From assembly GCF_003675325.1 (NCBI RefSeq), contig NZ_CP033073.1, positions 744,001-808,000 on the forward strand: a DNA stretch of 64,000 bases. The letters run 5' to 3'. Shown piece by piece: positions 1 to 64,000 of the stretch. The notes below the pieces were generated by a model, which saw only the letters and a program-made list of their open reading frames with translations, did not search any database and was not told the DNA's origin. How positions within the stretch are numbered: position 1 is the stretch's first letter; each line of letters opens with the position of its first letter. Origin of the DNA: Streptomyces dangxiongensis. GTDB taxonomy: Bacteria; Actinomycetota; Actinomycetes; Streptomycetales; Streptomycetaceae. The position numbers and the translations under genes were made by a program.

Positions 1-528
1 GACCTGGTGCGGGAGCTGGCGCGCGGCGCGCTCGACCTGGCGCTCGTGGTGCTGCCGCTGCCGACGCCGGCGCCCGCGCTGACCACCGTGGAACTGCTGC
101 GGGAGGACCTGGTGGTGGTGTCCTCACCGGAGGCGCCGGTGCCCGGCCGGGGCGGACGGGTCCTGGAGATCGCCGAGCTGGAGGGAGAGCGGCTGGTGAT
201 GTTCCGGCACGGGTACGACCTGCGGGAGCTGACCGTCGCCGCGTGCCGCTCCGCCGGGTTCGAACCGGACTTCGCCGTGGAGGGGGGCGAGATGGACGCG
301 GTGCTGGGCTTCGTGCGGGCGGGGCTGGGGATCGCCGTGGTGCCGCGGATGGTGGCCACCCGGGCGGGGCGGGGGCTGCGGGTCACTCCGCTGGCCCGGC
401 CAGGGCTGCACCGGACCATCGCGCTGGCTCACCGCAGCGACGTGGCACCGCCCCGGGCCGCTCGGGAGCTCCAGCGGATGCTGTCGAACGCTGACCCCGG
501 CGGGGGCCGGGCCGTACGGCCGCCGTGA
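1..528 (+). CDS. LysR-family regulator, C-terminal part (5' truncated by window edge)
   Basis: The frame is open from the first base and ends at a TGA. Only the effector-binding half of a LysR-type regulator is present; the N-terminal winged helix lies outside the window. The remaining 170 or so residues have the alternating beta/alpha pattern of the type 2 periplasmic-binding fold, including the hinge-like stretch VLGFVRAGLGIAVVPRMVA, which is typical just before the last subdomain. The regulated gene and the ligand cannot be told from this piece. The family call is fairly sure; the specificity is unknown. Confidence 0.8.
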   Translation, partial: DLVRELARGALDLALVVLPLPTPAPALTTVELLREDLVVVSSPEAPVPGRGGRVLEIAELEGERLVMFRHGYDLRELTVAACRSAGFEPDFAVEGGEMDAVLGFVRAGLGIAVVPRMVATRAGRGLRVTPLARPGLHRTIALAHRSDVAPPRAARELQRMLSNADPGGGRAVRPP

Positions 529-564
529 TGTGCCGCCCGGCGCCCCCGCACCCCCGTCGAGCGG

Positions 565-2706
565 TCAGCCGGTCGTGTCCACCAGGGCCAGGTCGTGCAG
601 ACGCTCGGGCGGACCGGGGCGGGCGTAGTACCAGCCCTGGGCCGTGTCGCAGCCCAGGATCCGGAGCTGCTCGGCCTGCGCGCCGGTCTCCACGCCCTCG
701 ACCGTGACCGCGAGGTCCAGGCTGTGGGCGAGGGAGACGATGCCCTCCACGATCTTCAGGTCGACGGGATCGGCGGGGAACTGCTGCATGCCCTGGGTGA
801 AGGAGCGGTCCAGTTTGAGGATGCTCACCGGGAGGCGGCGCAGGTTGGCCAGGTTGGAGTAGCCGGTGCCGAAGTCGTCCAGGGCGATGTCGACGCCCAT
901 CTCGGCGAGCCGGCGCAACGGTTTGAGCAGGTCGTCGTCGGCGCCGATCAGGGCGGACTCGGTGACCTCCAGGCACAGCGCGTCCGGGGTGACGCCCGCG
1001 CGTTCCAGGATGTCGACGGTGTCCTGGACCAGACCGGGATGGGTGAGCTGGCAGGGCGAGAGGTTGACGTTGATCCGCAGCGGGCCGGCGGCCTGGCCGG
1101 CGTGGCGTTCGCGCCAGGCGCGGGCCTGGCGGATCGACTCCTCCAGCACCCAGCGGCCCAGCGGCACGATCAGGCCCGTGTGCTCGGCGAGCGGGATGAA
1201 CCGGTCGGGGCCGAGGACGCCGTGCTGCGGATGCAGCCAGCGCACCAGCGCCTCGGCGCCGCGCACGCTGCCGTCGCCGAGGTGGACCAGCGGCTGGTAC
1301 TCGATGAAGAACTCGCCGCGTTCCAGGGCCGTCGGCAGGGCCGTGGTCAGGCCGTGCCGGGTGATGGCGCGGGCGTCGGCCTCGGGGTCGGCGAGTTCCG
1401 AGCGGTTGCCGCCCGCCGACTTGGCCCGGTACATGGTGATGTCGGCGCTGCGCAGAACCTCCGCCGCGGTGCGTTCGCCCGCCGGGCCCTCGACGATGCC
1501 GAGGCTGCCGCGGACCAGCAGGTCGCGGCCGTCGATGCTGACCGGGGTGACCAGCGCGTTCATGATGCGCTCGGCGAGTTCGTCGACCTCGTGGGCGGTG
1601 CCGGGGCCCGTGGTCAGGGCCACGAACTCGTCGCCGCCGAGCCGGGCGACCATCTCTCCGGGCGCGGTGGCGCAGGACTGCAGCCGGTCGGCGACCTCCA
1701 CCAGCAGCCGGTCGCCGGCCGCGTGGCCGAGGCTGTCGTTGATGGTCTTGAAGCCGTCCAGGTCGAGGTAGCACAGGCCGAAGCGCTGGCCCTCGCCCGC
1801 GTTCAGGGCCTTCTCCAGCCGCTCGAAGAACAGGGTGCGGTTGGGCAGGCCGGTGAGGGCGTCGTGCGTGGCCTCGTAGCGCAGCCGGAGGTTGAGCAGC
1901 CGGCGCTCGGTGGTGTCCTCCATCAGGGCGAGCTGGTACTGCGGGTTGCCGTCGGCGTCGCGCAGCAAGGAGACCGTCAGGTTGGTCCACAGGACCGTGC
2001 CGTCGGGGCGGTTGAACGCCTTCTCCATGTGGTAGTGCTCGCGCTCGCCGCGCACGAGTTCTTCGTAGAGCCGCCAGGTCTGCGGGGCGTCCTCGGGGTG
2101 CACCCAGTCCTGGACGCGCCGGCCCCGCAGAGACTGCGGGGAGGCCCCGAACATGCGCAGCAGCGCCTCGTTGACCTGGAGGACGGTGCCGTCGAGGGCG
2201 GCGATGCCGATCCCTATGGCCGCGCCCTCGAAGACCGCGCGGAAGCGGGCCTCACTGGCGTGCAGGGCCTGCGCGACCACGCCCTGGGCCTGCAACGCGG
2301 CCTGGGCGATGGCCTCCTGCTCGGCGAGGGTGCGTTCCCGCAGCGCCTGGGCGTAACCGGCGGCCATCGCGTGCTGCAACCGTGAGGAGCGGATGCGCAG
2401 TTCGTCCTGGACGCCGTCCTCACCGCAGTACAGGACCAGGTAGGCGTCGACGCACTCCAGGGTGCGGGTGAGCGCCTCGGGGTCGGTGCAGTGCGCCCCG
2501 ACCAGGGCCGCGCCGACGGCCTTCGCCGCGTCCGCGTCGAAGCTGCGGGCCCGCAGCAGTCCGCTCAACCGGCGGGCCAGCGGCAGGAGTCTGTCCTCGA
2601 ACTCGGGGCGGGTCAGCGAGGTGGAGGTGACGGGGAAGACCGCCCGGCTCCAGATCGTCGTCAGCCGGCGGAGTCTGTCCTCCGGCCCGTCCGGCTCCGC
2701 GGTCAC
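565..2706 (-). CDS. rmdA: PAS-GGDEF-EAL bifunctional cyclic-di-GMP enzyme, RmdA-like
   Basis: A cytoplasmic 713-residue protein with no membrane segments. It has a helical N-terminal region (about 1-145), a PAS domain (about 153-268), a diguanylate cyclase domain with an intact GGDEF signature at 357-361, and a phosphodiesterase domain starting near 455 with its EAL signature at 485-487. Both active-site signatures are intact, so it could make and break c-di-GMP. I see no RxxD inhibitory site just before GGDEF. Streptomyces RmdA has this architecture and controls development through c-di-GMP; orthology here rests on architecture and remembered gene order. The GTG start overlaps the TGA of the upstream methyltransferase gene (GTGA), which implies translational coupling. 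Confidence 0.85.
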   Translation of the reverse strand: MTAEPDGPEDRLRRLTTIWSRAVFPVTSTSLTRPEFEDRLLPLARRLSGLLRARSFDADAAKAVGAALVGAHCTDPEALTRTLECVDAYLVLYCGEDGVQDELRIRSSRLQHAMAAGYAQALRERTLAEQEAIAQAALQAQGVVAQALHASEARFRAVFEGAAIGIGIAALDGTVLQVNEALLRMFGASPQSLRGRRVQDWVHPEDAPQTWRLYEELVRGEREHYHMEKAFNRPDGTVLWTNLTVSLLRDADGNPQYQLALMEDTTERRLLNLRLRYEATHDALTGLPNRTLFFERLEKALNAGEGQRFGLCYLDLDGFKTINDSLGHAAGDRLLVEVADRLQSCATAPGEMVARLGGDEFVALTTGPGTAHEVDELAERIMNALVTPVSIDGRDLLVRGSLGIVEGPAGERTAAEVLRSADITMYRAKSAGGNRSELADPEADARAITRHGLTTALPTALERGEFFIEYQPLVHLGDGSVRGAEALVRWLHPQHGVLGPDRFIPLAEHTGLIVPLGRWVLEESIRQARAWRERHAGQAAGPLRINVNLSPCQLTHPGLVQDTVDILERAGVTPDALCLEVTESALIGADDDLLKPLRRLAEMGVDIALDDFGTGYSNLANLRRLPVSILKLDRSFTQGMQQFPADPVDLKIVEGIVSLAHSLDLAVTVEGVETGAQAEQLRILGCDTAQGWYYARPGPPERLHDLALVDTTG

Positions 2707-3515
2707 GCCGTACGCCCCACGCCGGCGAATCCGGAGAAGGCATACGGGTCCTCGTCCTCGGGAGCCGAGTCCGGGCGCCAGTGCGGCATCGGCACCAGTC
2801 CGGGTTCCACCATGTCGTACCCCTCGAAGAACCGCGCGATCTCCTCGCGCGAGCGCATGATCAGCGGATTGCGAATGTCCTTGTACACGTCCACGGCGCC
2901 CTCGGCCCGCTCGGCGGGCAGCGGGATCCCCTCGTACGAGGCGTGCGTGAGGATCAGCAGGCTGCCGGGCGCGAGTGCCTCGCGCAACTCGGCCACCGCA
3001 GCGTACGGGTCGTCCGCGTCTTCCACGAAGTGCAGTATGGCAACGAGGAGGAGGGCCACTGGCCGATTCAGGTCGATCAGCCGCTCCACCCGGGGGTGCG
3101 AGATGATCTCCCGCGGCTTGCGCAGGTCGGCGGCGACCACGTCGGCGTCCTCGTGGCCCGCCAGGACCGCCTCGCTGTGGGCGACGGCGACCGGGTCGTG
3201 GTCGACGTAGACCACGCGGGCGCCCGGTACGGCGGCTCCGGCCACCTCGTGGACGCTGCCGAACGTCGGGATGCCGGAGCCGATGTCGAGGAACTGGGTG
3301 ATGCCCTCCCCGGCCGCGAACCGCACGGCCCGGCGCATGAACGCCCGGTTGGCCTGCATGATCTTCGGCAGGCCCGGCATGAACTCCATGGCCTTGCGTG
3401 CCGCTTCCCGGTCTACCTCGAAGTTGTGCGAACCGCCCAGGTAGTAGTCGTACATCCGTGAGACGCTCGGCACCGAGATGTCGATGCTCCGTGGGGCCCA
3501 GGCGGGACGCTCCAT
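2703..3515 (-). CDS. DUF574-type SAM-dependent methyltransferase
   Basis: A 270-residue member of the actinobacterial DUF574 (Methyltransf_19) family. The family signature RMYDYYLGGSHNFEVDRE lies near the N terminus, followed by the SAM-binding loop FLDIGSGIPTFG and an acidic strand end (VVYVDHDP). Substrates of this abundant family are largely unknown. The frame extends 33 codons further upstream, but the ATG at 3515 starts the conserved MERPAWAPRSID block and is preferred. Its stop codon overlaps the start of the c-di-GMP enzyme gene, so the two form an operon and are probably co-translated. Confidence 0.85.
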   Translation of the reverse strand: MERPAWAPRSIDISVPSVSRMYDYYLGGSHNFEVDREAARKAMEFMPGLPKIMQANRAFMRRAVRFAAGEGITQFLDIGSGIPTFGSVHEVAGAAVPGARVVYVDHDPVAVAHSEAVLAGHEDADVVAADLRKPREIISHPRVERLIDLNRPVALLLVAILHFVEDADDPYAAVAELREALAPGSLLILTHASYEGIPLPAERAEGAVDVYKDIRNPLIMRSREEIARFFEGYDMVEPGLVPMPHWRPDSAPEDEDPYAFSGFAGVGRTA

Positions 3516-3721
3516 GTATGTCTCCAAAGCGTGGACAAGTGTAGGCGATCCGGTGTTCGAGCTGAGGCTACTGATCGCCCGCCAAAGGAGCGACCTGAAA
3601 CGGAAATTGACCATCCGTTCCCGGTCACTGCCTGCGGCAAGTGCCCAAGTGGTCCCGCTGTGTCACGGCTTGCGGCAGGCGCCGTCACGGCCGTCGCCGT
3701 TGCCGCAACGCACACAAGGGC

Positions 3722-3752
3722 CCGCCCCCTCCGTACGGTGCGGAGGGGGCGG
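3722..3752 (-). terminator. Perfect 12-bp hairpin downstream of the lipoprotein gene
   Basis: CCGCCCCCTCCG and its exact complement are separated by a 7-base loop. The hairpin lies 54 bases past the stop of the minus-strand lipoprotein gene and before the methyltransferase gene. There is no U-tract, which is usual for Streptomyces terminators. Confidence 0.7.
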
Positions 3753-3805
3753 ACCTTCGGTCGTGGCGCCGGGCCGGGCGGGACTATCGACCCTGGGGAG
3801 GTGAT

Positions 3806-4771
3806 CTACTTGCCCGGCGCGCCGACCGGCTTGCCGTCGGGCGAGACGGCGTACCAGGTGCCGCCTACACCCTGACCGTTCGTGTCACCCGGGGCCTTGT
3901 CCCCGGAAAAGGTGTAGATCGGCCAGCAGTTGACCGACATCTGCCGGACGCCGTCGGGGCGGGTGAAGGGCATCAGGCCCTTCTTCTTCACGCCCTCCGT
4001 GTCGTCCGCGTTCACCGGACCGACGGCCGGCCACTTCTCCAGGCAGGCGCCCGTGCAGTTGGAGACGGACTTCGGCCAGGCCTGGTCCTTCAGGAAGCGG
4101 TAGACCGTCATACCGTTCTTGTCCACGACGACCTCACCGAGCTTGGGGTCCTCGCGGACGGACAGGCCCGGCAGGTCGGACACCTTGGCCTTCTTGCCCG
4201 TGGGGGCCAGCGCGAACCACTTGCCGCCCACGCCCTGGCCGTTGACGTCACCGGAGTTGACGTCCTTGGCATAGCGGTAGGCGGGCCAGCCGCCGACCGT
4301 GAGCTGCTTGGTGCCGTCGGCACGGGTGACCTCGCCGAGCAGCGCCTTGTCGATGCCGGCGCCGGCACTGGCGTCGTCGGCGGGGACCGGCGGCCAGGTG
4401 GTGGCGCAGCTCCCGGCGCAGTTCGAGCTGGGCGGGTTGGCCGTGTCCTTGTCGAACCGGTAGAGGGTGAGACCGGAGCCGTCGGTCAGCACGCTGCCCA
4501 GGTCGGGGTTGCTCGCCACGGTCAGCTTGCCCGCGGGTGCCGCCACGGTCGGGGAGCTGGAGGCCTGGCTGCCGTCGGCGCCGTAGCCGTTGCCCGCGGC
4601 GGTCGCGGTCCCGGCGCCCGGGCTGCTGTAGTCACCGGCCGCGGCCGTGGCCCCGACGTTCTGGGCCGCCGCCGCCGGTGCGGCGCTGTTGTCCTGACCG
4701 CACGCCGTCGTCAGCGCCAGCACCGAGGCTGCCGTGGCCACCAGTGAGGCGGTCCGCCAGGAGGTCTTCAT
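3806..4771 (-). CDS. Secreted lipoprotein with COG4315/Lipoprotein_15 repeats, SCO0930-like
   Basis: A 321-residue lipoprotein. The signal peptide ends in a lipobox (ALTTAC), so the protein should be anchored outside the membrane. The mature part carries Lipoprotein_15 (PF03640) type repeats: two units with TLYRFDKD or TVYRFLKD followed by a C-x3-C pair (NCAGSC, NCTGAC), and two units of the form WPAYRY or WPIYTF followed by DVNGQGVGGKW-like strings. The paired cysteines may form disulfides or bind metal. The start at 4771 was chosen because GGGGAG lies just upstream and the signal peptide begins there. S. coelicolor SCO0930 has this architecture and, from memory, has been linked to iron utilisation. 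The biochemical role is unknown. Confidence 0.85.
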   Translation of the reverse strand: MKTSWRTASLVATAASVLALTTACGQDNSAAPAAAAQNVGATAAAGDYSSPGAGTATAAGNGYGADGSQASSSPTVAAPAGKLTVASNPDLGSVLTDGSGLTLYRFDKDTANPPSSNCAGSCATTWPPVPADDASAGAGIDKALLGEVTRADGTKQLTVGGWPAYRYAKDVNSGDVNGQGVGGKWFALAPTGKKAKVSDLPGLSVREDPKLGEVVVDKNGMTVYRFLKDQAWPKSVSNCTGACLEKWPAVGPVNADDTEGVKKKGLMPFTRPDGVRQMSVNCWPIYTFSGDKAPGDTNGQGVGGTWYAVSPDGKPVGAPGK

Positions 4772-5190
4772 CCGTAACTCCCCAATATCGTCTGGATATT
4801 CGCGGCGCCTGCCGCGCCACCACACGACCATGGGTACGCGGCACGGGGGCCGCAGCGTTCAACGGCGGCCGGAAATTCTTTCCGGGCGCCGCGACGCGCC
4901 CGGCCCGCCGAAGACTCGTACAGGTGTGCGCATCTCGGCAGCCGGACCCCTTCCGCCGTCAAACCATTGATCACACCATGTCCCCCTTTCGGAGCATTGT
5001 GGGCGCACAACGGCGCACGACGGCTCCTCACACCCCATGATCTTGATCGTGCATGGACCCGAAGCGACCCGATGCGCACCCACCACGAGGGTGTGGGCCC
5101 TGTTGACGCTGACCTGGACCCTGGTGGGCTGTCCGGGCCGGCAGCGCGTCGGCCGATGCCTGCGCGTCCGCCTCGACCGGACCGGGCGGC
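4772..5190. other. Intergenic region with the likely lipoprotein promoter and a possible signal-peptide remnant
   Basis: No complete gene is visible in these 420 bases. The left part is the upstream region of the lipoprotein gene. A short imperfect dyad centred on ATGATCTTGATCGTGCAT lies at 5037-5054. From 5091, frame 3 encodes a hydrophobic stretch (VWALLTLTWTLVG) that looks like a signal-peptide core but is out of frame with the proline-rich gene that follows. Confidence 0.4.
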
Positions 5191-5193
5191 ACG

Positions 5194-5685
5194 GTGGTGG
5201 TCGCCCACGCCGGCGGCCACCACTGGCCGGACCCGCCCTGCCCCACGCCGCCCCCGCCACCGTGCCCGCCCACACCCACACCCACGCCGACGCCGACTCC
5301 CCCACCGCCCCCGCCGCCTGAGCCGACGCCCACGCCCCCACCCCCACCGAAGCCGACGCCCCGGCCGCGCCCGACGCCCACCCCCACGCCGATGCCGACG
5401 CCGCCCAGGCCGCGACCGCCCGCCCGGCACGTTCCGGCTCGCCCGGCTCCTCCGGCTCCCCCACCGGCACCGACGCCCGCCCCGCCACCGCCGCCGAAGC
5501 CGAAGCCCGCACCCGAGCCGGCACCCACTCCCACGCCACGGCCCACGGTGACGCCGGTGAGCTACCCGGCGTACCACCCGCACCCCGTCAGCCATCACGC
5601 GCGCGGCCACACCACGCCCGTCACCTACGTCCTGCTCATCACCGTCCCCGCGATCGTCGCCGTCGCGGCACTGCGCCCGCGCTGA
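5194..5685 (+). CDS. Proline-rich secreted or wall-associated protein (possibly frameshifted at its 5' end), SCO0931-like
   Basis: The visible frame encodes a short HAGGHHWPDPPCP block, then about 110 residues dominated by PTPTP, PPPP and PKPTP runs, then a C-terminal hydrophobic stretch (VTYVLLITVPAIVAVAALR) that looks like a membrane anchor. The open frame has no start with a ribosome site and no N-terminal signal of its own, although upstream in the same frame it reads SASADACASA, which resembles a signal-peptide end. A signal-like core lies in another frame at 5091-5130. Either the true start is unusual or an indel has broken the gene. Codon periodicity supports real coding. Confidence 0.55.
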   Translation: MVVAHAGGHHWPDPPCPTPPPPPCPPTPTPTPTPTPPPPPPPEPTPTPPPPPKPTPRPRPTPTPTPMPTPPRPRPPARHVPARPAPPAPPPAPTPAPPPPPKPKPAPEPAPTPTPRPTVTPVSYPAYHPHPVSHHARGHTTPVTYVLLITVPAIVAVAALRPR

Positions 5686-5719
5686 CGCGCCGGCCCCGCT
5701 CACCCTGTGGAGGCACCAG

Positions 5720-6484
5720 TTGTCGGATTGGCTTGTTCTCGTCCTCGCGATGCTGGGGGCCTGCGCCGTGGTGGTCGTCATCACGCTGCTACGGCACCGG
5801 ACCGCGGCCGAGGACGAGGACCCCAGCGAGACCCCGGACGTCATCGAGTACATGACGATGTGGATCGGCGTCATCTACGCCATCGTCCTGGGCCTGGCCA
5901 TCGCGGGCGTGTGGGAGGCCCGCAGCGCCGCCCAGGACTACGTGCAGTCCGAGGCCCAGGCACTGCACGAGATCTCGGAGCGGGTCCGGGTCTACCCGCC
6001 GGACGTCCGTGACCGCGTCCGGGGTGACATCGACGCCTACATCGGCTACGTCGTGCACACCGAGTGGGCGGCGATGGCCGACGACGAACAGGTCACGGAC
6101 CGCGGCGCGACCCTGCTGCACAAGGTCCGCGAGGACGTCACCGACTACCGGCCGCAGAACGACTTCGAGGCCCAGACCTACCAGCCGCTGCTGGACCAGC
6201 TCGCCGCGGCCGACCAGGCGCGCAACGCGCGTGCCGACTCCACCGGCGCCACCATGCCGTCGGTCGTGTGGTGGGGGCTGATCGCCGGGGGCCTGATCAC
6301 CATCGGCATGGTGTTCGCGCTCCAGATCCGCCGGACCGGGCGCGAGCTGGTCCTCGCGGGGCTGTTCTCGGCCACCATCGCGTTCATGCTGTTCCTCATC
6401 TGGGACCTCGACGCCCCGTACAGCCGGGGCATCGCGGTGACCGCGGAACCGTTCCTCAACCTCTTCCCGCACATCACCGGATAG
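5720..6484 (+). CDS. DUF4239-family membrane protein
   Basis: A 254-residue integral membrane protein. It has two N-terminal membrane segments (about 4-24 and 45-65), a charged helical middle domain with the DYVQSEAQALHEI stretch typical of DUF4239 proteins, and two C-terminal membrane segments (about 183-203 and 212-230). The start is TTG, with GTGGAGG at 5707-5713 giving normal spacing; no ATG or GTG lies nearby in this frame. The family is widespread in actinobacteria and has no established function. The gene stands alone and ends before a strong bidirectional hairpin. Confidence 0.75.
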   Translation: MSDWLVLVLAMLGACAVVVVITLLRHRTAAEDEDPSETPDVIEYMTMWIGVIYAIVLGLAIAGVWEARSAAQDYVQSEAQALHEISERVRVYPPDVRDRVRGDIDAYIGYVVHTEWAAMADDEQVTDRGATLLHKVREDVTDYRPQNDFEAQTYQPLLDQLAAADQARNARADSTGATMPSVVWWGLIAGGLITIGMVFALQIRRTGRELVLAGLFSATIAFMLFLIWDLDAPYSRGIAVTAEPFLNLFPHITG

Positions 6485-6547
6485 CCCGCCGGCCGCGCGC
6501 ACGGTCCCTGTCCGGCCGCCGTCGCCGGGGACGGCCCCGGCGCGGCA

Positions 6548-6598
6548 CGACAGGCCTTCGCCCCCGCTCCCGTGGGGGACCGGGGCGGAGGCCTGTCG
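6548..6598. terminator. Long inverted repeat between convergent genes
   Basis: CGACAGGCCTTCGCCCC and GGGGCGGAGGCCTGTCG form a 17-bp stem with one G-U pair. It lies between the stops of the DUF4239 gene and the Gly-Asn repeat gene, so it probably terminates both. Confidence 0.8.
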
Positions 6599-6652
6599 AC
6601 GTGCGCTGTGCCCGGCAGCCGGGACCGACCCGTGGGTCGGCGGGCCGGGGGC

Positions 6653-7621
6653 TCAGACGTGCTTCTCGTGCCGGCGGCGCAGCCAGAAGGCGCCGCCGCC
6701 GATCACCGCCGTGGCCACCAGGCCGCCGCCGATGGCCATGTCGGTGGGTGTCGCGCCGCTGGACCTGCCGCCGCCGAGACCGCCCTGCACGCCGCCGATC
6801 ACGGTGAAGGCCGCCGGGCGGGTCAGGGTGCGGCCGTCGCAGCGGACGGTGATGTCGTACCGGCCGGGACGGGCGTCGCGGTCGATGGTGGCGACCCCGC
6901 GCGCGGTGTCGTCGCGGAACGAGGTCAGCGGGGCGGTGCCGAAGGCCCGGGAGGTCATGGTGCCGCCCCGGCAGCCGTTCACGGTGACGGTGAGGCGGCC
7001 CCCGGCGGCGATGACGCCGGGTGTGGCGACGATGTTGCGCGGGCCACCGAAGTCGTCCCCACGGCCGTTTCCGTTGCCGAAGCCACCGTTTCCGTTGCCG
7101 AAGCCACCGTTGCCGTTTCCGTGCCCGAAACCGCCGTTCCCGTTCCCGAAACCGCCGTTCCCGCGGCCGTTCCCGTTCCCGTTGCCGTTGCCGTTGCCGT
7201 TCCCGAAACCGCCGTCCCCGCGGCCGTTCCCGTTCCCGAAGCCACCGTTCCCGTTCCCGTTCCCGAAACCGCCGTCCCCGCGGCCATTCCCGTTCCCGTT
7301 CCCGAAGCCACCGTTCCCGTTCCCGTTCCCGAAACCGCCGTCCCCGCGGCCATTCCCGTTCCCGTTCCCGAAGCCACCGTTCCCGTTCCCGTTCCCGAAG
7401 CCACCGTTCCCGTTCCCGAAGCCACCGTTCCCGTTCCCGTTGCCGTTCCAATTGCCGTTGCCGTTGCCGTTCACGGTGCCGGTTCCCGGGACGATGACGG
7501 TGGTGTCGGTGCTGCTCGGCCCGCCCCCATTGCCCATGCCGTCCGCGACGGCCACGGGGGCGGCGAGCCCGAGCGCGGCGACCGCGGCGCACGCCGCCGC
7601 GAGGGCACGTTGGTTTCGCAT
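6653..7621 (-). CDS. Secreted, C-terminally anchored Asn-Gly-Phe repeat protein
   Basis: A 322-residue protein. An Ala-rich signal peptide (MRNQRALAAACAAVAALGLAA) leads into about 140 residues of NGNGNGGFGNGNG repeats with RGDGGFG variants. A beta-rich domain follows (about 165-265, with VATPGVIAAGGRLTVTV and YDITVRCDG), and the C terminus has a membrane segment (MAIGGGLVATAVIGGGAFW) ending in a basic RRRHEKHV tail. That end is built like a sortase sorting signal but lacks LPxTG or LAxTG. GGAGGA upstream fixes the start at 7621. The gene is divergent from a class F sortase gene, which suggests a functional link. Role unknown; surface matrix or adhesin is a guess. Confidence 0.75.
   Translation of the reverse strand: MRNQRALAAACAAVAALGLAAPVAVADGMGNGGGPSSTDTTVIVPGTGTVNGNGNGNWNGNGNGNGGFGNGNGGFGNGNGNGGFGNGNGNGRGDGGFGNGNGNGGFGNGNGNGRGDGGFGNGNGNGGFGNGNGRGDGGFGNGNGNGNGNGNGRGNGGFGNGNGGFGHGNGNGGFGNGNGGFGNGNGRGDDFGGPRNIVATPGVIAAGGRLTVTVNGCRGGTMTSRAFGTAPLTSFRDDTARGVATIDRDARPGRYDITVRCDGRTLTRPAAFTVIGGVQGGLGGGRSSGATPTDMAIGGGLVATAVIGGGAFWLRRRHEKHV
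7060..7475 (-). repeat. Coding tandem repeats (Asn-Gly-Phe block)
   Basis: The region is built from short multiples of the hexamer TTCCCG or TTGCCG (Gly-Asn) with interspersed GAAACCGCCGTCCCCGCGG-like units. A longer nested unit (about 54-66 bases, reading RGDGGFGNGNGNGGFGNGNGN) recurs three times around 7200-7370. Slippage here would change protein length. Confidence 0.85.
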
Positions 7622-7697
7622 GTGATCCTCCGCGGAAGGCGCCCCGGGTCCCGTTCCCGGTGGATCGGCGAGAAAGCACCTCCCGGACCGACCCTCC

Positions 7698-7722
7698 GAC
7701 GTGCGGAACACGCCCGCACGTC
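7698..7722 (-). promoter_or_regulatory. 9-bp inverted repeat upstream of the repeat-protein gene
   Basis: GACGTGCGG and CCGCACGTC flank a 7-base spacer, 77 bases upstream of the ATG of the Gly-Asn repeat gene, in the 333-base gap shared with the sortase gene. It could be an operator or a leader hairpin. The rest of the gap holds no gene; an AT-richer stretch at about 7760-7830 is the likely promoter zone. Confidence 0.4.
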
Positions 7723-7954
7723 GAGAATGGTCCGTCCTGGTGAGCCGACACGCCGACCGATATCCACACAATCTGATATTGACGCAGGTCACAGGCCATC
7801 AGAAAAATCCTCGGAACGGCAACTCGGATGGCGCACCGGAAAGCCCGCGGGCCACCCGTTCGCCTCTCGCCCCGTCGCCCGTCGCGCACGCGGGACTTAG
7901 CGTTTTGCCATGTGCGAGGGACGTGGTGCCGACAGCGTGGAGAGGGGTTGGCGA

Positions 7955-8626
7955 ATGTCTGCGTCCAGGCTGTCCGAACTGGCCGAGGAGGAGGAACGGC
8001 GCAGGAAGCGTGCCCCCTGGGGGGTGATAGCGCTGGTTCTGCTGACCGGCCTGGCGCTCATGCGCAACGGTTCCGGCGAGTTCGACGTAGGGCCTCCGCA
8101 GCCCGCGTCCGCGGCGGCCCCGGACACCAGCGCCGCTTTGGAGACCTTCGCCGCCGCGCCCGTCACGCTGCCGTTCTCCGCCGTCGACCGGGTCCGGATC
8201 CCCGCCATCCAGGTGGACGCGCCGGTCGTGCCGGTCGGTCTCGACGCGGACGGCTGGGTCGCCGCGCCGCCGCCGGAGAACCCGGGCACGGCCGGCTGGT
8301 TCACCGGTGCGGTCTCCCCCGGCGAGAAGGGCACCGCCGTCGTCGTCGGCCACGTCGACAACAAGCAGGGCCCCGCCGTGTTCTACGGTCTCGGGGCCCT
8401 GAAGAAGGGGAACCGGGTGGAGGTCGTGCGACAGGACGGTAGGACCGCGGTCTTCGAGGTCTACGGGGTCGAGGTCTTCGAGAAGAACAACTTCCCCGGC
8501 GACCGCGTGTACGGCTCCAAAGGGACGCCGGAACTGCGGGTCATCACCTGCGGCGGCGGTTTCTCCAAGCAGAACGGCTACGACGGCAACGTGGTCGTCT
8601 TCGCCCGCCTGGCCTCGGTCGGCTGA
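7955..8626 (+). CDS. Class F sortase
   Basis: A 223-residue membrane-anchored transpeptidase that would join surface proteins to the cell wall. It has a charged cytoplasmic N terminus (SELAEEEERRRKRA), one membrane segment (about 21-36), a Pro/Ala linker and a sortase beta-barrel. The catalytic His is in VVVGHVDN (His133) and the catalytic Cys in LRVITCGGGF (Cys199); Arg218 in VVFARL is the likely third residue. The start at 7955 follows GGAGAGGGG. Class F sortases are typical of actinobacteria, and their substrates are poorly known. The divergent repeat protein is the obvious nearby candidate. Confidence 0.88.
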   Translation: MSASRLSELAEEEERRRKRAPWGVIALVLLTGLALMRNGSGEFDVGPPQPASAAAPDTSAALETFAAAPVTLPFSAVDRVRIPAIQVDAPVVPVGLDADGWVAAPPPENPGTAGWFTGAVSPGEKGTAVVVGHVDNKQGPAVFYGLGALKKGNRVEVVRQDGRTAVFEVYGVEVFEKNNFPGDRVYGSKGTPELRVITCGGGFSKQNGYDGNVVVFARLASVG

Positions 8627-8645
8627 GCCACCGCGGCCCGGCGGG

Positions 8646-8680
8646 CGGACGGCCGGAGTCCCGGCGTCGCCGGGCGTCCG
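8646..8680. terminator. Hairpin between sortase and deacetylase genes
   Basis: An outer CGGACG/CGTCCG pair encloses an inner CCCGGC-GTC-GCCGGG stem, between two convergent stops. Probably a shared terminator. Confidence 0.55.
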
Positions 8681-9526
8681 TCACATGCGCCGGGGGGGCA
8701 CCGTGAGGTGATATCCGGAGTCCAGCAGGTACGGCAGGTACTCGCGGATCGCGCGCACGCTCTGCGAACGGTCGCCGCCGGCGTCGTGGGAGAGCACCAC
8801 GACACCGGGGGCGGCACCCTGCACCACCTGCTCGACGATGGTGTCCGTGCCGGGTACCGTCCAGTCCGTCGTGTCCACGGTCCAGGCCATCGGCTCCATG
8901 CCCATCTGCGCGCCCAGCTCGAAGGCGGCCCGGTTCCAGGCGCCGTAGGGCGCGCGGAACCACTGGGGGCGCTCGCCGTAGGTGTCCTCGATGACGTCGC
9001 TGGTGCGTTCCATCTCGGAGCGGATCTCCCTGCGGCCGAGGGTGGTCAGCAGCGGGTGGGTCCAGGTGTGGTTGCCGACGACGTGGCCCTCGTCGGCCAT
9101 CCGGGCCAGCAGCTCCCTGTTCTCGACGACGCACTCGCCGCACACGAAGAACATCGCCCGGACGTGGTACTTGGCCAGGGTGTCCAGGATGTGCGGGGTG
9201 TAGTTCGGGTTGGGGCCGTCGTCGAAGGTCAGCATCATGCGCCGGCCGTGTCCGGAGATCCGCACGAAGGGCTCCTTGCGCACCTTGAGCTTGCGGGGCG
9301 CGGCGCGCGGCGGACCGTATCCGGTGAGCGGCTGGAGCCGGAAGGCGGAGGGCTTGAGCGCCTGGCGGGCCTGCGGGCCGGCGACGGGGTCCGCGGTGGT
9401 CCGGGCCGCCTCCCCGACGCCTCCCGCCAGCAGGGCGCCGGCGGCACCCGCGGCTCCCGCGGCTCCCAGAGCGGCGGCGCCTGCCAACAGCATCCGGCGC
9501 CGTGTGGGCAACTGATCCTTCTGCAT
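8681..9526 (-). CDS. Polysaccharide deacetylase (NodB domain), TAT-exported
   Basis: A 281-residue carbohydrate esterase family 4 protein. It starts with a twin-arginine type signal (RRRMLLAGAAALGAAGAAG), so it is probably exported folded. NodB motifs are present: MLTFDDGPNP with the catalytic Asp and metal-binding Asp, VVGNHTWTHP with the two metal-binding His residues, and WFRAPYGAWN. It should remove N-acetyl groups from a polymer such as chitin or peptidoglycan; which one cannot be told. It sits between the sortase gene and lysX and runs in the same direction as lysX, whose stop lies about 90 bases upstream. Confidence 0.9.
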   Translation of the reverse strand: MQKDQLPTRRRMLLAGAAALGAAGAAGAAGALLAGGVGEAARTTADPVAGPQARQALKPSAFRLQPLTGYGPPRAAPRKLKVRKEPFVRISGHGRRMMLTFDDGPNPNYTPHILDTLAKYHVRAMFFVCGECVVENRELLARMADEGHVVGNHTWTHPLLTTLGRREIRSEMERTSDVIEDTYGERPQWFRAPYGAWNRAAFELGAQMGMEPMAWTVDTTDWTVPGTDTIVEQVVQGAAPGVVVLSHDAGGDRSQSVRAIREYLPYLLDSGYHLTVPPRRM

Positions 9527-9618
9527 GACTCATCAGTCGCCCCGCCGGGCTCCGGCGCACCACGACGCCACCGGTGCGGCGGCCGGATTGCACCCGGACA
9601 GCCGAGCGGGCGGTGCGC

Positions 9619-12600
9619 TCAGCGATGCCGGACGAGCGGGAAGGGCAGCGTCTCGCGGATGGTCAGGCCGGTGAGGAACATGACGAGCCGGTCGACGCCG
9701 ATGCCGAGGCCGCCGGTCGGGGGCATCGCGTACTCCAGGGCCTGGAGGAAGTCCTCGTCGAGTTCCATGGCCTCCGGGTCACCGCCGGCGGCCAGCAGGG
9801 ACTGCTCGGTGAGCCGGCGACGCTGTTCGACGGGGTCGGTCAGCTCCGAGTAGGCGGTGCCGAGTTCGGTGCCGAACGCGACGAGGTCCCAGCGTTCGGC
9901 GAGCCTCGGGTCGGTGCGGTGCTGCCGGGTCAGCGGGGAGACGTCGGTCGGGAAGTCCTTGTAGAAGGTGGGCTGCTCGGTCCGGTTTTCGACCAGCCGC
10001 TCGTACATCTCCAGGACGATGTCGCCGGGTCCGTCGTCGGGCGTGTACGGCACCCCGGCGCGGTCGCACAGCCGGTGCAGCCGCAGGAGTTCGGCACCGG
10101 GGCCGATGTCCTCCCCGAGTGCCTCGGAGAGCGCCCCGAACACCGTCTTCACGGGCCACGTCCCGGAGATGTCGTACTCCCTGCCGTCCCTGCGGGCGAC
10201 CGGGGACCCAAAGGCGGCGGTCGCGGCGCCCTGGATCAGCTCGCGGGTGAGGTCGAGCATGACGTCGTAGTCGGCGTGGGCCTGGTAGGCCTCCAGCATC
10301 GTGAACTCGGGGTTGTGCTTGTGGGAGACGCCCTCGTTGCGGAAGGTGCGGCCCAGCTCGAAGACCCTCTCCAGGCCGCCGACGCACAGCCGCTTCAGGT
10401 ACAGCTCGGGGGCGATGCGCAGATACAGGTCGAGGTCGTAGGCGTTGATGTGGGTGGTGAAGGGACGGGCGTTGGCGCCGCCGTGGATCTGCTGGAGCAT
10501 CGGGGTCTCGACCTCCAGGTAGCCGCGCTCCAGCAGGCCCTGCCGGAGGGCCTGGACGGCGGTGGAGCGGGCGCGCACGACGGCGCGGGCATCGGGGCTG
10601 GTGAGGAGGTCGAGGTGGCGGCGGCGGACCTTGGCCTCGGGGTCGGTGAGGCCGCGCCGTTTGTCGGGCAGCGGGCGCAGGCATTTGCCGGTGAGCTGCC
10701 AGGTGGTGACGAAGACGGTGGGTTCGCCGCGGTCGCTGGGCCGGGCCTGGCCGGTGGCGGTGATGTGGTCGCCGAGGTCGGTGTCGGCGGTGAAGCGGTC
10801 GAGGTCGGGGCCGGAGCCGTCGCGGGTGAGGGCGATCTGGTGGTCGCCGGACCAGTCGCGCAGCACGGCGAAGACGATGCCGCCGAAGTCCCGGACCAGC
10901 ATGACGCGTCCGGCGACGGTGACGTCCGTGCCGGGCGGTACGTCGGCGAGGGCGTGGGAGGGGGCGGTGGTGGCGACCGGGTAGGGGTCGGTGCCGGTGG
11001 CGCGCAGCCGGTCGAGTGTGTGGTGCCGGACGCGGACCTGGTCGGGCAGGCCCGCGTCCGGGGCCGCGGGCCCGGCCCGGTCCCCTCGGTGCGGGCCGAG
11101 CGCCGTCAACGACGGCAGCGCCCCGGTGGTGGCGGGCCGCTGCCCGGCCCTCGGGTGCCCCTTTCCCCAGAGTTTGCGCAGGGACGGTACGGACACGAAA
11201 CCCTCGGCGATGCCGGAGGCCAGGCCGATGCGGGCGAGGGAGGCGGTGTCGGCGTAGCAGATGAAGCGCGGGTACCACTCGGGGTGGTACTTGGCGTTGG
11301 AGCGGTACAGCGCCTCCAGTTGCCACCAGCGGGAGAAGAACAGCAGCAAGCGGCGCCAGAGCCGGAGGACGGGTCCGGCGCCGATGCGGGCGCCCTCCTC
11401 GAAGACGGACCGGAAGACGGCGAAGTTCAGGGAGATCCGGCGTACGCCCAGTTTCGGGGCGGCGGCACACAGTTCGGCGACCATGAACTCCATCACCCCG
11501 TTGGGGGCGGTCCGGTCACGGCGCATCAGGTCCAGGGAGACGCCGTCCCGGCCCCAGGGGACGAAGGAGAGCAGGGCGAGGAGCCGGCCGTCGTCACCGA
11601 GTGCCTCCACGAGCAGGCAGTCGCCGTCGGCCGGGTCGCCGAGCCGGTCCAGGGCCATGGAGAAGCCGCGTTCGGTCTCGGTGTCGCGCCAGGCGTCGGC
11701 CTTGCGGACGATCTCCTCCATCTCCGCCGGGGTGAGGGCGGCGTGGCGGCGGACCCGGCAGGTGGCGCCGGTGCGGCGCACCCGGTGCACGGCCTGGCGG
11801 GTGACCCGCATGTCGCGGCCGTCGAGGTCGAAGCCCGGGATGCGCAGGATCGCCTCGTCGCCCAGTTGGAGGGCGCCGAGTCCGGCACGGGCGTAGGCGC
11901 GGGCGCCGTCCTCGGAGGCGCCCATCACGGCGGGCGCCCAGGCGTACCGGCGGGCCAGGTCCAGCCAGGCCGTGATGGCCGGCGGCCAGGCCTCCGGGTC
12001 GCCGACGGGGTCGCCGCTGGCCAGGCAGACGCCGGTCTCGACGCGGTAGGTGACGGCGGCCTTTGAGCTGGGCGAGAGGACGACGGCCTTGTCGCGCCGG
12101 GTGGCGAAGTAGCCGAGGGAGTCCCGGTCGCCGTACGCGGTGAGCAGGGCGCGGATGCGGGCCTCCTCGTCGCCGTGCAGGGCGGCTTCCAGGCGCTGGG
12201 AGCGGAACAGCGTGGCCGCCGCGTTGAGCAGGGCGAGGGCGCCGAACAGGCCGAGCGCGAAGGTGACCCGGTGCGGCGGCCGGCCGTCGAAGGAGCTGTC
12301 GGAGACCAGTCCGCCGCACACCCGGTCGGCCGCCCAGGCGAGGTGCTGGCCCGCCGGGAGGGTGCCCGGGAACAGCACCACCAGCCCCCAGCCGAGCAGG
12401 ATCGCCACGGCCAGCCCGGCCAGCAGCACGGCGAGCGCCCGGCGCACGGCTCCGCGGCGGGAGGCGGCGTAGAACTCCCGGCGGGCCGCCAGCAGCAGGA
12501 GCAGCAGCAGCGCGCACAGCACGAGGGACGGCAGTGACTCGGCGTACAGGCCGACGGCCGCGCCGAGCGCGTCGGTGAGGACGAGCAGCCCGAGGTAGAC

Positions 12601-12891
12601 GACGACCAGCCACCAGGCGACCTTCTTGCGGGCGGCGGTGGCGCCGGCCAGCAGGAACAGGAAGACGGCGTAGGCCAGGTTGGCGCTGATGGGGACGAGG
12701 AGCAGGTCGAGGGTGCGGACGACCGGGCGGAGCAGGCGGCGCACGGGCGCTATGAAAGCGAGCAGGGCGCACAGCAGGCCGAGGGCGGCGAAGAGGGTCC
12801 CGAAGGCCTCCGGGACCCAGCCGAGGCGCCCGCCGGCGGGCAGGCTGGCCGGGGCACCGCTGCGTGCGGCGGGCCCTGCGGTGGCAGTCAT
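9619..12891 (-). CDS. lysX: Fused lysylphosphatidylglycerol synthase / lysyl-tRNA synthetase (LysX)
   Basis: A 1090-residue fusion. The N-terminal 250 residues hold about six or seven membrane segments, as in MprF proteins. Next is a DUF2156 (GNAT-fold) lysyl transferase domain (about 270-560). The C-terminal half is a class II lysyl-tRNA synthetase: an OB fold ([15 protein letters not shown]), the [12 protein letters not shown] and [15 protein letters not shown] motifs, and the ending [15 protein letters not shown]. Such proteins charge tRNA with lysine and transfer it to phosphatidylglycerol, reducing membrane negative charge and aiding resistance to cationic peptides. ATG 12891 is preferred over much longer upstream extensions because it precedes the first membrane segment. 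Divergent from the USP gene. Confidence 0.92.
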
Positions 12892-13017
12892 GGTTCCGAC
12901 TGTAGGAAGGGGCGGCACGGCCCGCGCGTCGAGCGGGCCGGCGCCGCACGGTGGTGCGGGCCGGGCGCGGAGCCCCGCGTCTCGGCGGGAGGGGGCGGTT
13001 CCGATAGCCTCACGGCC

Positions 13018-13488
13018 GTGACGGAACAGCACGAAGAGCGCTCGTACCAGTTCGAGCGGGGCACGGACGGGCCGAAGGTCGTCCTGGTCGGGGTGGACGG
13101 CTCGGAGTCCTCGATGCGCGCCGCCGCGTACGCGGGGGGACTGGCCCGGCGCCAGCACGCGCTGCTCGCGGTGGTGTACGTGCAACCGGTGCTCGCGGCC
13201 GGCGCGGCGCTCGGGGCGCCGGTGGCGGAGACCACCGACGAGATCGCCGACGAGCTGGTGGCGCAGATCCGGGAGGCCGCCGAGCGGGTCAAGGGGATAT
13301 TCGAGGTGCGCTGGGAGTTCCACACCTTCCGCGGCGACCCGTACACCGGTCTGGTCACGGCGGCCGACGAGCTGAAGGCGGACGCGGTGGTGGTGGGCGC
13401 CTCGGAGCAGGCCGGGCACCGGCTCATCGGTTCGGTGGCGGTCCGGCTGGTGAAGGCGGGACGCTGGCCGGTGACGGTCGTACCGTAG
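13018..13488 (+). CDS. Universal stress protein (UspA family)
   Basis: A 156-residue single-domain USP protein. Strand 1 reads [13 protein letters not shown], and the C-terminal ATP-binding loop is [36 protein letters not shown], close to the G-x2-G-x9-G-S pattern of ATP-binding members. The start is GTG. It is transcribed away from lysX across a 126-base gap and ends 240 bases before the permease gene. A gap region around 13600-13660 contains two copies of TCCCGGGTCGT and no gene. Confidence 0.88.
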
Positions 13489-13728
13489 CGGCGGGGTGCC
13501 GGCCGTCGACGGGCAGACGTTCCCGTCGCCCGCCCGCGAGCTGCCGCCGGCCACCGAACGGGCCGCGGCCCCGGCACGGTGTGACCGGCCCGCCGACCCG
13601 GGCGTGGGCTCTGTCCCGGGTCGTTCGGGGACTCCGTCCCGGGTCGTGCGTGGCGCCTTCCCTGGGGGGCGCCCCTGAGCCATCATGATCCGCCGTCAGC
13701 CGTTGCCGTCGGCGAAGAGGTGAGGCGC

Positions 13729-15153
13729 ATGGACAGGCTCCGCGCGGGTGAGGGCATTCTCCGCCGCAAACCCATCGAACACATCGAGGACACCGAGGTC
13801 ACCGAGGGCCCCCGGCTGGAGCGGACGCTCGGGCTGTGGCAGCTCACCGCGATCGGGGTCGGTGGCATCATCGGCGCGGGCATCTTCACCCTCGCCGGCA
13901 CGGTGGCCAACGGCACGGCGGGGCCCGCGGTGGTGATCTCCTTCCTGATCGCCGGTCTCGCGAGCGCCTGCGCGGCCCTGTCGTACGCCGAGTTCGCCGG
14001 GATGATCCCCAAGGCCGGTTCGGCGTACACGTACGGCTACGCGGTGCTGGGTGAGTTCGCGGGCTGGTTCATCGGCTGGGACCTGCTGCTGGAGTACACC
14101 GCGATCGTGGCGGTGGTGGCGATCGGCATCTCCGGTTACTTCGGTTTCCTGGTGACGGACATGGGCGCGCAGCTCCCGGCCTGGATGCTGGGCGCGCCCG
14201 GCACCGGGAACGGGCACCGCGTCGACCTGTTCGCGGTGGTGCTGTGCCTGCTCATCGCCTGGCTGCTGAACCTGGGCATGCGCAGCGCGGCCCGCTTCGA
14301 GACCTTCGTGGTGGCCCTGAAGGTGCTGGTGGTGCTGCTGGTGATCGGCGTGGGCGTGTTCCACATCGACAGCGGGAACTACCACCCGTTCTTCCCGTAC
14401 GGCCTCGGCGGCGCGTTCGACGGCGCGGCGCTCGTGTTCTTCGCGGTGTTCGGCTACGACGCGATGTCCACGGCGGCCGAGGAGTCGAAGGACGCGCAGC
14501 GGCACATGCCGAGGGCGATCATCTACTCGCTGGCGATCTCGATGGTGCTGTACGTGGCCGCCTGCCTGGTGCTGACGGGCATGCAGAACTACCAGGACAT
14601 CGACAAGGAGAGCGGTTTCTCCACGGCGTTCAAGTCGGTCGGGCTCGGCGCGCTCGCGGACGTGATCGCGGTGGGCGCGATCATCGGCATCCTCACCGTG
14701 ATGTTCACGTTCATGCTGGGCGTGACCCGGGTCTGGTTCTCCATGTCCCGGGACGGGCTGCTGCCGCGCTGGTTCGCCAAGACGCACCCCACGCGGCACG
14801 TGCCGACCCGGGTCACCTGGATCGTCGGGGCGGCCTCGGCCGCCATCGCCGGGTTCCTCCCGATCAGCGAGGTGGCCGAACTGACCAACATCGGCATCCT
14901 GCTGGCGTTCGTGGTGGTGTGCGCGGCGGTGATCGTGCTGCGCTACCGGCGCCCGGAGCTGCCGCGCGCCTTCCGCACCCCGTGGATGCCGTTCCTGCCC
15001 GCCCTGGGCATCCTGTTCTCCATCTGGCTGGTCACACGCCTCCAGTGGCAGACCTGGGTCCGGTTCGCGGTGTGGTTCGTGATCGGCTGCGTGATCTACT
15101 TCGGCTACTCCTACCGGCATTCGGCGCTCGCCGAGCGGCGGACCGCCCAGTGA
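13729..15153 (+). CDS. APC-superfamily amino acid permease (cationic amino acid transporter type)
   Basis: A 474-residue membrane transporter with about 12 membrane segments. The start reads MDRLRAGEGILRRKPIEHIED, typical of actinobacterial cationic amino acid transporter-like proteins. The first helix carries the substrate-binding GIGVGGIIGAGIF motif, and YAEFAGMIPKAGSAYTY is the second conserved block. It should import an amino acid, perhaps Lys or Arg, by proton coupling. ATG 13729 follows GAAGAGG at good spacing; a GTG three codons upstream overlaps that site. Its stop directly abuts the stop of the convergent CapA-like gene. Confidence 0.88.
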   Translation: MDRLRAGEGILRRKPIEHIEDTEVTEGPRLERTLGLWQLTAIGVGGIIGAGIFTLAGTVANGTAGPAVVISFLIAGLASACAALSYAEFAGMIPKAGSAYTYGYAVLGEFAGWFIGWDLLLEYTAIVAVVAIGISGYFGFLVTDMGAQLPAWMLGAPGTGNGHRVDLFAVVLCLLIAWLLNLGMRSAARFETFVVALKVLVVLLVIGVGVFHIDSGNYHPFFPYGLGGAFDGAALVFFAVFGYDAMSTAAEESKDAQRHMPRAIIYSLAISMVLYVAACLVLTGMQNYQDIDKESGFSTAFKSVGLGALADVIAVGAIIGILTVMFTFMLGVTRVWFSMSRDGLLPRWFAKTHPTRHVPTRVTWIVGAASAAIAGFLPISEVAELTNIGILLAFVVVCAAVIVLRYRRPELPRAFRTPWMPFLPALGILFSIWLVTRLQWQTWVRFAVWFVIGCVIYFGYSYRHSALAERRTAQ

Positions 15154-16308
15154 TCACTCGGCCATGACCAGGCCGTCCTGGCCGGCCCCGCGGCTGAGCA
15201 CCACGTCCCGGATCCGGTCGCGCACCCCTTCGAGGTCGGCGCCCTGGGCGACGGCCCGGTCGAGGTCGACGACCCGGCCGGCGTCGAGGTCGTAGAGCTG
15301 CGGGACGAACTCGGCCTTGGTGACCCGCCAGGCCGCGCCCGGCCGGTCGGGCGGGGCGAAGGTGAAGCGGCCGAGCGTGGACTCGTTGCCGCGCGGGTCC
15401 TGGGCACCCTCGCGGTTGTACATCTCACCGGCGATCTGGTCACCCATGCCGTAGATCACCCAGGTGCCGTTGACCTTCTCGTACGCCTGCGGGACGTGGG
15501 CGTGGGTGCCCAGGATCAGGTCGATGTCGGGGCGGCCGGCGGTGGCCGAGGCGGTGAGCCGCTGGGCGAGGGTGAGCTGGAGCCGGTCGGGTTCGTCCTG
15601 CCACTCGGTGCCCCAGTTCACGGAGAGGACGACCACGTCGGCGCCGGCCCGCCGGGCGGTGCGGGCGTCGGCGACGATCCGGTCGGCGTCGATCATGTTG
15701 ACGGCCCAGGGCTCGCCGTGCGGCAGCGGCTTGCCGTTGCTGCCGAAGGTGTACGACAGGTGGGCGACCTCGGCCGCACCCGCCCGCAGGAGTGTCACCG
15801 AGCGGGCCTCGGCCTCGCTGCGGGCCGTCCCGGCGTGCCGCAGGCCGGCCGCGTCCAGGGCGTCCAGGGTGCGCCGGATGCCGGCGGTGCCGTCGTCCAG
15901 GGCGTGGTTGGAGGCGGTGGAGCAGCCGTCGTACCCGGTGGCGGCGAGGCCCTTGGCGATCTCCGGCGGTGACTTGAAGGCCGGGTAGCCGGTGTAGGCG
16001 CCCTCGACGCCGTAGACGGTCTCCATGTGACACAGTGCCAGGTCGGCGTGGGACACGAGGGGTTCGACGCCGGAGAGCATCGGGCGGAAGTCGTGGCCGT
16101 GGCCGCCGGCGTCGTAGGAGGCCCGCTCGATCACGGAGGTGTGCGGCAGGACGTCTCCGGAGGCGACGAGGGTGAACCCGCGGGCCGCGGAGGGTGCCGG
16201 GCGCCCCTGCTGCGCACCGGAGTCCTGCCGGTTGTGGTTCTGGCAGGCGGCCGCCACCGTGAGAACGGCGGTCAGGGCCAGGGCCACCTGCTGTCTGCGT
16301 CCGATCAT
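15154..16308 (-). CDS. CapA-family (PGA_cap) lipoprotein
   Basis: A 384-residue lipoprotein with lipobox VAAAC. The PGA_cap fold, related to calcineurin-like phosphatases, is shown by VASGDVLPHTSVIERA at the start, ASNHALDDGTAGIRRTLDALDAAGL in the middle and ILGTHAHVPQAYEKVNGTWVIYGMG near the end. Relatives help assemble or degrade poly-gamma-glutamate in Bacillus; in Streptomyces the role is not known, and no capB or capC genes are nearby. ATG 16308 has GGGGTGAG just upstream. The 213-base gap to the sigma gene holds nothing I recognise. Confidence 0.85.
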   Translation of the reverse strand: MIGRRQQVALALTAVLTVAAACQNHNRQDSGAQQGRPAPSAARGFTLVASGDVLPHTSVIERASYDAGGHGHDFRPMLSGVEPLVSHADLALCHMETVYGVEGAYTGYPAFKSPPEIAKGLAATGYDGCSTASNHALDDGTAGIRRTLDALDAAGLRHAGTARSEAEARSVTLLRAGAAEVAHLSYTFGSNGKPLPHGEPWAVNMIDADRIVADARTARRAGADVVVLSVNWGTEWQDEPDRLQLTLAQRLTASATAGRPDIDLILGTHAHVPQAYEKVNGTWVIYGMGDQIAGEMYNREGAQDPRGNESTLGRFTFAPPDRPGAAWRVTKAEFVPQLYDLDAGRVVDLDRAVAQGADLEGVRDRIRDVVLSRGAGQDGLVMAE

Positions 16309-16521
16309 CAACTCACCCCAGGTTGTCGTATATACAGACAAGGCCGTGACGGCATATGGGTATGAAGCTGATGTGCCGGATAAACAGTCCGGGGCCTCTG
16401 ATTAGCCCGTCCGGTGCCGCGGGGACCGCTCGTCCGACCGTTCGCCGACGCGATCGACCGTCCGTCGCACAGCCGGGCCCACCCCCTGTCGGCCGGCCGG
16501 GCCCTGCGCTGCCATACGGCC

Positions 16522-17070
16522 ATGACGGCCGGAACCTCACTCACCCACGGGACGACGACCGCCGGGCACGAGCTGGCCGCGCTCCAGCGCGAGCACGGCG
16601 GCCCCCTGTTCGCCCTGTTGCTCAGGCTCTGCGACGGAGACCGGCAGCGCGCCGAGGACCTGGTCCAGGAGACCCTGGTACGGGCCTGGCAGCATCCCGA
16701 GGCGCTGCACGCCGACGGCTTCGACTCGGTACGGCCCTGGCTGCTGACCGTCGCCCGGCGGCTCGCCATCGACGCGCGCCGGGCCCGGCGGGCCCGGCCC
16801 CGGGAGGTCGGCGACGCGGTCCCCGAGGACGCGCGGGTGACCGCCGACCACGCCGAGCGGGCCGCCGCGATGCTCGACGTCCGGGAGGCTGTGAAGACAC
16901 TCACGCCGGAACACCGTGACGTCCTGGTACTCGTGTACTTCCTCGGGGCCAGCGTGGCCGAAGCGGCGCAGACCCTGGGGATCCCACCCGGTACCGTGAA
17001 GTCCCGCGCGTTCTACGCGCTGCGCGCCCTGCGCCGGGTCCTCCCCGGTTACACGGCCGACCTGCGGTGA
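16522..17070 (+). CDS. ECF-family RNA polymerase sigma factor
   Basis: A 182-residue ECF sigma factor. Region 2 is RAEDLVQETLVRAWQHPEAL, with FDSVRPWLLTVARRLAIDARR completing the -10 recognition helix. Region 4 is LTPEHRDVLVLVYFLGASVAEAAQTLGIPPGTVKSRAFYALRALR, a helix-turn-helix for -35 recognition. No ribosome site precedes ATG 16522, so the transcript may be leaderless. A zinc-finger anti-sigma gene lies two genes downstream on the same strand and probably controls it at the membrane. Confidence 0.9.
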   Translation: MTAGTSLTHGTTTAGHELAALQREHGGPLFALLLRLCDGDRQRAEDLVQETLVRAWQHPEALHADGFDSVRPWLLTVARRLAIDARRARRARPREVGDAVPEDARVTADHAERAAAMLDVREAVKTLTPEHRDVLVLVYFLGASVAEAAQTLGIPPGTVKSRAFYALRALRRVLPGYTADLR

Positions 17071-17226
17071 AACCGGAAGCCGGGTCAAGGCTCGGCAAAT
17101 CGCCTTGCTGCCGGACCCCCTTCGGGCATGGGCTGTCCTCATCCGCGTTCCGCGCGGGGGCCGGGCCGGGGAGGCCGGGTCCCGGCGTCGGGCGGCGCGC
17201 ACGCACCGGAGGAAGGGCAGGAAAGG

Positions 17227-17742
17227 ATGCGGCACAGAGGTCACGAGAGCAGGGGCGGTACCGACGACGGTGAACTGACCGTCCCGATGGCCTGGTTGTA
17301 CGCCGAGTACATCGCCGACGAGCTGTTGCGCACCGGCGATCTGATGCCACCGACGTCCTTCGAGTTCCGGGCCGGCCGGGACGCGCTGGCGCTGACCGTG
17401 TTCCTGTCCGACACCGACGGCGAACTCTCCGGCATCCGGGTGATCTCACAACTGGAGAACTGGCTGTCGCTGACCGCCTATGACCAGCCGTGGCAGGACT
17501 GGGTGCGGGACCGCATGGCCGAGCTGGCCGAGCGGGCGGCCGGCTCCGGCCTCCCCTCCCCCGACCTGGCACTGGCTGCGGACGCCTGGCGCTGGCTGGA
17601 GGAGACCGAACTGCTCGCGCCCGACCTGGACGCGGTGCCGGGCGGCGGCGCGGTGTCCGGCGAGGACGACGGGCCGAAGGTGTGGACCCCGGCCTGGCGG
17701 CTCGGACTGCCCCTGGGGCACCTGGCGATCCACCTCTTCTGA
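17227..17742 (+). CDS. Hypothetical protein between sigma and anti-sigma genes
   Basis: A 171-residue soluble, acidic protein that I do not recognise. It has no signal peptide or membrane segment, is predicted alpha/beta, and is rich in Trp in its second half (NWLSLTAYDQPWQDWVRD, AWRWLEETELL, VWTPAWRLG). ATG 17227 follows a long purine stretch (GGAGGAAGGGCAGGAAAGG), a strong ribosome site. Its position between an ECF sigma factor gene and its likely anti-sigma gene may be chance or may mean a shared pathway. Confidence 0.7.
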   Translation: MRHRGHESRGGTDDGELTVPMAWLYAEYIADELLRTGDLMPPTSFEFRAGRDALALTVFLSDTDGELSGIRVISQLENWLSLTAYDQPWQDWVRDRMAELAERAAGSGLPSPDLALAADAWRWLEETELLAPDLDAVPGGGAVSGEDDGPKVWTPAWRLGLPLGHLAIHLF

Positions 17743-17893
17743 ACCGAGCGGAATTCACACCAATCCGCGGGCCGGACCGCTCCGAATCCCCTGTCCGCGA
17801 TTCTGTGCGCGGCTTGAGTGATTCGGCGGTGCGCTGCGTACGGGTGGGAGCAAGGAGTAACCCCACCCGCACCCATAGGCACGAGGATTCGGC

Positions 17894-18547
17894 ATGAGGT
17901 CCCTGGAAAGGCATCGCGACGTCGGCGCGTACGCGCTCGGCGTGCTGGACGAGGCGGAGGCCTTCCGCTTCGAGGACCACCTCATGGAGTGCCCCCAGTG
18001 CGCGGCACACGTGACCGGGTTCGGGCCCACGACCCGGCAGCTGAGGCTGTACCGGCGGGCCACACCGCGCTTCGTGCACCCCATGACGCGGCCCGGCCCC
18101 CGGCTGCTGGAGCGGCTGCTGGGCGAGCTGGCGCAGCGGCAGCGGGCGCGGCGGCGCCGGCTGCTGTACGGCCTGGCCGCGTCGGTGGCGCTCGCCGTGG
18201 CCGGCCCCGGGATCGTGGCCTTCGCCGGCCACGCGGCGCCGGCCCGGCACGTCATGGCGGCGACCGATCCGGACACCGGGGTGTGGGCGCGGGTCACCTC
18301 GGCGGACGCGGACTGGGGCAGTGATCTGCGGCTGGAGATCAAGGACGGCTCCGGGCGGCACACCTGCCGGCTGGTCGCGGTCGGCCACGACGGCACCGAG
18401 CAGGTCGTGGCCGGCTGGACCAGCCCCGGCGAGGGCACCCGGCCCACGACCGCGATGGGGGCCGCCGCGCTGCACCCCGGCCAGATCGCCCGGTACGAGG
18501 TGCGTACGGACGACGGCAAGCGGCTGGTCACGGTCGACGCGCCGTGA
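17894..18547 (+). CDS. Membrane-anchored zinc-finger anti-sigma factor (zf-HC2)
   Basis: A 217-residue single-pass protein. The N-terminal zinc anti-sigma domain carries His7 and the HxxxCxxC motif (His29, Cys33, Cys36). A basic stretch QRARRRR precedes a membrane segment (about 90-112), and an external beta-rich C-terminal domain follows (VWARVTSADADWGSDLRLEIKD). Such proteins hold an ECF sigma factor until an external or redox signal releases it. The ECF sigma encoded 800 bases upstream is the expected partner. Start supported by GAGGA upstream. Confidence 0.88.
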   Translation: MRSLERHRDVGAYALGVLDEAEAFRFEDHLMECPQCAAHVTGFGPTTRQLRLYRRATPRFVHPMTRPGPRLLERLLGELAQRQRARRRRLLYGLAASVALAVAGPGIVAFAGHAAPARHVMAATDPDTGVWARVTSADADWGSDLRLEIKDGSGRHTCRLVAVGHDGTEQVVAGWTSPGEGTRPTTAMGAAALHPGQIARYEVRTDDGKRLVTVDAP

Positions 18548-18610
18548 CGACACGGGGCCGGCGGGGCGCGGGGCGAGCGGGGCGGCCTCGGTTCGGCAGC
18601 CGACCCTGGC

Positions 18611-19474
18611 TCACTTCAGCAGTCGGGACAGCCGGCGGTCGGCGAGGGGCTTGCCGCCCGTCTGGCAGGTGGGACAGTACTGGAGCGAGGAGTCGCTGAA
18701 GGACACCTCACGGATGGTGTCACCGCACACCGGGCAGGGCTCGCCGGTCCGGCCGTGCACGCGCAGACCGCTCCTCTTCTCCGACTTCAGGCGCCCGGCG
18801 GCCACACCGCGGGAGCGTTCGACCGCCTCGGTGAGCGTGCCGCGCAGGGCCTCGTACAGCCGGTGGGTCTCCGCCGGGGTGAGGGACGCGGCGAGCTTGA
18901 ACGGGGACATCCGCGCGGCGTGCAGGACCTCGTCGCTGTAGGCGTTGCCGACGCCCGCGATCAGCGACTGGTCGCGCAGAGCGCCCTTCAGCCGCCGCCG
19001 TTCGTCCGTCAGCAGCGCCGCGAAGCGGTCCTCGTCGAAGTCGTCGGCGAGCGGGTCCGGGCCGAGGCGGGCGATGCCCTCCACCTCCCGCGGATCGCGG
19101 ACGACGTACACGGCGAGGCGTTTCTGGGTGCCGGCCTCGGTGAGGTCGAAGCCCCCACCCGTCTCCAGCGCCACGCGCAGCGCGAGCGGGCCCTTGCCGG
19201 GCTTCGGCGGGCCGTCCGGCAGCCGGTCCCTCCAGTGCAGCCAGCCGGCGCGGGCCAGATGGGTGACCAGGTGCAGCCCGGCGTCCGTCCCGATGTCCAG
19301 GAACTTGCCGTGCCGGCGCACGGCCGTCACCTCGGCGCCCTCGACGGCGGTGACCGGAGGGTCGTACGTCTTCAGGACGCTGACGGCGACCGGCAGCACC
19401 CGCACCATCCGCAGGCCGACCAGGTGCTCGGTGAGGAAGTCCGTCAGCGCTTCTACCTCGGGCAGTTCCGGCAT
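18611..19474 (-). CDS. Formamidopyrimidine-DNA glycosylase / endonuclease VIII family (Fpg/Nei)
   Basis: A 287-residue base-excision repair enzyme. The N terminus MPELPEVEAL has the catalytic Pro2 and Glu3. The helix-two-turn-helix segment reads DQSLIAGVGNAYSDEVLHAARMSP, and the C-terminal zinc finger has four cysteines (CPVCGDTIREVSFSDSSLQYCPTC). The enzyme removes oxidised bases and nicks the strand; whether it prefers 8-oxoguanine or oxidised pyrimidines is unclear. The ATG at 19474 gives Pro at position 2 after Met removal, which is required for catalysis, so the start is secure despite a longer open frame. Confidence 0.92.
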   Translation of the reverse strand: MPELPEVEALTDFLTEHLVGLRMVRVLPVAVSVLKTYDPPVTAVEGAEVTAVRRHGKFLDIGTDAGLHLVTHLARAGWLHWRDRLPDGPPKPGKGPLALRVALETGGGFDLTEAGTQKRLAVYVVRDPREVEGIARLGPDPLADDFDEDRFAALLTDERRRLKGALRDQSLIAGVGNAYSDEVLHAARMSPFKLAASLTPAETHRLYEALRGTLTEAVERSRGVAAGRLKSEKRSGLRVHGRTGEPCPVCGDTIREVSFSDSSLQYCPTCQTGGKPLADRRLSRLLK

Positions 19475-19529
19475 AGGTCCAGAGTGCCATCCCGTACCGA
19501 CAACGCCCCGCGCTGCGCCGGGCCGGCCG

Positions 19530-21596
19530 CTACGGCATCCGGAACTCGCACCACACCGCCTTGCCGCCGCCACGTGCCTCCACGCCCCACACGTCGGCGA
19601 GCCGGTCCACCAGGAGCAGACCGCGCCCGGAGACGCCCTGCTCCCCCGCCTCGCGGCGGCGCGGCAGGGCGCTGGAGGAGTCCTCGACCTCGATGCGCAG
19701 CCTGCGGTCACTGCCGTCCAGGGCGCGAAGGGTGACGATCGCGGAGCCGTCGGTGTGCATCAGCGCGTTGGTGATCAGCTCGTCGGCGACCAGCTCGATC
19801 TCGTCGGCGCGGTCGCGGGCGCCCCAGGCGCGGACCGCGGCCCGGATCATGTGCCGGGCCTGGCTGAGGCCCTTCGCGTCACCGGGCGCGACGTGCTGCC
19901 GGAGCCGGCCGCAGGCCCGCGCGGCCTCGGGGGCGCGGCGGCGCAGCAGGAGCAGGGCCACGTCGTCGTCGCCGCCCTGCTCCTCGGCCAGCCGGATCAG
20001 CCGGTCGGCGAGGTCGCGCACCTCGTCCGGGCCGTTCCCGATGAGCGTGGCCAGACCGCGCAGACTCTCGTCGAGATCGGTGCCCGGCTGCTCGACGAGC
20101 CCGTCGGTGCACAGCAGCAGGGTGTGCCCGGGGTCCAGTTCGAGGGTGGAGACGGGATACTCCAGCCGCCCGAACTCGGCGGACAGGCCGAGCGGCAGCC
20201 CGCCCTCGACGGGGACCCGGTCACAGGTGCCGTCGTTGCGCCGGACCAGCGGGTCGATGTGTCCGGCGCGGACCATCTGGACGACACCGGTGGCCAGGTC
20301 GGCCTGGGCGTACAGGCAGGTGGCGAAGCGGTCGGTGTCGAGTTCGTGGAGGAAGACGGAGGCGCGGGCCATCACGGTGGCCGGGGTGTGGCCCTCGGCG
20401 GCATAGGCGCGCAGCACGATCCGTAGCTGGCCCATGACGGCCGCGGCGTGCGTGTCGTGGCCCTGGACGTCACCGATGACCGCGCCGACCCGGCCTCCGG
20501 GCAGCGGGATGACGTCGTACCAGTCGCCGCCGATGTCCCGGCCGAGGGCGGCCGAGCGGTAGCGGACGGCGATGTCGGCGCCGCGGACACGGGGGATGGT
20601 GCGGGGCAGCATGGCCTGCTGGAGGCCCTGGGCGAGGTCCTTCTCCTGTTCGTACAGCCTGGCCCGCATAAGGCTCTGCGCGATGCTGCTGCCGAGCGCG
20701 ACGAGGACGGCGCGCTCCTCGGCGGAGAAGCCCCGCCGGTCGTCGTAGAGCAGTCCCATCGCGCCGATCGGCCGCGCCTGGGCGATCAGGGGCAGGTAGG
20801 CGGCCGAGGTGATGTGCAGGTCGTGCAGGTGTGGCCAGAGGATCGGGTAGCCCTCGGCGAACTCCTCCGGCGACTCGATGAACCGGGGGCTGAGCGTGCG
20901 GACGACCTCGCTCATCGGATACGGCTCGTCGATCCGGGTGACACGGGTGCCGGGGACGAAGCTGCCCACGGGGCCCTCGGCGACCAGCCGGATGCGGCCT
21001 GCCTCGACGAGGCCCATCACCAGGCTGGCCGCGCCGAGGTGACGGACGCCGTGGGTGTCCTTGAGGACATCGATGACGTCCTGGATGGTGCGGGCATGGG
21101 CGAGGGCGGCGGAGATGACCTGGACGACGCCGGTCTGCTGCCGGAAGGCCTCGGTCTGGGCGGCCCGGTGGCTGCGTGCCTCGCTGTCGGCGAGTTCCTC
21201 GGTGGCGTCCCGGACGATGCCGACGACCCGGCGGGGACGGCCCGAGTCGTCACGCCGGATGTAGCCCTGGGTGTGCGTCCAGCGCGAGGTGCCGTCGCGG
21301 CAGCGGATGCGGAAGTAGGCGCCGTAGTTCTCGCTGCCGTCCTTGATGGCCCGGGAGACCACCGCGTCGAGCCGTGCGGCCTCCGGCGGCGGCACCCGGA
21401 CGGCCAGGGTCTCCGGGCGGCCGTCGTACTCCTCGGGCAGCAGGTCGAACACCTCGAAGGCCTGGGCGTCCATGTGGAACAGGCCGGCGTCCAGGTCCCA
21501 GTCGAAGCTGCCCATGCGGTTGAGCGCCAGGATCGGGTCCGGATGGGCGGGCCAGTCCTGCGGCAGTGACAGGGCGCTCGCTCCCCGATCAGCCAT
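19530..21596 (-). CDS. PAS-GAF-PP2C (SpoIIE) phosphatase with C-terminal HATPase domain
   Basis: A 688-residue cytoplasmic signalling protein. The order is PAS (about 20-130, LNRMGSFDWDLDAGLF), GAF (about 150-300), a SpoIIE-type PP2C phosphatase (about 330-540, with GRDIGGDWYDVIPLPGG and VIGDVQGHD metal-binding residues and LLLCTDGLVEQ), and an anti-sigma-type ATPase (about 560-685, VADELITNALMHTDG and GRGLLLVDRLADVWGVE). It probably dephosphorylates an anti-anti-sigma protein and may also act as a sigma-regulating kinase. This multidomain form is common in Streptomyces. No partner gene is adjacent. Confidence 0.92.
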   Translation of the reverse strand: MADRGASALSLPQDWPAHPDPILALNRMGSFDWDLDAGLFHMDAQAFEVFDLLPEEYDGRPETLAVRVPPPEAARLDAVVSRAIKDGSENYGAYFRIRCRDGTSRWTHTQGYIRRDDSGRPRRVVGIVRDATEELADSEARSHRAAQTEAFRQQTGVVQVISAALAHARTIQDVIDVLKDTHGVRHLGAASLVMGLVEAGRIRLVAEGPVGSFVPGTRVTRIDEPYPMSEVVRTLSPRFIESPEEFAEGYPILWPHLHDLHITSAAYLPLIAQARPIGAMGLLYDDRRGFSAEERAVLVALGSSIAQSLMRARLYEQEKDLAQGLQQAMLPRTIPRVRGADIAVRYRSAALGRDIGGDWYDVIPLPGGRVGAVIGDVQGHDTHAAAVMGQLRIVLRAYAAEGHTPATVMARASVFLHELDTDRFATCLYAQADLATGVVQMVRAGHIDPLVRRNDGTCDRVPVEGGLPLGLSAEFGRLEYPVSTLELDPGHTLLLCTDGLVEQPGTDLDESLRGLATLIGNGPDEVRDLADRLIRLAEEQGGDDDVALLLLRRRAPEAARACGRLRQHVAPGDAKGLSQARHMIRAAVRAWGARDRADEIELVADELITNALMHTDGSAIVTLRALDGSDRRLRIEVEDSSSALPRRREAGEQGVSGRGLLLVDRLADVWGVEARGGGKAVWCEFRMP

Positions 21597-21853
21597 GGGC
21601 CCACCTTGCCAGCATTTGCCCGATTCTTCGACTGCGGCCCAGGCCCGGGTGCGGCCGCCGGGCACCCCGGCCGCACCGCTGCCGACGCCGCGCCCCGCGC
21701 CGGGGCCGTGCCGGCCGGGGGACGCGTACGGTCCACCGCCCGGGCTCAGGCGCCGTCGCCGGGCCGGGCGGGCGGGGGGCGGAGTTTCCGGGGCCGGTGC
21801 GGTCGGAGACGGCATCGGCGGGGCCGGTGCGGTGGGGGCTGCGGTTCCCGGGG

Positions 21854-22834
21854 TCAGGGGCCCCCGGGGGCCGGGGCCCCTGGGTCGTCGCGGTCGGGGT
21901 CGGGTCCGGTCGGACTGACGGGGACCGGTGGGGGCGGGGCCACGATCCGGTCCCGGCCGACGTCCTGGCCGGTCCGGCGTTCGATCCAGACGCGGGCATC
22001 GACGTCGACGATCGTGATGCTGGTGACGGCCCGGCGCGCCGGGGTCACCGCGATCACCTGGCTGGGCCGGTAGCCGGGCCAGGCGGCACCACGGGCGTCC
22101 ACGCCGTCGTGGGCCGCCGAGGGCGCCTTCAGCGGGTTGCCGCAGGCGCAGCGCACCCGGGGCACACCGCGGTCGTCGACCAGGACGGCGGTGCCCGCCT
22201 GGAGCACGGCCTGGTATCCCACCGCCCGCCGGTCGCGGTAGCCGTGACTGGTGACCCGCGTGTCCCGGCGCAGCGCGACCGGGGTAAGGCCGCGCAGATA
22301 GCCGGGGAGGGTGGAGACGGGGACGCCCACCGCGTGGGCGAAGGCGCCCGCCTTGCCGCGGTCCGCCGTGAGGGAGCCGATCTGCCGTTCGACGGCGCAG
22401 CCGGCGACGTGCGGGGTGCCCCGGTACAGGCCGGGGGTCGCCCCGGAGAGGGTGTGCGCCGAGGGCAGCGGGGCCAGGGCTCGCCCACCGGTCGGCACGG
22501 CGGACGGGGCCGGTGTGAACGGGGGCGGTGCGGACGAGTCCGGTGCGAACGTGGGCGGCATGGTGGCGCCGGCCCGGTCGGGCGCCGGGCCGGTGGTGAC
22601 AGTGCCGGCGGCGGCCGGGGAGTCGGTGTGGGGGGCTGGACCGGATGCGGTGGTCTTCGGCTCGGACCCGGCCCCGGACTCGGTGAAGGGCTCGGGGCCG
22701 CGCTCGGTGGCGGCCTGGAGGAACACCGCCTCGCCCACCCGGTCCTCCTTGACGCCGGTGCCCGCGCAGCCCGCGGCGAGGAGCGCGACCGGGAGCACGC
22801 AGGCCGTGACGATGGATCGGGGAGGTATCCGCAC
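21854..22834 (-). CDS. DUF6777-type lipoprotein
   Basis: A 326-residue lipoprotein with lipobox LLAAGC. A Pro/Thr-rich linker (about 45-115) leads into a domain beginning LYRGTPHVAGCAVERQIG and containing GYLRGLTPVALRRDTRVTSHGY and VPRVRCACGNPLKAP, which I associate with DUF6777 proteins of Streptomyces. Conserved cysteines in AGCAVE and RCACGN may pair. The C terminus is again Pro-rich. Function unknown. It is divergent from the lipase maturation factor gene across a 125-base gap that should hold both promoters. Confidence 0.75.
   Translation of the reverse strand: MRIPPRSIVTACVLPVALLAAGCAGTGVKEDRVGEAVFLQAATERGPEPFTESGAGSEPKTTASGPAPHTDSPAAAGTVTTGPAPDRAGATMPPTFAPDSSAPPPFTPAPSAVPTGGRALAPLPSAHTLSGATPGLYRGTPHVAGCAVERQIGSLTADRGKAGAFAHAVGVPVSTLPGYLRGLTPVALRRDTRVTSHGYRDRRAVGYQAVLQAGTAVLVDDRGVPRVRCACGNPLKAPSAAHDGVDARGAAWPGYRPSQVIAVTPARRAVTSITIVDVDARVWIERRTGQDVGRDRIVAPPPPVPVSPTGPDPDRDDPGAPAPGGP
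21855..21882 (-). terminator. GC-rich hairpin overlapping the DUF6777 stop
   Basis: CAGGGGCCCC and GGGGCCCCTG form a perfect 10-bp stem at the end of the gene. The 257 bases from here to the SpoIIE-type gene start hold no other feature I can support. Confidence 0.4.
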
Positions 22835-22959
22835 CGCACACTCCGCATCACTCCGGGTAATTCCTCCCTATTGTTGGCATCGCCCGCGTTCGGCTGGCAA
22901 CTCGGGGAACGTCGCCGTGAGAGCGGCACCGGTGTCGCCGCACGGAGGGCGCGCACAGC

Positions 22960-24381
22960 GTGGACTGGTTCACCGCACCCGGCTACTGGCTGAGCCAACT
23001 GGTCTTCCAGCGGGCTCTGGCCGCCGTGTATCTGGTCGCGTTCCTGTCGGCGGCCCTCCAGTTCCGCGCCCTGCTGGGCGAGCGCGGCATGCTGCCGATC
23101 CCCCGTTTCACGGCCCGGGTCCGGTTCCGGCGCGCCCCGAGTCTGTTCAAGCTGCACTACTCCGACCGGTTCTTCGCGGCCTGCGCGTGGACGGGGTGCG
23201 CGGTGTCGGTGGCCCTGCTCGCCGGCGCGGACTCCGCGCTGCCGCTGTGGGCGGGGATCCTGCTGTGGCTAGTGCCGTGGGCGCTGTATCTCTCGATCGT
23301 CAACGTGGGCCAGACGTGGTACGCGTTCGGCTGGGAGTCGCTGCTGCTGGAGACGGGTTTCCTGGCCGCGTTCCTCGGCAACGACGAGGTGGCGCCGCCC
23401 GTCGTCGTGCTGTTCCTGCTGCGCTGGATCCTGTTCCGCGTGGAGTTCGGCGCCGGGCTGATCAAGCTGCGCGGCGACGCCTGCTGGCGGAAGCTGACCT
23501 GCCTGTACTACCACCACGAGACGCAGCCGATGCCGGGCCCGCTGAGCTGGTTCTTCCACCATCTGCCGGGGCCCCTGCACCGGGCGGAGGCGGCCGCCAA
23601 CCACGTCACCCAACTGGTCGTACCGTTCCTGCTCTTCACCCCGCAGCCGGTGGCCTCGGCCGCGGCGGCCCTGATGATCGTCACCCAGCTGTGGCTGGTC
23701 CTGTCCGGCAACTTCTCCTGGCTGAACTGGATCACCATCGTGCTGGCCCTGTCCGCGCTGCGGCTTCCGGTATCCGCGCCGTCGGTGCGTCCGGCACCGC
23801 TGTGGTACGAGGTGCTGGTGCTCGCGGTCGCCGCGCTGCTGCTGTTCCTGAGCTACCGCCCGGTGGTGAACATGATCTCCCGCCGCCAGGTCATGAACCG
23901 CTCGTTCGACCCGCTGCACCTGGTGAACACGTACGGGGCGTTCGGCAGCGTCAGCCGGGTCCGCTACGAGGTGGTGGTCGAGGGCACGCTCGACGGCAGC
24001 CCGCGCGAGGACTCGGACTGGCGGGAGTACGCGTTCCGCGGCAAGCCCGGCGATCCCCGGCACTGGCCGCGCCAGTTCGCCCCCTACCATCTGCGCCTGG
24101 ATTGGCTGATGTGGTTCGCGGCGCTGTCGCCCGGCTACGCCGGGGAGTGGTTCGGCGGCCTGGTGGAACGCCTGCTGGAGAACGACCGTGACACGCTCAG
24201 GCTGCTCCGCCGCTCCCCCTTCCCGCCGGACACCCCGCCCCGCTACGTCCGGGCCCGGCTGTTCCGGTACCGCTACACGAGCCCGCGGGAGTGGCGGGAG
24301 ACGGGAGCGTGCTGGGAGCGGACGTACGTGCGGGAGTATCTGCCGCCCACGCGGCTGGCCGGGGCGGTTCAGAGGCCGTAG
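22960..24381 (+). CDS. Lipase maturation factor family membrane protein
   Basis: A 473-residue protein with about seven or eight membrane segments in its first 300 residues and a soluble C-terminal domain. LMF-family blocks are visible: GWESLLLETGFLAAFLG, RWILFRVEFGAGLIKLRGDACWRKLTCLYYHHETQPMPGPLSW and, near the end, LVNTYGAFGSVSRVRYEVVVEGT and WREYAFRGKPGDP. Vertebrate LMF1 helps lipases fold in the ER; bacterial members are uncharacterised. The start is GTG. The 3' end overlaps the convergent amidohydrolase remnant by 13 bases. Confidence 0.85.
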   Translation: MDWFTAPGYWLSQLVFQRALAAVYLVAFLSAALQFRALLGERGMLPIPRFTARVRFRRAPSLFKLHYSDRFFAACAWTGCAVSVALLAGADSALPLWAGILLWLVPWALYLSIVNVGQTWYAFGWESLLLETGFLAAFLGNDEVAPPVVVLFLLRWILFRVEFGAGLIKLRGDACWRKLTCLYYHHETQPMPGPLSWFFHHLPGPLHRAEAAANHVTQLVVPFLLFTPQPVASAAAALMIVTQLWLVLSGNFSWLNWITIVLALSALRLPVSAPSVRPAPLWYEVLVLAVAALLLFLSYRPVVNMISRRQVMNRSFDPLHLVNTYGAFGSVSRVRYEVVVEGTLDGSPREDSDWREYAFRGKPGDPRHWPRQFAPYHLRLDWLMWFAALSPGYAGEWFGGLVERLLENDRDTLRLLRRSPFPPDTPPRYVRARLFRYRYTSPREWRETGACWERTYVREYLPPTRLAGAVQRP

Positions 24382-25005
24382 ACGCGCCACGCGGTGCCCT
24401 CGAAGAGCGCCGTGCGCTCCGCCTCCCCCAGCTCCGCGGTCAACTCCTGGGCGAGGTGGTGCACTTCGCCGTACGACATCACCGGCGTGCGCACCGGCCA
24501 GTCCGAGCCGGACATCAGCCGGCCGGGACCGAAGGCGTCCAGGGCCGTGTCGGTGTACGGGCGCAACGCGGCCGGGGTCCGGGCGGCCGGGCCGGCCACG
24601 GTGACCAGGCCGGAGAGTTTGGCCACCGTGTCGGGCAGGGCGGCGGGGGCACGCAGGTCCACCGCCCACCTCTCATGGTCCCCGGAGGCGATGGGCGGCT
24701 CGCCCAGGTGGTCGAGGACGAAGGAGCCGGGGAAGGGCCGCTGCCGCCCGGGCGCAGGCCGGGAGCCGGTGGGGCAGGACCACGAGGTCGTACACGAGGC
24801 CGGCGCCGGCCACGGCGGCCAGGCCGCGCCGGACGTCGGGGCGCAGCAGCCACCGGGGGTCGGGCTCGTTCTGGAAGTGGGTGAAGATCCGGGTGCCGTC
24901 GATGCCCTCCCACCAGAAGGTGTGATGGGGGAAGCTGTTCGTCCGCGACCAGGAGATCTTCCGCGTCAGCAGCCACCGGGAGCCGGCCGCCCTGATGATC
25001 CGCGG
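24369..25005 (-). pseudogene. Fused remnant: GH38 alpha-mannosidase piece joined to a frameshifted amidohydrolase
   Basis: Reading leftwards, about 24874-25005 encodes a short stretch with KISWSRTNSFPHHTFWWEG and IDGTRIFTHF, a signature of GH38 alpha-mannosidases (catalytic-domain middle). It runs directly into PRWLLRPDVRRGLAAVAGAGLVYDLVVLPHRLPA, which is Amidohydro_2 sequence. After a frameshift near 24740 the amidohydrolase resumes (SFVLDHLGEPPIASG) and ends normally with GRLMSGSDWPV and GTAWRVYGL. A deletion probably fused two genes and an indel then broke the frame. The N-terminal halves of both proteins are missing, so neither activity is expected. Confidence 0.7.
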
Positions 25006-25205
25006 CGGGGCCGGGGCCGCGCGGACTACCGGGGGGCGTGACGGCGCGGGGGCCGACGAGGTGTACAGCTCCCCTACGGCGCGCACCTCGAACCGTGCCG
25101 CCCGTTCGTGCCGGTCGGTCGCCCCGGGCTCTCGACGTACGGCACCCCGAGCGGGCAGAGTTCTCCCTGCCCGTCTTCCGTACCGATCAGTAACGAGGAG
25201 CGCCC

Positions 25206-26558
25206 GTGAGCAGTTGGGCCGGCCGGACCGCTGTCGAGATCGCCGCCGCAGTCCGCGAGAAGCGGGTCACGCCCCGCGAGGTGGTGGCCGACCACCTCGC
25301 CCGGATCGACCGGCTCGACGGGCGGGTCGGAGCGTTCCGGAAGGTCCGGGCGGAGGCGGCGCTCGCCGAGGCCGACGAGGTGGCCTCCCGCGGCGGCCTG
25401 GACGAACTGCCGCTGGCGGGCGTGCCGTTGGCGGTCAAGGACAACCTGTCGGTGCGCGGCGAGTCGCACCGCGACGGCTCCGCCGCCACCCCGGACACCC
25501 CGGCCACCGAGGACCACGTCACGGTGGCCCGGCTGCGGGCGGCCGGCGCGGTGGTGGTGGGCCTGACGAACGTGCCCGAGCTGTGCGTGTTCGGCACCAC
25601 CGAGGGCCCGTTCGGCACCGCCCGCAATCCGTGGGACCTCTCCCGTACGGCGGGCGGCTCCTCCGGCGGCAGCGCGGCGGCGGTCGCCGCGGGGCTGGTG
25701 CCGCTGGCGCTCGGCAACGACGGGATGGGCTCGCTGCGCATCCCGGCGGCGAACTGCGGACTGGTCACCCTGAAGCCGGGGCACGGCGTGGTCCCGGCGG
25801 GGATCGGCAACGGCGACTGGTTCGGCATGTCGGAGAACGGCCCGCTGGCCACGACGGTCGGGGATCTACGGCTGATGCTGGCGGTCCTCGCGGACGCGGG
25901 GTTCGAGCGCCGGGAGGAGCGGACGCCCCGGCGGATCGCCGCCGCCGTGCGCAGTCCGCTCCCCGGGGTGAGTGTGAGCCGGCCGTACACGACCGCCGTC
26001 CGGGAGGCCGCCGGTGTGCTGGCGCGGGCCGGGCACCAGGTGCGGCGCGCCGAACCGCCGTACCCGCTGTCCCTGGGGGTGACCTCGCTCCAGCACTGGA
26101 CCGCCGGGACGGCGGTGGACGCCGAGGGCCTGGACCGGGGGCGGCTGGCCCGCCGGACCCGGGTGCACGCGACCGTGGGCCGCCGCTTCGTCGGCACGGT
26201 CCGCACCGGCGACGCCCGGGAGCGGCTGCGCGCCCGGCTGACCCCCTTCTTCACCGCGTACGACGTGCTGCTCACCCCGGCGCTGGCCCGCCGCTCGCCG
26301 CAGGCCGGCCCGTGGCACGAACGCGGCTGGCTGCGCAACCTCCTCGCCAACACCGCCTGTTCGCCGTTCACGCCGCCGTGGAACCTGACCGGCTGGCCCG
26401 CGATGTCCGTGCCGTTCGGCACCCTGCCCTCCGGTGCCCCGTGTGCCGTCCAGCTCGTGGGCCGCCCGGGCACGGAGGGCGTCCTGCTGGAGCTGGCGCA
26501 GGAACTGGAGGAGCTGAGCCCGTGGCAGCGGACGGCCCCCGTGCCGGACCGCTCGTAG
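25206..26558 (+). CDS. Amidase-signature family amidase
   Basis: A 450-residue enzyme of the amidase signature family. The Ser-cisSer-Lys triad can be placed: Lys78 in GVPLAVKDN, the cis-Ser in AGGSSGGSAAA (Ser152), and the nucleophile in NDGMGSLRIPA (Ser176). The last block normally reads D-x-GGS, so the Met-Gly-Ser variant is slightly unusual. It should hydrolyse an amide or transfer ammonia; the substrate is unknown, and no gatB or gatC genes are nearby, so it is not a GatA. The GTG start follows CGAGGAG. Confidence 0.88.
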   Translation: MSSWAGRTAVEIAAAVREKRVTPREVVADHLARIDRLDGRVGAFRKVRAEAALAEADEVASRGGLDELPLAGVPLAVKDNLSVRGESHRDGSAATPDTPATEDHVTVARLRAAGAVVVGLTNVPELCVFGTTEGPFGTARNPWDLSRTAGGSSGGSAAAVAAGLVPLALGNDGMGSLRIPAANCGLVTLKPGHGVVPAGIGNGDWFGMSENGPLATTVGDLRLMLAVLADAGFERREERTPRRIAAAVRSPLPGVSVSRPYTTAVREAAGVLARAGHQVRRAEPPYPLSLGVTSLQHWTAGTAVDAEGLDRGRLARRTRVHATVGRRFVGTVRTGDARERLRARLTPFFTAYDVLLTPALARRSPQAGPWHERGWLRNLLANTACSPFTPPWNLTGWPAMSVPFGTLPSGAPCAVQLVGRPGTEGVLLELAQELEELSPWQRTAPVPDRS

Positions 26559-26607
26559 CGGAGGGCGGCACGCGCCGCGGCGGCGGCCACGGGGTCGGTC
26601 GCGGGCG

Positions 26608-26879
26608 TCAAGGGTCGGTGAGGGGGTGGTGGTGGCGGGCGCAGGGCACGGCGGGTGACCAGGGGACCCGGGAGAGGGCCTCGCGCCGGCCCGGCCGCCC
26701 GAAGGCCCCGTCCTGGAGCACCTCGGCCACGGGTTCGACCGAGAAGGCCTCGTGCTCACGGGGTACCCACGCCGCCATGTGGGGCTCATGTCGGCCGGCA
26801 GGTCGTGCAGTTGTGTCTCGGACGGGTCGTCCCAGCTCGTCCCGTCCGCCTCGATCGCCCGAAGTACCGGTGCCGCCAT
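26608..26879 (-). pseudogene. Small unidentified gene with a 1-base frameshift
   Basis: A start with GGAG eight bases upstream (ATG at 26879) opens a frame reading MAAPVLRAIEADGTSWDD and SETQLHDLPADMSP. The sequence then continues sensibly only in the next frame (HMAAWVPREHEAFSVEPVAEVL) to a TGA at 26608. One missing C in the CCCCAC run near 26780 would explain the break. The joined product would be about 90 residues. I do not recognise the family. It lies downstream of the GNAT gene on the same strand. Confidence 0.45.
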
Positions 26880-26956
26880 GCGGGTGACTCCAGTGACCGG
26901 TCACGCTCTCGACGTCGTCGGGTTCCGTTTCCGGGATCCACCCGGCGGACGCGAGG

Positions 26957-27454
26957 TCAGCCCGCGGGTCGGTCCAGCGCCCGGTACATGATGTGCAGGC
27001 CGACGCGGCCGTGCCGGGGGTGTTCGTACGCCTCCGGGACGGTGCCGAGGACGGTGAAGCCGAGGGAGGTCCAGAGCCCGAGGGCGGGGTTCGTCTCGAC
27101 CACGGCGTTGAAGACCATCGCACGGTAGCCGTGGGCCCTGGCCTCGGCCAGGACGTGCTCGGCGAGGGCGCGGCCGATGCCCCGGCCGGTGTGGTCCGGG
27201 TCGACCATGAAGCCGGCGTTGGCCACGCGGGAGGCGGGGCCGCCGTAGTTGGGGGTGAGGTAGGCGGAGCCGACGACGGTGCCGGCCGGGTCCTCGGCGA
27301 CGTAGACCCGCTTGGCCGGGTTCATCCACAGGGCGCGGGCGGCTTCCTCGGTGGTGTCCGGGTCCCAGGTGTAGGTCTCGGCGCCGGCGACGATCCGGTG
27401 CCAGAAAGGCCAGATACTCGGCCAGTCCGCGGCCACGGCTTCTCTGATCGGCAT
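26957..27454 (-). CDS. GNAT-family N-acetyltransferase (phosphinothricin acetyltransferase-like)
   Basis: A 165-residue single-domain GNAT enzyme. It opens with MPIREAVAADWPSIWPFWHRIV, a usual start for the Pat/YncA-type subgroup. The acetyl-CoA loop is GFMVDPDHTGRGIGRALAEHVL, and the C-terminal FNAVVETNPALGLWTSLGFTVLGTVPEAY matches this subgroup. It probably acetylates a small amine or amino acid analogue; the substrate is not known. It is the middle of three minus-strand genes, with the 57-residue gene upstream and the broken small gene downstream. Confidence 0.85.
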   Translation of the reverse strand: MPIREAVAADWPSIWPFWHRIVAGAETYTWDPDTTEEAARALWMNPAKRVYVAEDPAGTVVGSAYLTPNYGGPASRVANAGFMVDPDHTGRGIGRALAEHVLAEARAHGYRAMVFNAVVETNPALGLWTSLGFTVLGTVPEAYEHPRHGRVGLHIMYRALDRPAG

Positions 27455-27511
27455 GGGCGTGAGTCTGTCACGCCCATGCGTGCGGCGATCGCGACGGGTC
27501 CGGCCCGAGGG

Positions 27512-27685
27512 TCAGTCCACGCTCGGCAGGATGTGGGGCTCGGCGAGGTCGTCCTCGTAACCCGCGAGGCGGATCGGGGCGGACCGGGCCCACACGTCCA
27601 GGCTGCCGAGTTCTCCGGGCCGGCGGCCCGCGCGCTCCGTGCGTTCCTTGGGGCGCTGTTCGCGATTCGTCTTCTCCGGTGTCAC
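27512..27685 (-). CDS. 57-residue conserved-looking small protein
   Basis: A GTG at 27685 has a textbook ribosome site (AAGGAG, seven bases upstream). The frame encodes VTPEKTNREQRPKERTERAG, then GELGSLDVWARSAPIRLAGY, then an acidic tail EDDLAEPHILPSVD and a stop at 27512. It is soluble, with a basic N-terminal half and an acidic C-terminal third, and no cysteines, signal peptide or membrane segment. I do not recognise it. The gene reads towards the GNAT gene and may be co-transcribed with it. A peptide precursor or a small regulator are both possible; neither is shown. Confidence 0.6.
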   Translation of the reverse strand: MTPEKTNREQRPKERTERAGRRPGELGSLDVWARSAPIRLAGYEDDLAEPHILPSVD

Positions 27686-28177
27686 CGCGCACTCCTTATG
27701 TGTCGGTCACCCTCGGGGCGTACCGGACGGTCTGCGCTCCGGCGTTCGACGCCCGTTCGGGTCTGGATGGAAGGCCAGTTCGGACGCGGTGGCGCCAATA
27801 TCTCAAGACAGAGCAGGCCGTTGTCGACCGGCTCACCCCAGGACGGACGATGGGTGTGGGTGGGACCCCGTACTGCTGTCCGTCCACCCCAGGTTAACCA
27901 AATGAGCAGGCATCCGCTCGATAGGGAATGCAAACAAGGTGTAACCAATACGCTTCGTCCGGCTTCCAATACCTCCCAATGTGTGGGTTCTTATGACAAT
28001 GCGCATCACTCGTGCGACGCGGCGGATCACCCACTCGGCCTACGTCCGCGCACGCGCCCCCGGATCGGCCCGCGCCCGCCCGTCCGGACCCGGCGCAGTT
28101 CAGGCGCCGTTGGCCGGGCGGCAAGCTCGTCATGCTCTGCTGGCGCGGCAACGGCTGACTCGCGAGAGGACTGACGC
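27686..28177. other. Gene-free 490-base region with inverted and direct repeats
   Basis: No convincing gene. GGACGGAC (27841-27848) and GTCCGTCC (27878-27885) form an inverted repeat, each next to a copy of CACCCCAGG. An AT-richer block at about 27890-27990 is the most likely promoter zone, probably for the HD-like gene to the right or the small gene to the left. Confidence 0.4.
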
Positions 28178-28573
28178 ATGGAGCTGCGCAGTGTCGAGGA
28201 GCTGATGGACCTGCTGTACGCCGCCCCGCACCGGCACGCGCTGCGGACCGCGGCGCTGCTGCGGCGCGGCCGGCCCGCCGACAAGGAGCTTCAGGTGGCG
28301 GCCCTGGTGCACGGCGTCGGGCCGTTGCTGGGCCCGGGCGACGAGGCCGCGCGGGTCGGCAGGGCGGCGGAGGCGGTGCGCGCCCTGCTCGGGGAGCGGG
28401 TGTACCGGCTGGTGCGCGGGGACGCGTCCCCCGCCGACGAGGACGTGCCGCGGCTGCGTCAGGCGGCCGAGGAGGCCCGGACGGCGGGCTTCGACGCGGG
28501 CGTGCTGGAGGACTGGCGCACGGTGCTGGAACTGGTGGCGGCCCGGAACGCGCGGCTCGGCGCGGTGGACTGA
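28178..28573 (+). CDS. Small degenerate HD-domain-like protein
   Basis: A 131-residue, mostly helical soluble protein. The order HRHALRTAALLRRG, then ELQVAALVHGVGPLL, then ARVGRAAEAVRALLGERVYRLV follows the HD phosphohydrolase pattern seen in PhnZ-like and inositol-oxygenase-like proteins. However, the HD pair itself reads His-Gly (VHGVG instead of LHDIG), so the metal site is probably lost. It may be a non-catalytic binding protein. Immediately after the stop comes a 15-base tandem repeat array. Function unknown. Confidence 0.65.
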   Translation: MELRSVEELMDLLYAAPHRHALRTAALLRRGRPADKELQVAALVHGVGPLLGPGDEAARVGRAAEAVRALLGERVYRLVRGDASPADEDVPRLRQAAEEARTAGFDAGVLEDWRTVLELVAARNARLGAVD

Positions 28574-28584
28574 CGGCCACCCGT

Positions 28585-28745
28585 GCGACGGCCGTCCGGG
28601 TGACAGCCGTACGCGTGACCGCCGTCCGCGTGACAGCCGTACGCGTGACCGCCGTCCGCGTGACGACCGTCCGGACGACGGCCGCCGGAGTGACAACCGT
28701 CGCGGCGACGGCTGCCGGGGTGGTGTCGCGGTGAAGGCCGTCCGG
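28585..28745. repeat. 15-bp minisatellite
   Basis: About ten units of a 15-base repeat (consensus GTGACNGCCGTNCGC) run head to tail, from GCGACGGCCGTCCGG at 28585. Units 2 and 4 are identical, as are units 3 and 5; later units diverge, and one spacer of 11 bases interrupts near 28720. It fills the gap between the HD-like gene and the SDR gene. No known binding motif is recognised. Confidence 0.85.
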
Positions 28746-28873
28746 GTGACGTGGCCGGTGCGGGCTGGACCGGGCCGCCGGACGGCTGGAGGCGCTGCGC
28801 CGGCTCAAACGCTGGCGCGGCCCCCGCGCCGTCCGTGCCCTGCACGCCCGGCGGGGCACGTCACCCGTGCCGG

Positions 28874-30385
28874 TCACCACTTGCCGGGCGCGTAGTCCTT
28901 CATGAAGACGCCGTACAGGTCCTCGCCCGCCTCGCCGCGCACGATCGGGTCGTAGACGCGGGCGGCACCGTCGACCAGGTCGAGGGGGGCGTGGAAGCCG
29001 GCCTCGGCCAGGCGCACCTTGTCCGGGTGCGGGCGCTCGTCCGTGATCCAGCCGGTGTCCACGGCCGTCATCAGGATGCCGTCCTTCTCGAACATCTCCT
29101 GGGCGCTGGTGCGCGTGAGCATGTTCAGGGCGGCCTTGGCCATGTTGGTGTGCGGGTGGCCGGCGCCCTTGTAACCGCGCTCGAAGACACCCTCCATGGC
29201 GGAGACGTTCACGATGTAGGTCCGGGGGGACTTCGCCGCCGCCATCGCCGGGCGCAGACGGCTGATGAGGATGAACGGGGCCGTGGAGTTGCAGAGCTGG
29301 ACCTCCAGCAGCTCGACCGGGGTCACCTCCTCCACCGTCTGCACCCAGCTATTGGTGTCGTGCAGGTCGGGCACCAGACCGCCGGCGTCGATCGCCGTAC
29401 CGGCGGCGATCCGCTCCAGCGACGCCGAGCCGGAGACCAGCGCGAGACCGGTGACGTCCTGGGCGGTCAGCGCGCCGCCGCCGGCGACCGGTAGCTGGGC
29501 GACCGCGCCGGAGCCGAAGGTGCCGATCACCTCGGCGGCCGGCAGTTCACCGGCGGGCAGCGGGGCGGACTCGGCGGCGAGCAGTTCGCTGTACGCCTGC
29601 GGGGAGCGCCGTACCGTCTGGGCCGCGTTGTTGATCAGGATGTCGAGCGGGCCCTCGGCGGTGACGGAGTCGGCGAGGGCGACGACCTGGGCGGGGTCGC
29701 GCAGGTCGATGCCGACGATCTTCAGCCGGTGGATCCACTCGTCGCTGTCGGGCTGGGCCTTGAAACGGCGGACGGCGTCGTTCGGGAAGCGCGTGGTGAT
29801 CGTGGTGTGCGCGCCGTCGCGCAGCAGGCGCAGCGCGATGTACATGCCGATCTTGGCCCGGCCGCCGGTGAGCAGGGCGCGCTTGCCGGTGAGGTCGGCG
29901 CGGGCGTCCCGCCTGGCGCGGTTCTCGTCCGCGCACCTCTGGCAGAGCTGGTGGTAGAAGTAGTCGACCTCGACGTAGCGCTGCTTGCAGATGTAGCAGG
30001 AGCGGGGGCGCCGGAGTATGCCCGCGATCCGCCCCTCGTCGACCTTGGAGGAGGGCAGGACGCCCTCGGTCTCGTCGTCGATCCGCTCGGCGGAGCCGGT
30101 GGCGGTGGCCTCGGTGACGGCGCGGTCGTGCGCGGTCTTGGCGGCCCGGCGCTCCTGGCGGCGGCGCTGCTTGACCGTGCGGTAGATGTGCGAGGTGGCC
30201 CGGCGCACCTGGATCGCGTCGGGGTGGTCGACGTCGAGCCGGTCCAGCTCCTCGAGCACGCTCAGGCAGACGGCCAGCCGCTCGGGGTCGATACCGGGCC
30301 CGAAGACCACCTCGTCCATGGAGGCGTCCGTGGGGACGTCCATGGGGACCTCCATGGACGCAGACCCGTCCTCTGTCACCGTCAT
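28874..30385 (-). CDS. SDR oxidoreductase with N-terminal helical and zinc-finger extension
   Basis: A 503-residue protein. A helical, acidic N terminus (about 1-60) leads into a basic stretch (KQRRRQERRAAK) and a four-cysteine finger (Cys130, 133, 148, 151 in CYIC and CQRC). A Rossmann SDR domain follows: LTGGRAKIG (173-180) binds the nucleotide, then DILINNAAQ and VNVSAMEGVF, with GAGHPHTNMAKAALNML near the active-site region. The normal Tyr-x3-Lys is not in its usual form; the region reads YKGAGHPHTNMAK. A dehydrogenase-like protein with a nucleic-acid-type finger is unusual; a regulatory or RNA-linked role is possible. Divergence between family members was not checked. Confidence 0.75.
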   Translation of the reverse strand: MTVTEDGSASMEVPMDVPTDASMDEVVFGPGIDPERLAVCLSVLEELDRLDVDHPDAIQVRRATSHIYRTVKQRRRQERRAAKTAHDRAVTEATATGSAERIDDETEGVLPSSKVDEGRIAGILRRPRSCYICKQRYVEVDYFYHQLCQRCADENRARRDARADLTGKRALLTGGRAKIGMYIALRLLRDGAHTTITTRFPNDAVRRFKAQPDSDEWIHRLKIVGIDLRDPAQVVALADSVTAEGPLDILINNAAQTVRRSPQAYSELLAAESAPLPAGELPAAEVIGTFGSGAVAQLPVAGGGALTAQDVTGLALVSGSASLERIAAGTAIDAGGLVPDLHDTNSWVQTVEEVTPVELLEVQLCNSTAPFILISRLRPAMAAAKSPRTYIVNVSAMEGVFERGYKGAGHPHTNMAKAALNMLTRTSAQEMFEKDGILMTAVDTGWITDERPHPDKVRLAEAGFHAPLDLVDGAARVYDPIVRGEAGEDLYGVFMKDYAPGKW

Positions 30386-30514
30386 CGCGCTGCCGTTTCC
30401 CTGATCACCCGCGCAGCGCTCCGACTCGCGCCCGCTTTCGAACGGGGAATTTTACGGAGCGCACGGCCCCAGCACCAAATGGCCCGCCCACGGCCACCGG
30501 CCGCGGGCCCGGGC

Positions 30515-31846
30515 TCAGTGCCCGCAGACGCTCAGCAGGGTCTCCAGCTCGGCCGACACCGCGTGGGCGAACCGGTCCAGGTCGGGCACGGCCTCGGCGT
30601 CGGCGACCAGCCCGTAGTGCACCCGCCCGCGGTACGTCGAGATCGCCACCGCCAGCGCCTGTCCGGGCGCGAGCGGAGCCAGCGGGTACACCTCGGCCAG
30701 CTCGTGACCGCCGAGCCGCAGCCCGAGCCCGGGCAACGGCACGCTGGTGACGAGGATGTCGAACCACAGCCGGGCCGCCTGGCCGACCAGTGGCCCACCG
30801 AGCCGGTGCCCGAGCGCGGGAACGTGGTCGGCGAGCAGCGCCACCGCGCCGGCACCCCGGTCGGGCCCCGCGTCCTTGTTGCGGACCATCGCGCGGCGCA
30901 CGGCGTCGAGACGGCCGAGCGGATCGGACTCGTGGACCGGAAGCGGTATCAAGTACCCGGAGAGCCGGTTGCCCTGTGGCTGCGTGGCGTGCGGGCGGCG
31001 CCGGGAGACGGGGATCAGCGCGCGGGGCGCCACCCCCTTGCTGCCGTCGCCGCGCTCGTCCAGCCAGCGGCGCAGGGCCCCGGCGACGACGGCGATGAGG
31101 ACGTCGTTCACGGTGCCGCCGGCGTTCTTGCGCACCCGGTGCACGTCGTCGATGTCGACGACGACCCCGGCGGTGCGGCGGGTGCCGCTGGGCGCGCAGG
31201 TCAGCGCGGAGGTCGGCCGCATGCCGAAGGTGGAGCGGGCCAGCGAGGCGCCGATGTCCAGGGCCCGTCCCACGTCGGACAGGGCGCCTTTGACCAGCTC
31301 GGGGACGAGTCCGGGCAGCCTGCGCAGGTCGGACAGCGGGCCGCGTGGCGGCTCGATGGCGCGGGGCGCGCGCTCGGGCAGCTCCACGGGGTCCAGGATG
31401 CCGGCGGCGAGCTTCAGCGCGCGCAGCCCGTCGGCGAGGGCGTGGTGGAACTTGAACAGCACCGCGAAGGACACCCCGTCCTCACCGGGCAGGACGTGCG
31501 CCTCCCAGGGCGGCCGGCCGCGCTCCAGCGGTCGTTCCATGAGCCGGCCGGCGGCGGCGTGGAAGTCGGCGGTCGGGGCGTGCAGCCGCACGTGGTCGAG
31601 CGGGTCGAAGTCCGGGACGGTCTCGCGGGTGGCGCCGCCGAAGGCGAGCGGCTGCCAGACGTCGCGGATGCGCATGCGCAGGCCGGGTACGGCGGCGGCG
31701 CGGGCGGCGAGCAGGTCGGCGGCGTGGGCGCCGGCGGTGGGCGAGTGTGCGGTGAAGAGGCCGAGCGCGCCGAGGTGCATGGGGTTCCGGTCGGACTCCA
31801 TGTTCCAGAAAGCCAGGTCGAGGGGGGCGAGCAGGTCGGAAGTCAC
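30515..31846 (-). CDS. Wax ester synthase / acyl-CoA:diacylglycerol acyltransferase (WS/DGAT)
   Basis: A 443-residue WS/DGAT enzyme making triacylglycerol, or wax ester, from acyl-CoA at the membrane. The catalytic HHxxxDG motif is intact (HHALADG, 134-140). The second conserved block (GGTVNDVLIAVVAGALRRWL) and the SVPLPGLGLRLGGHEL stretch are also typical. S. coelicolor Sco0958 is the characterised main DGAT of that species, and this gene has similar relative context, so orthology is likely but unverified. Storage lipid formation is the expected role. The genes on either side run in the same direction with gaps of about 130 bases. Confidence 0.9.
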   Translation of the reverse strand: MTSDLLAPLDLAFWNMESDRNPMHLGALGLFTAHSPTAGAHAADLLAARAAAVPGLRMRIRDVWQPLAFGGATRETVPDFDPLDHVRLHAPTADFHAAAGRLMERPLERGRPPWEAHVLPGEDGVSFAVLFKFHHALADGLRALKLAAGILDPVELPERAPRAIEPPRGPLSDLRRLPGLVPELVKGALSDVGRALDIGASLARSTFGMRPTSALTCAPSGTRRTAGVVVDIDDVHRVRKNAGGTVNDVLIAVVAGALRRWLDERGDGSKGVAPRALIPVSRRRPHATQPQGNRLSGYLIPLPVHESDPLGRLDAVRRAMVRNKDAGPDRGAGAVALLADHVPALGHRLGGPLVGQAARLWFDILVTSVPLPGLGLRLGGHELAEVYPLAPLAPGQALAVAISTYRGRVHYGLVADAEAVPDLDRFAHAVSAELETLLSVCGH

Positions 31847-31990
31847 GGGCGGTCCTCACGCGTCGGCGACGGGTGACCAGAAGTCAAACCCCGGCGGACG
31901 ATTAACGTCAAACACCATCACAGCACTCAAAACGACCGTCGGGTGGCGGCCCGCTCCACCGGAAGGGACGGGCCGCAGGACACACGGGGG

Positions 31991-34312
31991 TCACCGCAGG
32001 ACGGGCGGCGCCGCTCCGGGTGACGTACCCCACTCCGACGGGCGCGGGCCGACCGTGAACGTGAGGGCACGCAGCGAGCGCAGCGCCCCGGTCGTCAGAT
32101 AGGTCCGGCGCTGGGGCGTGCCGTCGGCGCGGACGGCCTGGACGTAGCGGTCGGTGGCCGAGGTGCCGGGCGCGCGCACGGTCAGCCGGCCGCCCGGCCA
32201 GTAGGAGCGGTCCAGGGTCAGGTCGACGCGGTCGAAGACCGGGGTGGTCAGGCCCCAGGTGTCGTAGCCGGGCTGGACCGGGAAGAGCCCGATGGACGAC
32301 AGGACGTTCCAGGCGGACATCGTGCCGAGGTCGTCGTTGCCGGTGATGCCGGTGGGGCTGTCGGTGAACAGGGTCAGCGCCGCATGGACCACGTCCGTGG
32401 TCTTCCAGGGCTGCCCGGTGGACAGGTAGGTGTACGGAGCGATCAGGTCCGGTTCGTTCTGCGGGTTGTAGGTGGCCGCGTTGTAGTAGGCGTACGGGTC
32501 GCCGTGCACCCACACCTCGCGGGCGGTCCGCTCCGGGTCCGCGAGCAGTTGGTCGTAGGCGAAGAAGGCGTCCAGGCGCTCGTTGGCCGCGCGGGTGCCG
32601 CCGATCAGGCCGGTCATGCCGGGCAGGTCCTGCGGGACGAGCCACTGGTACTGCCAGGCGGTGCCCTCGTGGAAGCCGGTGCCGCGGGCGGGGTCGGGGG
32701 GGCCGGTGAAGGCACCGGAGGCGTCGCGGGCGCGGAAGAAGCCGGTGGCCGGGTCGAAGATGGTGCGGTAGTTCCGCGAGCGGGCCGCGTAGCGGGCGGC
32801 GTCGTCCTCGTGGCCGAGACCGCGGGCCATCTGGGCGAGCATGGCGTCGGCGAGGGCGTACTCCAGGGTGACGGAGGCGCCCTGGTGGTAGTCGGAGTCG
32901 CCCATCTTGGCGTACGGGCGGCCCTTGACGTAGGGCGCGAAGCCATGGGCGAGGTACTCGGCGTTGGCCTCCCGGCCGACGCCCGGGTACGCGGCGGGCG
33001 GCACTCCGTCGGCGTTCTTCCTCAGGGCGCGGTAGGCCCGCTCCTCGAAGCCCCTCAGCAGCCCCATGTGGTAGGCGGTGGTCAGGAACGGGGTGACCGG
33101 GTCACCGGTCATGATGTTCGTCTCGACCGGGCCGTACCCCCACTTGGGCAGCCAGCCGCCGTCCTCGTCGATCGCGACCACCGACCGGGCCATGTCGCGG
33201 GCCTCGCGCGGGGCGAGCAGGGCGAGGAGCTGCGCCTGGGTGCGGTAGGTGTCCCACAGCGACCAGTTCTGGTAGTACGTGAAGCCCCGGGCGCGGTGGG
33301 TCCGGCGGTCCCAGCCGAAGTAGCGGCCGTCGGCGTCGCCGCCCACGTTCGGCGCGAGGTACGACCGGTACAGCGAGGAGTAGAAGGTCCGGCGGAGCGT
33401 GGGCGTGCCGCCCCGCACGCGGACGGCCGCGAGCCGGCCCTCCCACTCCTCGCGGGCCCGGAGGCGTACGGCGTCGAAGGGCCGGCCGCCCTCGGCCCGC
33501 AGGTTGCCGGCGGCACCGCGCGCGTCGACGTACGACAGGGCGGTGGTCGCCTCGACGGTACGGTTCCCGGTGGTGTCGAAGCGGACGTAGGCGCCGCCGT
33601 GGCCGGTGCGGGCGCCCGGGGTGACGGCCTGGCCGTCCCAGGTGCCGTAGGCGGTGAAGGGCCGGCTGAACCGGGTGACCGTGTAGACGGTGTACGGGCC
33701 GGTGTCCCGGCAGAAGCCGTGGCCGGTGATCTCCGTGCGTACCGTGTGGTCGTCGAGGATCTCCACCTCTGCGGCGACGGGCTTGTGCAGCGACTGGGCG
33801 GCGTTCAGCAGGACGTTGGCCCTGCGGGTGGCCGGGAAGGTGTAGCGCTGCACCCCGGTGCGGGCGGTCGCGGTCAGTTCGGCGCGGATGCCGGAGGCGA
33901 GACCCACCCGGTAGTAGCCGGGGCTCGCCTCCTCGTCGTCGTGGGAGAAGGCCGCCGCGTACCGGGCGTAGTCCGTCTCGGTGACGTCGCCGGTGGTCGG
34001 CAGCACGGGCAGGTCGCCGCCGATGCGGCAGCCGACACCCGACAGGTGGACCAGGGAGAAGCCGCGGACGCGGTGGTGCGCGTAGTCGTAGCCGGTGCTG
34101 TGCCCGGTGTCCGGCGAGAGCTGCACCATGCCGAAGGGCACGGCCGCGCCGGGGAAGGTGTTGCCCTCGTTCTGGGTCCCGATGAAGGGGTTCACCAGGT
34201 CGGTGAGGTGGCCGTCGGTCCGCTCGGCGGCCCGTGCGGCGGGGGTGGCGATCAGCGCGGACGCCGCCATCACCCCGGCCAGACACAGCCGCGTGCGCCG
34301 GGTCCCTCTCAT
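31991..34312 (-). CDS. GH92 alpha-mannosidase, secreted
   Basis: A 773-residue secreted glycoside hydrolase. The signal peptide is RLCLAGVMAASALIATPAARA. GH92 blocks are visible: LVNPFIGTQNEGNTFPGAAVPFGMVQLSPDT near the N terminus, YSSLYRSYLAPN, LWDTYRTQAQLLALL, PKWGYGPVETNIMTGDP, YAKMGDSDYHQGASVTLEYALADAM, and GNDDLGTMSAWNVLSSIGLFPVQPG with the catalytic acid/base region. GH92 enzymes are calcium-dependent exo-mannosidases that trim mannans or N-glycans. ATG 34312 was chosen for GGAGGT seven bases upstream and the signal peptide. Confidence 0.93.
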   Translation of the reverse strand: MRGTRRTRLCLAGVMAASALIATPAARAAERTDGHLTDLVNPFIGTQNEGNTFPGAAVPFGMVQLSPDTGHSTGYDYAHHRVRGFSLVHLSGVGCRIGGDLPVLPTTGDVTETDYARYAAAFSHDDEEASPGYYRVGLASGIRAELTATARTGVQRYTFPATRRANVLLNAAQSLHKPVAAEVEILDDHTVRTEITGHGFCRDTGPYTVYTVTRFSRPFTAYGTWDGQAVTPGARTGHGGAYVRFDTTGNRTVEATTALSYVDARGAAGNLRAEGGRPFDAVRLRAREEWEGRLAAVRVRGGTPTLRRTFYSSLYRSYLAPNVGGDADGRYFGWDRRTHRARGFTYYQNWSLWDTYRTQAQLLALLAPREARDMARSVVAIDEDGGWLPKWGYGPVETNIMTGDPVTPFLTTAYHMGLLRGFEERAYRALRKNADGVPPAAYPGVGREANAEYLAHGFAPYVKGRPYAKMGDSDYHQGASVTLEYALADAMLAQMARGLGHEDDAARYAARSRNYRTIFDPATGFFRARDASGAFTGPPDPARGTGFHEGTAWQYQWLVPQDLPGMTGLIGGTRAANERLDAFFAYDQLLADPERTAREVWVHGDPYAYYNAATYNPQNEPDLIAPYTYLSTGQPWKTTDVVHAALTLFTDSPTGITGNDDLGTMSAWNVLSSIGLFPVQPGYDTWGLTTPVFDRVDLTLDRSYWPGGRLTVRAPGTSATDRYVQAVRADGTPQRRTYLTTGALRSLRALTFTVGPRPSEWGTSPGAAPPVLR

Positions 34313-34438
34313 GTCGGATGACCTCCGAAGGTTCGACATCGTTGCCTGCATCGTGAAGGGCGAACGGTGCGAACCCGGGCATTGCCGTCAGGACGGCGCG
34401 GAACGCGTCGCGGGAACGGCGGCCTGACGGGGCGTTCG

Positions 34439-35659
34439 TCAGGGAACCCGCTGCCCCTTGCCCAGCGCGATCACGCCCCCCTTGGAGACGGTGTACAACT
34501 CGGCGTCCCGCTCCGGGTTGACGCCGATCGTCGCGCCCGGCGGGACCTCCACGTTCTTGTCGAGCACCGCGCCGCGGACCACCGCACCCCGGCCGACATG
34601 CACGTTGTCGTGCAGCACCGAGCCCTGCACGACCGCGCCCGGGTCGATCCGTACACCGGGCGAGAGCACCGAACGGCTGACCTGGCCGCGGATCAGGCAG
34701 CCCGCGCTGATGATGGACTCGCTCGCGATGCCGCCCGCGTTGAACCGGGCCGGGGGGAGCTGGTACGAGTGGGTGTAGATGGGCCACTGGCGGTTGTACA
34801 GGTTGAAGGCGGGGCGTTCGGCGATCAGATCCATGTGCGCCTCGTAGTAGGCGTCCAGGGTGCCCACGTCCCGCCAGTAGCCCTGGTCCCGGGTGGTCTC
34901 GCCGGGCACGTGGTTGTCGCTGAAGTCGTATAGCTGGGCCTCGCCGCGCGCCGTGAGCTGGGGCAGGATCGAGCCGCCCATGTCGTGCACGGACTGCGTG
35001 TCCTCCGCGTCCCGGTGCAGCGCTTCGATCAGGGCCTTGGTGGTGAAGATGTAGTTGCCCATCGAGGCGAACACACAGTCGGGGGCGTCCGGCAGTCCCG
35101 GCGGATCGGCGGGCTTCTCCAGGAAGCGTTCCACCGTGACGCCGTCCGAGCCCGGCGTGATCACCCCGAACGACGAGGACTCCCCGCGCGGCACCCGGAT
35201 GCCGGCCACGGTCACGCCCGCGCCGCCCTCGATGTGCTGGGCGAGCATCTGCCGCGGGTCCATGCGGTAGACGTGGTCGGCCCCGAACACGGCCACGTAC
35301 TCGGGCTGTTCGTCGTGGATCAGGTTCAGGGACTGCAGGAGCGCGTCGGCGCTGCCCAGGTACCAGCGCGGGCCCAGCCGCTGCTGGGCCGGGACCGGGG
35401 TGACGTAGTTGCCGAGCAGGCTCGACATCCGCCAGGTGGTGGTGATGTGCCGGTCCAGCGAGTGCGACTTGTACTGGGTCAGCACACAGATGCGCAGCAC
35501 GTCGGCGTTGACCAGGTTGGACAGGACGAAGTCGACCAGGCGGTACGTACCGCCGAAGGTGACCGCCGGTTTGGCGCGGTCCGCGGTGAGCGGCATCAGG
35601 CGCTTGCCCTCGCCGCCCGCCAGCACGATCCCGAGCACGGAAGGCCCTCCACGACGCAT
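34439..35659 (-). CDS. glgC: Glucose-1-phosphate adenylyltransferase
   Basis: A 406-residue ADP-glucose pyrophosphorylase, the first committed enzyme of glycogen synthesis. The nucleotidyltransferase signature [25 protein letters not shown] lies at the N terminus, [10 protein letters not shown] follows, and a left-handed beta-helix C terminus is indicated by hexapeptide-like runs ([34 protein letters not shown]). ATG 35659 has GGGGAG upstream; the open frame continues further but without support. glgA lies immediately upstream on the same strand, so the pair forms a glycogen operon. Confidence 0.95.
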
Positions 35660-35710
35660 GCCCGCTCCCCTCACCCCTGGTTGAACCATGGTTGCCCCGA
35701 GCGGGCCGGA

Positions 35711-36907
35711 CTAAGCCTCCTTGAGGACCCGCTCGTACAGCCCGGCCGTACGGCGGGCCACCGCGTCCCAGCCGAACTCGCCCACCGCGCGCGCCCGTCC
35801 GGCCTCCCCCATCCGCCGGGCCGCCGCCGGATCACCGAGCACGGCGTCCAGCGCCCGGGCGAACCCGGACTCGAAACCGTCGTCCACGTCGACCAGGAGA
35901 CCGGTGCGGCCGTCGTCCACGACCTCGGGGATGCCGCCCACCCGGGACGCGACGACCGGCGTGCCACAGGCCATCGCCTCCAGGTTGACGATGCCGAGCG
36001 GCTCGTACACCGAGGGGCAGGCGAACACGGCCGCCCGTGTGAGGAGTTGGATCACCTCCGGGCGCGGCAGCATCTGCGGGATCCAGAACACGCCCGACCG
36101 GACCCGGCGCAGCTCCTCGAACAGCTCACGGAACTCCCGGTCGATCTCCGGGGTGTCGGGCGCGCCGGCGCACAGCACCACCTGGACGCCCGGGTCGATG
36201 TCCCGTACGGCGCGCAGCAGACGGGGCACGCCCTTCTGCCGGGTGATCCGGCCGACGAACAGGACGTAGGGACGCGCGGGGTCGATGCCGTGCCGGGTGA
36301 GGGCGTCGGTGCCGTGGTCGGGGCGGTAGAGCTGGGTGTCGATGCCGTTGTGCACGACGTGGACCCGGGCCGGGTCCAGCGCCGGGTAGCAGGACAGGAT
36401 GTCCTCCCGCATGGCACCCGAGACGGCGATCACCGCGTCGGCGGCCTCGATCGCGGTGCGCTCGGCCCAGCCCGACAGGGCGTACCCGCCGCCGAGTTGC
36501 TCGGCCTTCCAGGGGCGCAACGGCTCCAGCGAGTGGGCGGTGACGACGTGCGGGACGCCGTACAGCAGTTTGGCGACATGGCCGGCCAGATTGGCGTACC
36601 AGGTGTGCGAGTGGACGAGTTCGCGGCCTTCGAGGGCGGCGGCGATGGCGAGGTCCACGGAGAAGGTGCGCAGCGCGTCGTTGGAGCCGTCGAGGGCGGA
36701 CCAGGGACGGTGGCGTACGACACCGGCGCCGCGCCCCTCACCCCAGCAGTGCACCTCCAGGTCCACCAGCGAGGCCAGCTCGCGGGCGAGGAACTCCACA
36801 TGGACACCGGCGCCGCCGTACACGTCCGGGGGGTACTCCCGGCTCAGCAGTCCCACTCGCAACCGACAACCCCCTGGTCTCGCTGGCACGTTCTCCCCCA
36901 TGGTCAC
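35711..36907 (-). CDS. glgA: Glycogen synthase (GT5/GT4-type, actinobacterial)
   Basis: A 398-residue glycosyltransferase using ADP-glucose (or making maltose-1-phosphate, as shown for actinobacterial GlgA/GlgM). N-terminal LRVGLLSREYPPDVYGGAGVHVEFLARELA is typical, as are YVLFVGRITRQKGVPRLLRAV and PSVYEPLGIVNLEAMACGTPVVASRVGGIPEVV, the sugar-nucleotide site. The GTG at 36907 overlaps the upstream FhuF-like gene stop; an ATG two codons later is equally possible. glgC follows at a 51-base gap. Confidence 0.92.
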   Translation of the reverse strand: MTMGENVPARPGGCRLRVGLLSREYPPDVYGGAGVHVEFLARELASLVDLEVHCWGEGRGAGVVRHRPWSALDGSNDALRTFSVDLAIAAALEGRELVHSHTWYANLAGHVAKLLYGVPHVVTAHSLEPLRPWKAEQLGGGYALSGWAERTAIEAADAVIAVSGAMREDILSCYPALDPARVHVVHNGIDTQLYRPDHGTDALTRHGIDPARPYVLFVGRITRQKGVPRLLRAVRDIDPGVQVVLCAGAPDTPEIDREFRELFEELRRVRSGVFWIPQMLPRPEVIQLLTRAAVFACPSVYEPLGIVNLEAMACGTPVVASRVGGIPEVVDDGRTGLLVDVDDGFESGFARALDAVLGDPAAARRMGEAGRARAVGEFGWDAVARRTAGLYERVLKEA

Positions 36908-37674
36908 CCAGATGCGGCGCGCGGGGAAGAGCGCGGGAGGCGGGTGAGGCAGCAGTCACCGCACAGTCCGCCGCCGGGGACGCGGTAGTACAGGCAGCAG
37001 CTTCGGCGGCGGAAGGCCGGGCCGGCGCGGTCGCCGGTGGCGCGCAGCAGGGGGTGGGCGAACAGTTCGTCCGTGAGCGCGCTGGCCCGTTCCACGACGT
37101 CGGTACGGTCGTGGGCGCGGGCCCAGCGGCCCAGTTCGCGGGCCGTCGCGGCGAGCGCGGAACCGGCGTTGCCTCGCAGCAGGCCCGCGGCGACGCCGTA
37201 GCGGGCCCGCAGGACGGCGCCCAGAGGCTCCAGGTGGGCGTCGAGGACGGCGGCGGCGACGGCGGCGCCGTCGCCGGGCAGCGAGCGCACCCCGGTGAGC
37301 CACAGGTCGTCGGGGGCGGAGGCGAGGGCGTCCCAGCGCAGCAGCCGCGGGTCCAGGCCGGGCAGCCGGCCGTACAGCACGGCGCAGCCCAACGCGGCCG
37401 ACCACAGCCGGGCGGCCAGCCCCTGCTGGGCCAGGGACGCGGCGACCCGCGGCTCCGCGGTCCGCAACCGGGCCCCGACGGTGGCCACCCGCAGCGCCAG
37501 CGCGTCACCGCGAACGTCGGACGCCGCGCCCTCGTAGGCCTCCGCGAGAGTCGGGAACCGGTGCGGACCGGTGCCGCCGGCGGCCGGGGACGAGGGCGGC
37601 AGGGTGCGCAGGACGAAGAAGCCGCCGAGGGAACGGAGCGCGGCGAGATCGGGGTCGAGGTCCACGACAGGCAC
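36904..37674 (-). CDS. FhuF-like (2Fe-2S) protein
   Basis: A 256-residue soluble protein whose C terminus has the FhuF-type cysteine pattern (SCCLYYRVPGGGLCGDCCL): two adjacent cysteines, then C-x2-C ten residues later, which ligates a [2Fe-2S] cluster. The rest matches the helical IucA/FhuF-type region (GCAVLYGRLPGLDPRLLRWDAL). Relatives reduce ferric siderophores. No siderophore genes are nearby, and the TGA overlaps the glgA start (GTGA), so it is coupled to glycogen synthesis genes. Whether that has meaning is unknown. Confidence 0.8.
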   Translation of the reverse strand: MPVVDLDPDLAALRSLGGFFVLRTLPPSSPAAGGTGPHRFPTLAEAYEGAASDVRGDALALRVATVGARLRTAEPRVAASLAQQGLAARLWSAALGCAVLYGRLPGLDPRLLRWDALASAPDDLWLTGVRSLPGDGAAVAAAVLDAHLEPLGAVLRARYGVAAGLLRGNAGSALAATARELGRWARAHDRTDVVERASALTDELFAHPLLRATGDRAGPAFRRRSCCLYYRVPGGGLCGDCCLTRLPRSSPRAASG

Positions 37675-37892
37675 TACTACCAGGCGCGTTCCCGGGCCGG
37701 CCGCGCGGGGCCGGATCCTGCCTCACCCTGCCAGAGGATGACCCGCCGAGTGCCTACTCCATCGGGAGTAGGACGCATTGAGGCCTCAGGTACGACGACG
37801 GGGCGTTCGCCGCCCGGCAGAGTGTTCGTCATGGAAGCCGACCGTCCCTCACGCCGGGTCCGCAACTCCCGCCGCGGGCAGGGGAGACGCCG

Positions 37893-39074
37893 ATGAGTGC
37901 CCTGGCGCTGTCCGTGCTCCTGTCACTCGTCTCCGCCGTCGCCTACGCGGCCGGGGCCATCGTGCAGGAGCAGATCGCGGTCTCCGCCCCGCACGAGGCG
38001 TATCTGCCGCTGCGCCGCCCGGGCTGGTGGGGCGCGCTGGCGCTCAACGGTCTCGGCGGCCTGCTCCACGTCGTGGCACTGGCCTGCGGGCCGCTCAGCC
38101 TCGTCCAGCCGCTGGGGGCGCTGACCATCGTCTTCGCGCTGCCCCTGGCGGCGCTGTGCGTCGGCCGCAGGGCCGGCGCCACGGCCTGGCGTGGTGCCCT
38201 CATGGCCACGGTGGGCCTCGCCGGGCTGCTGTCCCTGGTCGGCACCTCCGGCACCCACTCGCTCACCCCGGCCCAGCGGGTGGTGACCGCCCTCGTCACC
38301 GGCGGCGCGGTGGTGGCACTGATGGGCGCGGGCCTCGCCGCGCACCGGCATCCGGCGGTGCGCAGCGTCCTGCTCGCCACCGCGTCCGGCATCGCGTTCG
38401 GCATGTCGTCGGTGTTCACCAAGACCGTCGCCGTGGACTGGACCCTGGGCGTCGGCCTGGCCGACCTGGCCTCGCTCGCGGTGATCTGCCTGTTCGCGGT
38501 CGCCGGCGTGCTGCTGTCCCAGGCGTCCTACCGCGGTGGCGGACTCACCGCCCCGCTGGCCACGCTGACGGTCGTCAACCCGGTGCTGGCCGCCGTGGTG
38601 GGCGTCCTGATGTTCGGCGAGACGCTCCGCCACGGCAGCACGGGCACGGTGCTCGCGCTGGCCTGCGCGGTGGTGGCGGCGGGCGGCCTGGTCATGCTGA
38701 CGACGGAACGGATGGAGCGCACGTCGGGACAGGACGGAACGACTGCGGCTGAGGCGGCTCGGGGTACGGGTGTTCCCGGTGCGGTGACTCCTGGTGCGGC
38801 GGCTCCTGGTGCGGTGGCTCGGGGTGCCGGGTCGGCGTCCGCTGCGGGAGCGCCGGCGCGGGACACGGCGGAGGGGCTGGTCGTCGTACCGCGGCAGCGC
38901 ACGGCGGAGCCCGGTGCCGGGCCGGCCGGACCGGCAACGCGTGAGCTGCTCGGACCGGGCGTGGGGGGCGGCGGGGCGGACACCGGCGGTGCGCTCCCCG
39001 CGTCGTACACCCCGCTGCCCGCGGGCGTGCACGTGCCGCTGCCGGACCGGCACCGCACGCGCGTCGGTTCCTGA
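37893..39074 (+). CDS. DMT-superfamily (EamA-like) transporter with a long cytoplasmic tail
   Basis: A 393-residue protein. About ten membrane segments occupy the first 275 residues (from LALSVLLSLVSAVAYAAGAIVQEQ to GTVLALACAVVAAGGLVML), as in DMT-type exporters with duplicated EamA domains; SLVQPLGALTIVFALPLAAL and ASYRGGGLTAPLATLTVVNPVLAAVVGVLMFGE are the matching halves. The last 115 residues are an Ala/Gly/Pro-rich low-complexity tail with GAVTPGAAAPGAVARGAG. Substrate unknown. The start is ATG with GGGGAG nearby. Confidence 0.8.
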   Translation: MSALALSVLLSLVSAVAYAAGAIVQEQIAVSAPHEAYLPLRRPGWWGALALNGLGGLLHVVALACGPLSLVQPLGALTIVFALPLAALCVGRRAGATAWRGALMATVGLAGLLSLVGTSGTHSLTPAQRVVTALVTGGAVVALMGAGLAAHRHPAVRSVLLATASGIAFGMSSVFTKTVAVDWTLGVGLADLASLAVICLFAVAGVLLSQASYRGGGLTAPLATLTVVNPVLAAVVGVLMFGETLRHGSTGTVLALACAVVAAGGLVMLTTERMERTSGQDGTTAAEAARGTGVPGAVTPGAAAPGAVARGAGSASAAGAPARDTAEGLVVVPRQRTAEPGAGPAGPATRELLGPGVGGGGADTGGALPASYTPLPAGVHVPLPDRHRTRVGS

Positions 39075-39158
39075 CGTGCGTGCGGTGGGTGCGTCAGACC
39101 ACCGGTGCCGCGCGGGCGGTGTGGCGGATCGGCACAGCGGCGCCGCGCGCACGGTGGG

Positions 39159-40361
<1,203 letters not shown>

Positions 40362-40588
40362 CTAACTGGCCATGACAAGAAGGAGTTTCGGCCGCCCGGT
40401 CCCGGAGGGTGGCCGGTTACGTCCCCTGCCCGGGTGGACGGGCGGGCCGGTGGATGAGGCGGAAGGCGCCGTCGCCGCGTACACATGCGTGGCGGGTCGC
40501 AAGTGCGCTCGCCGTAGCGGCACGTCAGGATGGGCGAGGGCACGTACTGACGGAGCCGTAGACACGAGGCAACCAGGGAGCAGGCGGT

Positions 40589-42025
40589 ATGAGCACTTCA
40601 GCGCAGATCGGTGTCACGGGCCTGGCGGTCATGGGCCGCAATCTCGCCCGGAACTTCGCGCGCAACGGCTACTCGGTCGCCGTGCACAACCGTACGGTGT
40701 CGCGCACCCGGGCGCTGGTGGAGGAGTTCGGGCACGAGGGCGCCTTCGTCGCGGCCGAGACCGCCAAGGACTTCGTGGCGGCCCTGGAGCGCCCGCGCCG
40801 CCTGGTCGTCATGGTCAAGGCGGGTGAGCCGACGGACGCCGTCATCGAGGAGTTCGCTCCGCTCCTGGAGCCCGGCGACATGATCATCGACGGTGGCAAC
40901 GCGCACTTCGCCGACACCCGCCGCCGGGAGCGGGAGCTGCGCGAGCACGGCATCCACTTCGTCGGCACGGGCATCTCCGGCGGCGAGGAGGGTGCGCTGC
41001 ACGGGCCGAGCATCATGCCCGGCGGGTCGGTGGAGTCGTACGGGTCGCTGGGCCCGATGCTGGAGAAGATCTCCGCGAAGGCCGCCGACGGGGCGCCGTG
41101 CGTGACCCACGTGGGACCGGACGGCGCCGGGCACTTCGTGAAGATGGTGCACAACGGCATCGAGTACGCCGACATGCAGTTGATCGGTGAGGCGTACCAG
41201 CTACTGCGCGACGTCGCCGGGTACTCCCCCGCGCAGATCGCCGACATCTTCCGCACCTGGAACACCGGCCGGCTCGACTCCTACCTGATCGAGATCACCG
41301 CCGAGGTGCTGTCCCACGTGGACGCCGGCGGCAAGCCGTTCGTGGACGTCGTCGTCGACCAGGCCGAACAGAAGGGCACCGGCCGCTGGACCGTGCAGAT
41401 CGCCCTGGACCTGGGTGTGCCGGTGTCGGGCATCGCGGAAGCGGTGTTCGCCCGGTCCCTGTCGGGCCACGCGGCGCTCCGGGAGGCCTCGCGGGGGCTG
41501 GCCGGTCCGAAGCCGACACCCCTCGCCGAATCGGAGGCGGCGGCCTTCGCCGACCGGGTCGAGCAGGCGCTGTACGCGTCCAAGATCGTGTCGTACACGC
41601 AGGGCTTCCACGAGATCGCCGCGGGCAGCGAGGAGTACGGCTGGGACATCGACCTCGGCGAGGTCGCCTCCATCTGGCGCGGCGGCTGCATCATCCGGGC
41701 GGCCTTCCTTGACCGCATCCGCACCGCGTACGACGCCCGGTCCGACCTGCCGAGCCTGCTGTCGGACGAGACGTTCGCACGGGAGATCGCCGCCGCGCAG
41801 GACGACTGGCGCGAGGTGCTCGTCGCGGCGACACGGCAGGGGGTGCCGACGCCGGGGTTCGCGGCGGCGCTGGCCTACTACGACGCCCTGCGCGCCGAAC
41901 GCCTGCCGGCCGCCCTGACCCAGGGCCAGCGCGACTTCTTCGGCGCCCACACGTACCGCCGGGTGGACCGGGAGGGCGCGTTCCACACGCTGTGGGGCGG
42001 GGACCGGTCCGAGGTGCCGGCCTAG
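40589..42025 (+). CDS. gnd: 6-phosphogluconate dehydrogenase, decarboxylating
   Basis: A 478-residue long-form enzyme of the oxidative pentose phosphate pathway that turns 6-phosphogluconate into ribulose 5-phosphate and CO2, making NADPH. The nucleotide-binding start is IGVTGLAVMGRNLARNFARNGYSVAVHNRT. IIDGGNAHFADTRRRERELREHGIHFVGTGISGGEEGALHGPSIMPGG is the signature, with Lys/Asn/Glu active-site groups in GHFVKMVHNGIEYADMQLIGEAY. The C-terminal dimer arm ends with FFGAHTYRRVDREGAFHTLWGGDRSE. Start supported by GGGAG upstream. Confidence 0.96.
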   Translation: MSTSAQIGVTGLAVMGRNLARNFARNGYSVAVHNRTVSRTRALVEEFGHEGAFVAAETAKDFVAALERPRRLVVMVKAGEPTDAVIEEFAPLLEPGDMIIDGGNAHFADTRRRERELREHGIHFVGTGISGGEEGALHGPSIMPGGSVESYGSLGPMLEKISAKAADGAPCVTHVGPDGAGHFVKMVHNGIEYADMQLIGEAYQLLRDVAGYSPAQIADIFRTWNTGRLDSYLIEITAEVLSHVDAGGKPFVDVVVDQAEQKGTGRWTVQIALDLGVPVSGIAEAVFARSLSGHAALREASRGLAGPKPTPLAESEAAAFADRVEQALYASKIVSYTQGFHEIAAGSEEYGWDIDLGEVASIWRGGCIIRAAFLDRIRTAYDARSDLPSLLSDETFAREIAAAQDDWREVLVAATRQGVPTPGFAAALAYYDALRAERLPAALTQGQRDFFGAHTYRRVDREGAFHTLWGGDRSEVPA

Positions 42026-42059
42026 GGGGCCTAGAGGGGCGGCCCAGGGGGCCGGCCCC

Positions 42060-42216
42060 GGGGAGCGCGTCTACGGGGGCCCGGCGCCCACCTTGCCTGG
42101 GTGGTGAACCAGGGGGCGCGTCTGCGGGGTCCGGGTTCGCCTCGCCAGGGCCGTGAACCCGGGGGCGCGGCAGCGGGGGTCCGGCGCCCACCTCGCCTGG
42201 GTGGTGAACCAGGCGG
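42060..42216. repeat. Three tandem units of about 52 bases after gnd
   Basis: The units share GGGGGCGCG...GGGTCCGG...CGCC...GGGTGGTGAACC. The first and third are nearly identical (GCCCACCTTGCCTGGGTGGT against GCCCACCTCGCCTGGGTGGT); the middle one is more diverged and shorter. The 255-base stretch between gnd and the Pro-rich gene holds this array and no gene. Confidence 0.75.
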
Positions 42217-42280
42217 CTCGCCTTGCGGCGGGCCGCTCGGCTCCTCGCGCCCCTGGGGGCGCCCGCGTGTGCTCGTGTCG

Positions 42281-42562
42281 TCAGGTGAGGGGTGGGCCGG
42301 GTTCGGGGTTCGGTACCGGTTCCGGACCCGGCGGGATGGGGGACGGGGCCGGCTCCGGCGGACCCGGCGGTCCCGGGTGCGGCGGAACCGGCGGCGGGGT
42401 CGGGTCGGGGCCCGGCGCGGGCGGTGTCGGTTCCGGACCGGGCCCCGGCGGCACGGGCTGCGGGCTCGGTTCCGGATGCGGGACCGGGCTGGGATACGGA
42501 TCCGGCGGGGTCGGGCCCGGTGTCGGGCCGGGCGGAACCGGGTCGGGGTACGGGTTCGTCAT
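42281..42562 (-). CDS. Short proline-rich protein
   Basis: A 93-residue protein made almost entirely of PDPVPPGPTPGPTPPDP-type sequence, with no signal peptide and no membrane segment. ATG 42562 follows GGAGGA at correct spacing, which supports expression. Similar Pro-rich proteins are scattered in Streptomyces with no known role. The DNA is low-complexity and could instead be a chance open frame, but the ribosome site argues for a gene. Confidence 0.55.
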   Translation of the reverse strand: MTNPYPDPVPPGPTPGPTPPDPYPSPVPHPEPSPQPVPPGPGPEPTPPAPGPDPTPPPVPPHPGPPGPPEPAPSPIPPGPEPVPNPEPGPPLT

Positions 42563-42700
42563 GGGTACTGTCCTCCGGCAGTCACGAAGCGTCGCCTCTG
42601 GACTCCTCCCCCGCCTACCCGACGACCGCCCCGGCACTCACCCGGCGGCAGCACCGAACGGGGCCGGGTGGGTGGCCGGAGCCACACAGACCGGGCCCGC

Positions 42701-43045
42701 TCAGAACCGTCCCGGGTGCGCGCGCAGCCAGTCCTTCGCGGCCGACAGCAGTTCCGGGTCGGCCGGCGGGGCGACGTCGGGGTGACGTTCGGCCCACTTG
42801 ACGACGTAGGGGCACAGCGGGGCCACCGGGACGCCCTCGCGCTCGGCGAGGGCGTACAGCTCGCGGGCGAGTGATCCGGCGATGCCCTTGCCCTCGTGGG
42901 CGGGCTCGACGATGGTGTGGACGGGGACCAGGGCGCGCGCGGGCGACTCCAGGACGAAGTACTCGATGTGGCCGACGACTTCACCGCCGCCGAGGGCCTC
43001 CAGGCGGCCGGCCGCCCGGTCGTCGCGAATCTCGGTGTCACCCAT
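42701..43045 (-). CDS. YjdJ-like GNAT family N-acetyltransferase
   Basis: A 114-residue single-domain protein of the Gcn5-related YjdJ/Yitl subgroup. The features seen are VGHIEYFVLESPARALVPVHTIVEPAHEGKGIAGSLARELY, with the acetyl-CoA loop EGKGIAGSL, and LCPYVVKWAERHPD near the end. Small members bind acetyl-CoA; the acceptor is unknown. ATG 43045 was preferred for the GGAG seven bases upstream. The gene ends 24 bases upstream of panD in the same direction as transcription, so the two may be an operon with panD first. Confidence 0.82.
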   Translation of the reverse strand: MGDTEIRDDRAAGRLEALGGGEVVGHIEYFVLESPARALVPVHTIVEPAHEGKGIAGSLARELYALAEREGVPVAPLCPYVVKWAERHPDVAPPADPELLSAAKDWLRAHPGRF

Positions 43046-43078
43046 GGGCACGCTCCTGGTCCTGGTCCTCGCGGCCGG

Positions 43079-43498
43079 TCAGGCCGGGACGGCCTGGGGG
43101 CTGCGCTGCTGGTCGGAGCCGGGTACCGGCTCCGACGGGTCGGCGCCGAGGGACACGATCCGGTTGCCGGCGTCGACGTGCACGACCCGGGGCCGCAGCT
43201 CGCGTGCTTCGGCGTCGGTGACCTGAGCGTAGCTGATGATGATCACCAGGTCGCCGGGATGGACGAGGTGGGCCGCCGCCCCGTTGATCCCGATGACCCC
43301 GGAACCGCGTTCGCCTTCGATGACGTACGTCTCCAGCCGCGCACCGTTGGCGATGTCGACGATGTGCACCAGCTCACCGGGCAGCAGGTCCGCGGCGTCG
43401 AGGAGATCGGCGTCGATGGTCACCGATCCCACGTAGTGCAGGTCGGCCTGGGTGACGGTGGCGCGGTGGATCTTGGACTTGAACATTGTACGCAACAT
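43079..43498 (-). CDS. panD: Aspartate 1-decarboxylase (pyruvoyl enzyme)
   Basis: A 139-residue enzyme making beta-alanine for pantothenate and coenzyme A. The self-cleavage site Gly24-Ser25 is intact (HYVGSVTID); Ser25 becomes the pyruvoyl group. Lys9 and the [11 protein letters not shown] start are typical, as are [22 protein letters not shown] and [13 protein letters not shown] 43498 puts the cleavage site in the standard position. The C-terminal 15 residues or so are a loose extension. It is the last recognisable core gene before the island to the right. Confidence 0.95.
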
Positions 43499-43863
43499 CG
43501 GGGCACTCCCACAAGTAGGCTCCCTGCCTGCGTTTTTGCAGGTCAAGGGCTGTTTCGACACCCTACAACGAGTCGCATGTTCGGGCAGCTTGCCCTAGAT
43601 TTTTCAGGACTCATGCTGACCACTTGCTGACTTTTCTGACGCGACATCAGGCGACTGCAGGAGGGCTTCGCCTGCTCTCCTATACCCCACCGCGACGACG
43701 GCACAAGCCTACGCAGAGCTACCGAAGGGCGGCCGTGATCGCCGTCACTCAGGCGTTCTGCCCGGCATTCAGGAGCGAAGGCCGTCGACCGGGAGTCGGG
43801 CCACACACCGCCATGGGTTAGCTGGTCCAGGCCCCACTACTCAGCCCCAAAGGAGGAGGCACC
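43499..43863. other. Gene-free region at the left edge of the island
   Basis: GC is lower than in the flanking core genes. I see no ORF with a ribosome site and no tRNA. The panD promoter probably lies at the left end. A possible island attachment site could not be identified. Confidence 0.4.
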
Positions 43864-43884
43864 ATGGGTCATCAAGGAATCTGA
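43864..43884 (+). CDS. Six-codon leader-like ORF with a strong ribosome site
   Basis: AAAGGAGGAGGCACC precedes an ATG that opens a frame of only six codons (MGHQGI). The stop overlaps a GTG (TGAGTG) that opens a 44-codon frame ending at 44019 (starts VAEAARQHSS, contains TTMAIARPVALAGGTGR). The ribosome site is among the best in the window. A leader peptide or translational coupler is possible. Alternatively it is the start of a gene now broken by a nonsense mutation. Confidence 0.35.
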   Translation: MGHQGI

Positions 43885-44019
43885 GTGGCCGAAGCGGCGC
43901 GGCAACATAGCAGCGGATCGCCGTTAGCCAAACCGGCGATTCTCACGACCATGGCTATAGCTCGTCCGGTGGCTCTTGCCGGTGGCACAGGGCGAGTGTC
44001 AACGGCGTTCGGAATGTAG
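43885..44019 (+). other. Possible 44-residue ORF coupled to the leader
   Basis: A GTG overlapping the leader stop (TGAGTG) starts this frame. The product is Ala-rich with one weakly hydrophobic stretch and has no recognised motif. Coding potential is weak. The HTH gene starts 20 bases later. Confidence 0.2.
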
Positions 44020-44039
44020 CCAGAGCAGAGTGCGAGCCG

Positions 44040-44327
44040 ATGCCGCGACCAAGCTCAGGCCAGCTTCAAGGAGCCATCTTGCCCGTGGACCCGCAGTCGC
44101 ACCCCGACGAGACCCGCACCGATATCACGTCGCACCGTAGCGTCGAGCCCGTCCTTATGGACACATCTGAGGTCGCTGCGATGCTCAACATGTCCACGAG
44201 CTGGGTCTACAGGGAGGCATCGAAACTGGGCTTGAAGGGGTACAAACCCGGCCGAGGCAGGAACGCCAAGGTCCTCTACAAGAGGGCCGAGATCTTCAAA
44301 TGGCTGGAGCAGCAGAAGATCCACTAG
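44040..44327 (+). CDS. Excisionase-like helix-turn-helix protein
   Basis: A 95-residue protein. The conserved part begins at about residue 40 (MDTSEVAAMLNMSTSWVYREASKLGLKGYKPGRG) and continues KVLYKRAEIFKWLEQQK, the AlpA/Xis-type winged HTH used by excisionases and small phage regulators. The first 39 residues are variable and the start could lie at codon 40. It is probably an excisionase or regulator left from an integrated element. Its TAG stop lies in a CTAG that the IS5-like element to the right appears to have used as target. Confidence 0.65.
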   Translation: MPRPSSGQLQGAILPVDPQSHPDETRTDITSHRSVEPVLMDTSEVAAMLNMSTSWVYREASKLGLKGYKPGRGRNAKVLYKRAEIFKWLEQQKIH

Positions 44328-45110
44328 GGTCTGTGCCGAGTTGAGATCACGGGTTTGGCTGTTTCGCCGTCCCGGTCGGGTCGGGACGGTAGACAGGCGG
44401 GATGGCCCGAGGCGATCTTACGGACGACGAGTGGACTGTGTTCGAACCGCTGCTGCCGCTGGGCGAGCGCGGTCCCATTCTGACCTGCGCAGGCTCGTCA
44501 ACGGCGTGATATGGCGGTTCCGTACGGGCGGTCCGTGTCGGGACATGCCCGAGCGGTAGGTGCGGTTCCAGCTTTGGGCCGGGCCCGGGATCTTCCAGAC
44601 GCTGATGGAAGCGGTGATTGCCGAGGCCGCCGCGCGCGGTCAGGCAGACCTCGATCTGGTGAGTCCGGACTCCACCGTGGCCCGGGCCCACCACCACGCC
44701 GCCGCCGCCGGGATGAGGGTCGATGCGGAGCTGCTCGAGGCCCTGGAGAAGGCCGTCGCCGAGGAAGGGGCTTCGTCAAAGGGGCATAACGCGCCGGTAG
44801 CCGAGCCGGATGAGCAGGCGGATGCCGCCCGCGAGGAGCGAAGGCGTCTGCGCCGACGTCGCGAGGCCCGGCTCCGCGCCGCCGAACTGGGGCGTTCACT
44901 CGGCGGGTTGTCCGGCAAGGTGCACCTGTCGGCGGACCGCCGTTGCCGCCCGCTGTCCTTCGTCCTCACCGCCGGCCAGTCGGCCGACAGCCCCCGCTTC
45001 ACCGCTGTCCTGGAACGCATCAGGGTCCCGAGCCCGGTCGATCGGCCCCGCACCGTGCTTCCGCCGTGGCCGCGGACAAGGCGTACTCCTCCCGACGTTT
45101 CGTCTTGGCT
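44328..45110 (+). mobile_element. Broken IS5-family transposase, right end missing
   Basis: ATG 44402 begins an IS5-like transposase (MARGDLTDDEWTVFEPLLPL). It breaks after about 35 codons, continues in another frame (RLVNGVIWRFRTGGPCRDMPER, then a stop) and resumes downstream as VRFQLWAGPGIFQTLMEAV, with DLDLVSPDSTVARAHHHAAAAG holding the first DDE Asp, and GGLSGKVHLSADRRCRPLSF holding the second. It decays around 45100 without the final Glu region. The left end abuts the HTH stop. No matching right inverted repeat was found. Confidence 0.75.
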
Positions 45111-45259
45111 GCTGGTTACGGGGCTGGTGGTGTGGGCGGTGGCTGTGGGCTCTTTGCATGTCAGCGCGTTGATCGTTTCGGGGTTATCGTCCGTCACCGC
45201 TGTACTTCGCTGCTCGTCAGGACGAGCAGGGCCCGCAGGAGGGCGGTCACGTGGCAAGG

Positions 45260-45376
45260 ATGACCCAGCCGCATCGTGATGAGGATCCCCTCACGGACGC
45301 TGCTCATGAGGTGCTCGGCATCCTGGGCAATGCTGACTACTCCTTACGGTCGATCTCCTTCAGGTTGGCCTCGTAG
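45260..45376 (+). other. Short ORF at the island junction, possible N-terminal gene remnant
   Basis: ATG 45260 opens a 38-codon frame reading MTQPHRDEDPLTDAAHEVLG, then ILGNADYS, after which it overlaps the end of the convergent helical gene. The beginning looks like a genuine protein start but has no recognised family. It could be a gene cut off by rearrangement. Confidence 0.25.
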
Positions 45377-46257
45377 ACCTCCTCTCCGGCCAGGTCCCCG
45401 CGCTGTCGGCACTCGTGCAGGGCCTTGCGGGTCCATGCCCGGGCCTCGTCGCGGTCGCCCAGGTGGACGTGGTTTAAGCCCATCAGGCCGCAAAGTTTGC
45501 CGAGGAAGCGGCGCGCGGACGATTCCTCGGGGTATGCGTCCAGCTCGTCGAGGAGCCGCAGCAGTGCCCGGTTGCTCTCCGCGAACAGGGCGCGGTCGCT
45601 TAGCTGCTGGGCGTGCGTCAGGGCCTCACGGCAGGCACCCAGCCGGCGTCCGGCTGGCGTGCCGCGCCGCAGTTCGCGGGCCGTGAGTAGGTCGTCGAGG
45701 AAATCAGCGGCTTCTGCCGTGCCGGGCTTCCGCCTACGGCGTGTCAGTTCGTCCACACGGCGGGCGTGCTCGATGGCCGTGTCGAGGTCGTTCCGTATGG
45801 CCGCGTGTATGGCCAGGCGGGAGTGGATGGTCGCCACCCAGACGTCGTCGGCATGCCCCTCGCCGAGTTCTTCGCGGAGCAGTGCGTCGGCGGCCTCGAA
45901 CTCCCCGTCCTCGGCGAGGATCTCCGCCTCGTGGAGCTTCTCCATCGGGTTGCCCGGCTTGTCGGCTCCCGATAGCTGGCGCAGCGCGGCGGGACGGCCC
46001 AACCCGTCCAGCTCGCGCGCAATCCGCTGAGCCGTCAGCATGAAGGGCCGCATGCCGTCCATGTTGATGCGGAAGCTCTCCCGCAGTTCCCGGGGCACGC
46101 TCAGCCATGCGTCCCGGTCGGCGTCGAGTTCGGCGGCGTGCTGTCGGCACAGTGCGCGGAAACCGGCGTGGTCCCCGTCCCGGTCGGCCACGCTGAGGGC
46201 GCACAGCACCCGTCCCAGCTCCCCTTCGACGTACTCCCCCAGATGCGGAACCTTCAC
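45337..46257 (-). CDS. Helical-repeat (TPR-like) protein, partner of the TIR-like protein
   Basis: A 306-residue soluble, almost fully helical protein. Helix pairs such as EKLHEAEILAEDGEFEAADALLREE, VATIHSRLAIHAAIRNDLDTAIEHARRVDEL and LMGLNHVHLGDRDEARAWTRKALHECRQRGDLA fit TPR-like units. The GTG start overlaps the TGA of the TIR-like gene (GTGA), so the two are translationally coupled; a start six codons further upstream is also open. It probably acts as a scaffold or sensor for its partner. I do not recognise a named family. Confidence 0.75.
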   Translation of the reverse strand: MKVPHLGEYVEGELGRVLCALSVADRDGDHAGFRALCRQHAAELDADRDAWLSVPRELRESFRINMDGMRPFMLTAQRIARELDGLGRPAALRQLSGADKPGNPMEKLHEAEILAEDGEFEAADALLREELGEGHADDVWVATIHSRLAIHAAIRNDLDTAIEHARRVDELTRRRRKPGTAEAADFLDDLLTARELRRGTPAGRRLGACREALTHAQQLSDRALFAESNRALLRLLDELDAYPEESSARRFLGKLCGLMGLNHVHLGDRDEARAWTRKALHECRQRGDLAGEEVYEANLKEIDRKE

Positions 46258-48446
46258 CGGACCGAAGCCCCCCACTGCAGCAGATGGCCATACAAGTGCA
46301 TGTACAGCAGCCCGGACGGGTGCTCATAGCCGTCACCCCACCCGGACAGCAGGCCGCTGTGCGGTGCGCCGGGCGCCACGTCGCCGACGACCTGTTCCAC
46401 GTTCTCCTCGGTGTGGTCCAGGGACACGGTGATGGCCGGGAGGCGTGCCTCGTACACCACGCGGCACAAGGCCTGGCCCACGTCGTTCGCAACCAGCCCG
46501 GACTTTCCCACTACCACCCACACGTCGGCCCGGACGGGCTGCGCCCGCAGCCGCCCGTGCGGCAGATGCCCCACGGGGACGGGGTCCACCGCGGTCCAGC
46601 TCCCCGAGACGACCGTGAGCCGCAGCTGCTTCTCCAGCTCCGCCCGATGCCGTCGTACCCATGACGAGATGAGCACGGCTTCCCCCTCGCACTCGGCGAC
46701 GACCGCGACATGGCACGTCTGCCTGGTGCCGGTGGCGTTCAGGTCGGTCAAGCGCCAGTACGGCGTCGCGTCGGGGGACCCTGCGGCCTGTTGCTCCTCG
46801 ATGTAGCCCCGGAGGTTCAGGCCGCCCCACCCGTCGAGGGTGCCGATCACACGGACCGGCCGCCCGCCGTCGACCGGTTGTGACCCCGAGTAGTCCGGCA
46901 TCGGGATCAGGATCTTGCCCTCCCCCGTTTCCGGCAGCGGGACCACCCCCGTGACCAGGGCCTGCCTGCTCATCCGGCCGTTCGGCACCGCGAAGGAGAG
47001 CATGCGGTCGTAGAGGTAGGGAAGGTCGCCCGGCTCCGCCATGGACAGTCCGAGCCGGCGCACGCACTCCTCGCGCGACTGCAGCCGGAACACTTCGGTG
47101 TCCAGCAGTCCGCGCCAGATGACGAGCTGGCGGTCGTTCACCAGGCTGCGCAGCGACTCCGCGTCCGTCGCGGGGCCCGACGGCCGCGCCGGTCCACCGG
47201 TGTGCAGGATGTCCGGGCGCCCGCCCGCCGTGGCCGCCAGCGCGGTCGCTGCCTCCAGGCTGCACCAGGCCCGGCCCAGGTAGTCGGCCACGTCGTCCAG
47301 CAGCACGAGGGTGCGCCCGGCGAACTGCAGCAGGAACAGCGATTTGAGGGTCTTGCGGAACAGCTCCTGTTCCTCGGGGGTGCGGGGAGCCTGTGGCACG
47401 CAGGTGTAGTCGTACCAGATATGGATGTGCTCCAGCAGCGGCCGCAGTGCGGGCAGGGCGTCGAGCAGAGCGCCCAAGCGCTCCAGGCCGATGTCCTCGG
47501 ACGCCTTGGATGCGCCGAGTTCGACCGCGTCCACGCCGACCCGCTCCACATCCTGGGCCACCGGCACCAGTGATGTCTCGTCCAGCACTTCCCGCAGGAC
47601 CCCGACCAGCAGGCACTCCGCCAGGTCCGATCCGGCCACTCCGACCGGCATGTGCATCGCCGCGGGAGCCACTTGGCGAGGGGTGTGCAGTCCACGCCGG
47701 TGGGCGACCCGGACTGCCTCGCACATCGAGGCGACCAGATGCCACGCGACTAGGCGCGCCTGTGTGCCGTCCGGGTCGGGCTGTTCGGCGTTCAGCCAGC
47801 GGTGTGAGACGAACACATGGTGCCGGTCGGGGAAGACACCGTGCACCAGCCGGGACGCCGCCTCGCGCATCCGGGGAAAGCGGGCGTACCCGATGAGTTC
47901 GTCCAGTGGCAGCCAACGCGACTCGGTCAGGTGCGTCCAGACCGACATGGTGGGCTGGGGACGGACGTCCTGCGGCTTGGTGAGCCCGTCCAGCGCGCGG
48001 TGGCGGACTGCCAGGGGAATCCTGCCGACGATCTCGCCCCCCGGTTCGGCCATGGCGTACAGCAGCCCCCGCTCGATGCCGACCCGAAACTGCCCGTCCG
48101 GGAAGGCGAGGCGCCGGTGGACCAGGAAGTCGCGCTGCCCGGCGAGCCGGGCCAGGTCGGCGGGCAGTCCCGCCCGCTGCCGCCGCCGATCTCGCTCCGC
48201 GCGGCCCGCCAGGGTCTCGACGCCGACAAATGGAACCTGTGGGCAGGCGCACAGATAGCGGTACGCGAGCTCGTCGTACGTCCGCTTGCCCCCGCCTCCG
48301 CCTCCGCCCCGGGAATAGGCCAGCGCCTTGGCCGCTGCCTCGCTCGCGCGCCGGGCGTACAGCAGCCGGGGGTGCCTGCGTAGCTTCTGCGGCGGGATCG
48401 ACAACATGGCCTTGATGTCGTCACCTGACGGTTCACTCCGGGACAA
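46254..48446 (-). CDS. Large TIR-like protein of a putative conflict system
   Basis: A 730-residue cytoplasmic protein. A basic N terminus has a run of seven glycines (47-53). The core at about 205-400 shows HHVFVSHRWL (209-218), HIWYDYTCVPQ (342-352) and TLVLLDDVADYLGRAWCSLEAA (379-400), the strand order and WC..E block seen in TIR-like and SHRW-type domains. A further alpha/beta region near the C terminus contains ADVWVVVGKSGLVANDVG. The start is TTG, with GAAGG and GGTGAG upstream. No catalytic Glu of NADase TIRs is certain. Coupled to the TPR-like gene and divergent from the membrane/SLOG pair. Intact and unlike its broken neighbours. Confidence 0.6.
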   Translation of the reverse strand: MSRSEPSGDDIKAMLSIPPQKLRRHPRLLYARRASEAAAKALAYSRGGGGGGGKRTYDELAYRYLCACPQVPFVGVETLAGRAERDRRRQRAGLPADLARLAGQRDFLVHRRLAFPDGQFRVGIERGLLYAMAEPGGEIVGRIPLAVRHRALDGLTKPQDVRPQPTMSVWTHLTESRWLPLDELIGYARFPRMREAASRLVHGVFPDRHHVFVSHRWLNAEQPDPDGTQARLVAWHLVASMCEAVRVAHRRGLHTPRQVAPAAMHMPVGVAGSDLAECLLVGVLREVLDETSLVPVAQDVERVGVDAVELGASKASEDIGLERLGALLDALPALRPLLEHIHIWYDYTCVPQAPRTPEEQELFRKTLKSLFLLQFAGRTLVLLDDVADYLGRAWCSLEAATALAATAGGRPDILHTGGPARPSGPATDAESLRSLVNDRQLVIWRGLLDTEVFRLQSREECVRRLGLSMAEPGDLPYLYDRMLSFAVPNGRMSRQALVTGVVPLPETGEGKILIPMPDYSGSQPVDGGRPVRVIGTLDGWGGLNLRGYIEEQQAAGSPDATPYWRLTDLNATGTRQTCHVAVVAECEGEAVLISSWVRRHRAELEKQLRLTVVSGSWTAVDPVPVGHLPHGRLRAQPVRADVWVVVGKSGLVANDVGQALCRVVYEARLPAITVSLDHTEENVEQVVGDVAPGAPHSGLLSGWGDGYEHPSGLLYMHLYGHLLQWGASVR

Positions 48447-48548
48447 TCAACTCACCTTCTTACAAGGGGTCTTATGCCGACCATGCGATCAAAGCACGTA
48501 TCTTTTCAGCACGGTTGGCGAGCGTGACGACTACGGGGAGACACTGCC

Positions 48549-49064
48549 ATGGCCGAAATCAGTGACTCACTATGGAACGACGGAGTCGGCGCGGAGGACT
48601 ATCGAGACGCGAGGGCCACGTATCACGCCGCGATCTTCGAGCAGTACAGGCTGTGCGTGGAGATGGCCGACCGGGTCAGCGCCCGGCGCAACCTCGCCAA
48701 CACCTTCTTTCTGACCCTCCACACCGCCCTGCTCGCCTTCCTCGGCACCTGGCTGTCCCAGGATCACCACCGCGATTTGCCGGTCGTCCTCGCCCTCGCG
48801 GCCGTGCTGGTCCTGCTGGGCATGTGTGTCACCTGGTGGTTCACTATCCGCTCCTACCACCAGTTGAACCGGGGCAAGTTCGAGGTGATCGGTGCGCTGG
48901 AGGAGCGGCTGCCAGCCCGCACCTTCGTGGCCGCCGAGTGGCATGCTCTCGGCGAGGGCCGGGACTGGCGCGTCTATCTGCCGCTGAACCGGGTTGAGCG
49001 GTGGATCCCCCTTCTCTTCGCCGGTGCCTACATCCTGGGATTCGCCGCCGCCATGGCTCTGTGA
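48549..49064 (+). CDS. SLATT / RipA-like small membrane protein
   Basis: A 171-residue protein with a cytoplasmic N terminus containing a conserved helix (EQYRLCVEMADRVSARRNLANTFF), two close membrane segments (51-69 and 77-100), a cytoplasmic loop (NRGKFEVIGALEERLP, then EWHALGEGRDWRVY) and a third segment at 152-171. It resembles SLATT 2TM effectors and the RipA-type octameric membrane family. In such systems this protein is predicted to open a membrane pore when a SLOG partner senses a nucleotide-derived signal. ATG 48549 follows GGGGAG. The SLOG gene follows at a short gap. Confidence 0.7.
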   Translation: MAEISDSLWNDGVGAEDYRDARATYHAAIFEQYRLCVEMADRVSARRNLANTFFLTLHTALLAFLGTWLSQDHHRDLPVVLALAAVLVLLGMCVTWWFTIRSYHQLNRGKFEVIGALEERLPARTFVAAEWHALGEGRDWRVYLPLNRVERWIPLLFAGAYILGFAAAMAL

Positions 49065-49161
49065 AGCCTGCAGATGGTCCGTACCGCTCGATCGACTCGA
49101 CCGGTGACCGCCACCGGATAGAGTGACGGCCACATCACCCGGGCCGGAAGGGGATTGCCGC

Positions 49162-49653
49162 GTGGTCACGGTCGCCGTCACCGGTCACATGGACCTGGCC
49201 GACGAGGTAGCCGAGGCGGTGCGCACGGCCCTGCATGAACTGCTGGCCGGCCTGCGGGGCGACGCACTCGTGGGGCGTTCCTGCCTGGCCCGCGGCGCTG
49301 ACACCCTTTTCGCCGAGGAAATCCTGGCCCTCGGCGGTCGGCTGTCGGCGATCATCCCGTCCAGGGACTACCGGGACGCGGTAGTGGCCCCGGCAGACCT
49401 CATCAGGTTCGACGCGCTGTGCGAGGCCGCCGACGAGGTGGTGATCATGCCGTACGAGCACGCGGGGCGCGCGGCCTACGAAGCGGCCAACTTCCGCCTT
49501 CTCCAAGGCGCGGACTGGCTGCTGGCCGTCTGGGACGGCAGCGCGCCCACCGGCCGTGGTGGCGGCACGGCTGACACCGTGGCCGCCGCCCGCTCGGCCG
49601 GGCTGACCGTCGACGTTGTATGGCCTCCTGGTGCGCGCAGGTCCGGCGCCTAA
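49162..49653 (+). CDS. SLOG-domain nucleotide-sensing protein
   Basis: A 163-residue Rossmannoid protein. VVTVAVTGHMDL at the N terminus, SCLARGADTLFAEEILALGGRLSAIIPSRDY in the middle and LLAVWDGSAPTGRGGGTADTV near the end fit the SLOG superfamily (LOG, DprA and YpsA-like ligand binders). These are proposed to bind or make nucleotide-derived signals that activate linked effectors. GTG 49162 has GGAAGGGG upstream; an in-frame GTG at 49123 is less well supported. The TAA stop is inside the CTAAG where an IS end begins. Confidence 0.7.
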   Translation: MVTVAVTGHMDLADEVAEAVRTALHELLAGLRGDALVGRSCLARGADTLFAEEILALGGRLSAIIPSRDYRDAVVAPADLIRFDALCEAADEVVIMPYEHAGRAAYEAANFRLLQGADWLLAVWDGSAPTGRGGGTADTVAAARSAGLTVDVVWPPGARRSGA

Positions 49654-49740
49654 GAACTCCTAACGAAATGATCTTCGAGGTGGTTGGATCACTCCGAGAC
49701 CGTTGATCCGGGGGTGTGGGGTGGCTCGGCCGAAGCCGTG
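49651..49740 (+). mobile_element. Solo left end of the IS5-family element found complete at 60.6 kb
   Basis: About 90 bases are identical to 60616-60705, beginning TAAGAACTCCTAACGAAATG and ending within the transposase start (GCTCGGCCGAAGCCGTGG). The rest of the element is absent; recombinase sequence follows at once. It is the scar of a deletion or of recombination between copies. Confidence 0.85.
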
Positions 49741-50160
49741 GCGGCTCACTCCGCGGCAGGTCGACCGGTACTTCGCCGGGCCGGGCAAGCACGGCCGTTC
49801 CACGGTCCGACAGAAGATGAACCAGATCGACCACTACTTCGCGTTCCTCGAACAGCGCTATGCCGGCGAGATCGCCCGCCGGTTCGGGGCGGCCGTTGAG
49901 TCGCCCGTCGCCCCGTTCAACCGCCACAAGCACCGTGGGGACTCGGGCTGCGGGTGCCGCCGTCGCAGCGGGCCGCCCGGGAGTTCTTCGCCCGGTGGCG
50001 CAACTCGCTGGAGGACGCGCGCAAGCCCGTCATCGCCCGTCGCGACTACGTGATGGGCAAGCTCACCTGCATATCCGGCGTGCGGGCCGCCGAGTTGTGC
50101 GGCGTATGCATCGGGGACGTGCACTGGGAGTCCGGACAGTGGGGCCGCTTCCTCGTCAAC
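49741..50160 (+). pseudogene. Tyrosine recombinase remnant (N-terminal domain)
   Basis: The first part reads RLTPRQVDRYFAGPGKHGRS and QKMNQIDHYFAFLEQRYAGEIARRFGAAVESPV, the SAM-like DNA-binding domain of a phage-type integrase. After a frameshift near 49945 it continues RVPPSQRAAREFFARWRNSLEDARKP and YVMGKLTCISGVRAAELCGV, where the catalytic Arg is expected. It then stops matching at about 50160. No catalytic C-terminal half follows. Confidence 0.7.
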
Positions 50161-50672
50161 GGGACCCCACCGACCGGCTCCGCGGTCCGATCGACCGAGC
50201 CGACACCCCGATGGCGAAGCTCGTCGTCGCGCTCGTCGCCATCCACGGCCTCGGCCGACGCGAGACCCGCTGCCTCCTCCTGGCCGATCTCGACCTCGCT
50301 CGCGGCCGTCTGACGGTCCGGCGGGACCTACGGCACACCGTCTACCTCGACGAACTCATTCACATCCTCGCCAGCGACTGGCTGCGCGACCGCCACCAGC
50401 GGTGGCCCCTGACCGCCAACCCCTACCTGCTGGTCAGCCAGCAGACCGTGGCCGACGAGCGGCTCCCGCCCGTCTCCACCATGGTCACGAACGCCATCTT
50501 CCGGCCGCTCGGCCTGAGCCTGTCCAAACTCCGCCAGGACCGCATCCTCGACGAGGCCCGTCAGACCGCCGACCCCGTCCACCTCATGCGCGTCTTCGGC
50601 ATCGCCGCCGAGACCGCGCTGAAGTACATCTACGCCGCCCACCCCGAACGCCGGTCCAACCTCAGGCGATAG
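50161..50672 (+). pseudogene. Second tyrosine recombinase remnant (C-terminal part)
   Basis: A different recombinase type reads PMAKLVVALVAIHGLGRRETRCLLLADLDLARGRLTVRRDLRHTVYLDEL, then LRQDRILDEARQTADPVHLMRVFGIAAETALKYIYAAHPERR. The last block is typical of transposon-type integrase proteins in Streptomyces whose C terminus lacks a normal catalytic Tyr. It follows the other remnant without a proper junction, so a deletion has joined two unrelated genes. Confidence 0.6.
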
Positions 50673-50873
50673 CTATCCGGGCCCCGAAAATCACTACCGC
50701 CCCGTCTGCGAGCCCCCGAAATGGAGGCGCTGCCAGGCCAGCCGTGGCACCCTGCTGCCGCATGCCGTGAGACTATAGAAATCCGTCTGTAGCAGATGCA
50801 TCGCGATCATTCCGAATAGAGCTCGTCACCGCGCCGTTTACCGGAACAGCTCCGCTCCGAAGGGGCGACCGTC

Positions 50874-52377
50874 ATGCCGAACGACATGGATCCCGAAGCC
50901 ACGATTCGTGCCCTCGACGGCGTAGGGGTGGATTTCAGTATTCCGAAGTCCGCTCTCACCGACTTCCTGGGCAACGCCGAGTTCACGCCGTACCCGGCAC
51001 TCTCCGCAGGACTGCTCTCATTGCTCGACGAGCGCATGCTGCAACGCCCTGTCTTCCTCGACGTCATCGTGTTCAACTACGAGCATTCGCCGGGCGATCC
51101 ATCGCCCCGTCGGCTTGAGGACGTGGATTTCGAGGTCCTCAAGGAAGCGATACTCGAAGGGTTCAACAATCGTTACGCGACGGAGCATACCGATTTCGCG
51201 TCACGGCTGAAGCCACAGGACGTACCGCAATCGCCGCCCGTGCAGACGCTCTCACTCGTCGTCGAAGGCACCGTGAACATTCACAACGGGATCACCTTCC
51301 GTCGACACGGACAACCCCCGGGTCGAGTCCCCGACCAAGCTGATCACAGTGCGCTCGGAGTCGGCGAACGCCATGGTGCCGCAGGAACTCATCCGGAAGG
51401 AGAAGACCTGGCACTTCACCAACGGAGACGTCCGGCTCTCCGTCGCCAACGGCGAAGCGGACGCGGGATCGATCCCGCGCCCCGTCCGGGCCGGATCCTT
51501 GAGCGACAGCGCATACGCCTGGCCCGCCACCTCGGGAACGTTCAGTGGCGACGCCGGTTCCGAAGTCAAGCTGCTGTCCCGCATCCGCGTCGGCTACCAC
51601 CCGGTCGACATCAAGCTCCTGGTCGAGGCCCCCAAGGGTTTCGCCGCCAACCCGGTCGAGCAGGCACGCATCGTGCTCGACCCGGAAGTGCTTCTCGTCC
51701 CCGTCGAAGTCGCGCGCTTCTTCTCCGACAGCGTCCCGGTCTCGGAGATCACGGCGGCCGGCCAGATGGCGCTGTGGGACCAGATCCCCGTTATCAGTCC
51801 GACTGTCAACGCCCGAAGCGTGGACGGCGCCTCCGGGGAACTGAGGTTCGCGGAACGCGCATGGGACCTCTGGCCCGAGCCCGACGCCGCGGGCCTCTAC
51901 ACCCATCTCGGCTGGGTCTCACCGGACAGTATCTGGGGCAAGGCGAAAATCAGGTTCCGACTGGTCAATTACATCGACATCAAGACGGACAACCAGCACA
52001 CCGCCCCGGTGACGGGACAGGGCGCGAACGACAGACCGCTTCGGGAGAACAACGACACTTTGTCCAGCCACCCGCAGCACATCTCGGACAAGAGTGTGCT
52101 CAAAGTCATCTTCATGCATCGCATAGAACATCAGGAATCAGCGCACATCGGCCGCGCCCTCATCGGCAGCCAGTGCGTGGGCATATCCGCTGGCGCGTCG
52201 GACAGGTTCGCGACCATCGCCCATGAGATCGGCCACCTGATCACGGATTCCCAGGCGCACAGCACGGAGCAGGACAACGTCCTGAACGACCCGGGACCGG
52301 GGATCCACATCACGAACGAGCAGATCACGAAAGCAAGGGCCTGGGCGCAGAACTTCGCCGACTTCTGGCAGCACTAG
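50874..52377 (+). pseudogene. Zinc metalloprotease-like protein broken by one frameshift
   Basis: ATG 50874, with GAAGGGGCG upstream, opens MPNDMDPEATIRALDGVGVD and reads well to about 51295. There one extra base shifts the frame; coding continues as VDTDNPRVESPTKLITVRSES to a TAG at 52377. The joined product would be about 500 residues. The C-terminal part has RFATIAHEIGHLITDSQAHS, a zincin HExxH at 52221-52235 with Asp/His candidates after it. There is no signal peptide. Family and target are unknown; a toxin-like or processing protease is possible. GC is lower than in core genes. Confidence 0.6.
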
Positions 52378-52435
52378 CAATACAGCATCTGCTGCCGGCC
52401 ACCGGGCCCGGCAGACGCTGTCAGGTCCCGGAGCG

Positions 52436-52591
52436 GACCTCGGGTATCCGCTCCAGCTCGATGCCGAAATCCGGCACCACGAGCACGACCAGACCGACCT
52501 CCCCACAGACGCCGCGATCGACTATCTCTTCGTGCGGCTCGCCTCCCTCATCTCCCTCGTCCTGGGTAGCACCGGCCGCATGACCACGTAA
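52436..52591 (+). pseudogene. C-terminal remnant of an unidentified gene
   Basis: The frame DLGYPLQLDAEIRHHEHDQT, then AAIDYLFVRLASLISLVLG, ends at TAA 52591. It has the composition of real protein and no start. The upstream part is missing. The rest of the 306-base gap between the protease and HAD genes has no feature. Confidence 0.3.
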
Positions 52592-52683
52592 CCGTGCCAC
52601 GTACGCGATGAACCCGGCTGACACCGGCGGCTAAGGCTTGTCCCGCAAACTGCCTGCTCAGGGCCTGATGGCATGATCGAAGC

Positions 52684-53370
52684 GTGATCAGTGAACCCGG
52701 CCGTCCTGGTGCGTTGAGGTTTGTCCTGTTTGATGTTGATGGCACGTTCATCGACGCCGTGGACAATCAGCGCCTGGTTTGGCGAACGTGGGCAGAGCGA
52801 TACGGCCTGGACCCCGATGAGGTCTACCGAGTGGCGCTGCGGACGAGGCCGATGGAGACCTTCGCGCAGGTTGCTCCGGACCAGGACCCCGGGGAGTGCC
52901 TTGCTGCACTGCACGAGCTGGAGGACGAGGACGTCCGCTCCGGCGCCTATACGGCCTTCGGCGGCGCCTCGGAGCTGCTGAGTGCCCTGCAGCCCGGGTC
53001 CTGGGCACTGGTGACTTCAAACTACGAGCACCGGGTACGTGGACGCTTCGCACGGACGGGCTTGCCGGTCCCGGAGGTCCTCGTGGATGCGGCCGCCGTG
53101 GAGGAAGGCAAGCCGTCGCCTGTGCCGTATCTGCAGGCAGCCGCGCGACTTGGTGCCAAACCCGAGGACTGTCTGGTCATCGAGGACGCCCCTTCCGGGG
53201 TGGAGTCCGGGCTGCGTGCCGGGATGACGGTATGGGGTGTCAACGCCCCTACGGCGGTGGACGGCGTGCATCGTCACTTCGGCAGCCTCCGCGAAGCGGT
53301 CCGCGACGTCCTTGCCTTCGTGTCCGGACCCCGCCCTCACGGGCTGGAGGGATCAGCCGCGATGGAATGA
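52684..53370 (+). CDS. HAD-superfamily hydrolase (phosphatase-like)
   Basis: A 228-residue HAD enzyme. Motif I is LFDVDGT (nucleophile Asp17, acid Asp19), motif II the Ser/Thr in ALVTSN, motif III Lys in EEGKPSPVPY, and motif IV CLVIEDAPSGVESGLRAGM. A helical cap lies between motifs I and II, as in beta-phosphoglucomutase or phosphoglycolate phosphatase types. It probably removes phosphate from a small metabolite such as a sugar phosphate. GTG start at 52684. It is one of the few intact metabolic genes inside the island. Confidence 0.87.
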   Translation: MISEPGRPGALRFVLFDVDGTFIDAVDNQRLVWRTWAERYGLDPDEVYRVALRTRPMETFAQVAPDQDPGECLAALHELEDEDVRSGAYTAFGGASELLSALQPGSWALVTSNYEHRVRGRFARTGLPVPEVLVDAAAVEEGKPSPVPYLQAAARLGAKPEDCLVIEDAPSGVESGLRAGMTVWGVNAPTAVDGVHRHFGSLREAVRDVLAFVSGPRPHGLEGSAAME

Positions 53371-53377
53371 TCTTGAT

Positions 53378-53611
53378 GTGGCTGGTGTGATCACGGCATC
53401 GGAGCCGTCTTGGACAGTCCCGTTCACCGGGCTGAGCCCGCGCACCTTCGGGAAGCTGGTGACCGTGCTGCGGCGCAAGGGTGCGGCCGCGGTCCGCAGG
53501 GGCAGGCCCTGGAGCCTTCCGCTGGAGGACCGGGCTCTGCTGGTCGCGGCGTACTGGCGCACGAACTTGTCCACTGGGTTCCGTGTCCGGAGTCTCTCCG
53601 AGGCCAGGTGA
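53378..53611 (+). pseudogene. Transposase N-terminal remnant
   Basis: The frame VITASEPSWTVPFTGLSPRTFGKLVTVLRRKGAAAV, then RPWSLPLEDRALLVAAYWRTNL, is the N terminus of the HTH/DDE endonuclease type of transposase (IS5-like). It diverges after about 60 residues and the stop overlaps the following recombinase frame. Only the DNA-binding part remains. Confidence 0.65.
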
Positions 53612-55235
53612 AGCTGCCGGCCTGGAAGATGATCAACGGGCATCTGCGGGACCGAGGTGTTCGAGCACTGACCCGGACGTCGGCCCCGGACATGCGGCAC
53701 ACCTGCGGCGGGTGGATCCGGCTGGCACGCTGGCTGGACCAGCGCGGCATCACCGACCTCGCCGAATGCACCGAGGAAATGTGGCGGCAGTATCCGGCCG
53801 AACGCTGGAGAGAGGGTGTCGGCCGGGACCGCGCGGAGAAGGTCCTGGGATCGCTGACGGATCTGTGGGCGTTCGACCAGCTCTGCGCCCAGCCCGCCGG
53901 CATCGCGCGGCCTCCCTGGGACGTCGAGGGCATCGACGACTTCCTTCCAGCCGCGGAGGGAACAACGGGCCGGGAGAACGCGACGGAGCCGCTGGACCCG
54001 CAGGTTCTCGGTCCGCTGCTGGTCTGGGCCATCCGGTTCGTCGATGACTTCGCCGACGACATCCTCGCTGCCTGGGCCGAGCACCGTCGTCTCACCGACG
54101 TGGCTGCCGCCAACCCCAGCACGCCTGCGGGCACCGCCGCGCTTGCCGCCCTCATAGCCGGGGACGCCGATGTCCCGCGGCGGTCGAGATCAACGGGAAC
54201 ATCAAGATGGCCCGCACCTTCATCGCCGCCACCACCGGTGCGAGCCTGCGCCAGGTCGACTACGCGAACCGACTGCACGAACTGGCCGACCGGGCAGCCC
54301 GGCAGCCGGCACCGTGTCCGATGGACGTGCCAGTCACCGGCCGGATCGACGGCAAGCCCTGGCGCGAACACATGGACTTCACCGAGGCCCTGCCCCTGAT
54401 GCGGCATCTGGGCACCGCCGCCATGATCATCATTCTTTATCTCACGGGCATGCGCCCCCAGGAGGCCCAGTGCCTGCGATCCGGGTGCTGCCCCGACCCG
54501 GAAACCGATGCGGACGACAGCCCGGGACGGCATCTGATACGCAGCCACCACTACAAGAACGTCACCGACGACGACGGCCACCACGTGTCGGCCGGCGCGG
54601 AACGTGAGGTCCCGTGGGTCGCCATCACGCCGGTCGTCCATGCCATCCGGGTCTTGGAAAGGTTCGTCCCCGAGGGAGAGTTCCTGTTCAGCGCGGCCCG
54701 ACACGACTTCCTCTACCGACGCGATCTTCCCGGCGTGCTGAACGGTGGCACGCTGAACGAGCGAATCGAGGACTTCGTGGACTGGGTGAACCACAAGGCC
54801 GTGGTACAGGGACGCCCGAACAGACAGTCCCCCAGGACCCGCATTGCGCGATCGGGGTCTCACGCTTCAGACGGACCCTCGCCTGGCACATCGCCCGCCG
54901 GCCCGGCGGGCTGATCGCGCTGGCCATCCAATACGGGCACATGCGCACCGTCCTGGACGCCCGCACCTCAAGCGGCTATGCCTCACGGAGTCGCCACGGC
55001 GTCCACGGCGTCCTCATCGCCACCGGAGAGAAGATCTCGGGCCCCGCAGCCAGCAGGGCACTGGCCGCCGCGGCCACAACCCCGCGCTTCGAGGGCCGCA
55101 TCGTCCCCAGAACATTCGCGAAGAAGGCCGCCAAGTTCCTCGCCCGGGACGGCGTCGTGCTCTATGACACCCCGGATGCGTTCCTGATCTGCGCGTTCAA
55201 GTACGACAACGCACTCTGCGAACCCGATCCAGGCG
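53608..55235 (+). pseudogene. Tyrosine recombinase, at least two frameshifts, 3' end cut off
   Basis: A large integrase remnant. It starts VKLPAWKMINGHLRDRGVRALTRTSAPDMRHTCGGWIRLARWLDQRG. It changes frame near 54180, continuing EINGNIKMARTFIAATTGASLRQVDY and IIILYLTGMRPQEAQCL, where the catalytic Arg is. It changes frame again near 54830, continuing FRRTLAWHIARRPGGLIALAIQYGHMR, the HxxR-containing box. The C-terminal segment (DGVVLYDTPDAFLICAFKYDNALCEPD) stops at the end of the convergent secreted-protein gene. Not functional. Confidence 0.75.
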
Positions 55236-55240
55236 CGACG

Positions 55241-55558
55241 TCAGAGCAGCTTCTGCGGTGCCTGGTACTGGTCGACGGGTGCGATGTTGCACGCGGTGTT
55301 GGGCCCGCCGAGTCCATGCCCCCCGATGCCCTCACCCTCCGGTAGCGGCACCAGGCAGCGGCCGTCGATGTTGATCAGCGGAGCGCCATAGGTGTTGAGG
55401 ATGCCGCCTGCGTCGCCCGTGACGGCGGTGTTGCTGTTGCGGGTTCCGAAGTCCGTGGCGCCGTTGCCGGCTCCGAAGTCCGTCGCCGATGCGGGTACAG
55501 CGACGGCCGTCGTTGCGGCAATCGCGAAAGCTGCGACGGCCAGAACCTTCAAGATCAC
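55241..55558 (-). CDS. Small secreted protein of unknown function
   Basis: A 105-residue protein. The signal peptide VILKVLAVAAFAIAATTAVAV ends near PASA, followed by two TDFG units (TDFGAGNGATDFGTRNSN) and a conserved-looking core LNTYGAPLINIDGRCLVPLP and GGHGLGGPNTACNIAPVDQY with two cysteines that could pair. GTG 55558 was preferred because AAAGGGAG lies just upstream; an ATG ten codons earlier is open but lacks a site. It is neither a chaplin nor a rodlin by sequence. It interrupts the end of the recombinase remnant. Confidence 0.65.
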   Translation of the reverse strand: MILKVLAVAAFAIAATTAVAVPASATDFGAGNGATDFGTRNSNTAVTGDAGGILNTYGAPLINIDGRCLVPLPEGEGIGGHGLGGPNTACNIAPVDQYQAPQKLL

Positions 55559-55644
55559 TGTGATGCTCCCTTTAGATGAGACGGTCATCTTCTTCGTACT
55601 CCGTCCAACGCCACGCTGTGGTTGCAGTTACTGACTTCGGCTCG

Positions 55645-56531
55645 TCAGGGTGACGTTGGGGCGTCGAGGGTCAAGCCGGTGCCGGCTATGAAGCCGTCGA
55701 GGGTGTCGGGCCGGTATTGCAGGCGCTTGGGCCGATTGCGGACGAGGGCTTCGAGCCGGTCGAGGGCAACGACGGCGAGGTTGGCCAGGCTGCGTTTGAC
55801 GTGGGCCCAGACCCACTCGACGGGGTTGAGGTCGGGCGAGTAGGCGGGCAGCAGGAACACCGTGAGCCATTCACGCTCGGTGATCAGCTCGCGTATCGCG
55901 TGGGATACGTGGGTGTTCAGGCGGTCCCAGACCAGCACGATCGGCGCCTTGACGAGCTGGTGGATGCCGTCGATCAGTGCGATGAAGTCGCGTGCGCCCA
56001 TGCTGCGGCGTTTGCCCTTGCCCGCGGGGTGGGTGCGCAGGCGGTGGCACAGCCTGGTGCGGGAGCCGGGCCGCATGGCGATCAGTCCGGCCACCGACAG
56101 GCGTCCCGAGCGTCGCCCGCTCACCGTCACCTGCGGAGTCACTCCGCGTCGGCCCCAGGTACGTCCCTTGGGCGGCCGCCGGATGAAGCCTGCCTCGTCC
56201 TCGAAGCAGATGTAGCCCCCGCAGGCCGCCCGGGTTCTTCTACCTCGTCCCAGATCACCTCCTTTCACGTGGTGACGGCCTGCTCGTCGCGCTCGGCGAC
56301 CCGCCGTGCGGGGACCTGCGGGCTGAAGCCGAGCCGGTGCATCAGCCTTGTCGCCCCGGAGACGCTGTAGGAGACGTGGAACTTCCTGCCGATCAGCGTG
56401 GCCACCCTCGCCGCCGTCCACACCTGGTCCTCCACCCAGCCGTGCGCGGCCGGGCCCTGCTCCAAATACGCCGCTTCTATGGATAACGGACTGCCCCAGC
56501 TACCCTCCAACGGCCCGCGATCTGGCAGCAA
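55645..56531 (-). pseudogene. IS630-family transposase, nonsense and frameshift mutations
   Basis: The N-terminal part (AAHGWVEDQVWTAARVATLIGRKFHVSYSVSGATRLMHRLGFSPQ) ends at a TGA where family members have Trp (VTT-stop). The catalytic part continues in another frame with GGYICFEDEAGF (first Asp), PIVLVWDRLNTHVSHAI (second Asp) and LLPAYSPDLNPVEWVWAHVKR (Glu). At least two lesions separate them. The 5' end is also truncated near 56490. One IS630 copy, now inactive. Confidence 0.8.
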
Positions 56532-56692
56532 GGCCGGCTTCAGCGACCTGCCAAAACCTGACTCCCCGCTCCCTCCGCCGGACGATGCGCTGACAGGAAG
56601 CGGCAGGAAATCGGCGGGCGGTCAACCTCCTCCGGGCGCGGGAAGGTCCCGTACTTGCGGACAGGGAGGACCGCGCCGGGGCGAGGGAACGC

Positions 56693-57229
56693 TCAGGCGT
56701 CCGGGCGGCAGCGGCGGCGGTAGTAGCCGTAGGTCAAAGCCAGCATCAGGGGGCCCCACAGGGTCAGCAGGCCGCTGACCGTCATCGCCAGGGTGTCCCA
56801 GCCCGGGGCGTACGGGAAACCAGGCGAACCGTCGATGCGGAAGGCCGTGAAGATCCAGTTGACCATCAGCCCCAGGAGGAGGAGCCCGCCGATTGTGGCG
56901 GGAACGATCGCCGCGAAGGGTGGGATGCGGCGGCCACCCAGTTTCGGGACCCAGTTGGGCACCACCTCTCCCCATCGGCGCACCAGCCCGAACCCGAGCA
57001 GCGCGAACGCCTCCGTCAGGAGACTGAGTCCGAAGACGTACGGGATGTGCCACCACGCCGACGGAGTGTTGTCCCCACCCATCGCGTAACCGAAGCCGAT
57101 GGGCAGCCGCCAGAGACACACCGGCAGCCCCACCAGCGGAATGAGGTGGGCGACTCTCTCCGCCCACAGCGGGACGGGGCGCTCCGTCCCCCTACTCCCA
57201 ACTACCGTATGGACCATGTTGGTTGGCAT
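56693..57229 (-). CDS. Hypothetical four-helix membrane protein
   Basis: A 178-residue integral membrane protein with about four membrane segments (VAHLIPLVGLPVCLWRLPIGFGYAMGG, WWHIPYVFGLSLLTEAFALLGFGLV, IPPFAAIVPATIGGLLLLGLMVNWI, LAMTVSGLLTLWGPLMLALTYGYY). The C terminus is basic (RRRCRPDA). ATG 57229 was chosen with GAGAG nearby; an open frame extends 26 codons further upstream. I do not recognise a named family, and no partner gene is adjacent. Confidence 0.65.
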   Translation of the reverse strand: MPTNMVHTVVGSRGTERPVPLWAERVAHLIPLVGLPVCLWRLPIGFGYAMGGDNTPSAWWHIPYVFGLSLLTEAFALLGFGLVRRWGEVVPNWVPKLGGRRIPPFAAIVPATIGGLLLLGLMVNWIFTAFRIDGSPGFPYAPGWDTLAMTVSGLLTLWGPLMLALTYGYYRRRCRPDA

Positions 57230-57370
57230 ACTCTCAGTGTTCCTGGTCTTCCCCTGCCGGGGATCAACCTGCAGGTTGACGTGACTACCCCGCTCGGTTG
57301 ACGACATTTGCAGTCAGCTAAACGCAGGTGTTCCGGCCAGAACACCTGGACTTAGGTTCAACCAACTTGC

Positions 57371-57985
57371 CTAATGTGTCTCAGTGGCGAACGTGATGTC
57401 GTCGGGGTCGGCGTCAGCCCAGACGGGGTGGAACAGGGGGATGGCCTCGAGGACTTCGCTGGGGGTGAGGCGGGTGAAGTGCTGCCAGATGAAGATGCGG
57501 GAGGACAGCATCGGGTCGCGGCGCAGCACGGTGTGACAGCCCTCCCCGCCGACGAAGATGATCGCGAGCTGGGTTGAGGGTTCGTCCCACAGGTAACGGA
57601 AGTATTCGAACGCCTCCCCGTTGAGCGACTGGGCCTCATCGACGAGGAAGGTGCGGGGGCGTTCGGCCAGGGCGGCTTTGAGCAGGCGGTCGAACTCGCT
57701 GGGGTGGCGCGGTGGTTCGCCGGCCAGGTCGAGCACGGTGAACAACTCGTAGCGCACGGCGCGGGCCGTAGGACGTGCACGGAAGGTGATCTTGCGGACG
57801 TCCTCGTGCGGTTCGAGGCCTCGCAGGCAGATGTTGACGGCGAGGGTCTTGCCGAAGCCGGTGCCGCCGTGGATGCACATCATCGCGCGTGCGGCGACCG
57901 TGTCGGTGATGTTGTCCCGGGCGGTGAGCAGGGCCCGGGTGGTGACCACCGACGCATCGGGCAGGTCGGCGTACTGGGGTGGCGG
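57371..57985 (-). pseudogene. Transposition-type AAA ATPase, 5' end cut by an IS fragment
   Basis: The protein has a Walker A GGTGFGKTLAVNICL and Walker B RTFLVDEAQSLN, followed by YLWDEPSTQLAIIFVGGEG and SRIFIWQHFTRLTPSEV, which match TniB/ExeA-type ATPases that load transposases. It starts near 57985 as PQYADLPDASVVTTRALL and has no proper start, because transposase sequence on the other strand follows. About 200 residues remain. It was probably in an operon with the wHTH gene at 58429-58905 before the insertion. Confidence 0.65.
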
Positions 57986-58496
57986 TCCTCGCCGTCGACC
58001 CCTCCTCCACCCGCACGGACGGCTCCATCCTGGGCGACAAGACCCGGATGTCAACGGACGCAAGCGGCACCTGCTCACCGACACGCTCGGCCTGCTGCCG
58101 GCCGTGCTGGTCACACCGGCCTCGACCACCGACCGGGACGCCGCCCGCATCCTGCCGCCGAGGGCCAGGAGTCGTTTCGGGCGGCTGACACGGGTCTGGG
58201 CCGATGGCGGTTACACCGGCCACCTCGTCGACTGGAGCGCGGCACAGCTCGGAGTCGTCCTCGACATCGTCCGCCGCAGCGACGACACCCGCGGCTTTGA
58301 GGTGCTGCCCCGCCGCTGGGTCGTGGACCGGTCTTTCGCCTGGTGCCTGTGCAGCCGGCGCCTGGTTCGTGACTACGAGCGGCGCACCGACACCAGTGAA
58401 GGCGTCGTCCTGTGGTCGATGACCATGCTCATGAGCCGCCGCCTGGCCGCCCGGCACCAGCAGCGTCTTGCCCCGAGGGCGGGGGAGGCAGCGTGA
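57985..58496 (+). mobile_element. C-terminal fragment of an IS5-family transposase
   Basis: From about 58040 the frame reads NGRKRHLLTDTLGLLPAVLVTPASTTDRDAARILPP, then WADGGYTGHLVDWSAAQLG and PRRWVVDRSFAWCLCSRRLVRDYER, ending after LMSRRLAARHQ. This is the catalytic C-terminal half of an IS112/IS5-type transposase, including the final Glu-region helix. The N-terminal half is gone. The fragment splits the ATPase gene from the wHTH gene. Confidence 0.75.
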
Positions 58497-58905
58497 ACCT
58501 GCCCGGTTTCCGCTCCACCAGCCAGCCTCGTTCCACCAGCCGCTTCAGCCGTGCCCTCGCGCCTTCGACGCGGGAGGCGGACGCACTGTCCCAGCCCAGC
58601 ACCACCGCCGCCCGCCGGGCACCGAGCCCGTCGCCTCCCGCATCGACCGCGGCGGTCATCAACGCCTGATAGTCCGGCGACAGCTTTTTCACCTCGGTCG
58701 CGTGTTGCCGGTGAGGCACCGCCCGGCGCGGTCCGACCGGCTTCCTCCGCGACACCTCACCAGCCACGCCGGCGGGTGCGTCCTCCTCGGCCAGCGCCTC
58801 CACGTACTGCTCAAGGCCGATCACCCGGCGCCGGTGCACCTCCTCGGCGTCCGCCAGGGCCGCCCGCACCCGTTCCAACTCAGCTTCGAGTTGCTTCACC
58901 TGCAC
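58429..58905 (-). CDS. Coiled-coil plus winged-helix protein, C terminus altered by the IS fragment
   Basis: A 158-residue frame. An N-terminal coiled coil (QVKQLEAELERVRAALADAEEVHRRRVIGLEQYVEALAEE) precedes a winged-helix-like domain (LSPDYQALMTAAVDAGGDGLGARRAAVVLGW, then ARARLKRLVERGWLVERKPGRFTL). The end (after about 135) runs into the antisense end of the IS5 fragment, so the natural C terminus is lost or unknown. The GTG start follows AGAAGG. It probably belonged to the same element as the ATPase and may bind DNA. Confidence 0.5.
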   Translation of the reverse strand: MQVKQLEAELERVRAALADAEEVHRRRVIGLEQYVEALAEEDAPAGVAGEVSRRKPVGPRRAVPHRQHATEVKKLSPDYQALMTAAVDAGGDGLGARRAAVVLGWDSASASRVEGARARLKRLVERGWLVERKPGRFTLPPPPSGQDAAGAGRPGGGS

Positions 58906-59102
58906 AGCGGCGGCCTTCTGCCGCGCTTACAGAACCGCCCGCATCGACGGCATCCGCCACCCCCACGACATCTCGCCCGGCAACGAGCCGAGGCTCCCGC
59001 GGCAGCAGCTACTTCATGCCTGACCAGCGAAGATGCCACACCAGATTCGGAAAGAGAACGGTCTCTGAGAACGCTAGCCGCGTACGGTGCGTGGGGGACG
59101 GG

Positions 59103-59582
59103 TCAGCGGGTGCGTTCGTAGTGGCGACGTGCTTTTTCGCGGTTGCCGCAGACGGCCATCGAGCACCAGCGGGCACGGTTGGCGCGGCTGCGGTCGAGCA
59201 GGAACAGCCGGCACTCGTCGTTGGCGCAGGGGCGTAGCCGGCCGGGTAGTTGCTTCTCGGTAGCGGCCCAGGCGAGAACCGCCTCGACGGCCAGCCTGGC
59301 GTGCTGGGGAGTCTTGACTGCCCACTGAAGACCATCCGAAGTGATCTCCGGGATCTGGTGGACCCCTTCGAGCAGCGGGCTCAACGCGGCGGGCGAGCCT
59401 TCTCCGCGCACTATGTCCCGCAGGATGTCCCGCGTCTCGCGCAGCAGCGCCAGTTCCGCGAGGCTGCCTTCGCCGCCGTGCTCCCGCGCCCAGCGCCTGC
59501 CTCCGGCCGGGTCGCCGAGCGCGTCCCGTTCCTCGCCGTTGACCAGTGGCCTGCTGTTGAGCAGGTCCAGCAGCGTGTCCAT
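59103..59582 (-). CDS. CGNR zinc-finger transcription regulator (ABATE domain)
   Basis: A 159-residue protein. The N-terminal ABATE-like domain opens with LLDLLNSRPLVNGEERDAL. The C-terminal CGNR zinc finger is RLRPCANDECRLFLLDRSRANRARWCSMAVCGNREKARRHYER, with four cysteines (C-x4-C and C-x4-C type) and the family-naming CGNR. Such proteins are putative ligand-responsive regulators, often next to a hydrolase or transporter gene. The gene is divergent from the alpha/beta hydrolase gene, and two dyad sites lie between them. Confidence 0.88.
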   Translation of the reverse strand: MDTLLDLLNSRPLVNGEERDALGDPAGGRRWAREHGGEGSLAELALLRETRDILRDIVRGEGSPAALSPLLEGVHQIPEITSDGLQWAVKTPQHARLAVEAVLAWAATEKQLPGRLRPCANDECRLFLLDRSRANRARWCSMAVCGNREKARRHYERTR

Positions 59583-59599
59583 CGGTTACCGCTCCCCCT

Positions 59600-59629
59600 C
59601 TAACCAGATCAACTTATTTGACAGGTTAG
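59600..59629. promoter_or_regulatory. Operator candidate 1 (CTAACC...GGTTAG dyad)
   Basis: CTAACCAGATCAA at the left and TTTGACAGGTTAG at the right form an imperfect dyad just upstream of the CGNR gene start. CTAACC[AG]GATCAA recurs 57 bases further on. Confidence 0.55.
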
Positions 59630-59656
59630 TTCATCTCGTGCTTGCCTGACGAGGAA

Positions 59657-59686
59657 CTAACCGGATCAAACGTTCGAAGGGGTTAG
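59657..59686. promoter_or_regulatory. Operator candidate 2 (CTAACC...GGTTAG dyad)
   Basis: CTAACCGGATCAA and GGGGTTAG with the same 30-base outer span as site 1. It ends two bases before the alpha/beta hydrolase ATG, covering its ribosome site. Binding there should block that gene. Confidence 0.55.
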
Positions 59687-59688
59687 AA

Positions 59689-60618
59689 ATGAGCTCGGTG
59701 CATCACCGGACCGCCACCGTCGACGGCCATGAGATCTTCTACCGCGAAGCCGGCCCGGCCGACGCCCCCGTAATCGTCCTGCTGCACGGCTACCCAACCA
59801 GCTCGTTCATGTTCCGCGAACTCATCCCGCTGCTGGCCGACGACTACCACGTCATCGCGCCGGACCACCTCGGCTTCGGCCACTCCGACGCCCCCCTCGT
59901 AGGGGAGTTCACCTACACCTTCGACGCCCTCGCCGAACTCACCTCCGCACTGCTCGACCAACTGGGTCAGGACCGCTACGCCCTCTACGTCCAGGACTAC
60001 GGCGCCCCCATCGGATGGCGCCTCGCGCTCAAGCACCCCGAACGCATCTCCGCCCTCGTGACCCAGAACGGCAACGGCTACGAGGACGGATTCGTCGAGT
60101 CGTTCTGGACCGACGTCTGGGCCTACGGGGCGAACCCCGGCCGCGACACCGAACCCGCCGTCCGCGCCGCGCTAAGCGTCGACGCCATCCGCTGGCAGTA
60201 CGTGCACGGCGTGCCCGACCCGAGCCTGGTCAGCCCGGACACCTGGCGGCACGACTTCGCCCTAGTCTCCCGCGAGGGCAACGACGAGGTCCAGCTCGCG
60301 CTGTTCCGCGACTACCAGAACAACCGCCCGCTCTACCCGCTGCTACACGAATTCCTACGCACCAGCGAGGTCCCGGTGCTCGCCATCTGGGGCCGCAACG
60401 ACGAAATCTTCGGCCCGGCCGGCGCGCGGGCCTTCGCCCGCGACGCCAAGGACGCGGAGGTGCACCTGGTCGACGGCGGTCACTTCCTGCTGGAGAGCCA
60501 CCTGGACGTCGTCGCGGGATACCTGCGCGGCTTCCTCGGGCGGGTGCCGGGACAAGCAGGGTCGGGGGCCGGAAACGGAGCCTTCGCAGGCCACCGCGCC
60601 AGTCACCGACCCTGCTAA
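59689..60618 (+). CDS. Alpha/beta hydrolase, haloalkane dehalogenase/epoxide hydrolase-like
   Basis: A 309-residue alpha/beta hydrolase. The oxyanion motif is LLHGYPTSSFMF, and the nucleophile position reads YVQDYGAPIGWR with Asp103 in place of Ser, as in haloalkane dehalogenases and epoxide hydrolases. The acid and His are near WGRNDEIF and DGGHFLLESH. It may act on a small halogenated or epoxide compound or an ester. The last 25 residues (after LRGFLGRV) look random and end in the TAA of the IS target site, so the C terminus may have been changed by insertion. Divergent from the CGNR gene. Confidence 0.85.
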   Translation: MSSVHHRTATVDGHEIFYREAGPADAPVIVLLHGYPTSSFMFRELIPLLADDYHVIAPDHLGFGHSDAPLVGEFTYTFDALAELTSALLDQLGQDRYALYVQDYGAPIGWRLALKHPERISALVTQNGNGYEDGFVESFWTDVWAYGANPGRDTEPAVRAALSVDAIRWQYVHGVPDPSLVSPDTWRHDFALVSREGNDEVQLALFRDYQNNRPLYPLLHEFLRTSEVPVLAIWGRNDEIFGPAGARAFARDAKDAEVHLVDGGHFLLESHLDVVAGYLRGFLGRVPGQAGSGAGNGAFAGHRASHRPC

Positions 60619-61525
60619 GAACTCCTAACGAAATGATCTTCGAGGTGGTTGGATCACTCCGAGACCGTTGATCCGGGGGTGTGGGGTGGCTCGGCCGAAG
60701 CCGTGGGAAGCCGATGACGAGTTGTGGGCGGTGGTCGAGCCGCTGTTGCCCAAGGTTGAGCGTCGGACCCGGCATCCGGGACGCAGGCGGCATCCGGACC
60801 GGCTGGTGTTCCAGGGCATCCTGTTCGTGCTGCACACCGGGATCTCCTGGGAACACCTGCCGCAGGAACTCGGCTTCGGGTCGGGTATGACCTGCTGGCG
60901 CCGTCTGGCCGAGTGGACCGAGGCAGGAGTGTGGCCCCGGCTGCATGAAGTCCTCCTTGCCGGGCTCCGCTGCGCGAACGCCCTGGACTTCTCCCGTGCC
61001 ACGGTCGACGGCTCCCACATCCGGGCGTTGAAGGGGGAGCCAAGACGGGACGAAGTCCCGTCGACCGGGGCAGGACGGGCAGCAAGCATCACCTGATCAC
61101 GGACGCCACGGGCATCCCGCTCGCCGCAACCTTGACCGGCGGCAACCGCAACGATGTCACCCAGCTGATCCCACTCCTCCAAGCCGTGCCGCCCGTGCGG
61201 GGCAAGCTCGGCCGGCCCCGGCCCCGGCCCCGGCCCCCGGCGCCGCCCCGACGCGGTGCTGGGTGACCGCGGCTACGACCACGACAAGTACCGCCGACTC
61301 GTATGGGACCTCGGCGTGAAGCCTCTGATCGCCTGCCGCGGCACCGAGCACGGCTCCGGCCTGGGCACCCAACGCTGGGTCGTGGAACGCGCCTTCGCCC
61401 ACCTGCACTGGTTCCGCCGCCTGCGAATCCGCTGGGAGATACGCGACGACACCCACGAAGCGTTCCTCAGCCTCGGATGCGCACCGATCTGCCGGCGGCG
61501 CCTGAAGTCATTGCGTCAGGAGTTC
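60619..61525 (+). mobile_element. IS5-family insertion sequence, about 907 bp, with flanking target repeat
   Basis: Left end GAACTCCTAACGAAATGA and right end complement GAACTCCTGACGCAATGA form imperfect terminal inverted repeats. CTAAG flanks both ends (TAA before and after), a target duplication consistent with an IS5 YTAR-type site. The single transposase gene is broken. The same left end occurs at 49651. Confidence 0.85.
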
Positions 61526-61528
61526 TAA
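60686..61528 (+). pseudogene. Transposase of the IS5-family element, two frameshifts
   Basis: GTG 60686 starts VARPKPWEADDELWAVVEPLL and RLVFQGILFVLHTGISWEHLPQELGFGSGMTCWRRL. ALDFSRATVDGSHIRAL holds the first DDE Asp. A frameshift near 61035 moves to HHLITDATGIPLAATLTGGN, and a second near 61215-61240, within repeated GGCCCC units, moves to VLGDRGYDHDKYRRLVWDLGVKPLI and RWVVERAFAHLHWFRRLRIRWE (Glu). The stop TAA lies in the target duplication. Mobilisable only in trans. Confidence 0.85.
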
Positions 61529-61537
61529 GACCGTGTC

Positions 61538-61735
61538 CTACGTGGTGAGGCGGACGAGTCGTTTGTAGCAACACAGGGCGGCTGCCAGTCCGAGAAAGGC
61601 CAGGTAGTTGCGGGGATCGCGCTCATAGCGAGGGCTCAGACGTCGGTAGGCGGACAGCCAGGACATCGTCCGCTCGATGACCCAGCGGCGGCCCAAATCC
61701 CTGGCCCTGGCCAGGATCCTCGACAGCGTCAGGCG
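61538..61735 (-). pseudogene. C-terminal scrap of another transposase
   Basis: The frame SRILARARDLGRRWVIERTMSWLSAYRRLSPRYERDPRN, then FLGLAAALCCYKRL, ends at TAG. It is the C-terminal end of an IS5-type transposase with the WVIERT (Glu) helix. It is cut off at its left next to the complete IS copy and has no start. Confidence 0.65.
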
Positions 61736-61818
61736 CTAATGGGCCGGTCTGCGAGTGAGCACCAGCCGGACGAACCCATAGGCCGACGCGGCCCCAGGAT
61801 CAATCGTGCGGCAGCCCG

Positions 61819-62427
61819 TCAGGCGGGGGGCCAGGTGTGGAGGGCGGCGTCTGCGACCTGTTGGAGTTCGTCGCGGGTGGCGCCCATGGCCGCCTGGACC
61901 GCGATGCCGTTCGCCATGGTCATGAGGTAGCGGGCAAGGGTGTCCGGGTTTGTGCCGGCGGGCAGGTCGCCCTCGTCGATGGCTCGTCGGAAGCGGTCGT
62001 GAAGGTGTGCCCGGTTGTCGTTGCGCCACGCGACAAGCGCGTCGCTGGCGCTCCGTCCGAGGCGGCCCGCGGCCAGGAAACCCTGGACCCCGAGGCATCC
62101 GGCCGGACAGCCGGCCCGGGTGGAGGCATGGACGGAGCCGGTGAGGTAGGCGGTGGCCACCTTCCGGGCGGTGGGCTCCCGCAGTGCGAGGGCGCTGTAG
62201 GAGGCAGGGCCCTCGGCATAACGTTCCAGGGCCTTTCGGAAGAGGTCCTCCTTGTTGCCGAAGGCCGCGTACATGCTGGTCTTGGTGATCCCCATGGCGC
62301 GGGTCAGGTCGGTGAGGCTGACGGCGTCATAGCCGTGTTCCCAGAAGACGACCATGGCCCGTTGCAGGGCCTCGTCGGTGTCGAACCCTCGAGGCCGGCC
62401 GATCGGTGTCCTCTTCGTAGCTTCCAT
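61819..62427 (-). CDS. TetR-family transcription regulator
   Basis: A 202-residue regulator. The HTH reads TDEALQRAMVVFWEHGYDAVSLTDLTRAMGITKTSMYAAFGNKEDLFRKALERY, with the KTSMYAAFGNKE recognition helix. The C-terminal ligand domain has CPAGCLGVQGFLAAGRLG, common in regulators of redox or short-chain dehydrogenase genes. ATG 62427 is preferred to a start four codons upstream. It is divergent from the SDR gene, with two repeats and a dyad between them, so it probably represses both. Confidence 0.9.
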   Translation of the reverse strand: MEATKRTPIGRPRGFDTDEALQRAMVVFWEHGYDAVSLTDLTRAMGITKTSMYAAFGNKEDLFRKALERYAEGPASYSALALREPTARKVATAYLTGSVHASTRAGCPAGCLGVQGFLAAGRLGRSASDALVAWRNDNRAHLHDRFRRAIDEGDLPAGTNPDTLARYLMTMANGIAVQAAMGATRDELQQVADAALHTWPPA

Positions 62428-62447
62428 GCTCCAGACCATACCCTTTC

Positions 62448-62508
62448 TGTCCCGACCGGACCAGAAGTGCTACAGTCTATTTCTGTCCCAGTCGGAATAG
62501 AAATAGAC
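62448..62508. promoter_or_regulatory. TetR/SDR intergenic operator region
   Basis: TGTCCCGACCGGA (62448-62460) and TGTCCCAGTCGGA (62484-62496) are direct repeats. Overlapping the second, GTCTATTTCT (62475-62484) and AGAAATAGAC (62499-62508) form a perfect 10-bp inverted repeat ending 12 bases before the SDR start. Confidence 0.6.
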
Positions 62509-62520
62509 AGAGGTCACATC

Positions 62521-63270
62521 ATGGGAACACTCGATGGCAAGACGGCTGTCGTCACGGGCGGCGGGACGCGAGGCATCGGCCGAGCCACCGCTGCGCGGCT
62601 GGCGGCCGAGGGAGCGCATGTGTTCATCACCGGCCGGCGTTAGGCCGAACTGAAGGAGGCGGTCGAGTCCGTCGGCTCCTCGGTCACCGCGGTGCCGGGC
62701 GACATCACGGACCCGGCCGATCTGGACCCGCTGTACGACGTGGTGCGCGAGCGGGGGCGGGGCCTGGACGCGCTGTTCGCCAACGCGGCCACCGCCTCGT
62801 TCGCCACCCTGGAGCAGATCACCGGCGAGGACTTCGACCGCATCTTCGAGGTCAACGTCAAGGGCACGCTCCTGACTGTGCAGAAGGCGCTGCCGCTCTT
62901 GAATGACGGCGCCTCGGTCATCCTGATCGCCTCCACGGCCGCCGACCACGGCACACCGGCGTTCGGCGCGTACGCGGCGTCCAAGGCCGCTGTCCGGTCT
63001 TTCGCACGGACCTGGGCCAACGAACTCAACAGCCGGGGCGTTCGTGTCAACGCGATCTCGCCCGGGCCGATCGACACCTCCGGCATCACTGACCTCGTCG
63101 GCGAGGAAAGCGCAGCCGCTTTCAAGGCGAAGCTCGGCACCGAAGTCGCGATCGGCCGGATCGGACGCCCGGAGGAGGCCGCCGCCACCGTGGCCTTCCT
63201 CGCTTCCGCGGACAGCAGCTACATAATGGGCGCCAACCTGTACGTCGACGGTGGCGAGAACCAGATCTGA
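62521..63270 (+). pseudogene. SDR-family oxidoreductase with an in-frame amber codon
   Basis: A 249-codon SDR frame. GKTAVVTGGGTRGIGRATAARL binds the nucleotide, then codon 41 is TAG (RR-stop-AELKEAVES) where a Gln (CAG) would be normal. The rest is intact: LDALFANAATASF, SVILIASTAA, YAASKAAVRSFARTWANEL (Tyr-x3-Lys) and VNAISPGPIDTSGI. Translation would stop at 40 residues unless suppressed or restarted. An internal start downstream would lack the cofactor loop. One base restores the gene. Confidence 0.75.
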
Positions 63271-63626
63271 AACCGTCGCACGGCCCGATGATCGCCAGGA
63301 TCGTCGCACCGCAGCCCGGACAGGCATCACCGATGACGTGCACCGGCGGGCAGCGCCCCAGCATGTGGTTACCCGATGCGGCCCGGGCTCGCGGTCGGCA
63401 CCTCCAGAACAAGCCCTCCTCAGCGGAGGACTACGCATGGACCGATCCCGCTCCCCCCGGCCATGGCACGGCTGACCCGTGCGGCACTGCGCTCCCACCC
63501 GCGACAGCCCACACCACCCGTGGGACCCGTCGCGTGATCCACCTGGTCATGACACCCACACCTCACCGGCCACATCTCCGTTCAGCGCCCAGATCATGGG
63601 CAAAAAGAACATTCGACAGGAAACTC
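63271..63626. other. 356-base region without a confident gene
   Basis: Open frames here are shadows or remnants. On the minus strand a short stretch with HVIGDACPGCGATILAIIGPC could be a transposase zinc-ribbon scrap, but it has no start. The promoter of the epimerase gene should lie near the right end, where AGGAAA precedes its ATG. Confidence 0.35.
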
Positions 63627-64000
63627 ATGAGCTTCCCCCAGCCCGACACCGTCCTGGTCACCGGCGCTTCCGGCTTCGTCGCCGGGCACTGCATCGAGGA
63701 ACTGCTCCGGCATGGATACGCCGTCCGCGGCACGGTCCGCGACCCCGCACGGACCGAAAAGGTCACCCACTTGACCGCTCTGGCAGCCGATCTCGGCCGG
63801 CGTGTCGACTTCGTCGCCGCCCACCTGGACACTGACGAGGGCTGGGCCGAAGCGGTCGACGGATGCACCTTCGTACTGCACGTGGCCTCACCGAACCCAC
63901 CCTCGGTCCCGCGCACCGAGGACCAGGTCGTCCGCCCCGCGGTCGACGGCACCTTGCGCGTACTGCGCGCCGCGGCCGCGAGCGACACCGTCCGCCGCGT
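63627..64000 (+). CDS. NAD-dependent epimerase/reductase, 3' end outside the window
   Basis: The first 124 residues of an extended SDR. The Rossmann start TVLVTGASGFVAGHCIEELLRHGYAVRGTVRDP is typical of dihydroflavonol 4-reductase-like and cinnamoyl-CoA-reductase-like enzymes, as is CTFVLHVASPNPPSVPRTEDQVVRPAVDGTLRVLRAAA. The catalytic Tyr-x3-Lys lies beyond the right edge. AGGAAA precedes ATG 63627. It probably reduces a carbonyl on a small molecule using NADPH. Confidence 0.85.
   Translation, partial: MSFPQPDTVLVTGASGFVAGHCIEELLRHGYAVRGTVRDPARTEKVTHLTALAADLGRRVDFVAAHLDTDEGWAEAVDGCTFVLHVASPNPPSVPRTEDQVVRPAVDGTLRVLRAAAASDTVRR

Follow-up and report, generated by a model that had tools for sequence, protein, structure and literature searches.

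In Thoeris systems, according to PMC11204291, TIR proteins make NAD-derived signals, which are answered by effectors that combine a SLOG domain with SIR2 or a macro domain with a TM region. SLATT proteins are predicted to be nucleotide-responsive pores, and neighbourhoods of TIR and SLATT genes have been published (PMC7159879, PMC9503650). A kinship of HET and TIR domains has been described as well (PMC4986451).

An earlier note on a window of 64,000 nt from Streptomyces dangxiongensis (i.e. the whole stretch of DNA that was analysed, from an assembly of 8.16 Mb in two contigs) had proposed that four genes in two divergent arms form a conflict system, with a TIR-like and a helical-repeat protein in one arm and a SLATT/RipA-type membrane protein and a SLOG-fold protein in the other. 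The reading of open frames places all four genes at the claimed positions, with B and A directed leftward and C and D rightward, and the sequence motifs quoted in that note are present. The features are as follows:

45337..49653, both strands: cassette of four genes, kept as one block in three further loci (L005, L006, and L007)
45337..46275, minus strand: gene B, TPR-like, open frame of 312 aa (about 306 aa from 46257)
46254..48446, minus strand: gene A, 730 aa, TIR-like core and Rossmann-type C-terminal part
48447..48548, no strand: gap of 102 bp between the divergent genes A and C
48549..49064, plus strand: gene C, RipA-family octameric membrane protein (Pfam 8xMP, PF24838), 171 aa
49123..49653, plus strand: gene D, probably of the SLOG fold (similar to YpsA and DprA), with a start that is likely near 49162

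The GTGA overlap of B and A that had been reported is found if B starts at 46257 (GTG at 46257-46255 versus the TGA of A at 46256-46254). In the three members of the genus with a close A, the distance from A to C is 102, 106, and 103 bp. The GC content, determined in 2-kb steps, is 0.70-0.77 before 44 kb and 0.66-0.71 thereafter, and neither tRNA nor Rfam matches were found within the window. The earlier note regarded almost all other genes of the surrounding island as broken; however, five of ten flanking frames that were scanned match a Pfam family above the cut-off (HTH_17, HAD_2, DDE_3, AAA_22, and Abhydrolase_1), and several of these matches cover nearly the whole domain. For the cassette proteins, every NCBIfam match stays below the cut-off.

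The cassette resembles Thoeris in that a TIR-like gene occurs together with a probable SLOG-type sensor, as in the first class, or with a membrane effector, as in the second class (PMC11204291). In contrast to Thoeris, the SLOG-type and the membrane protein are encoded by separate genes, the TIR-like core is divergent and contains a large insertion, and a TPR gene is added. Thoeris proper, i.e. a ThsB TIR protein with a ThsA of the SIR2-SLOG or TM-macro type, was rejected as an assignment, because Pfam finds no SIR2 or macro domain in the four cassette proteins, and PADLOC has no match to any of them. The SLOG-SLATT and TIR-SLATT neighbourhoods of the Aravind group share with the cassette a small multi-TM protein that adjoins a TIR or SLOG gene, whereas C is an 8xMP/RipA protein with three hydrophobic segments and without detectable similarity to SLATT_1.

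The assignment of A as a divergent TIR-like protein is supported by a structural model and by a profile of the compact core. The putative TIR-like core spans about residues 205-490, with the large insertion at about 252-340, and the C-terminal part (about 572-690) is predicted to be of Rossmann type. Thirteen residues are invariant in all 30 aligned A proteins, i.e. S214, H215, R216, W217, W344, Y345, D346, C349, P351, Q352, W394, C395, and E398. The AlphaFold2 model has the strand-helix order of a TIR fold around these motifs, and the structures closest to its core are those of plant TIRs, although with low Z values (3.1-3.7). A compact profile of six core sequences matches TIR_2 (E = 0.0075 over 19 columns) and ThsB (E = 0.0058 over 85 columns), in both cases above 100 of 100 shuffles, while the other sets gave E values of 0.55-0.82. 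The fold model and the compact profile thus agree with the TIR-like pattern proposed earlier, but Pfam and the profile in which the large insertion was kept (E = 0.33) do not: no Pfam family, TIR included, matches A of the window at E values up to 5, and no Pfam TIR family matches the 30 A proteins at E values up to 1. We take the W-x-D-x-x-C-x-x-Q and R-x-W-x-x-x-E-like blocks of A to resemble HET motifs. In contrast to fungal HET domains, no protein compared here reaches the HET cut-off: the core of L020, a compact relative, is matched weakly by HET (E = 0.011, 16.5 bits versus a cut-off of 22.5), and neither the other two compact relatives nor the 30 A proteins match Pfam HET (PF06985).

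B is supported as a TPR-like protein, in line with the helical repeats ascribed to it before. TPR_2 matches B of the window with 21.4 bits, under the cut-off of 27; among seven relatives that were scanned, two (L010 and L017) exceed the TPR cut-off and four match below it, while that of L016 has no TPR match at E values up to 0.01. D is probably a SLOG protein similar to YpsA and DprA. Its homologues point to a start near 49162, which results in 163 aa. Some of the 32 members of the D set have weak SLOG-type matches, i.e. ten to YpsA (best E = 0.0057), seven to DprA (0.03), and three to YAcAr (0.00021), which favours the earlier SLOG proposal, but D of the window itself has no Pfam match at E values up to 5. 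Nuc_deoxyrib_tr matches two members of the set, and unrelated models also appear, e.g. Phage_depo_C in seven.

For C, the SLATT/RipA proposal of the earlier note was upheld in its second half. C matches Pfam 8xMP (PF24838) with an E value of 1.1e-43 and 148.8 bits, versus a cut-off of 30, over model positions 1-134 of 136, and is thus by score a member of the RipA-family octameric membrane proteins. SLATT, in contrast, is not supported: no SLATT family of Pfam matches C at E values up to 5, and a profile comparison with SLATT_1 (24 stretches, hhalign) gave an E value of 0.73. C has three hydrophobic segments, six 8xMP relatives have two to four, and one SLATT_1 example has two that lie close together. 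C may still have the role of a small oligomeric membrane effector that had been envisaged for a SLATT protein; judged by the name of its family, it would be an octamer.

Conservation of the block was analysed by blastn with positions 38000-56000 of the window as query against L005, L006, and L007. L005 and L006 each yielded a single match of 4.4-4.5 kb, with 94% and 90% identity, respectively, and L007 a match in two pieces, with 77% and 81%. All three matches stop at position 49651, the first base of the stop codon of D, and their left edges range from 9 bases inside the end of B to 190 bases past it. The remainder of the query has no further match in the three loci, of which L005 extends only about 330 bases past B. 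L068, a second stretch from the contig of L005, contains one matching piece of 123 bp, which lies far away. In S. rameus, NPDC091289, and NPDC057302, A, C, and D share a contig, as judged by the identical lengths of their contigs and, in the first two, by consecutive locus tags.

No internal stops occur within the compared stretches of the three cassette relatives, and 23 of the 24 dN/dS values, determined gene by gene, lie at 0.20-0.54; D alone deviates, in the comparison of the window with L005, where the value of 1.17 is based on few changes. The four genes are therefore under purifying selection. The synonymous distances to L007 are similar for all four genes (0.33-0.38). Taken together, the stop-free relatives, the low dN/dS values, and the nucleotide matches that end at the stop codon of D show that the cassette recurs as a block beyond chance.

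The genes next to 8xMP relatives offer a second line of comparison. A plasmid search with C matched 12 records, five of which were opened, and one of these contains a Streptomyces C-D pair. ThsB_TIR genes above the cut-off overlap the 8xMP gene on three further plasmids, by 1 bp in Polaromonas, downstream of type I restriction genes, by 4 bp in Paenarthrobacter, with a TIR-caspase pair close by, and by 4 bp in Synechococcus. The Leptolyngbya plasmid has a weak TIR_2 match (0.0026) as its sole TIR signal. In 150 genomes of Pseudomonadota we found 14 8xMP matches above the cut-off and fetched all 14 stretches. Three have a co-directional TIR neighbour, i.e. L167 (TIR_2, 1.6e-22), L171 (ThsB_TIR, 8.9e-12), and L168 (TIR_2, 2e-5, just below the cut-off); the neighbours in the other 11 were screened by eye and with two small TIR profiles. 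A TIR gene thus lies beside the 8xMP gene in six of the 18 non-Streptomyces loci that were opened, two of which (the Polaromonas and Paenarthrobacter plasmids) had been selected because a TIR gene was already annotated, and the pairs span three phyla. Adjacency by chance should be rare, since 134 TIR_2 matches in 41 genomes correspond to about three per genome, a density that stems from the Streptomyces order and thus from another phylum than the Pseudomonadota loci.

In Pedococcus (L016), A and B are preceded on one strand by genes for patatin, LSDAT_prok SLOG, TPR-S, TIR_2, and prok_STING. In Calothrix, a protein with the A core is encoded near a ThsB_TIR gene and a protein of 153 aa with the same three-segment layout as C, which has no match to 8xMP.

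We propose, with a probability of roughly 45%, that the cassette consists of two co-inherited modules with Thoeris-like signalling that serve phage defence. The TPR protein B would hold or trigger A, which would convert a substrate, most likely NAD, into a nucleotide signal via its TIR-like site with the invariant E398. This signal would be bound (or trimmed) by D, the probable SLOG protein, which would then allow the C octamer to make the inner membrane permeable or to depolarise it, and the infected cell would stop or die ahead of phage release. The logic would be that of Thoeris, but the SLOG sensor would be split from the effector, and a membrane octamer would take the place of SIR2. We infer every step of this chain, from the signal of A via its sensing by D to membrane damage by C, and also the control by B. 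We likewise infer the functional link between the two arms, which is strengthened by the pairing of TIR with 8xMP genes in three phyla. The proposal is favoured by the recurrence of the block with an exact right end, the shared contigs of A, C, and D in three more strains, the similar synonymous distances, the TIR-like core, the TIR-8xMP neighbours, the Pedococcus neighbourhood, and the precedent of Thoeris.

The strongest competing explanation is that A-B and C-D are two complete and independent two-gene systems that reside in the same lineage without being coupled. The arms were found together in six other Streptomyces strains, contrary to the outcome that the earlier note had named as a refutation, but each arm is also found alone. 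A scan with A yielded 16 loci, i.e. 13 of the A family (L005-L017) and three with the core only. B adjoins A in 12 of the 13 A-family loci, the exception being L009, where A is partial and the contig short. C-D, on the other hand, adjoins A in three of the 13 (L005-L007), and A-B occurs without it in L008, the A of which has 77% identity, and likewise in L010-L017, the eight A-B loci that are more distant. C is also the more widespread gene: of 392 genomes of the genus, 53 have a match to C and six a match to A. Three of these six A genomes, the window's own, G310, and G348, have a close and intact A with C at a distance of 102-106 bp; in the others A is distant (G205), degraded (G009), or weak and partial (G054). 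Among 20 stretches of the genus, a selection from the C sites, C occurs without A in 16, and D adjoins C in 13 of these 16 (with one gene between them in L066), but not in L071-L073. Some C-D copies have a DUF4328 gene upstream. In the tree of C, the cassette label requires three changes, two of them forced, and the standalone C of L056 nests within the cassette group.

The occurrence of A-B without C-D and of C-D without A, and the changes in the C tree, lead to the conclusion that the modules are separable and recombine, i.e. the cassette is not one obligate unit, and C-D is more common alone. All three observations favour two uncoupled systems. Yet three loci, with DNA identities as low as 77%, have retained an exact block with a common divergent gap, and TIR-8xMP pairs recur in other bacteria. 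We regard uncoupled co-residence as a serious possibility, somewhat less likely than the Thoeris-like model.

Alternatively, A could itself be the killing effector that depletes NAD, as in TIR-STING, restrained by B, with C-D as an accessory or a separate module for safety or envelope stress. NAD-depleting TIR domains have been published (PMC13142454), and most A-family loci contain A-B without C-D; but the recurrent TIR-8xMP pairs and the cassette itself would be left unexplained, making this version unlikely. In a role outside defence, C-D would be a module for the envelope or for development on the chromosome of streptomycetes, beside which A-B would have been recruited as a regulator. This would suit the scatter of C-D across Streptomyces genomes, with DUF4328 upstream of some copies and C in so many genomes of the genus, but is very improbable in view of the patchy presence, the plasmids on which the partner is a TIR gene, in one case next to genes of type I restriction, and the TIR/STING/patatin neighbourhood in Pedococcus.

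Returning to the Thoeris-like signalling model, TIR-SLATT neighbourhoods were already known, and the new elements are the 8xMP genes beside TIR genes and the Pedococcus context of A-B. Among the matches listed in the open-licence literature, neither 8xMP as a TIR partner nor the four-gene set is named. We tentatively suggest that 8xMP/RipA octamers could be widespread, hitherto unrecognised membrane effectors gated by TIR signals, and that the cassette could be an elaborate form, in which a bacterial TIR/HET-like enzyme is combined with a TPR regulator and with a separate SLOG receptor that links the nucleotide signal to the octamer; this would be a further Thoeris-like architecture.

The cassette offers a compact, clonable test of whether a TIR-made signal gates a membrane octamer via a separate SLOG sensor. 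A adds a rare bacterial TIR-like branch with motifs reminiscent of fungal HET death domains, and the 8xMP proteins emerge as recurrent neighbours of TIR genes in three phyla.

The four-gene block of the window, in which the TIR-like gene A and its TPR-like partner B diverge from genes C (RipA-family octameric membrane protein, Pfam 8xMP, PF24838) and D (probable SLOG-fold protein), is flanked by:

44040-44327, left of the block, HTH_17 protein
55645-56421, right of the block, DDE_3 transposase-type frame

In Pedococcus (L016 2188-10840), A and B stand at the end of a single-strand series with the order patatin, LSDAT_prok SLOG, TPR-S, TIR_2, prok_STING, A and B. At both Catellatospora A-B loci, a similar protein of 610-649 aa comes after A-B:

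L013 10585-12534, protein after A-B
L015 10700-12532, protein after A-B; Pfam search with E up to 0.01 gave no match

A degraded A-B copy was seen in genome G009, of the same genus as the window, with both genes reduced to parts (L070 8509-9640; also L002 and L004).

At a Calothrix locus (L018 1937-4292), a protein with the SHRW core is accompanied by a ThsB_TIR gene and, on the strand opposite to its own, by a three-segment membrane protein of 153 aa, for which a Pfam search gave no match.

C-D pairs stand alone at three loci (L054, L055 and L057), with two co-directional genes immediately upstream; at L057, the nearer of the two encodes a DUF4328 protein.

On a Paenarthrobacter plasmid, a TIR gene, ThsB-like according to a profile built in the present analysis, is followed by a caspase-domain gene (Pfam Peptidase_C14; L078 2532-3894), about 1.7 kb from a TIR-8xMP pair on the same plasmid.

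Such two-gene TIR-8xMP pairs, overlapping or almost so, are found at six loci in Pseudomonadota, Actinomycetota and Cyanobacteriota:

L077 5612-6552, TIR-8xMP pair
L078 5615-6492, TIR-8xMP pair, Paenarthrobacter plasmid
L080 5576-6504, TIR-8xMP pair
L167 3901-5315, TIR-8xMP pair
L168 4001-5503, TIR-8xMP pair
L171 3974-4817, TIR-8xMP pair

These pairs possibly represent a general system that joins a TIR protein to a membrane octamer.
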